From a virus, in the IMG/VR virus record IMGVR_UViG_3300031578_000284, positions 1 through 26,654 of that record: 26,654 bases of DNA. One strand, given 5' to 3'. Positions 1 through 26,654 of the stretch are shown here, piece by piece. How positions within the stretch are numbered: position 1 is the stretch's first letter; every line of letters begins with the position of its first letter. The translations under genes and the position numbers were made by a program. The notes under the pieces are model-generated. The model was not told the origin of the DNA, did no database searches, and worked only from the letters and a program-made list of their open reading frames with translations.

Positions 1-207
1 TCAATCACCATTCGGCCTAAGCAAGGATTCGCGGGTTACATGATCTATCCAGGCCAGTCCTATTTGATCACGGAGTAAATATGTTTCTTGAAGATGTACA
101 GGGCAATCTAAGTTGAATTCATTGAAGAGTTCTATACGATTACAGGTCATGAACATTCTCATGATTTTATAATGAAAATCATCTATAGTAAAATTAGTTT
201 CAAACAT
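1..207 (-). CDS. Small leftward phage protein, unknown function (68 aa)
   Basis: A complete small ORF from ATG at 207-205 to TGA at 3-1. I do not recognise the family. It has no signal peptide, membrane segment or metal motif; it is mixed charged and hydrophobic with two cysteines. It is the last of four small leftward genes in the window, and its ATG overlaps the end of the preceding gene by 8 bases (minus strand reads GATGTTTGA). Its own ribosome binding site is weak, so it is probably translated by coupling to the upstream gene. Size, orientation opposite to the tail genes and tight packing suggest an accessory, possibly early, phage gene. That role is inference. Confidence 0.6.
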   Translation of the reverse strand: MFETNFTIDDFHYKIMRMFMTCNRIELFNEFNLDCPVHLQETYLLRDQIGLAWIDHVTRESLLRPNGD

Positions 208-391
208 CGTATATGTCCAAGGGTTTCGGTAGTTGTAAATTATAATTTAATTTATTGTGAATATATGCATACCCATATTGACTCAATAATCCAACCATAT
301 TGAGTGTGGTGCAAAAACATAAAACCGCATCTATTTTTACTCGTCTACCGCTGTGATCTACTGGTGTGCGTCTCTCTGGATATAAGTCCAT
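200..391 (-). CDS. Small leftward phage protein, unknown function (63 aa)
   Basis: A complete ORF from ATG at 391-389 to TGA at 202-200. A GAGG ribosome binding site lies five bases before the ATG and overlaps the stop codon of the upstream 52-aa gene, so the two are probably coupled. The N-terminal third is basic (PERRTPVDHSGRRVK), followed by a short hydrophobic stretch with two cysteines (AVLCFCTTLNMVGLL). That stretch is too short to call a membrane helix with confidence. The family is not recognised. The gene belongs to the four-gene leftward cluster. Confidence 0.6.
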   Translation of the reverse strand: MDLYPERRTPVDHSGRRVKIDAVLCFCTTLNMVGLLSQYGYAYIHNKLNYNLQLPKPLDIYDV

Positions 392-398
392 AACAACC

Positions 399-557
399 TC
401 AATAAAAAACTAATTTCCATTGTTCTATTTCACGGGTAACATCTGGAATAACCATGTATGATTTCTCATTAATTAATTGGAGCTGGTGCATGGTATCTAG
501 GAATAATTCCATTATAGCACAATCTTCGTATTTATAAAATATAAATACCTGCTGCAT
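399..557 (-). CDS. Very small leftward phage protein, unknown function (52 aa)
   Basis: Read by hand: ATG at 557-555, 52 codons, TGA at 401-399. An AGGA ribosome binding site lies eight bases upstream. The stop codon is embedded in the ribosome binding site of the 63-aa gene that follows seven bases later, which is the spacing of a real coupled operon. The protein begins MQQVFIFYKYEDCAIMELF and ends WKLVFY; it is acidic to neutral and probably helical. No family is recognised. Without this gene there would be an unexplained gap in an otherwise continuous leftward operon. Confidence 0.6.
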   Translation of the reverse strand: MQQVFIFYKYEDCAIMELFLDTMHQLQLINEKSYMVIPDVTREIEQWKLVFY

Positions 558-589
558 CACATTAATCCTAATTTAATGAGAGTTGTCAT

Positions 590-622
590 GAAACTAAGTT
601 TAAGTACATAACGCTTAGTTTC
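590..622 (-). repeat. Inverted repeat / RNA hairpin between small leftward genes
   Basis: GAAACTAAG at 590-598 and CTTAGTTTC at 614-622 form a perfect 9-bp inverted repeat with a 15-base spacer. In the leftward transcript it lies just after the 60-aa gene and before the 52-aa gene. No T-run follows on either strand, so it is not an ordinary intrinsic terminator. It may be an RNA processing or stability element. Confidence 0.45.
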
Positions 623-632
623 CACTAAACTC

Positions 633-815
633 TTAGCTTCTTTTGCACTGCTCATTATAAGTCCAAATTTCTAATACTCTTAAACCAGTTATATCAAAAG
701 ATAAGGATGAGTCCACTATGATATTGAGTTTTTCTAACACGCGGCACATATTAAGTAGATACCAAACATCTTCACGGTTATTGATAACCTTGGCATCCAT
801 TTGGTACTTATTCAT
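633..815 (-). CDS. Small leftward phage protein, unknown function (60 aa)
   Basis: A complete ORF from ATG at 815-813 to TAA at 635-633, with a strong AGGGG ribosome binding site eight bases before the ATG and a TATAAT box upstream at 840-835. It is the first gene of the leftward cluster and starts back to back with the rightward structural operon. The protein looks helical, with a leucine-rich middle (WYLLNMCRVLEKLNIIVD) and no membrane or zinc motif. The family is not recognised. Its position next to the divergent promoter would suit a small regulator, but nothing in the sequence shows DNA binding. Confidence 0.6.
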   Translation of the reverse strand: MNKYQMDAKVINNREDVWYLLNMCRVLEKLNIIVDSSLSFDITGLRVLEIWTYNEQCKRS

Positions 816-834
816 ATTCTAAACCCCTATGGTT

Positions 835-840
835 ATTATA
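835..840 (-). promoter_or_regulatory. Putative -10 box for the leftward small-gene operon
   Basis: The minus strand reads TATAAT at 840-835, about 20 bases before the 60-aa gene's ATG and just ahead of its ribosome binding site. No good -35 box is visible. It lies 11 bases from, and points away from, the rightward TATAAT at 852-857. The two boxes are arms of the inverted repeat ATTATAC (835-841) / GTATAAT (851-857). Confidence 0.45.
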
Positions 841-848
841 CATACCAA

Positions 849-857
849 TGGTATAAT
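849..857 (+). promoter_or_regulatory. Putative extended -10 promoter (TGGTATAAT) for the structural genes
   Basis: TGG-TATAAT is a perfect extended -10 element with no recognisable -35 box. The expected transcript start at about 864 would leave a leader of only about 11 bases, which is essentially the AGGAG ribosome binding site before ATG 875. This matches similar elements at 5108, 7406 and 16146. The presumed transcript start also argues against using the upstream TTG at 857 as a start codon. Confidence 0.5.
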
Positions 858-874
858 TGACTCTAGGAGTAAGT

Positions 875-1750
875 ATGGCAAACGACAGTAATAATAATGG
901 TAAATTTTCTGGTACAACACCAACTGGATCTGGATTCGGTGGGGGTGGTTCTGCTGGAGGATCAGGACCTGGTGGAACTACGTATCCAAAGTCACCTACT
1001 TCATACCCATCTCCACTACCTATATTCATACCTGATCCAAGTCTCAAGGGTGTCTCATTTGATCAACTTATTCAAAATAGAGGAATAAGGTTCATACATA
1101 AGGTAGCTGCACCCTGCCCTAATATAGTAACTGTAGAAGATAATAGCCACGATCCACTTTGCCCAGTATGCGACGGTAACGGTATACTCTACTATAGAGA
1201 AAAAGAGATTTTTGGTGTTTTCTATAGTAATTCACTTGAAAAGAATTTTGAAATGCAGGGTATTTGGGAAATCGGTACTGCTGTTGTAACTCTACCAACC
1301 GAATACGCAGATGGAACATCTGCTGAATTTCAAACCTTTGACCAACTAGTTATTCCTGATTTCCCGATTCGAGTATGGGAACTTAAAGAATATGAGATTA
1401 GACCAGACGCTAAACAGCAACTACGTTACCCCATTGAGAGTATGGATTATTTAGCATATGTTCGCTCTGGAGTTCTTACTGAAATGATTAAGGGTACTAA
1501 TTTTGAAATAGATGACGGTAAAATAAAGTGGATTGCCGGTTTTGAACCGCCATTTGATACATCAGTTGATAGGGGCGAAGTATTAGTTGCTAGTTACTTT
1601 GCGAATCCCGTGTATAACGTTCTGCAGCATATGAGAGAGCTCAGGATTACTCAGGAGTTAGTAGGTGGTGTAAAATTACCCATAAGACTTCCACAGCAAG
1701 TACTTGTAAAGAGAGACTTCTTAGCTAATCCACCAGAAAAAGATGTATAA
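875..1750 (+). CDS. Head-tail connector / neck structural protein with half zinc motif (291 aa)
   Basis: The start is ATG 875, with AGGAG five to six bases upstream; an in-frame TTG at 857 lies inside the probable -10 box and was rejected. Residues 1-45 are glycine/serine/proline-rich and probably disordered. C81, C96 and C99 with nearby H75 and H93 form a probable zinc site; C96-C99 sit in CPVCDGNG, which fits the CxxCxGxG pattern known from DnaJ. The rest is mainly beta-like, with a WELKEYEIRPDAKQQLRYP stretch. As remembered, zinc-motif proteins of this kind occur among the head-tail interface genes of several myophages. The first position in the structural operon and the genes that follow fit a neck or head-completion role. 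The exact function is inference. Confidence 0.5.
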   Translation: MANDSNNNGKFSGTTPTGSGFGGGGSAGGSGPGGTTYPKSPTSYPSPLPIFIPDPSLKGVSFDQLIQNRGIRFIHKVAAPCPNIVTVEDNSHDPLCPVCDGNGILYYREKEIFGVFYSNSLEKNFEMQGIWEIGTAVVTLPTEYADGTSAEFQTFDQLVIPDFPIRVWELKEYEIRPDAKQQLRYPIESMDYLAYVRSGVLTEMIKGTNFEIDDGKIKWIAGFEPPFDTSVDRGEVLVASYFANPVYNVLQHMRELRITQELVGGVKLPIRLPQQVLVKRDFLANPPEKDV

Positions 1751-1802
1751 CAGTTGAGCAAGTTATAATGAATATAGTTGTGATTCATAATGAGGATGCG
1801 TA

Positions 1803-3359
1803 GTGCCGAGTCCAGTATCAAAAAAACAGTTCAGATACATGATGGCCATTTTGCATGGTAAGGATAAGTCTAAGACTTCTTCAAGAGGTGATAGGGTTCC
1901 TGCTTCTGTAGCTGGAAAGTATGCTGGAAAAGGTGGCGGTGGTGATACAGAGTCTAAAGGTAAAGAACATGAAGGTGGAAAGTGGGGCGAAAAAGGTCAC
2001 ACTAAAGCTAAAAAAGAAGTTGATAAGAAAAAATTAGAACGTAAGAAGAAAAAAGCTAAGTTAAGAAAATCATTAGAAAAATATATAAAGAAGAATGAGC
2101 GTAAGGGTGCTGGTTGTCTTGTAGTTAATGACGAAGGACAAATGCTGTTGGGACGTAGAAGCGACAACGGGATGTGGTCTACTCCAGGTGGACATGCTGA
2201 TGCTGATGAAACACATAAAGAAGCAGCTTTAAGAGAACTTCGTGAAGAAACTGGTCTAGTTGCCCAAGATGCTGAAGAATGCAACAGTGCTAACTATCGT
2301 GGTTATGATACTAAGCAGTTCATCGTTAATTCCTTTAAAGGTAGACTTAAGAGTAATGGTGAAATGAATGAGTTCACCTGGTTTGCTCCCCACGATCTTC
2401 CATGGGATACCATGACTGATTATTGCAGAGATGGGATTGCTGCAGCAATAAAAATGAAATTACAAAAAAGTCGCCACCTGTCTTATCTGGTTGCCGATGA
2501 AGAGTTACAAAAGAATATAATTAGATCAGGCGGTGCTCCAAGCGATACTGTATTTGAAGTAACACATGGAGATTCCCTGCGTCTCATTGGTAATGGTACT
2601 TTTCGCATGCTTCGTGAAGCAGTGTCAGATATGGCTGATGAAGGTCATCGGGAGATTGGTTTTGATAATTATAAAATCTCTATCCGCAAGCATGTTAATG
2701 ATGTATATTCTGGACGAATTATTGATGGACATAAGCAAATACATCAGTGGACTAATAAGTCACTTCCAGCAGTTGCTGCTGAACTTATGTCAGTGTTTGA
2801 ATGGTATCTACCTGAAGATGAAAAAGAATTAGAAATTCTAGATGAGAATGATTTAGGTGACGATACTATTGAGGGTGGTTTAGGTGAATTAATTGATAAC
2901 TACCGTAAACATAATATTGTCAATATCTATTCTGAAATGGAAAATATCAGAGAAGAAATGCGTCATGGTATGGCAGTAGATCTTCAGCAAGTTGAGCAGA
3001 AGATTATGAAGCTCTTCGATAGATTAGAAAATATTCTTACAGATGTTGTAGATAAACACAATGTACTTAATAATGATGCTGGGGATTCTATTGATCTATT
3101 AGAGCATAAGCTTTTAGAACTCCAAGACAAGATAGATAAACTTGGAAGAAAAGCTACAACGGTAGATGCATATTCTACCTCTCCAGCTAACGATTCGCAG
3201 GTTCACAGTAATTACTACCCATACCTATCAAAACCCTCCGTAGATATATCCCCTGATGGACATATTAAAATCTCTTTTGCCAATGACTGGGCTCAAATGG
3301 AGAGAGAGAACTTTTTAAAAGATATGAAAGCAAAAGTTATCAAGAAATCTAAGAAGTAG
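1803..3359 (+). CDS. Nudix hydrolase-containing neck-region protein with coiled coil (518 aa)
   Basis: The start is GTG 1803, with GAGG seven bases upstream. Residues 1-65 begin SKKQFRYMMAILHGK and are glycine-rich. Residues 66-99 are a very lysine-rich linker. Residues about 101-222 form a Nudix domain with a complete box: G130, E136, R144-E145, E148-E149 and G151, matching GX5EX7REUXEEXGU. Nudix enzymes split nucleoside diphosphates linked to another group, using a divalent metal held by these glutamates. Residues about 225-350 are of unknown fold. Residues about 380-455 are heptad-rich and probably coiled coil, and the C-terminus is basic. The placement between neck candidates suggests a virion or assembly protein carrying an enzyme. 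Substrate is unknown; nucleotide sugars, ADP-ribose, dinucleotides or NAD-capped RNA are all possible. Confidence 0.8.
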   Translation: MPSPVSKKQFRYMMAILHGKDKSKTSSRGDRVPASVAGKYAGKGGGGDTESKGKEHEGGKWGEKGHTKAKKEVDKKKLERKKKKAKLRKSLEKYIKKNERKGAGCLVVNDEGQMLLGRRSDNGMWSTPGGHADADETHKEAALRELREETGLVAQDAEECNSANYRGYDTKQFIVNSFKGRLKSNGEMNEFTWFAPHDLPWDTMTDYCRDGIAAAIKMKLQKSRHLSYLVADEELQKNIIRSGGAPSDTVFEVTHGDSLRLIGNGTFRMLREAVSDMADEGHREIGFDNYKISIRKHVNDVYSGRIIDGHKQIHQWTNKSLPAVAAELMSVFEWYLPEDEKELEILDENDLGDDTIEGGLGELIDNYRKHNIVNIYSEMENIREEMRHGMAVDLQQVEQKIMKLFDRLENILTDVVDKHNVLNNDAGDSIDLLEHKLLELQDKIDKLGRKATTVDAYSTSPANDSQVHSNYYPYLSKPSVDISPDGHIKISFANDWAQMERENFLKDMKAKVIKKSKK

Positions 3360-3362
3360 GTT

Positions 3363-4115
3363 ATGAATCCAGATGCAGAATTACAAAAGCTGCGTTGGTC
3401 GCTAAGTAATGGTGGCTGGTTACCTAATGAGTTAGACGAAATTATCGATATAGCTTCTAGGGATATTAATGAATCTATTCTAAACATAGTATCGAATGCT
3501 ATAGCAGAAATAACTGATTACGCTATAGATATCGGAGCTGAAGAGTTCATTGGTGATGTTGATGTTCAGGAGATAGGTGGCGGATTCATTATAACCACTA
3601 GATCTGGCACCATGGATTATTCGACTCCTGAACGTCATATGCTACCTGATTTAGTAAGAAATGGTAAGGTGTCTGAAGAAGGATACAAGTACCAAGTTAT
3701 TCCTATAGGTGCTAAGAAAAAAGTAAAGCCTATACGCAATATCTTTAATACAATGAGAGATCAGGTAGCAGATCAACAAGAGGCTCGAGCATCGTTGCTT
3801 CAAAATAGTATGGATAATAGATCCGCTAGAGCACAACATATGGCATCTCAGTTTAAGAGTATAATAACTGATAGACTTCAACAACTCCATGCTCAAAGAG
3901 CTAGTGCTGCAGCTGCTGAAGGAAACTACAATACCGGGGGCGCAGTGAAATTCGCAACAGCCTCAGAAAAGCAAGATGCAGCTACACAGTGGGTGCTACC
4001 TGCTAAAGAGATGGATATGACTGGATATATAATGGATACAAATAAACGAATCGAAGAAGCAATACGTGTTTCTGTTGATTATATAGTGAGTAGCTATGAA
4101 CGGGAGTTTGCATAA
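3363..4115 (+). CDS. Probable head-tail joining / neck protein (250 aa)
   Basis: ATG 3363 lies three bases after the Nudix gene's stop and is probably coupled to it. The N-terminal half has helical segments and beta-strand segments. The middle (residues about 140-190) is a glutamine/alanine-rich amphipathic helix. The C-terminal stretch KFATASEKQDAATQWVLP, followed by a helix, resembles the pattern 'RTxSdk...sWxhPG' that I associate with HK97-gp10-like head-tail joining proteins of myophages. Here the HPG part is replaced by LPA, so the match is partial. It overlaps the next gene by one base (TAATG). Position two genes before the sheath supports a neck role. An alternative is another tail completion protein. 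Confidence 0.5.
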   Translation: MNPDAELQKLRWSLSNGGWLPNELDEIIDIASRDINESILNIVSNAIAEITDYAIDIGAEEFIGDVDVQEIGGGFIITTRSGTMDYSTPERHMLPDLVRNGKVSEEGYKYQVIPIGAKKKVKPIRNIFNTMRDQVADQQEARASLLQNSMDNRSARAQHMASQFKSIITDRLQQLHAQRASAAAAEGNYNTGGAVKFATASEKQDAATQWVLPAKEMDMTGYIMDTNKRIEEAIRVSVDYIVSSYEREFA

Positions 4116-4762
4116 TGCCTAACGTAATGCCACAAGTAGCGCTGCATAGACTTATTCAGGAGGGGATAGCGATAATAAAGCAGAATCCTGATGTCCTAGA
4201 TAAGGTGTTTGAATATTATACATGTGAACCTATGGATACTGACTATGGTGCTGCTTATGTTAAGCAGATAAAGCAATGGTTTATTGAAACTAAAATACCT
4301 GTAGTCCAGGCATGGTCTTTAAATCCGCAGAAAGCACCTCAAATATCTATTAAGTTAGCTACCGAGCAAGAAGACGAAACTAAGAGTGCTATTGGTGATT
4401 TTTGGGATGCCGGTGAAGAAGCTGAAATTGGTACTGCTCCATTCATTGCTCAATTAGATATAGCAATACATGCCAGTCGAAATAGTGATGAAACCCTATG
4501 GCTATATGAAATAATCTGTTTTATCCTATTTAAAAGAAAACGACGAGCAGAGAAATTAGGCCTACAATTACACACCTTTAGTGCTACTGACTATAATAGA
4601 GATAACAGTAAGTTAGCAGATAATATATTCGTTCGTACCATTAGATTTAGAGCTATTGTTCAAAAGTTCTGGGATGCTGAGGATTATATAGATATTGATG
4701 ATGTAGAAGTAGAAGTATTTACTCAAGACGAAGAGTGCGTTAAGATTCCTGTTAAGGTATAA
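4115..4762 (+). CDS. Probable tail terminator / tail completion protein (215 aa)
   Basis: ATG 4115 overlaps the previous stop (TAATG) and has GGGAG eight bases upstream. The order helix, then a QAWSLNPQKAPQISIKLATE strand region, then IGDFWDAG, then strands (APFIAQLDIAIHASRNSDE) and a helix before a C-terminal strand resembles the compact alpha/beta fold of tail terminator proteins (lambda gpU / T4 gp15 type). The family assignment rests on this pattern and on placement just before the sheath. Such proteins cap the tail end and connect it to the neck. No membrane segment or enzyme motif is seen. Confidence 0.5.
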   Translation: MPNVMPQVALHRLIQEGIAIIKQNPDVLDKVFEYYTCEPMDTDYGAAYVKQIKQWFIETKIPVVQAWSLNPQKAPQISIKLATEQEDETKSAIGDFWDAGEEAEIGTAPFIAQLDIAIHASRNSDETLWLYEIICFILFKRKRRAEKLGLQLHTFSATDYNRDNSKLADNIFVRTIRFRAIVQKFWDAEDYIDIDDVEVEVFTQDEECVKIPVKV

Positions 4763-4797
4763 CCATAGCAGTACGTTATTATTAACTAGGAGATTTT

Positions 4798-5088
4798 ATG
4801 ACAAATACAACTAATAAGTCAGATTTAGATCTGCGAGTAAAAATTAAAGATATTGAAAAAAAGAAGCGCAGTTCTATTAAGAAAACTAGCATAGTTAAAA
4901 TAGTCACTGGTGATAGCGATGAACCAAAGATCAGTTTTGAGCAATGGTGGATGTTGGCTAACAGGCGCCACACGATAAAATCATGGATGAAAGAAATAAT
5001 ATTAGTAGATTTTCAAGCACGAGGTTTGACTAAATCTGAGACAGAAACAAAATATAATCAAGCACTTGTGCTATTTGGCATTAAGTAA
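4798..5088 (+). CDS. Small conserved-looking structural-region protein (96 aa)
   Basis: A good AGGAG site lies seven bases before ATG 4798. Residues 1-40 are strongly lysine-rich and probably disordered. Residues 45-96 form a compact helical segment with WWMLANRRHTIKSWMKEII followed by DFQARGLTKSETE and a final helix. I do not know an established function. A short gene between the tail terminator candidate and the sheath would fit a small neck or assembly factor. The basic N-terminal tail could contact DNA or an acidic partner, which is inference. Confidence 0.5.
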   Translation: MTNTTNKSDLDLRVKIKDIEKKKRSSIKKTSIVKIVTGDSDEPKISFEQWWMLANRRHTIKSWMKEIILVDFQARGLTKSETETKYNQALVLFGIK

Positions 5089-5107
5089 ATTATTAGCTAG
5101 AGTAGCC

Positions 5108-5116
5108 TGCTATAAT
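5108..5116 (+). promoter_or_regulatory. Putative extended -10 promoter (TGCTATAAT) for the sheath gene
   Basis: TGC-TATAAT is an extended -10 element 38 bases before the sheath ATG, with no clear -35 box. A promoter immediately before a major virion protein is expected, and the element matches that at 849-857. The leader ends in a perfect AGGAGG site seven bases before ATG 5155. Confidence 0.5.
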
Positions 5117-5154
5117 ATAAAGTGCGATGATTAATATTACTAGGAGGCCACATA

Positions 5155-7344
5155 ATGGCGATTAATACAACCTTCAATGGTGCCACAATTTTTAAACCTG
5201 GTGCCTATTCAAAGACTAACATCGATTTGGGTGGTGGTTTTCCAATTGGGCCAGCTGGTCTGATTGCAGTTCTAGGTGAGGCCGACGCTGGTGCTCCTGG
5301 TGCTACAGAAATCAATATCGCAAACAATCGCTTCACTGCCGATCAATTAGTCTCCATCAGAAATAAATATAGAACTGGACCAATCGTTGATTCAGCCGCA
5401 TTCTTGTATGCTCCTGCTGCAGATGCCGCAATTCCTTCTGGTGCCCAAACAGTTTGGTTTTATAAAACCAATGCTTCTACTCGAGCAACACTAGCTCTTG
5501 CCAACTCTTATGGAACAATACAGTCTGAAGAGTGGGGAACTGGTGGAAACAGAGTAACTTATACTTCTACCCTTATTGCAGAAACACCTGCTTCTCAAGC
5601 TGGTACAGCTTTTGACGAAAGTGCTATGGCCGGTACTGAAAGCTTCACACTAAATACAAATGGTGGAGCTCCTAATACTTTTACATTATCTGGTATACCT
5701 GCGAATAATGCAGCTCTTGCTGCAGATCTTGCTCTTGCTGGTAACTGGTCTGCTGGTCTTCCTGCTGGTATGACTATTACAGTGGGTGGTGTAGATACTG
5801 CCTCAACTGTAACTATTACTCAAACTGCAAGTCCAACTGCTAATCAAAACGGCTATGGACGTTCATTTGAAATTTCTGGTGCAACCGCTTCAGCGTTTGG
5901 TTTAACAGCTTCTTTTGAAGTTCCAAATATCGAACCAAGTGCAACTATTACTGTTGAACAAAAAAGAGATGGTACAAGCGAATCAGAAGAAGTTGGTGGA
6001 AACGTTATTTTTACTATCGGACACGATGGTACTGGCGATCCAACAGATGCAAAAGTATCTATCACCGACGATAAGATTGAATTAAAAGAAGGTGGTGCTG
6101 TTGTATATACCTTCCTTAAAGATTCATTCCCAGTTCTTACAGATCTTGTAGCTGAAATAAATTTAGCCACATACGCTGGTTGGAGTGCTTCTATTACAGA
6201 TGCAATCTACAATCAATTAAGCCCAAATTCATTAGATCAAGTTACTAATATCGGTGCTTTATCTGCTAGTGGTGAGGAACCAGCTCGTCTTAAGAAAGAT
6301 GCTGATGATGTCGCAGCTTTCTTCGAGTTATCTTCTACAGCAGATATTATTTCTCAATCTAATACTGGTCTCCCTAATGCTATAACTGAAACCCCTCTAG
6401 CTGGTGGTGCTCGCGGAGCAACAACTCCTGCTGATATCGTAGCTGGTCTTGAGAAGTTTCAGAAATTCCATGTTAACTCAGTGTTGCCTCTTTTCTCAAG
6501 AAATGCAACAGATGATATTGCTGACAGTTTAACCGATTCTGGTTCAACATATACAATCGCTGGTATTCACCAGGCAATTAAGACTCATTTATCTCTTATG
6601 AAAACAACTAAGAAGAGATCAGAGCGTCAAGGTTACCTATCTTATAAGGCAAGCTTTGCTGATTCTAAATCACAAGCTGGTGTTATGGCTGACGGACGTA
6701 TCCAAATGGCAATTCAAGATACTAGAAATATTGATTCACAAGGAACTATTAAGTGGTTCCAACCTTGGGCACTTAGCTGTCTATTGGCTGGTGCACGTGG
6801 TGGAGCTCCAATTGGTGAACCTTTAACTTTCAAATTCTTGAACTGTTCGGGTATCCGTCATACCGCACAACCAATGTCTACCGCTGAAGAAGATATCGTA
6901 ACTGATTTCGATCCAGATCTTCAGACAGATGAAGCAATCCAAGCAGGCATAACCTTCATGGAAGCTCCACAGTCTGGCGGATTCAGAGTTGTCGTAGATA
7001 ATACTACTTATGGACGCGATGGAAACTTCGTATTCAACCGTGCCAACGTACTGTATGCTGCTGATATTGTAGCATTCAATTTCCGAAACACAATGGAGTC
7101 AGTCTTCGTTGGTCGAAAGAATACAGTATCGGTTGCCGACGTTGAAGGCGTTGCTTCTAGTATCCTAAGTACATTCTTAGCTCAAGGCGTTACAGTAAGT
7201 ACAACTGATGCCCCTCTAGGGTTCAAGAACCTTGTCGTTCGGATTGAAGGTAATACTATCTTTATTGAAGTAACAATTAAGATAGTTGAAGGTATTGACT
7301 TTGTTCTAGCGGATATCACTATCCAGCGTGCGACTCAGGGATAA
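5155..7344 (+). CDS. Contractile tail sheath protein (729 aa)
   Basis: AGGAGG lies seven bases before the ATG. The N-terminus (KPGAYSKTNIDLGGGFPIGP, then a short strand and GEADAGAPG) is typical of myophage sheath proteins. So is the C-terminal domain from about residue 610: YGRDGNFVFNRANVLYAADI, then NTMESVFVGRKNT, then a strand-rich tail, which interlocks neighbouring subunits. Residues about 155-350 form a threonine- and glycine-rich beta insert of the surface-domain type. The sheath surrounds the tail tube in the extended virion and contracts to drive the tube into the cell. The protein is longer than many sheaths (roughly 450-660 aa in well-known phages), mainly through the middle insert. 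A strong terminator follows at once, and the tube gene comes next. Confidence 0.93.
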   Translation: MAINTTFNGATIFKPGAYSKTNIDLGGGFPIGPAGLIAVLGEADAGAPGATEINIANNRFTADQLVSIRNKYRTGPIVDSAAFLYAPAADAAIPSGAQTVWFYKTNASTRATLALANSYGTIQSEEWGTGGNRVTYTSTLIAETPASQAGTAFDESAMAGTESFTLNTNGGAPNTFTLSGIPANNAALAADLALAGNWSAGLPAGMTITVGGVDTASTVTITQTASPTANQNGYGRSFEISGATASAFGLTASFEVPNIEPSATITVEQKRDGTSESEEVGGNVIFTIGHDGTGDPTDAKVSITDDKIELKEGGAVVYTFLKDSFPVLTDLVAEINLATYAGWSASITDAIYNQLSPNSLDQVTNIGALSASGEEPARLKKDADDVAAFFELSSTADIISQSNTGLPNAITETPLAGGARGATTPADIVAGLEKFQKFHVNSVLPLFSRNATDDIADSLTDSGSTYTIAGIHQAIKTHLSLMKTTKKRSERQGYLSYKASFADSKSQAGVMADGRIQMAIQDTRNIDSQGTIKWFQPWALSCLLAGARGGAPIGEPLTFKFLNCSGIRHTAQPMSTAEEDIVTDFDPDLQTDEAIQAGITFMEAPQSGGFRVVVDNTTYGRDGNFVFNRANVLYAADIVAFNFRNTMESVFVGRKNTVSVADVEGVASSILSTFLAQGVTVSTTDAPLGFKNLVVRIEGNTIFIEVTIKIVEGIDFVLADITIQRATQG

Positions 7345-7363
7345 CACTTTAATAAGTAAAATT

Positions 7364-7394
7364 AAACCCCAGGTACTAAGTGCCTGGGGTTTTT
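7364..7394 (+). terminator. Rho-independent terminator after the sheath gene
   Basis: AAACCCCAGG (7364-7373) pairs perfectly with CCTGGGGTTT (7383-7392). A further three pairs can close the stem to a TAA loop, and a run of five T ends at 7394. It starts 20 bases after the sheath stop. Because tail genes continue in the same direction, it probably reduces read-through and uncouples sheath from tube expression. Confidence 0.9.
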
Positions 7395-7400
7395 ACTCAA

Positions 7401-7452
7401 TACCATGATATTATAGTAGTGAGTCATTGTGACTCAAAAAAATATCATGGTA
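7401..7452. repeat. Nested inverted repeat between sheath and tube genes
   Basis: The outer arms taccatgatatt (7401-7412) and aatatcatggta (7441-7452) are a perfect 12-bp inverted repeat. Inside lies a second perfect hairpin, TGAGTCA (7420-7426) TTG TGACTCA (7430-7436). The structure sits between the terminator and the tube ribosome binding site (AAAGGA before ATG 7491). It could be an operator for a dimeric protein, a cruciform, or an mRNA stability element. Confidence 0.75.
7406..7414 (+). promoter_or_regulatory. Putative extended -10 promoter (TGATATTAT) for the tube gene
   Basis: TGA-TATTAT lies inside the left arm of the outer inverted repeat. A transcript start about seven bases downstream would fall at about 7421, which is the first base of the inner GAGTCA hairpin arm. 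The tube mRNA would then begin with a stem-loop. The promoter follows a strong terminator and precedes a major virion gene, so one is expected here. There is no visible -35 box. Confidence 0.4.
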
Positions 7453-7490
7453 ATGGTGATCCGTAACACCAAAAAGAAAAAGGATTTATT

Positions 7491-8054
7491 ATGTCAGGAA
7501 TGAAGCCAGGTTTTATTACCGGCGCCAACGCGAGAATTAAACTGTTTGGAAAGACTCTCGCTTATTGTGCAGATGTTAGTTATAACGTAACCGTTCAAAC
7601 TATTCCAATTGAATCAATTGGTAAATATGAAGTTCATTCAAATGAACCTGTTTCATATTCAGTAGACGGAACCTTTAGTGTTATCCGTTATACAAATAGT
7701 GCAAACACTGCAAAAATCAAAGATGCAAAAGATGGTAAGGGCAATGCACCTAAAAATATTGGTGACAATGACAGTAATGCTCAGAGTCATCTTGATCCAG
7801 GTCAAATTTTAGTATCACAAACTTTTGATTTAGAGATATTTCAAAAGACTGGTGCTGGGCGAGATACTACTGTTCCTACTACAGATCAAAAAGTTGCTAA
7901 ATTAAGAGAGTGTCGCTTGACACGTCGTGGTATGACTTTAAACAAGCGTGGTGTTATCGTTGATAATTACGCATTTGTTGCAATTTATATGGACGATTCA
8001 GATCTTGGTGATAGCAATGCTGTTGGTCCAAGTGGACAAGAAGATCTAGCCTAA
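7491..8054 (+). CDS. Tail tube protein, first of three paralogues (187 aa)
   Basis: AAAGGA lies eight bases before ATG 7491. The position right after the sheath, the small size and a strand-rich sequence (GFITGANARIKLFGKTLAYC, DVSYNVTV, SVDGTFSVIRY) fit a myophage tail tube protein, which polymerises in hexameric rings inside the sheath. The next gene shares its N- and C-terminal motifs: TG.NA.I, KT.AY, D.SY.VTV, IRY, LR.CR and YMDD. It is the shortest and least elaborated of the three and has its own probable promoter, so I take it as the main tube subunit. A loop at residues about 72-100 is glycine/asparagine/aspartate-rich. Confidence 0.8.
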   Translation: MSGMKPGFITGANARIKLFGKTLAYCADVSYNVTVQTIPIESIGKYEVHSNEPVSYSVDGTFSVIRYTNSANTAKIKDAKDGKGNAPKNIGDNDSNAQSHLDPGQILVSQTFDLEIFQKTGAGRDTTVPTTDQKVAKLRECRLTRRGMTLNKRGVIVDNYAFVAIYMDDSDLGDSNAVGPSGQEDLA

Positions 8055-8071
8055 TAACGGGAGTTCGTTAT
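8054..8071 (+). promoter_or_regulatory. Hairpin displaying the ribosome binding site of the second tube gene
   Basis: ATAACG (8054-8059) pairs perfectly with CGTTAT (8066-8071), leaving GGAGTT in the loop. The loop holds the Shine-Dalgarno bases, and the stem contains the first two bases of the ATG at 8070. The stem begins at the last base of the upstream TAA, so a ribosome finishing the first tube gene would open it. This suggests coupled and limited translation of the second gene; that is inference. Confidence 0.5.
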
Positions 8072-8756
8072 GGGTAAGGTACCATTTTTCCTTACTGGTG
8101 GTAACGCCAAAATAATCCTCAACAATAAGACGGTGGCATATGCCACCGACATCTCTTACACGGTGACCGTTAATCACGCGTCACCTCGTGTATTAGGTCG
8201 TTTTGAAGTAGAGACTATTCAACCATTAACTTATGATGTTGAGGGAAGTTTATCAATAATAAGATACGGTCGTGGACTAAATAAGTATCTTAATAAATAC
8301 GCTCCTAAAGATACAGCAGATAAGGGGAATAGTATTGGTAGTTATGGACCACCCGGTATAAACTTAAGTAGTTTGGGTTTGCCAAATGCTAGTGGGCAAT
8401 TTGATGGTGGAGCTGACGAGAACTTTAATCCTGTAAGATTTTTTCAATCTAAAATGTTCAATATTGAAATTCGTCAAAAACTACCCATAATTGCGCCTGG
8501 TTCTGCTGGAACTGGATTTTTAGATCAAGCAAAAGCAGCAGCTAGAGCAGTAGATGATATTCTTCTTAGAAACATAACATCTCCCGGTCCTGGAGAAACA
8601 TCTGTAGTTTTGTTAAGAGATTGTAGGTTTACAAGTTTAAAATTTGATTTAACAAAAACAACTGCAGCTAGACAAACTTATACATTTAAAGCACGATATA
8701 TGGATGATGATACTAACATCTCGGCTAAATCAGGTGTTGGACAGGAATTAAGTTAA
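8070..8756 (+). CDS. Tail tube-like protein, second paralogue (228 aa)
   Basis: The start is ATG 8070 behind GGGAG, 15 bases after the first tube gene. It aligns by eye with that protein at both ends: FLTGGNAKIILNNKTVAYAT / DISYTVTV / FEVE..QPLTYDVEGSLSIIRY, and LRDCRFT...YTFKARYMDDD. Between these it carries a longer, glycine-rich insert at about residues 85-170. In T4 and in contractile injection systems, extra tube-fold proteins form the tube initiator or the ring that joins tube to baseplate or neck. One of those roles is likely here, though mixed tubes are also possible. It overlaps the next gene by one base (TAATG). Confidence 0.65.
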   Translation: MGKVPFFLTGGNAKIILNNKTVAYATDISYTVTVNHASPRVLGRFEVETIQPLTYDVEGSLSIIRYGRGLNKYLNKYAPKDTADKGNSIGSYGPPGINLSSLGLPNASGQFDGGADENFNPVRFFQSKMFNIEIRQKLPIIAPGSAGTGFLDQAKAAARAVDDILLRNITSPGPGETSVVLLRDCRFTSLKFDLTKTTAARQTYTFKARYMDDDTNISAKSGVGQELS

Positions 8757-9388
8757 TGGGTAAAATAGATAATGCTTTTACTAAACAAGGTACTGTAACT
8801 GGTGCAAGTAGTGCATTGACTGAACAACTTTTTAATAGTGCCTTTGGTGCACTATCTCCATTAAATAATTTCGGTAGATATTTAACTGGTTCACGTTGCA
8901 TTATCAAAGTAAATAATAAACTTTTCGGTTTTGCTTTTAAAGCATCTTATAATATAAGCACACTTCAAGAAGAAATTTGGACTATAGACGATTGGACTCC
9001 ATGGGAACTAGCTCCTCAAAGAGTTATGGTTACTGGAACGCTTGGTATGTTTCATATTCCAGGCAAAGGTCCGGCAAAAGAGTTAGTTCAACCAAATGTT
9101 CTCTCTTTTTTACACCATAAGTATATTACGATAGAAATTCGTGACCATATGACTGATCAGGTTATATTCAAAACCAATAAAGCAGTTATAACCAATAAAT
9201 CACAAACCATCGAAGCAGGTACATTATCTACTATAGAGTTACAGTGGAAAGCTGTTGGCTGGTTTGATGAAATGCAACCAAATTTCCCCGTAGGACACGA
9301 TACTTCGGATGGTGGAGTTGAGCAAGTTGGTAAAGGAAACTTTCTTGATAATGCTGTTGGTGCCGCACTTGATTCTTTTGGTTTTTAA
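8756..9388 (+). CDS. Tail tube-like protein, third and most divergent paralogue (210 aa)
   Basis: ATG 8756 overlaps the previous stop (TAATG). After a 45-residue N-terminal extension, the core LTGSRCIIKVNNKLFGFAFK / ASYNIST / PQRVMVTGTLGMFHIP follows the same order of strands as the other two tube-like proteins: a TG start, the I.(L/V)NNK strand, a SYN strand, then a G.(L/F)...(I/H) strand. Similarity beyond that is weak, and the IRY and YMDD motifs are absent. The C-terminus is glycine-rich with a short helix. Likely a specialised ring of the tail tube, for example next to the baseplate or neck. This gene ends the tube cluster; a probable promoter follows. Confidence 0.5.
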   Translation: MGKIDNAFTKQGTVTGASSALTEQLFNSAFGALSPLNNFGRYLTGSRCIIKVNNKLFGFAFKASYNISTLQEEIWTIDDWTPWELAPQRVMVTGTLGMFHIPGKGPAKELVQPNVLSFLHHKYITIEIRDHMTDQVIFKTNKAVITNKSQTIEAGTLSTIELQWKAVGWFDEMQPNFPVGHDTSDGGVEQVGKGNFLDNAVGAALDSFGF

Positions 9389-9416
9389 CTAAAAACTACC
9401 CTTTCAGATAATAGAG

Positions 9417-9422
9417 TATAAT
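9417..9422 (+). promoter_or_regulatory. Putative -10 box for the tail chaperone genes
   Basis: TATAAT sits in the 59-base gap after the third tube-like gene. A start about seven bases downstream falls near 9429, before the AGGAG that serves ATG 9448. It overlaps the in-frame ATG at 9421, which would then lie upstream of the transcript start. There is no TGn extension and no clear -35 box. Confidence 0.35.
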
Positions 9423-9447
9423 GTCCCTACGTAAATTAGGAGATACA

Positions 9448-9840
9448 ATGTACGAAGCACTTCCAAAAAATGAACGCAGCTTTGATTTAGAAGTTGAAGG
9501 CGATGACACAGGCGAGCAGTATAAGGGACAATTTAGAGTTAAATGTCTATTAGATATTGCTGGTAAACATGCTGTAGAGTTAGAAAAAACTAGACTCATG
9601 GCAGATTTCGCTAATCCTTCAGGCGGCTTACGAGCTATAGCAATTGCCTTAGCAAATGTTAGATCTAAAATTATTAGTGGACCAGCTTGGTGGACAGATA
9701 GCAGCGGCGGTTCATCTATATTAGATGAGAACGTTATCTTAGAAATCTATGATCAATGTAACAAGGTTGAAAAGCTGTGGCGAGAAGAACTAAAAAAGAA
9801 GGCGGAAGAAGCTCAGGAATCGAACTCCCAGCAAAGTTAA
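9448..9840 (+). CDS. Tail assembly chaperone, short form (gpG-like, 130 aa)
   Basis: AGGAG lies five to six bases before ATG 9448. The in-frame ATG at 9421 has no ribosome binding site and overlaps the probable -10 box, so it was rejected. The protein is small and acidic in its first third, with a beta region (SFDLEVEGDDTGEQYKGQFR) and a helical C-terminus. It lies just upstream of the tape measure, overlaps a second frame, and contains a slippery heptamer close to its end. That is the standard arrangement of the G / G-T chaperones that coat the tape measure during tail assembly. These proteins vary greatly in sequence, so the assignment rests mainly on arrangement. Confidence 0.75.
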   Translation: MYEALPKNERSFDLEVEGDDTGEQYKGQFRVKCLLDIAGKHAVELEKTRLMADFANPSGGLRAIAIALANVRSKIISGPAWWTDSSGGSSILDENVILEIYDQCNKVEKLWREELKKKAEEAQESNSQQS

Positions 9841-10283
9841 AAAAACTCTCTTTATTTGAACAAATTGAAGAGCTTGCCTATAGAGATGCCCGTTCTACTT
9901 TCGGCGAAAGACAACCTTATATTTTCTTAATGAATTGGTGGTCTATACACTACAATAGACCACTAAAAGATCCCCTATTACAAACCTATACATTAGAAGA
10001 GCTAGCCTATGAATATTATATGGTTAAGCAGGCTCGTTTAGCACACGATGAACAAGCTAAAGCAGATACTGATAGAATAGAAGAGAATAAGATTCAAGCT
10101 GAACTCGACTGGGCAGATGCCATGGAAAAAGAAGAGCGCTTGGAAGAAGAGAGTGCATCCGCTTCTGAAGAACCATATAATCCAATCGTTGATCCTAACA
10201 ATATCGAGTGGATGGAAAAGCATATGGAACTTGAAGAAGAGGAAGAGGGTGGGGATTTGAGTATTGACTTTGGGAATGAATAA
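9448..10283 (+). CDS. Tail assembly chaperone, -1 frameshift fusion (gpGT-like, about 278 aa)
   Basis: The second frame is open from before 9777 to TAA at 10281-10283 and has no credible start of its own. Slippage at 9792-9798 joins 117 residues of the short form to 161 residues of the -1 frame, which begins EGGRSSGIELPAKLKKLSLF. The added part is helical, with YRDARSTFGERQPYIF and LMNWWSIHYNRPLKD near its start, and very acidic at the end (LEEEEEGGD). In lambda and many other tailed phages the fusion's T part binds the tail tube protein while the G part coats the tape measure. The stop overlaps the tape measure start (TAATG). The junction residue assumes simultaneous slippage of both tRNAs. 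Confidence 0.75.
9792..9798 (+). promoter_or_regulatory. -1 ribosomal frameshift site (A AAA AAG)
   Basis: In the frame of the short chaperone the codons are CTA AAA AAG, giving the heptamer A AAA AAG, the same one used by E. coli dnaX. It lies inside the overlap of the two frames, 42 bases before the short form's stop, and the shift needed is exactly -1. A modest downstream hairpin is possible (GCT at 9811-9813 with AGC at 9830-9832, then GGA with TCC inside). Confidence 0.85.
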
Positions 10284-13174
10284 TGGCAGATAATAACGAC
10301 AATTTTAGAAATATACAAAATCGAGTTGAATCTCTTCTTCAAACACGAAACGAGAGAATGAATAAAACCTCCATTACTGAAGGTCGTATTCTTGATCGTC
10401 TAAAAGAAGAACGCAATAAACTAAATGAATCTTTTAAGAAACTTCGTGAAGCAACTAATAAGAGTGCTGAAGCGATGTTTACTGAAGAATTTGAAAATAT
10501 GCAATCTATTTCTGCTAGAGTTGAAGAAATTCAAAAACTAGCAGATCGTGAAAGCCAAGCTCGCCAACGTGGTGCTAAAAAAACCTTCATGCAATCCATG
10601 AGAACTTCACTCGGAATGCGTGAAACTGCATCTGAAATTTATAATATACAACGATTATCTACTACTCAAGCTGGCTCAATACATGCAGCAGAGAATGTCC
10701 CTACCAGAACTCTAGAAGGACGAATTGCTAAAGGTGAGCGCTTAATTGATAAACAAGGACAGCGGATCTTAGATGCTGCAGAAGATATCGATTCGCCCTA
10801 TGGACAAAAACGATTTCAATCAAGAACAGTTGTTCGCGATCAGTTAATACAACAAGTAGCTAGTGATAAAGCTAATTTAGCAATGCAGCAGCGATTGAAA
10901 TTAGATATTAGTAATAGGGTTGTTAATGCTAGAACAATATCTGGACGAATACAATCAGCCCGCGATAAAGAAGATATAGCTACTAATGTTGCTGCGGGGG
11001 GCGGTGGTTCTCAAGCTAACATGAAAGCAGAACTCGATAAGACTTCTGATGAGTTAATTGAAACTTTCAATAAATTAAAAGAAGCATTCGATGGTGGTGA
11101 TAAATCTGTAGATGAATTAGCGAAATCATTCGATCAATTGTCTAAAAAACATGCAATGCAATCAGAAACTTTAAACCAAATGCAACAACAAGGCATGGGT
11201 CAAGGTTTTGCAGAAAAACTCGCCGATACTTTAGATAAGATTGGCGAAGCTGGAATGATGATTCAAGGTGCTGGTCGTGTTGCTGAATATGGGATGGTGA
11301 CATCTACTCTTAGAAAAAGAGAATTAGGTGCTCAGATGGCAAACATGGCCAATGAGCGGTTTACGGATGCATATGCTGCTGGTAAGGGGGATATGACTGC
11401 CCTTAGAAGAGTATCTACTAATCAGTATGATACTGAAATGAAAAAAGCACTAGAATCAGCCGGCTATATGGACAAGGCTAAATTAGCACAACTAACTGGA
11501 TCTGGTTTGCAAACTGGATCTATGGTTGGTGAAACCCTATATGAAGCTGCAGCTATAGGTGGTGTAGCTAGCGCTTTTACAAGTCCAGTTGGCGGATTCA
11601 CTGCAGCCTATCTATCTGCATCTGAAGAACTAGCTGCAGCCACTCCTATGATGGAATCAACTGCACGACAGGGAATAGACTATTTTAAACAGATTCCACA
11701 AACTGAAACATTAATTCAAAGAAAAGCTATAGAACGACAAGTAGATGTAGCAACAAACTTTATTCAAGATACATCTAGCCAAAAAACATTTGACTACATG
11801 AAAGCACTTGGTTATTCAACTAGAGGATTAGGATCGGGTCGAGGCGGTGTTCAGGACAGTTTTGCTGATTCAAAAAACATATTTGGATTAGCAGGAGTCG
11901 GCGTTGGTATGGACGATATTCCTGGAATAATTGATAATGCAAAAAATGCATTAGGTGCAGAATTTCGTGGTGAAGGTGCATTTGCAGATACTAAGAGAGC
12001 AGGCACATTAGCTAGAGCTGGAATACTTGATTCTCCAGATCAAATGTTTGGATTACGTGGACAACTTTCTGGTGTTGGCGGCAAGCAAGGAGATTTAGAA
12101 ACAATCTTAAGACAAGCCGTTGCTCAAGGCATGGATTCTTCTAAAAACATAGCACAAATGGTAGATGGAGTTACATCTCTATCTCAAAAATCTGCTGCTA
12201 TGGGTATCAATGTAGTTGATGGTGCCAGTGGTGTTATGGGGCGAATGTTTCAAGGATTGAAGGGTACTGATATTTCTGAAAATATGCGTGCCGATGTAGT
12301 TAATAACGCTGCCAATCTTGTCAATAATGCTTTTACAAATAAAGGACTGACAATAGGTACAGTGGTTGAACAAGCTAAGATGAAAGAAGCTTTTCCAAAT
12401 GCTACTGCAATGGAAGCTGAAATAATGAGAGGTTTGACTCCTGCAGAACTTGAAGCATATAAAAGGAATCCTGCATTAGCTAGAAAAAGAGGTTTAGAAG
12501 ATCTCTTACCAAATGAAGCAGCTGTAGATAGGTTGATAGGTGCTTCATCTGCAGGCGCTATGGCTGATATCACTATGGGTGGAACCCTGGATATACAGGG
12601 CGATAGAGCATACCAGAAAAAAATAAGAGGAGAGAAACTAACTTCTGATGAAGCTCGTCGCGCTGATAAGTATATCAGACAAGTTGGTGGACTACATAAT
12701 GTTCGTGGTGAAACCATGGAGAATATGTTTGAGTTTGGTAAGAATGTTACAGAAAAACATATTGATACTAATCTAGATGGTACACCTAGAGCTACTGAAG
12801 CTTTTAATCAAGCTAGTGCTACAGTAGATGCGCAATTATTTAGTAGCAGTGTCAGTAAGTTTGAATCTACTATAGCAGGTTTTAATGCAGTTGGAGAGAA
12901 ATTAATAACTATAGCCAATACATTAGACCCAACACGACTACAAGATGAAACAAAAAGGGCTGTTGATGAGCATGGAATTCCAACTCAACAATCAGGTGCT
13001 GATTTCGATAAATTCCATAATAGTATTACGGGGTTTACTGCAAGCATGAATAATCTAGTGACTCATATAGGTGAAATCTTAGGGAAATATGGTAAGAGCG
13101 GTTATGGACAAACTCCTGGGTCAGGTGTTCTACATCATCCTAATCCAAACCAAAGGAGAGGTCGTGACTATTAA
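10283..13174 (+). CDS. Tape measure protein (963 aa)
   Basis: ATG 10283 overlaps the chaperone stop (TAATG). It follows the frameshifted chaperones directly, is long, and is mostly helical. Residues 1-330 are rich in E, K, Q and R with coiled-coil character. Residues about 330-450 are richer in alanine, glycine and methionine, with a hydrophobic patch (EAAAIGGVASAFTSPVGGF). The C-terminal third contains glycine-rich helical segments. These proteins set tail length at about 1.5 angstrom per residue, which would give at most about 145 nm. They occupy the tube and leave first on infection. No peptidase or lysozyme motif was recognised. It overlaps the hub gene by 11 bases. Confidence 0.85.
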   Translation: MADNNDNFRNIQNRVESLLQTRNERMNKTSITEGRILDRLKEERNKLNESFKKLREATNKSAEAMFTEEFENMQSISARVEEIQKLADRESQARQRGAKKTFMQSMRTSLGMRETASEIYNIQRLSTTQAGSIHAAENVPTRTLEGRIAKGERLIDKQGQRILDAAEDIDSPYGQKRFQSRTVVRDQLIQQVASDKANLAMQQRLKLDISNRVVNARTISGRIQSARDKEDIATNVAAGGGGSQANMKAELDKTSDELIETFNKLKEAFDGGDKSVDELAKSFDQLSKKHAMQSETLNQMQQQGMGQGFAEKLADTLDKIGEAGMMIQGAGRVAEYGMVTSTLRKRELGAQMANMANERFTDAYAAGKGDMTALRRVSTNQYDTEMKKALESAGYMDKAKLAQLTGSGLQTGSMVGETLYEAAAIGGVASAFTSPVGGFTAAYLSASEELAAATPMMESTARQGIDYFKQIPQTETLIQRKAIERQVDVATNFIQDTSSQKTFDYMKALGYSTRGLGSGRGGVQDSFADSKNIFGLAGVGVGMDDIPGIIDNAKNALGAEFRGEGAFADTKRAGTLARAGILDSPDQMFGLRGQLSGVGGKQGDLETILRQAVAQGMDSSKNIAQMVDGVTSLSQKSAAMGINVVDGASGVMGRMFQGLKGTDISENMRADVVNNAANLVNNAFTNKGLTIGTVVEQAKMKEAFPNATAMEAEIMRGLTPAELEAYKRNPALARKRGLEDLLPNEAAVDRLIGASSAGAMADITMGGTLDIQGDRAYQKKIRGEKLTSDEARRADKYIRQVGGLHNVRGETMENMFEFGKNVTEKHIDTNLDGTPRATEAFNQASATVDAQLFSSSVSKFESTIAGFNAVGEKLITIANTLDPTRLQDETKRAVDEHGIPTQQSGADFDKFHNSITGFTASMNNLVTHIGEILGKYGKSGYGQTPGSGVLHHPNPNQRRGRDY

Positions 13175-15029
13175 TCATAGGATAGTCAATCCGGGAGCTG
13201 CCCTTATTATTTGGAACTATAATGAGAGATTGAGTGCTGCAGATAGTAATGCTGCAACTATTAATAAAATAGATGAAGTTATTTTAAACACTGTATCTTT
13301 GATAAGCATGGCTACTAGTAAATCTAAATCTACACCTGCTGGATCTTTCGAATGTAGGCTGGCACCGACTGTAAATTGGACAGCGAGAATAACTCCTGGA
13401 AGTTGGTGTGCTATTCTTATGTCACAAGATCCGCTTACAGCCATTGATAAACATAATGTTGGTAAGGCAGATTCTCGTACACTTAAAATGATTGGACGAA
13501 TTGATGCAGTCCATCAAACAGTAGATGTTAATCAAGAAACAGGGGCTAGGTCGACTGCCTATATTGTTACTGGTAGAGATTGGGGTAGTGTATTTGATAC
13601 ACAACTATATATAGATCCAATTACTAGAAATAATAGTCAAGATTCTCTAGGTCCATTGGGTCATTCTCAGCGTATATTAGCTGACAATATGTTTCTTGAA
13701 TGGGCTGGTGATAAAAAGTTACCATCTAGTTCAGAAATAGTAGATGCTATTATAAATGTATGGGGATCACCTATTTCAGATTTATCAAAAGCATTAAATA
13801 ATGCTGTTAGTAATTCTAATTCAAAATATAAAACGAATAGTTCAAATCCACAAAAATTAAGCGGTGCTTTACAATTATCATCTGAAGCACAATTTAAACT
13901 TCCAAAAGAAGTTGCTAATTATATGCAGGGTTCATCAGGTGGAGCTTCTGTAAATTTTGCTGAAATCATAGATAGACAACATGGGGTATTAGTTAAGCAA
14001 GATACTTACGGTGGTGATCCAGAAGAAGCTCATGGGTATCCAGACCCAGCATCACTATATGGTATGCATAGTTTTTGGCAGGTACTAGTAGACAATTCCA
14101 ATCCTATCCTTTATGAAATGTTTCCAGATATACGTTGGACTGGCGATAAACCTAAATTCACACTATACCATCGCATACGACCATTTGTTAATAGAGCGGC
14201 AAGTGATATTGCTTCAGGAAGTGTGTCAGAGCTGGTATCTCCTTTTAAATATGTACGACAAATTGATATTCCATTAAACGATGTGTTAACTATTAGTTCA
14301 GGCACAAATTGGCGAGATAAGATTAATTTTATTGAACTTCGTCCACAACCACAATTAGTACCAGAACTTTTTCAAGCTGAAGCTAAATTAGAAAGTCAGA
14401 TAATTGATAAACCTGCATATGAACGCGAAGGTTTCAAACCAATGATTCAAGAAGTGTACTACATGCCATATAACGATAAAACACCTGTAGTACTTGCTGC
14501 TATGAAGTGGCGTCATTTAATGAGAGAATGGTACTTCAATACACATATTATGCTGAGTGGTTCTATTAACTTTATTGGACAGGATAAGTATATACAGGTT
14601 GGGGATAATATTAAAATAGATGCTTCTATACTAGGTGAGGGAAAGTTAAGTTCTAGACATGCTAGTGCAACTACTACCACTTACCTATTGGCGCATGTAG
14701 AAGCTATACGTAATAACTTTAGTGTTGATCCTGAGAGTGGTGCGCGTACCTTTATAACTACTGTTAGTTTTGTTAGAGGTGTTATAACTGATGCTAAGGG
14801 AAATCTCATTGGGGCTGGTGGAGGTGGTTCGTCTTTACCAGCAGGTTTACCAAGTGTAGAAACACTAGTTCAGACACACGATACTTTAAGTGATTCACCA
14901 GCTAACACACCGGATGGTGCACTTGATGCACAGGCAAATAAAGCTGCACCTGTTGATAAAAAGAATAGTAATGTATTTGGTACTTCAAATGAAAAAGATC
15001 CAGATATTCAAAAATTGAAGGGTAGCTAA
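13164..15029 (+). CDS. Baseplate hub protein (gp27 / gpD-like, 621 aa)
   Basis: The start is GTG 13164 behind AGGAG, inside the end of the tape measure gene. An ATG at 13089 in the same frame lies deep in that gene and lacks a ribosome binding site. After an N-terminal strand region, residues about 55-155 contain FECRLAPTVNWTARITPGSW, then IGRIDAVHQ, then TAYIVTGRDWGSVFDTQLYI. This is the pattern of the first beta-barrel of baseplate hub proteins (T4 gp27, Mu gp44, P2 gpD). The C-terminal part has a SGSINFIGQDKYIQVGDNIK stretch, also hub-like, before a glycine-rich linker and a disordered tail. The hub forms the trimer at the baseplate centre that holds the spike, which is encoded next with a TAATG overlap. 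Confidence 0.75.
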   Translation: MTINHRIVNPGAALIIWNYNERLSAADSNAATINKIDEVILNTVSLISMATSKSKSTPAGSFECRLAPTVNWTARITPGSWCAILMSQDPLTAIDKHNVGKADSRTLKMIGRIDAVHQTVDVNQETGARSTAYIVTGRDWGSVFDTQLYIDPITRNNSQDSLGPLGHSQRILADNMFLEWAGDKKLPSSSEIVDAIINVWGSPISDLSKALNNAVSNSNSKYKTNSSNPQKLSGALQLSSEAQFKLPKEVANYMQGSSGGASVNFAEIIDRQHGVLVKQDTYGGDPEEAHGYPDPASLYGMHSFWQVLVDNSNPILYEMFPDIRWTGDKPKFTLYHRIRPFVNRAASDIASGSVSELVSPFKYVRQIDIPLNDVLTISSGTNWRDKINFIELRPQPQLVPELFQAEAKLESQIIDKPAYEREGFKPMIQEVYYMPYNDKTPVVLAAMKWRHLMREWYFNTHIMLSGSINFIGQDKYIQVGDNIKIDASILGEGKLSSRHASATTTTYLLAHVEAIRNNFSVDPESGARTFITTVSFVRGVITDAKGNLIGAGGGGSSLPAGLPSVETLVQTHDTLSDSPANTPDGALDAQANKAAPVDKKNSNVFGTSNEKDPDIQKLKGS

Positions 15030-16135
15030 TGAACGGGGAATTTGACTACAGCGTACGCGATAGTTCTATCGTCCCCGATAGATATACTCGCGCTGTAGTA
15101 GAAAATAACGATAATGCTATACGTATTGGTATAGTTCGTGAAGAGCGTGTACTTAAAGACGGATCTACTAGATATATAGTTGAAGTTGCACGAGGTGGTC
15201 GTCAAATACCTGTATCTTGTATATTGATGGCTAGATGGGGTGGAGTTCATAATTTTGAAGAATACCGTGTGCGTCCTTGGATAAAGAATTTTCCAGCCAA
15301 TAACCTACTACCTCCTTCTGCTGGTACGTTTAATAAACGAGCTGGTGATGTCGTGATAGTAGCTTTTTTAGACGGACAATCTAGAGAAGGTGTTATCTTA
15401 GGCGGATGCCAACATCCCGCTAGAGTTCAGGACAAGAATGAGTCAACTAAGAAAGGCTCTATTGAGTATATAAATAGGTTCAACGGAATAGAAACACAAA
15501 TAAGAGCAAATGGTTCATATAAGGTTACTTTTAATGGTGCTAATCCACTCAACGAAAAAGCATTAGCACTTCCACCTCTTGGTCAAACTCCTCCAGCACC
15601 GATATATCTACCAAATCTTGCAGGTTCATTCTATGGATTTGATCCTGATGGTAGTTTCATGGTTACTGATGGTAAAGGCATGCTCATTAAATTAGAGAAA
15701 AGCCTTGTTACTGGAAATTTAATTTTAAAATCTGGAACGGCTAAAATAGAATTAAGCGGTACCCCATTCACCGGTTTCTTTAATTTAAAAGCTGATACTG
15801 TTGCGGCAGAGGCTAAAACTATATCTATGAAAGCAGCTATCAGTCATACTGTAGAATCTACGCTAGTCAGTATGAAGGGTATTAAAATGGCTATTGGCAA
15901 TGATGTATTTGAATTATTTCAAGGATTATCGGACCTTATAGATGCATTAGGTACCGTCGTAGTCACTAGTCCTGTTGGCCCATGTACACCTATATTAACA
16001 GCCCCAACTTGGCCTCAAGTTATAGCTTTACAATTAAAAATAAAAACATTAATAAGTTCACTTAGCTCTGCTGGATCAGCTAGTTTTAGTGGAAATGACT
16101 CTACTGATAGTATTGGTGATGATGTTGGAAGTTAA
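15029..16135 (+). CDS. Baseplate central spike protein (gpV / gp5-like, 368 aa)
   Basis: ATG 15029 overlaps the hub stop (TAATG), with AGGG five bases upstream. Residues about 25-130 fit the OB-fold of central spike proteins: an RIGIVREERVL strand, MARWGGVHNFEEYRVRPW, then AGDVVIVAFLDGQSREGVIL and GGCQHPA. From about residue 140 comes a repetitive strand-rich region (QIRANGSYKV, SFMVTDGKGMLIKLEK, NLILKSGTAKIELSG), expected of the triple beta-helix needle. The C-terminus has the VGPCTPILTAPTW segment and a helix. No lysozyme domain is present, unlike T4 gp5. The spike pierces the outer cell layer and sits under the hub. No clear membrane-piercing tip with HxH iron ligands was found. Confidence 0.8.
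   Translation: MNGEFDYSVRDSSIVPDRYTRAVVENNDNAIRIGIVREERVLKDGSTRYIVEVARGGRQIPVSCILMARWGGVHNFEEYRVRPWIKNFPANNLLPPSAGTFNKRAGDVVIVAFLDGQSREGVILGGCQHPARVQDKNESTKKGSIEYINRFNGIETQIRANGSYKVTFNGANPLNEKALALPPLGQTPPAPIYLPNLAGSFYGFDPDGSFMVTDGKGMLIKLEKSLVTGNLILKSGTAKIELSGTPFTGFFNLKADTVAAEAKTISMKAAISHTVESTLVSMKGIKMAIGNDVFELFQGLSDLIDALGTVVVTSPVGPCTPILTAPTWPQVIALQLKIKTLISSLSSAGSASFSGNDSTDSIGDDVGS
15045..15099 (+). repeat. Clustered inverted repeats at the start of the spike gene
   Basis: Outer arms ACTACAGCG (15045-15053) and CGCTGTAGT (15091-15099) are a perfect 9-bp inverted repeat. Inside are CGATAG (15058-15063), CTATCG (15066-15071) and CGATAG (15076-15081). The middle copy can pair with either neighbour but not both. 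The element lies in codons about 6-24 of the spike gene. Confidence 0.65.
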
Positions 16136-16145
16136 TGATTAAAGT

Positions 16146-16156
16146 TGCTATATAAT
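16146..16156 (+). promoter_or_regulatory. Putative promoter before the baseplate adaptor gene
   Basis: The gap 16136-16176 holds TGCTATATAAT, which can be read as an extended -10 (TGC-TATATA) or as TATAAT at 16151-16156. A start near 16162 leaves a leader of about 15 bases with GGAG six bases before ATG 16177. This matches the other short-leader promoters of this window. Confidence 0.4.
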
Positions 16157-16176
16157 TAGAGTAACTGGAGAATTTT

Positions 16177-17133
16177 ATGAGTGGTATACCTCTACCTGCA
16201 GCAGCAAAACAATTTATAGGTAGTTCATCTACTGCTGGTGCAGTACCTAGTAATCAAGGTGCTAATGGTGCCCCTTACACTATTGTAGAAAAAAACTGGT
16301 ATAAAGCTTTACCATACGGCTTCTCGTTCTTTAGTAGAGATGAAAAAACTGGCGATAAAGCTAAATCAACTATGTGGCTACCTATAGCCCCAAGTAATCT
16401 AAATGTAAAAACCCACTTTGCGACTAATATTATAACAACCCTATACGGTGTTGTTGAAGAGCATTCAGAAGTTAGGTATTACGATATATCTATAACTGGT
16501 ACAACTGGATATTCACCTAGATTTGTTATGCCAGAAGAACAGGGTACCACTGCAGCATCTACACAAGGTGCTGGACGTGACTCTTTTCAAGATGATAGCA
16601 GTGTAGCCAAATTAAATAAGGTATTAGGTGGGTTTCTGCCAGAAGTAACAAATACACTTAGTCAAGTTTCAGATACTATAACTGGTTTTACTGGTGGACC
16701 AACAAACAACACCGGTATACGCACTAATAAAAGTGGTTACTTTGCATTTCACCAATTGTATCAGTTCTTCCTAAAATATAAGCAAGATGCTGCTGGAGCC
16801 AATCCGGGAGCTAGTGCTGGAAGCGGTGGAGCATCTAAAAAACGACAAGTTCATCCAATACAGTTTTTAAATTATAAGGACAATATTCGATATGATTGTG
16901 TTCCAATGGATTTTACTCTTATTAAATCTAAAGAGAGTCCAATGTTATATAATTATTCAATACGTCTACGAGCATACAACTTAAGAGATGTTAATGGTTC
17001 TATAGATGAAAAAGATAATTTAAATAATAATTTAGCTAAATTAGGCATAGATGGATTAGAAGGTCAATCAGCATTTTCTAAAATGTCTGCTATAGCTGGC
17101 GATGCAGCAACATTAATTAGTGCGGTATTTTAA
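16177..17133 (+). CDS. Probable tube/baseplate adaptor protein (318 aa)
   Basis: GGAG lies six bases before ATG 16177. Two strand-rich blocks are visible: residues about 65-115 (MWLPIAPSNLNVKTHFATNI, then YYDISITGTTGYSPRF) and residues about 225-275 (HPIQFLNYKDNIRYDCVPMD, then MLYNYSIRLRAYNLRDV). They are joined by a low-complexity, serine/threonine/glycine-rich stretch. 'PxxPSN...ISGTTG' followed by a second strand block is a pattern I associate with baseplate or tube-adaptor proteins of contractile tails encoded beside LysM proteins, but I cannot name the family securely. The position between spike and gp25-like wedge supports a baseplate role. It abuts the next gene with no gap. Confidence 0.5.
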   Translation: MSGIPLPAAAKQFIGSSSTAGAVPSNQGANGAPYTIVEKNWYKALPYGFSFFSRDEKTGDKAKSTMWLPIAPSNLNVKTHFATNIITTLYGVVEEHSEVRYYDISITGTTGYSPRFVMPEEQGTTAASTQGAGRDSFQDDSSVAKLNKVLGGFLPEVTNTLSQVSDTITGFTGGPTNNTGIRTNKSGYFAFHQLYQFFLKYKQDAAGANPGASAGSGGASKKRQVHPIQFLNYKDNIRYDCVPMDFTLIKSKESPMLYNYSIRLRAYNLRDVNGSIDEKDNLNNNLAKLGIDGLEGQSAFSKMSAIAGDAATLISAVF

Positions 17134-18723
17134 ATGTCAAGAACTGTAGTAGCAGCTGGTTTCAGCAGTTTAGCAGATCTTAGTCTGTGGTATAAGACTA
17201 GATCTGGAGCTCCTGTAACTCTTGCTGAAATACCAGAAATAATAAAACTTCGTTGGGAGTATTTCCGCGATAACTGGGAATTTATCGTAAACGACCTTAA
17301 AGATAAACGATCATCATTCTCTCATCCTGATTTGCTAGATAAACAGATTGAAGATTTAACACGATTGATAACTGTACAGAAAAATAGTCAGAATCAGACA
17401 GTTAATCCATTCTCTGACAGTAGAGTAATAACACATTTTTACACTGTATGGCAGAATGTAGAAGCTTCTTCACTCCCTATAACTAAAGAAGAAAACACTT
17501 TAATATCTCGTAGAGTATTAGCTGCTCAACGTTTTATTAAAACTGATTTTATTAATATGCGAAACAATATGATTAATGCTAGAGATAGTATGGCTGATGA
17601 TGTTGGACTATCAGATAGCACATATAACACTATATTTGATAGAAGCTCTTCAGCTACTTTACGAAATGTCAATATTAAAGACATTAACAATATGCAAAAT
17701 TTCCAGCGAGCCATTAAAACAGTAGATTTTATATTAGCTAACACTGGCTCATTGAATACTGTAACTATAGATCCATTTGCTCTTGCTAGAGCTAATGCTA
17801 AAAATGATGAAATAGAGATTGTAACTGGTCGATCTGGTCGATTAGTGCGAATGTTTTTCGGTGATAGTTTGCAGGATTTAGCTTCGAGGCATTTTGGAAA
17901 TCCAGATCGTTGGATAGAAATAGCTATAGCAAATGGTCTTAAGCCACCATATGTAGATGAGATAGGTCAAGCTATTCCTGTAATAGCTAATGGTGATGAC
18001 AATCAGTTGAACTTTGGAGCCCTAGATGGTTCAGGTAACGCTAATATAAATAAACTATATATTAATCAGGTAATTTTTATACAATCGGATACAGTTAAAT
18101 TCCCTGATCAAAGATCTATCTTAAATATTAAAGAGATACCGATTTCTGGTGAAATTGTGCTAGAATTCAATGGGAATAATAATTTAGATATATATAAACT
18201 TAATGAGAATGCTCACATTAGGGTATTTAAACCTAACACTATTAATAGTAATTTCTTAGTGTTAATCCCCTCTGAAGAGCCAATATCAGCTAAGAAACCA
18301 GGTGATGTTCCGTTTTTCTTAGAGTCAGCCGCAGAAGATGAAAAGCTAGCAGGAGTAGATTTACTGTTAAATGACAATCTTGATTTGACTTTTACATCCA
18401 CTGGAGATCTACAATTAAATTTTGGACTACCTAATGCAGTTCAGGCAATGCAGATTAAAATGTTAAGTGAACAAGGACAAAGCCATAGACATCCTAATTT
18501 TGGACTACCTGTGGTTGTAGGTACTAGAACTACTGATCCAAATACAGTTAAGCAGGCACTCGTAGCAGGTATAACTAATATGGTAGAGTTAGATGAACGC
18601 TTTGACAGAATAGAAACCCTACAAGTGGGTGTTTTAAATGGAGCTGCTAGTATTAATCTAGTGGTTAGAATGGCAGGCTCTGGTACGCTAGTTCCTATAA
18701 GTTTCACGATTAACACAGGTTAA
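17134..18723 (+). CDS. LysM-like + gp25-like baseplate wedge fusion (529 aa)
   Basis: ATG 17134 follows the previous stop directly, with no clear ribosome binding site of its own, so it is probably coupled. Residues 1-220 are mainly helical and of unknown type. Residues about 227-319 look like a LysM-type segment: FFGDSLQDLASRHFGNPDRW, then EIAIANGLKPP, then LYINQVIFI. Residues about 409-529 match the gp25 / GPW wedge family: GDLQLNFGLPNAVQAMQIKM, then SHRHPNFGLP, then DERFDRIETLQV. In T4 gp25 is a separate small protein that seeds the first sheath ring, and LysM-type proteins join tube and baseplate in several contractile systems. Combining both in one chain is consistent with a core baseplate role. 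Confidence 0.75.
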   Translation: MSRTVVAAGFSSLADLSLWYKTRSGAPVTLAEIPEIIKLRWEYFRDNWEFIVNDLKDKRSSFSHPDLLDKQIEDLTRLITVQKNSQNQTVNPFSDSRVITHFYTVWQNVEASSLPITKEENTLISRRVLAAQRFIKTDFINMRNNMINARDSMADDVGLSDSTYNTIFDRSSSATLRNVNIKDINNMQNFQRAIKTVDFILANTGSLNTVTIDPFALARANAKNDEIEIVTGRSGRLVRMFFGDSLQDLASRHFGNPDRWIEIAIANGLKPPYVDEIGQAIPVIANGDDNQLNFGALDGSGNANINKLYINQVIFIQSDTVKFPDQRSILNIKEIPISGEIVLEFNGNNNLDIYKLNENAHIRVFKPNTINSNFLVLIPSEEPISAKKPGDVPFFLESAAEDEKLAGVDLLLNDNLDLTFTSTGDLQLNFGLPNAVQAMQIKMLSEQGQSHRHPNFGLPVVVGTRTTDPNTVKQALVAGITNMVELDERFDRIETLQVGVLNGAASINLVVRMAGSGTLVPISFTINTG

Positions 18724-18731
18724 GGACAGTA

Positions 18732-21700
18732 ATGGCCGTAGATATAAAAAGCTATAATGAGATACTAGGCGAAATGGTTCGTAAGGTGATTGCTGATTCA
18801 CCTGTAAACGATGTCAATACTGGATCTGTTCTATTAACCTTACTGGAAGCAGCTGCTCAAATCGACTTTGAGAATAATGCTTCTGTTCTTAATATTTTAG
18901 AATTATTAAGTATCGACGCTACTCGCAATAACGATCTAGATTCTAGAGGAGCCGACTTTGGACTCAATAGAACTCCAGCTCGTAGAGCTACTGGCTTTGT
19001 TACTATTACTGATACCAATATAACTAAAAAGTCTACCGGTTTATATCAAGTAAAATTGCCACCTATCGCTGGCTCTACACAGATCTTCGTTAATGATGCC
19101 TCAGACTGGACAACTCTATCTCTACCCGTAGGCATTCCAGTTGTCGTAGCTGGTAATCTATTCATCGGTCGTGGTACGCCGAATTTCGAAGGCCCAATTC
19201 CTTATACAACAATAACCAATAATACAACATTTTATACTATTGGTTTAGGTGTTGCACTTGAAAAAGATCATCTTATATCTGACACCGTTATAGATGGTCA
19301 GGGAACTACAGATAGATTAATTGTAGCAGGAACATCAGTACAGATACCTGCAAACAATCAGAACCCAGCAATAGAATATGAAATTCTACGAGATGCTGTT
19401 ATTCCGGCTGGCGAAGATACAGTAGGAAATGTGGATATTATTGCCACTTCTAGTGGTACTCAGAGTAATGCCGGCATAAACACAATTACAACTTTTATTA
19501 GTGATCCATTTCCCGGTGCAGCAGTGTCAAATACAACTCCGCTAACCAGTGGATTAGATGTTGAGTCTGATGACGAATATAGAGAGCGTATCAAATCATT
19601 CTCTAGTACACTAGCACGAGGTACTAAGCAAGCAATCTTGTCATCTGTCATAGGTGTATCAGATCCAGACGACGGTAAACAAGTAGTATCTGCAGTTATC
19701 ACTGAGCCACCAAGTATCGGCGATCCATCAATATTATATTTAGATGATGGGAGTGGATTTGAACCATCTTTTACTGGCCAATCAGTAGATATTTTATTGA
19801 ATGAAGCAACTGGTAATGAAGAGTTCTTACAACTTGCAAATTTTCCTCTACCTAGACCACAAACTATAAATACAGTTGAAGGTCCTTATGAGATAACTGA
19901 GCAAATGCAACTTAGAGTGTTGGTAGATGGAATAGAAGAATCTATTTTATTCACTGCATCTCAGTTTAGAAATATTGCTGCTGCAACTATATCTGAAATC
20001 ATCATTGTTATAAATGATCAAGCACAATCTTTTAGAGCAACTTTTACCGCCAATTCATCACGAATCCTATTGTTTCCTTTAAATCATGAGGCGGAAACAA
20101 TCCAAGTTTCTGCTTTAACGCCTGGTGAGGATTCTTCGCTATTTGCAAATAATGTTTTAAAGTTTCCAACAAATGAATTCTCATATATTCGTTTATATCA
20201 AAATAGAACTTTATTAAATGAACGTGAACGAGCAGCAACACTATTAACAAACTTGTTCTCAACATGGAGCATCGTTGGTAATGGTAATATTATAATTGAA
20301 GTTGATGGTACACCTCCACAAAATAGAACTTTCACAACATCTGATTTTGGCGGATCTCCATTTCCTACACTTGAAGTAGGAGATTGGGTTACTGCGTTCA
20401 ATAATAAATTTGCAGGTATTACAGCTACAGCTACCTCAAGTGGAAGAATGCAAATAGTCTCCAATAGAGAAGGCAACAGTTCTTCATTGAAGGTTATTGG
20501 TGGTTCATATTCTGATTCTATATTTGGTGATCAAAATACTGAAGTAACTGGTAGAAATTCTGATTTCCAATTAAATCGTCAAACTGGGAATGTTCGTATC
20601 CTTACCGATATTGAGTCTGGAGATTCAATAGCAGCTGGAACTGAGGATGCTAAGGGTAGTGTAACATCTGCCACTACTCCTACTGGTGTTTACAATGTTG
20701 GTACGGATTCAAATAGTCGTCCAGCAAATCTTATAGTTGTCGCTGATTCTAAAGAAGTTGTTCTCCGTGTTGGTGTTGGTATTGCAATTGGCAATACTAT
20801 TACCGTAACTGATGAAGGTAGCGATACCATGAGACTTACATCAGATTCAATATCAGCATTTAATACTGTGCTTGCCGGTGATTATCTATTTATAGCAAAT
20901 CGCGGTGCTTTAAGCCCATGGATAGATCCTGCTAATACAGGATTGTTTAAAATAATTTCTAAAGGTGAACATAGTCCAACTACACCTTCTACATTTTACA
21001 TAGAAGTTAAAAACGTTAATATAGTACCTGGTGCTCATGTAGTTGAAGCATCTGAAGATATTCAAGCTTTTAGTGCATCTTCATACCCGCAGCTTTGGAA
21101 GGGTTCTTTCTTAGTTACACCAGCTTCTGCTGCAGTACAAGACATTGTTGACTCTATAGATGAAAATCTAGTTAACGTAGATGCTAGTATATTTAAAACA
21201 AACGCAATACAAATTACGTCCAATACAGAAGAAAATGGAACTATAGCTACTGCAGCTGGTTCTGGTAATGCTCTTGCACTATTTCCACTAGCTGGCCATC
21301 AAACTGGTAATGAATCGCATATTGCTAATAGAACAGCTAATAAAGATTTTATAGCTTATTTTAAGCGTACAACTCCAACAAGCGTAGATGCTGATGGTGT
21401 TACAGGCAAAACTGTATGGTTGGACCGTGTTACATATAGTGATATAAATGGATCATTTACGGACAGTATTGAGCCTGGTGAAGATGGTGTAGATACATAT
21501 AGTGAAGAGTTGGAATCTACTGGTGTACTATTACAACCTCTTGTAGATTACAGCGATATAGTGAATTTCCTAGATGGATCGAATAAGGGACAATATAGAG
21601 CTATTCGCGATATACTTATTGGCGATAAGGTAGGAACTCAGCACGCTTTGCCTAGAACATTGATGGATGTTTCTGCAGGTGAAGAATTTAATTTAATGCG

Positions 21701-24700
21701 ACCACTTTCTATTAGTCCAGATGATAGCATTGTATTCATACTTGATCAAGATGCTGTTGCTAAAACTATAGATGTTAGAATGTCTAGAACAGGTCAAATT
21801 AATTCAGACTTTCCTCCTACTACATTATCATTCTCTGCCGATGATGCAGATAATGAACCAGGAATTACATTTGGTAATCTTCAAGTTTGGGGCAAAGCAA
21901 CAAACGGTACTGAGTTTGAGGATTATGCTGTATGGTTTCGTGCTAGAAACTGGTATGTCTCTGGAGGTGCTGGATCTGGCGGCGGTGCTCTAATGATTCG
22001 TGCTTCGGAATATGGTCCTCATGGTGAAAATATCCAGTTTCAGATAGAGTACCCAGAGACATCTGATGAAGATAATTCTATATTCCATGTAAACAATCCC
22101 GACTATTCACGTGTAACATATGTATTTGGATCTGGTCCTGAAAAACCAATAGGCGAAACATCAGGCGATACAATAGCTATTACAGATGTTTCAGGTTCAT
22201 ATCCTACATATCCAGCTGGAACGGTCTTTAGATATACATTCAATAATACTCTAGCTCTTGGTTCTGTTATTGCGGGAGATATTCTAAGTGTTCAAGCAGG
22301 ATCGGGTCTAACAGCAGCTAATTCAGGTGTATTTAGTTTATTAGCTGTTGATGATAGTTCAGATTATGTAGAACTCTATAATCCAAATGGTGCAACAACT
22401 TTTGTAGGTACTCAAGAAGTTACTCAAGTAGATACAGTTGACGATATTCTTGGTACCCCTGAAATATATTCAGTAGATGTTAACGGTCTTGGCGGTGCTG
22501 CAGTTGATGGTTTGTATTTCATAATTGAAGATACAGCTGGTACTGTAGCTATCTGGTTTGATACTGATGATAACGGTACACCAGAACCTGCTCATGGTGC
22601 TGCAAGATCAATAGAGATTAATCCAGCAGCGGCTGCAACATCTAGTACTGTAGCTACACTAATCGCTGCAGCTATAACATCTGATTCAGAATTTTCTTCT
22701 AGTTCTGGTGGTGATGTTGTAACTATAACAAATTTAAGTAATGGTAACCTTGGTGCATTAAATCTTGGTACATCTGGTTTCTTAGATAATGGTGGAACTA
22801 ACGGTTCACCAGATACGTCACTAGACGGTACCTACTTTATTCTCCAGGATCAAAATGGTAGTGTTGCTTTTTGGTATGATACTTCTGGTATTACTCCAGT
22901 ACCTCTACACGGTGCAGATCGTGCAATAGAGATCACCACTGTACTATCAGGTGATTCTGCAGCAACAGTAGCAACTAAAACAGCAGTCTTTATTGTTGCT
23001 GATGCCCAATTTGTATCTGCAACAGTTTCAACTAATGAAATAACAGTTACAGATGTTACAAATGGTGTACGACCTGCAGCTAGTGCTGGTACAACAGGTT
23101 TCACAGTTACTGAAGTTACTCCAGGTGTTGATGATATTTTTGAAACAATCATAACACCAACAGCATTCTCAATGTATTCTCTAACTGGCACAGCAGTTAC
23201 TGATATTGTTTCAAAAGTAACTGAAAGTCCGCTTCTTGTTGCTGCATTGATAGATGGTACTAGCCCAATCACACTTGCAACACGCGATGAAGTATATACA
23301 CCAGTTGGTCCTGCAGATTTCAGTGCATCACTATCATACGACCATGATCCTGATCCTATCTCTACTAAAAATGATTACATCATACTTGTTGATAGTCAGT
23401 CTTGGATTAAGGATTTCAATAATTTAGATCCACACTTTACTTTAAAACGAGATATGGTTTTACATGGTGAAGCACCTCTAGCATATAGTGTAGATACAAC
23501 ACCAAATGAAGATGGCTCTACAGGTGAATACTTTAAATTAACACCCGTAACTTTAAATAACACACTTCATCACTTTACACAAAAAGCTCTTTCACAGCTA
23601 CCTATTGTATCTGATATTAGTATCTCTAATGCTATTAGAAGAATTCAAATTAAATCTAAGTTACTTGGTTCACAAGGAGCTGTAGAGGTAGTTGGCGGAA
23701 ATGGTAATGATATTGAATATTCAATATTTGGAGAAGCACAAGTAACTCCAGGACCAGTTTCGGGCGGCAATTTCTTACAGGTTAAAACTCGTGCTCTACC
23801 TGTTGCTCTTACAACTGGTGATATTGTTGAAGTTCAAAATACAAAAAGCGTAAAAAGAAAATCTAGATTAGGTAGTTCCGATAGTATTGATGTTGTCCGT
23901 GGTGGCGGCAATGATACAGAATACAAATGGAACCATAAGGATACAGCACTTAGTAGTGTTGTTAGATTTACAATAGCAGATGTATCTGCAACATATGTAC
24001 GTCCAGCTGGCACGGTATGGCGCTGGACTCATAATGATGGCGGCTCATACTTCAATATAACTGATGATACAGTTGGCGTAATTGTAGGTGCATCTCCCAG
24101 TGATCAATTAGAAGATGATTCAGTTGATGCTCCAGCACTTGAAATAGATACGGTGGATGCTGGTACTGCATCTACTGCACAAAACTTTAGATTAACTGTA
24201 AATGCTTTACCAAATCAAGCAGATTATTATTATTTTGAAAATCAAGCGGGAACTGTTTCATTCGCAGTATGGTTTGATATTGATGCAGCAGGTACTACAC
24301 CAACTGGTGCATTGTATACTGGTGCGACCCATCAAATTGAAGTAGATATTTTATCTTCTGATACTGAAGATGCAATTGTGTCAGCCCTAGCAATTACATT
24401 ATTAGGCAATGTTGACTTCCTATCTGAATTTGGTGGCATACAGGAACAAGGTGCTAATCTTGATGATGTTGTTGAAGGCGATCTCTTGGTTGCATGGGGA
24501 ACTTTTCCTGCAACTTGGAATAGTGGTAATAAGGCAAAATTAAATGGTAGTGGTGCTGTCGCAGGTCTTCCAATAATTGCAGTTAATGCAGCCAGTCGAT
24601 GGGTTGACGTTGTTAACTCTGATGGTGTTGCTATGACTGATGAATTTATTGGTACTGGTAATGTAGATATTACTCCATCTCCTATTGTGAAATGGGATTT

Positions 24701-26303
24701 AGCCCATGCTGCAAAAGCCCAAGTTGTACAGGGTACATTAGTGGGATCACCAGGTGGAACAGTAACATTACAGACTGCCTCTCCTCATAAACTCCGTGAA
24801 GGTGATACTTTCACATTAAGTGATAATGGATTAGCACAATCTACTACTGTACTATCTGTAGTAGATCCACAGACTATTACTTTTACTGACACTCTTGGTA
24901 CAACCCCAGATGCTGTATTTCCTGCTGGTAATATAATTAATTCTAGCAAGACAACTACAAGATATAAAATAGAATCAATAGGATTCAATGATCTGTATCG
25001 CTTGTCTTATGTTGATGGTGAAGCTCCACGTTTTGTTGACAATGGTATAGCAGTTGATGATGTCATGGTTATTCAAGGAACTACGTTTGCCAATAATAAT
25101 TCTGGTGAATTTAGAGTATTGGCAGTTGATAATGCTAGCATTATTTATCAAAATGAAGTAGCAGTTGAAGAACTCAATACAATTATTCCTTTCAACAATC
25201 TTGAACTAACAGCAACATGGACATCTAATGTAGATGAAGTTACTGGTTTAGCAGGAACATTCAAAAATCTATCTATAGGCGATTGGATAAAGAAACCTGA
25301 AGATGATGAAACTCTATTTGTTCAAGTAACTGCCTTATTAGATGCTGGTGGATTGCCAGTTGCGAGTACATTAGCAACACGAGTAGTTATCGGAAAGAAT
25401 TACGAAGGAACCTCATCTACATCAGTAGGTATTGCTCTTGATCAAAACAGTGGCATTGGTACAGGTAATTATTTACAGAGCGTTAATGATATAGAATTTT
25501 TTGAAGGTGATTCAGTACGAATTGGGGATAAAATCTTCGTAGATGATATTGCTAACCCTAATTGGTTTTCTTCTCAAAACAGTGGAACATTTGAAATTAC
25601 ACAAATCGGTACCGATTCAGGATATAGGCCGTTTGTGCGTATTGAAAATGCTGCTGGACTTACAGAATCAAATCAACTTATATTTGTAGCTCCTCTTGGA
25701 TACTTTATTTTAGAGGGTGATAGCAATCTCTATAAGAGTGTTAGAGTTATTGAACATAGCGTAATTGATAGTTTTAATCAAGATCGAAGACAACTATATA
25801 TGTCACCGCCAACAAGGGTTGACAAGATGTCTCAAGCTAATGGAACTAAAATAGTACCCATTGGTAAACTAGATTATTCTAAAGATATTGTTACTGGCAT
25901 AGATGGGTATACTTACTATACCGGCTTACTTAGAACTGTACAGCGAATAGTAGATGGTTTTGAACCTGATCCTGTTAGTTACCCTGGCAGAAGAGCTATC
26001 GGTGGCATTATTGAATCACTTCCACCGCTTATTAGACGTGTTATTGTTTCTATAGAAGCTACAACAAATGAAGGTGTTAACCTTAATGAAATTAGTAATG
26101 ATATTAAATCAGCTATTATTACGTATATCGATAATTTAGGTGTTGGTGAAGATGTGATTTTATCTGAAATGATAGTAGCAGTTATGGATATAACTGGTGT
26201 TGAAGCTGTTACATTTAGTATACCTTCACCAAGTACAGAGCGTATATCTATAGCAGATAATGAAAAAGCGTTTATTGAACCAGATGACATTAGTGTAGCA
26301 TAA
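18732..26303 (+). CDS. Giant J-like baseplate wedge protein with large repeated insert (2523 aa)
   Basis: AAGGA lies six bases before ATG 18732. The N-terminal part (1 to about 350) begins with the wedge-type helix (IDFENNASVLNILELLSIDA) and contains SDDEYRERIKSF and RGTKQAILSSVIGV (about 278-310). The C-terminal part (about 2390-2523) has RRVIVSIEATTNEGVNLNEI and LGVGEDVILSEMIVAVMDIT. Both ends fit the J / Mu gp47 / T4 gp6 wedge family, which rings the hub and is usually about 300-700 aa long. Roughly 2000 residues lie between the two ends, rich in T, S, D, G and N, with several repeated beta-type domains. It has one continuous frame with no stop. It overlaps the next gene by TAATG. The insert probably decorates the baseplate and may contact host, fibres or neighbours; that is inference. 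Confidence 0.8.
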   Translation: MAVDIKSYNEILGEMVRKVIADSPVNDVNTGSVLLTLLEAAAQIDFENNASVLNILELLSIDATRNNDLDSRGADFGLNRTPARRATGFVTITDTNITKKSTGLYQVKLPPIAGSTQIFVNDASDWTTLSLPVGIPVVVAGNLFIGRGTPNFEGPIPYTTITNNTTFYTIGLGVALEKDHLISDTVIDGQGTTDRLIVAGTSVQIPANNQNPAIEYEILRDAVIPAGEDTVGNVDIIATSSGTQSNAGINTITTFISDPFPGAAVSNTTPLTSGLDVESDDEYRERIKSFSSTLARGTKQAILSSVIGVSDPDDGKQVVSAVITEPPSIGDPSILYLDDGSGFEPSFTGQSVDILLNEATGNEEFLQLANFPLPRPQTINTVEGPYEITEQMQLRVLVDGIEESILFTASQFRNIAAATISEIIIVINDQAQSFRATFTANSSRILLFPLNHEAETIQVSALTPGEDSSLFANNVLKFPTNEFSYIRLYQNRTLLNERERAATLLTNLFSTWSIVGNGNIIIEVDGTPPQNRTFTTSDFGGSPFPTLEVGDWVTAFNNKFAGITATATSSGRMQIVSNREGNSSSLKVIGGSYSDSIFGDQNTEVTGRNSDFQLNRQTGNVRILTDIESGDSIAAGTEDAKGSVTSATTPTGVYNVGTDSNSRPANLIVVADSKEVVLRVGVGIAIGNTITVTDEGSDTMRLTSDSISAFNTVLAGDYLFIANRGALSPWIDPANTGLFKIISKGEHSPTTPSTFYIEVKNVNIVPGAHVVEASEDIQAFSASSYPQLWKGSFLVTPASAAVQDIVDSIDENLVNVDASIFKTNAIQITSNTEENGTIATAAGSGNALALFPLAGHQTGNESHIANRTANKDFIAYFKRTTPTSVDADGVTGKTVWLDRVTYSDINGSFTDSIEPGEDGVDTYSEELESTGVLLQPLVDYSDIVNFLDGSNKGQYRAIRDILIGDKVGTQHALPRTLMDVSAGEEFNLMRPLSISPDDSIVFILDQDAVAKTIDVRMSRTGQINSDFPPTTLSFSADDADNEPGITFGNLQVWGKATNGTEFEDYAVWFRARNWYVSGGAGSGGGALMIRASEYGPHGENIQFQIEYPETSDEDNSIFHVNNPDYSRVTYVFGSGPEKPIGETSGDTIAITDVSGSYPTYPAGTVFRYTFNNTLALGSVIAGDILSVQAGSGLTAANSGVFSLLAVDDSSDYVELYNPNGATTFVGTQEVTQVDTVDDILGTPEIYSVDVNGLGGAAVDGLYFIIEDTAGTVAIWFDTDDNGTPEPAHGAARSIEINPAAAATSSTVATLIAAAITSDSEFSSSSGGDVVTITNLSNGNLGALNLGTSGFLDNGGTNGSPDTSLDGTYFILQDQNGSVAFWYDTSGITPVPLHGADRAIEITTVLSGDSAATVATKTAVFIVADAQFVSATVSTNEITVTDVTNGVRPAASAGTTGFTVTEVTPGVDDIFETIITPTAFSMYSLTGTAVTDIVSKVTESPLLVAALIDGTSPITLATRDEVYTPVGPADFSASLSYDHDPDPISTKNDYIILVDSQSWIKDFNNLDPHFTLKRDMVLHGEAPLAYSVDTTPNEDGSTGEYFKLTPVTLNNTLHHFTQKALSQLPIVSDISISNAIRRIQIKSKLLGSQGAVEVVGGNGNDIEYSIFGEAQVTPGPVSGGNFLQVKTRALPVALTTGDIVEVQNTKSVKRKSRLGSSDSIDVVRGGGNDTEYKWNHKDTALSSVVRFTIADVSATYVRPAGTVWRWTHNDGGSYFNITDDTVGVIVGASPSDQLEDDSVDAPALEIDTVDAGTASTAQNFRLTVNALPNQADYYYFENQAGTVSFAVWFDIDAAGTTPTGALYTGATHQIEVDILSSDTEDAIVSALAITLLGNVDFLSEFGGIQEQGANLDDVVEGDLLVAWGTFPATWNSGNKAKLNGSGAVAGLPIIAVNAASRWVDVVNSDGVAMTDEFIGTGNVDITPSPIVKWDLAHAAKAQVVQGTLVGSPGGTVTLQTASPHKLREGDTFTLSDNGLAQSTTVLSVVDPQTITFTDTLGTTPDAVFPAGNIINSSKTTTRYKIESIGFNDLYRLSYVDGEAPRFVDNGIAVDDVMVIQGTTFANNNSGEFRVLAVDNASIIYQNEVAVEELNTIIPFNNLELTATWTSNVDEVTGLAGTFKNLSIGDWIKKPEDDETLFVQVTALLDAGGLPVASTLATRVVIGKNYEGTSSTSVGIALDQNSGIGTGNYLQSVNDIEFFEGDSVRIGDKIFVDDIANPNWFSSQNSGTFEITQIGTDSGYRPFVRIENAAGLTESNQLIFVAPLGYFILEGDSNLYKSVRVIEHSVIDSFNQDRRQLYMSPPTRVDKMSQANGTKIVPIGKLDYSKDIVTGIDGYTYYTGLLRTVQRIVDGFEPDPVSYPGRRAIGGIIESLPPLIRRVIVSIEATTNEGVNLNEISNDIKSAIITYIDNLGVGEDVILSEMIVAVMDITGVEAVTFSIPSPSTERISIADNEKAFIEPDDISVA
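22480..22800 (+). repeat. Insert domain repeat A, copy 1, in the giant wedge gene
   Basis: This encodes AVDGLYFIIEDTAGTVAIWF, then DTDDNG, HGAARSIEI and a helix before VVTITNLSNG, at about residues 1250-1357. The order DG.YF..(E/Q)D..G.VA.W(F/Y)D, then HGA.R.IEI, then a helix, then a V(V/T)IT strand recurs at 22805-23130 and in diverged form at 24120-24440. It is a protein-level tandem repeat; the DNA copies are clearly diverged. Confidence 0.7.
22805..23130 (+). repeat. Insert domain repeat A, copy 2, in the giant wedge gene
   Basis: This encodes LDGTYFILQDQNGSVAFWYD, then HGADRAIEI and a helix before EITVTDVTNGVRPAASAGTT, at about residues 1358-1467. It follows copy 1 directly, so copies 1 and 2 look like a tandem duplication that has diverged. 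Confidence 0.7.
24120..24440 (+). repeat. Insert domain repeat A, copy 3 (diverged), in the giant wedge gene
   Basis: This encodes QADYYYFENQAGTVSFAVWF, then DIDAAG, ATHQIEVDI and a helix, at about residues 1797-1903. The YF.NQAGTV.F.VWFD core matches copies 1 and 2. It appears to sit inside another repeated domain (see findings). Confidence 0.6.
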
Positions 26304-26654
26304 TGGCCAATAATAAGAACAAAACAGATCGATTACATGACCAGATGCCGCGTTTTTTAAAGACGCGTGCAAATCCTAACTGGCAAGCACTTATTGGTGC
26401 ATTGGGTGAATCAGATCAAAATCTAGCTGACCTTGTAGAAGAAGTTAGAAAGCAAATGTTTATTAAGACAGCTAGTCGACCATACCTAGATAGATTAGGA
26501 TCGAACTTTAAAGTGAGTCGACCACGCTTTGTTGGCATGAACGATCCTACTTTTAGAAAGTACGTTCCAATATTAGCATATCAGCCTAAACAAGTAAAGC
26601 TAGTATTAGATTTACTTTTAGATGTTTTCTTTTTTAAAGAATCCACAACTTCAT
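26303..26654 (+). CDS. I / gp7-like baseplate wedge protein, 5' part (runs off window)
   Basis: ATG 26303 overlaps the stop of the giant wedge gene (TAATG), and 117 codons are open to the window edge. The sequence begins with a basic stretch (MANNKNKTDRLHDQMPRFLK), then NPNWQALIGALGESDQNLAD, a helix, QMFIKTASRPYLDRLGSNF and RPRFVGMNDPTFRKYVPIL. The pattern 'mPrfL...npnWqaLi...g..D...l...v..q.fi.TAs...LDrLG...g..RP......D..fRky' fits tail protein I / Mu gp48-type wedge components, which normally follow J. The C-terminal part is not in the window. Confidence 0.7.
   Translation, partial: MANNKNKTDRLHDQMPRFLKTRANPNWQALIGALGESDQNLADLVEEVRKQMFIKTASRPYLDRLGSNFKVSRPRFVGMNDPTFRKYVPILAYQPKQVKLVLDLLLDVFFFKESTTS

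Follow-up and report, generated by a model that had tools for sequence, protein, structure and literature searches.

In contractile tails the iris is made of J-type proteins, and edge-attached fibres are usually credited with recognition. A viral fragment of 26,654 bases, the whole of which is called the window here, encodes a J-like protein several times longer than a wedge subunit such as Mu gp47. The question raised by this locus is what the additional residues in such a protein do. The giant J open reading frame is real and intact: 2,523 uninterrupted codons run from an ATG start to a TAA stop, an AAGGA box lies 5' of the ATG, the next ORF shares one base with the stop codon (TAATG), and the GC content of the gene is 37.6% against 37.7% for the window. 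The gene sits in a contractile-tail gene cluster that includes the following.

5155-7344, tail sheath, 729 aa (phrog_279, 5.6e-27)
17134..18723, plus strand, upstream gene, baseplate wedge subunit like phi812 ORF61 (9euf_L, 4.3e-8; phrog_975, baseplate)
18732..26303, plus strand, giant J-like baseplate wedge protein, 2,523 aa (about 270 kDa)
26303..26653, plus strand, downstream gene, baseplate protein, cut by the window end (phrog_1160)

The presence of a tail sheath gene identifies the phage as contractile-tailed. We read the upstream gene as LysM plus gp25-like domains. The gene preceding it matches phi812 ORF59 and thus, together with the match to ORF61, the gene order resembles that of phi812. 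The downstream gene is a probable third wedge chain.

Other ORFs in the window have features of their own. With 729 aa against a 489-position family profile, the sheath probably carries an extra domain. Within the structural gene cluster, positions 1803-3359 encode a 518-aa protein with a GTG start and a NUDIX domain (1.8e-19), a stretch that is also matched by one PHROG named portal protein. Three adjacent related genes at 7491-9388, of which the first two are 32% identical (1.9e-25) and the third is weakly similar, have weak virion-structural matches and are possibly several tail-tube paralogues. The start of the ORF at 13089-15029 overlaps the end of a 963-aa ORF by 86 bases, and a later in-frame start is possible.

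Against PHROGs, the N-terminal part of giant J matches the wedge family phrog_6 (2.3e-26). Pfam Baseplate_J (PF04865) matches residues 191-291 at 40.3 bits (curated cut-off 21.1), and the score is 49 bits when the first 348 residues are searched alone. A profile built from 8 homologues picks up the solved J proteins of phi812 (9euf), phiCD508 (9g8s) and diffocin (8v3w) through two separate stretches of its own numbering, about 175-291 and about 2366-2458. The counterparts of these stretches in the solved structures are separated by only some 60 residues. Below, W n denotes residue n of the window's giant J protein. AlphaFold models covered W 1-1135 (89 sequences, mean pLDDT 85.6) and W 1362-2523 (41 sequences, mean pLDDT 78.3, with about 1470-1660 poorly predicted). 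The model of W 1-347 aligns with J of phiCD508 (Z 15.1), with residues 4-243 of Mu gp47 (Z 11.9) and with T4 gp6 (Z 8.4), and also with J of A-1(L), phi812 and Milano. The Z scores of these matches run from 15.1 to 8.4 and the rmsd from 5.8 to 19 A, which is high because several domains shift relative to each other. The model of W 2431-2523 aligns with the C-terminal domain of phi812 J (Z 11.1, rmsd 1.8, 87 residues), with Mu gp47 277-359 (Z 10.3) and with T4 gp6 (Z 9.4), and its matches to many J chains span Z 8.1-11.1. A Foldseek search of the 1,162-residue C-terminal model against the PDB returned no match below E 0.001; VIA gave usable domain matches, and folds missing from the match lists may nevertheless be present. 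Profile matches and predicted folds show the ends of giant J to be the N- and C-terminal halves of a wedge protein of the J/gp6 type. The first-pass annotation had assigned both ends to the wedge family, and in the models both fold as J domains. The protein divides into three parts.

18732..19772, plus strand, N-terminal J part, residues 1-347: helices, wing and trifurcation-type beta region
19773..26021, plus strand, insert, residues 348-2430, about 2,083 aa (VIA alignment ranges at both ends)
26022..26300, plus strand, J C-terminal (dimerization-type) domain, residues 2431-2523 (structure match)

There is a single insertion, and it takes the place of what lies between residues 243 and 277 in Mu gp47. 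Thus, about 33 residues in Mu correspond to about 2,083 in giant J, and the earlier proposal that some 2000 residues are inserted between wedge ends is borne out for W about 348-2430. Mu gp47, diffocin CD1371, phi812 ORF62, phiCD508 gp65a and T4 gp6 have the same N- and C-terminal J domains but, at about 350-660 aa, lack a comparable insert.

The giant architecture is conserved in over 100 relatives. Two IMG/VR scans and one prokaryote-genome scan, with duplicates removed, yielded at least 118 distinct full-length homologues of 1,837-3,881 aa, each in a single frame and from independent contigs; the filter required frames of at least 1,500 aa spanning both ends and may therefore miss shorter relatives. 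Among the homologues listed, 48 are nearer the window's giant J and 70 nearer that of the Myxococcus phage Mx1. Seven loci are collinear with giant J over its whole length at 49-62% identity. In the cultured-phage collection only the Mx1 homologue is collinear with giant J, and in the plasmid collection no homologue was found. One 2,946-aa homologue (L086) comes from a contig that was binned with a Mariprofundaceae genome, which may hint at the host or be an accident of binning.

These relatives bear on whether separate genes were fused by a sequencing or assembly error, an explanation to which we give almost no weight. Apart from the unusual length, its one point of support is a broken copy in L059 (7971-19603), split near residue 855 into two frames, yet the near-identical copy in L039 is intact. 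In the first homologue set, for which frames of at least 300 aa were listed, all shorter matches other than this broken copy were cut by contig ends. The middle is otherwise kept in one frame among the relatives, one of which belongs to the complete genome of a cultured phage, and the collinear alignments run through its whole length. Assembly or frame error is thus ruled out for giant J by the single-frame homologues.

Profile self-comparison of the insert (hhalign) identified three beta-domain families in at least 10 copies, which together cover about 900 residues.

19857..20117, plus strand, type C repeat, copy 1, residues 376-462 (hhalign)
20235..20501, plus strand, type C repeat, copy 2, residues 502-590 (hhalign and structure match)
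20775..21086, plus strand, type A repeat, copy 1, residues 682-785; site of Kelch (W about 769) in relatives
22149..22448, plus strand, type A repeat, copy 2, residues 1140-1239 (hhalign self-comparison)
22497..22811, plus strand, type B repeat, copy 1, residues 1256-1360; DUF3494/propeller site (W about 1338-1357) in relatives
22815..23129, plus strand, type B repeat, copy 2, residues 1362-1466 (hhalign)
24213..24425, plus strand, type B repeat, copy 3, residues 1828-1898; L039 insertion site near W 1857
24414..24701, plus strand, type A repeat, copy 3, residues 1895-1990 (hhalign self-comparison)
24951..25181, plus strand, type A repeat, copy 4, residues 2074-2150
25500..25727, plus strand, type A repeat, copy 5, residues 2257-2332

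The strongest pair is type B copies 1 and 2 (hhalign probability 99.8%, 4.7e-28), and the type C pair is weaker (82%). Since no tandem DNA repeats were found in the gene, the repeats of giant J are old protein repeats. The middle had been described in the first-pass annotation as repeated beta domains rich in T, S, D, G and N. Beta domains are present and some of them repeat, but the repeats extend over the 900 or so residues above and not over the whole middle. The claimed richness fails as a feature of the insert, where these five residues make up 41.5% against 41.8% in the N-terminal J core, and we therefore discarded composition as a sign that the insert is special.

For two of the repeat types the models show structural resemblances. 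Model region 375-483, which contains type C copy 1, aligns with flagellin (Z 9.6), and copy 2 aligns with XM1 chain 7kh1_A6 (Z 11.8, rmsd 2.3, 104 residues); the predicted type C fold resembles an extra domain of contractile sheaths and D2-D3 of FliD, the flagellar cap. A type A barrel modelled at W 1995-2072 is similar to the FCCH domain of ubiquitin-E1 (Z up to 9.2) and to residues 425-507 of endosialidase K1F (Z 8.5). We treat the FCCH and K1F likeness of the predicted barrel as a lead only and, with matches of only Z 8.1-9.2, a glycan role is a guess. No catalytic family was matched in giant J by Pfam, PHROGs or NCBIfam, and the insert may still have an enzymatic function.

The same domains occur in neighbouring genes. 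In full-length relatives of the downstream gene, a type C domain (E down to about 1e-14) comes directly after the first 125 or so residues, which parallels J, where type C directly follows the core. In Mu and diffocin, each wedge combines two J chains with a third chain (PMC11915804, PMC10996793). Combined with type C in the downstream chain, this composition suggests that each wedge could carry three type C stalks in parallel. The insert shares domains of type C, A or B with the downstream wedge gene and with some of the fibre-type genes, and large separate fibre-type genes lie downstream of J in relatives.

Among relatives the insert is highly conserved at its two ends; conservation reaches its minimum, with gaps, in W 1150-1550 and 1750-2100. 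In pairs of close relatives the dN/dS of the insert is mostly 0.04-0.24, from equal to the core value to about twice that value. By this measure the insert is under purifying selection in the relatives, as would be expected from a purely structural role too.

At fixed positions in the insert, relatives also carry complete additional domains: propellers of the Kelch and FG-GAP kinds, and DUF3494 domains of the ice-binding type. The clearest case is L042, which differs from L062 by an extra 217 aa flanked by sequence that is 67% and 64% identical. The addition is a DUF3494 domain (Pfam 1.7e-38; antifreeze protein 6eio, 1.5e-32) placed between L062 residues 1349 and 1352 (W 1353-1357). Compared with L088, L106 has about 340 aa with Kelch repeats at W about 769. 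Compared with L068, L039 has about 1,500 aa near W 1857 that comprise FG-GAP repeats (Pfam 2.4e-100) and additional copies of type B. L067 carries a different propeller-like stretch near W 1282-1357, with a weaker match (PF03478, 1.9e-7). Kelch is found in 15 relatives, 4 of them by Pfam (20 proteins scanned) and the others by alignment, and the Kelch group arises once in a tree built from the J core. On the same tree the presence of DUF3494 requires four changes, and the domain is found at differing J sites in L174, L154 and L042. DUF3494 turns up outside J as well, in ORFs of about 500-1,400 aa that in some cases also contain type B domains, and a 166-kb viral genome (L174 and L184) has it both in J and in another ORF. 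Further loci in the DUF3494 set are L169, L170 and L172 (J or separate ORFs, some beside type B). No DUF3494 was found in the cultured-phage collection. In the window's own giant J, Pfam recognised no ligand-binding domain, and none of the relatives' plug-ins is present. A binding role for this particular protein thus rests on its relatives.

Giant J-like proteins are already known under automatic names. The Mx1 homologue (WNM70274.1, 'baseplate protein J-like protein', 1,925 aa) is collinear with giant J and 26-27% identical to it overall, with 37% over the J N-terminal part; it is about 600 aa shorter and without much of W 1750-2240. Mx1 itself has been cultured and has a contractile tail of 100 nm (PMC6070905), and we found no functional study of its giant J. 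The gene after J in Mx1 (L010 20769-23717) is annotated as a kelch repeat protein, which places propellers in both wedge-region genes of the giant-J family. Three UniProt entries from uncultured Caudovirales phages, A0A6J5KUV1, A0A6J5L250 and A0A6J7WUL1 (about 2,377, 1,854 and 2,612 aa, split in two in BFVD), are also homologues. The first is 51% and 42% identical to giant J in its two halves. Their name, 'Baseplate protein J-like', is automatic, and their insert architecture is undescribed in the resources searched. The open-access literature, which leaves most subscription journals outside the scope, yielded no description of giant J proteins, of Kelch or DUF3494 in baseplates, or of the modular nature of the J insert.

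The closest precedent of the insert is Alg11 of AlgoCIS, an injection system, whereas giant J comes from a phage. Alg11 is a J homologue whose insert contains two carbohydrate-binding modules with a proposed attachment role (PMC8894135). Its massive extension is a spike cage that opens on firing (PMC8894135; PMC13314943), formed by residues 278-643 (PMC8894135), so that an insert of 365 residues compares with about 2,083 in giant J. Alg11 residues 110-892 align with only W 30-347 (206 residues aligned). From these alignment ranges, the Alg11 cage appears to lie within the N-terminal J part, and the giant J insert, which follows residue 347, appears to lie elsewhere in the fold. By the same ranges, giant J has no cage domain within its N-terminal J part of the kind found in Alg11-type spike-cage proteins.

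We favour, with moderate confidence, the explanation that giant J is a J/gp6 wedge protein of a contractile-tailed phage in which a linker has grown into a modular, surface-binding beta arm of about 2,083 residues. The linker would be the one that joins the trifurcation-type region to the C-terminal dimerization domain. As in Mu or diffocin, the J ends would make up the wedge ring, and each arm would loop outward from the ring and then return, with its conserved ends proximal and its variable middle distal. The arm would be exposed and would touch the surface of the host (glycan, capsule, S-layer or pilus) as a supplement to binding by separate tail fibres, and could relay the signal of binding directly to the contraction-triggering wedge. 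Ligand-binding-type domains at fixed sites in relatives are best fitted by a receptor- or surface-binding arm. The second shell, skirt and fibre-docking surface suggested in the first-pass annotation stay conjectural, as does its supposition of six copies or six dimers. The insert is thus probably an adhesive arm built into the baseplate. Counting against this reading, the separate fibre-type genes downstream may encode the primary binders.

Two other roles for the insert were weighed against the adhesive arm. It could be mainly architectural, forming a shroud or outer ring whose task is to shield the spike or to keep the baseplate locked before firing. The Alg11 cage provides a model for such a device, and all full-length members listed have at least 1,837 aa, which implies that most of the insert is never lost. 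We nevertheless consider this unlikely: giant J appears to carry its insert at a different point of the J fold than the Alg11 cage, and interchangeable propellers and DUF3494 domains would be unexpected in a tightly packed cage. It is also rather improbable that the insert serves to dock separate tail fibres or other peripheral proteins without being an adhesin itself. Lateral contacts could be mediated by the domains that the insert has in common with the downstream wedge gene and with some of the fibre-type genes, but this sharing may reflect merely a common domain pool, and the whole ligand-binding-type domains are plugged into J itself.

If the adhesive-arm explanation is true, the giant-J family offers a natural example of a wedge protein that accepts whole-domain plug-ins at fixed sites. 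It would be a second case, evolved by another route, of what AlgoCIS achieves with Alg11, and would tie surface binding to contraction in a way that can be tested. Mx1, in culture and with a homologue of 1,925 aa, makes giant J open to cryo-EM and genetics. More tentatively, and short of an even chance in our judgement, J itself may be an adhesin throughout this widespread, almost uncultured myophage family, in which exchangeable propeller, ice-binding-type and other modules would be set into the giant arm and host recognition would be wired directly into the contraction trigger.
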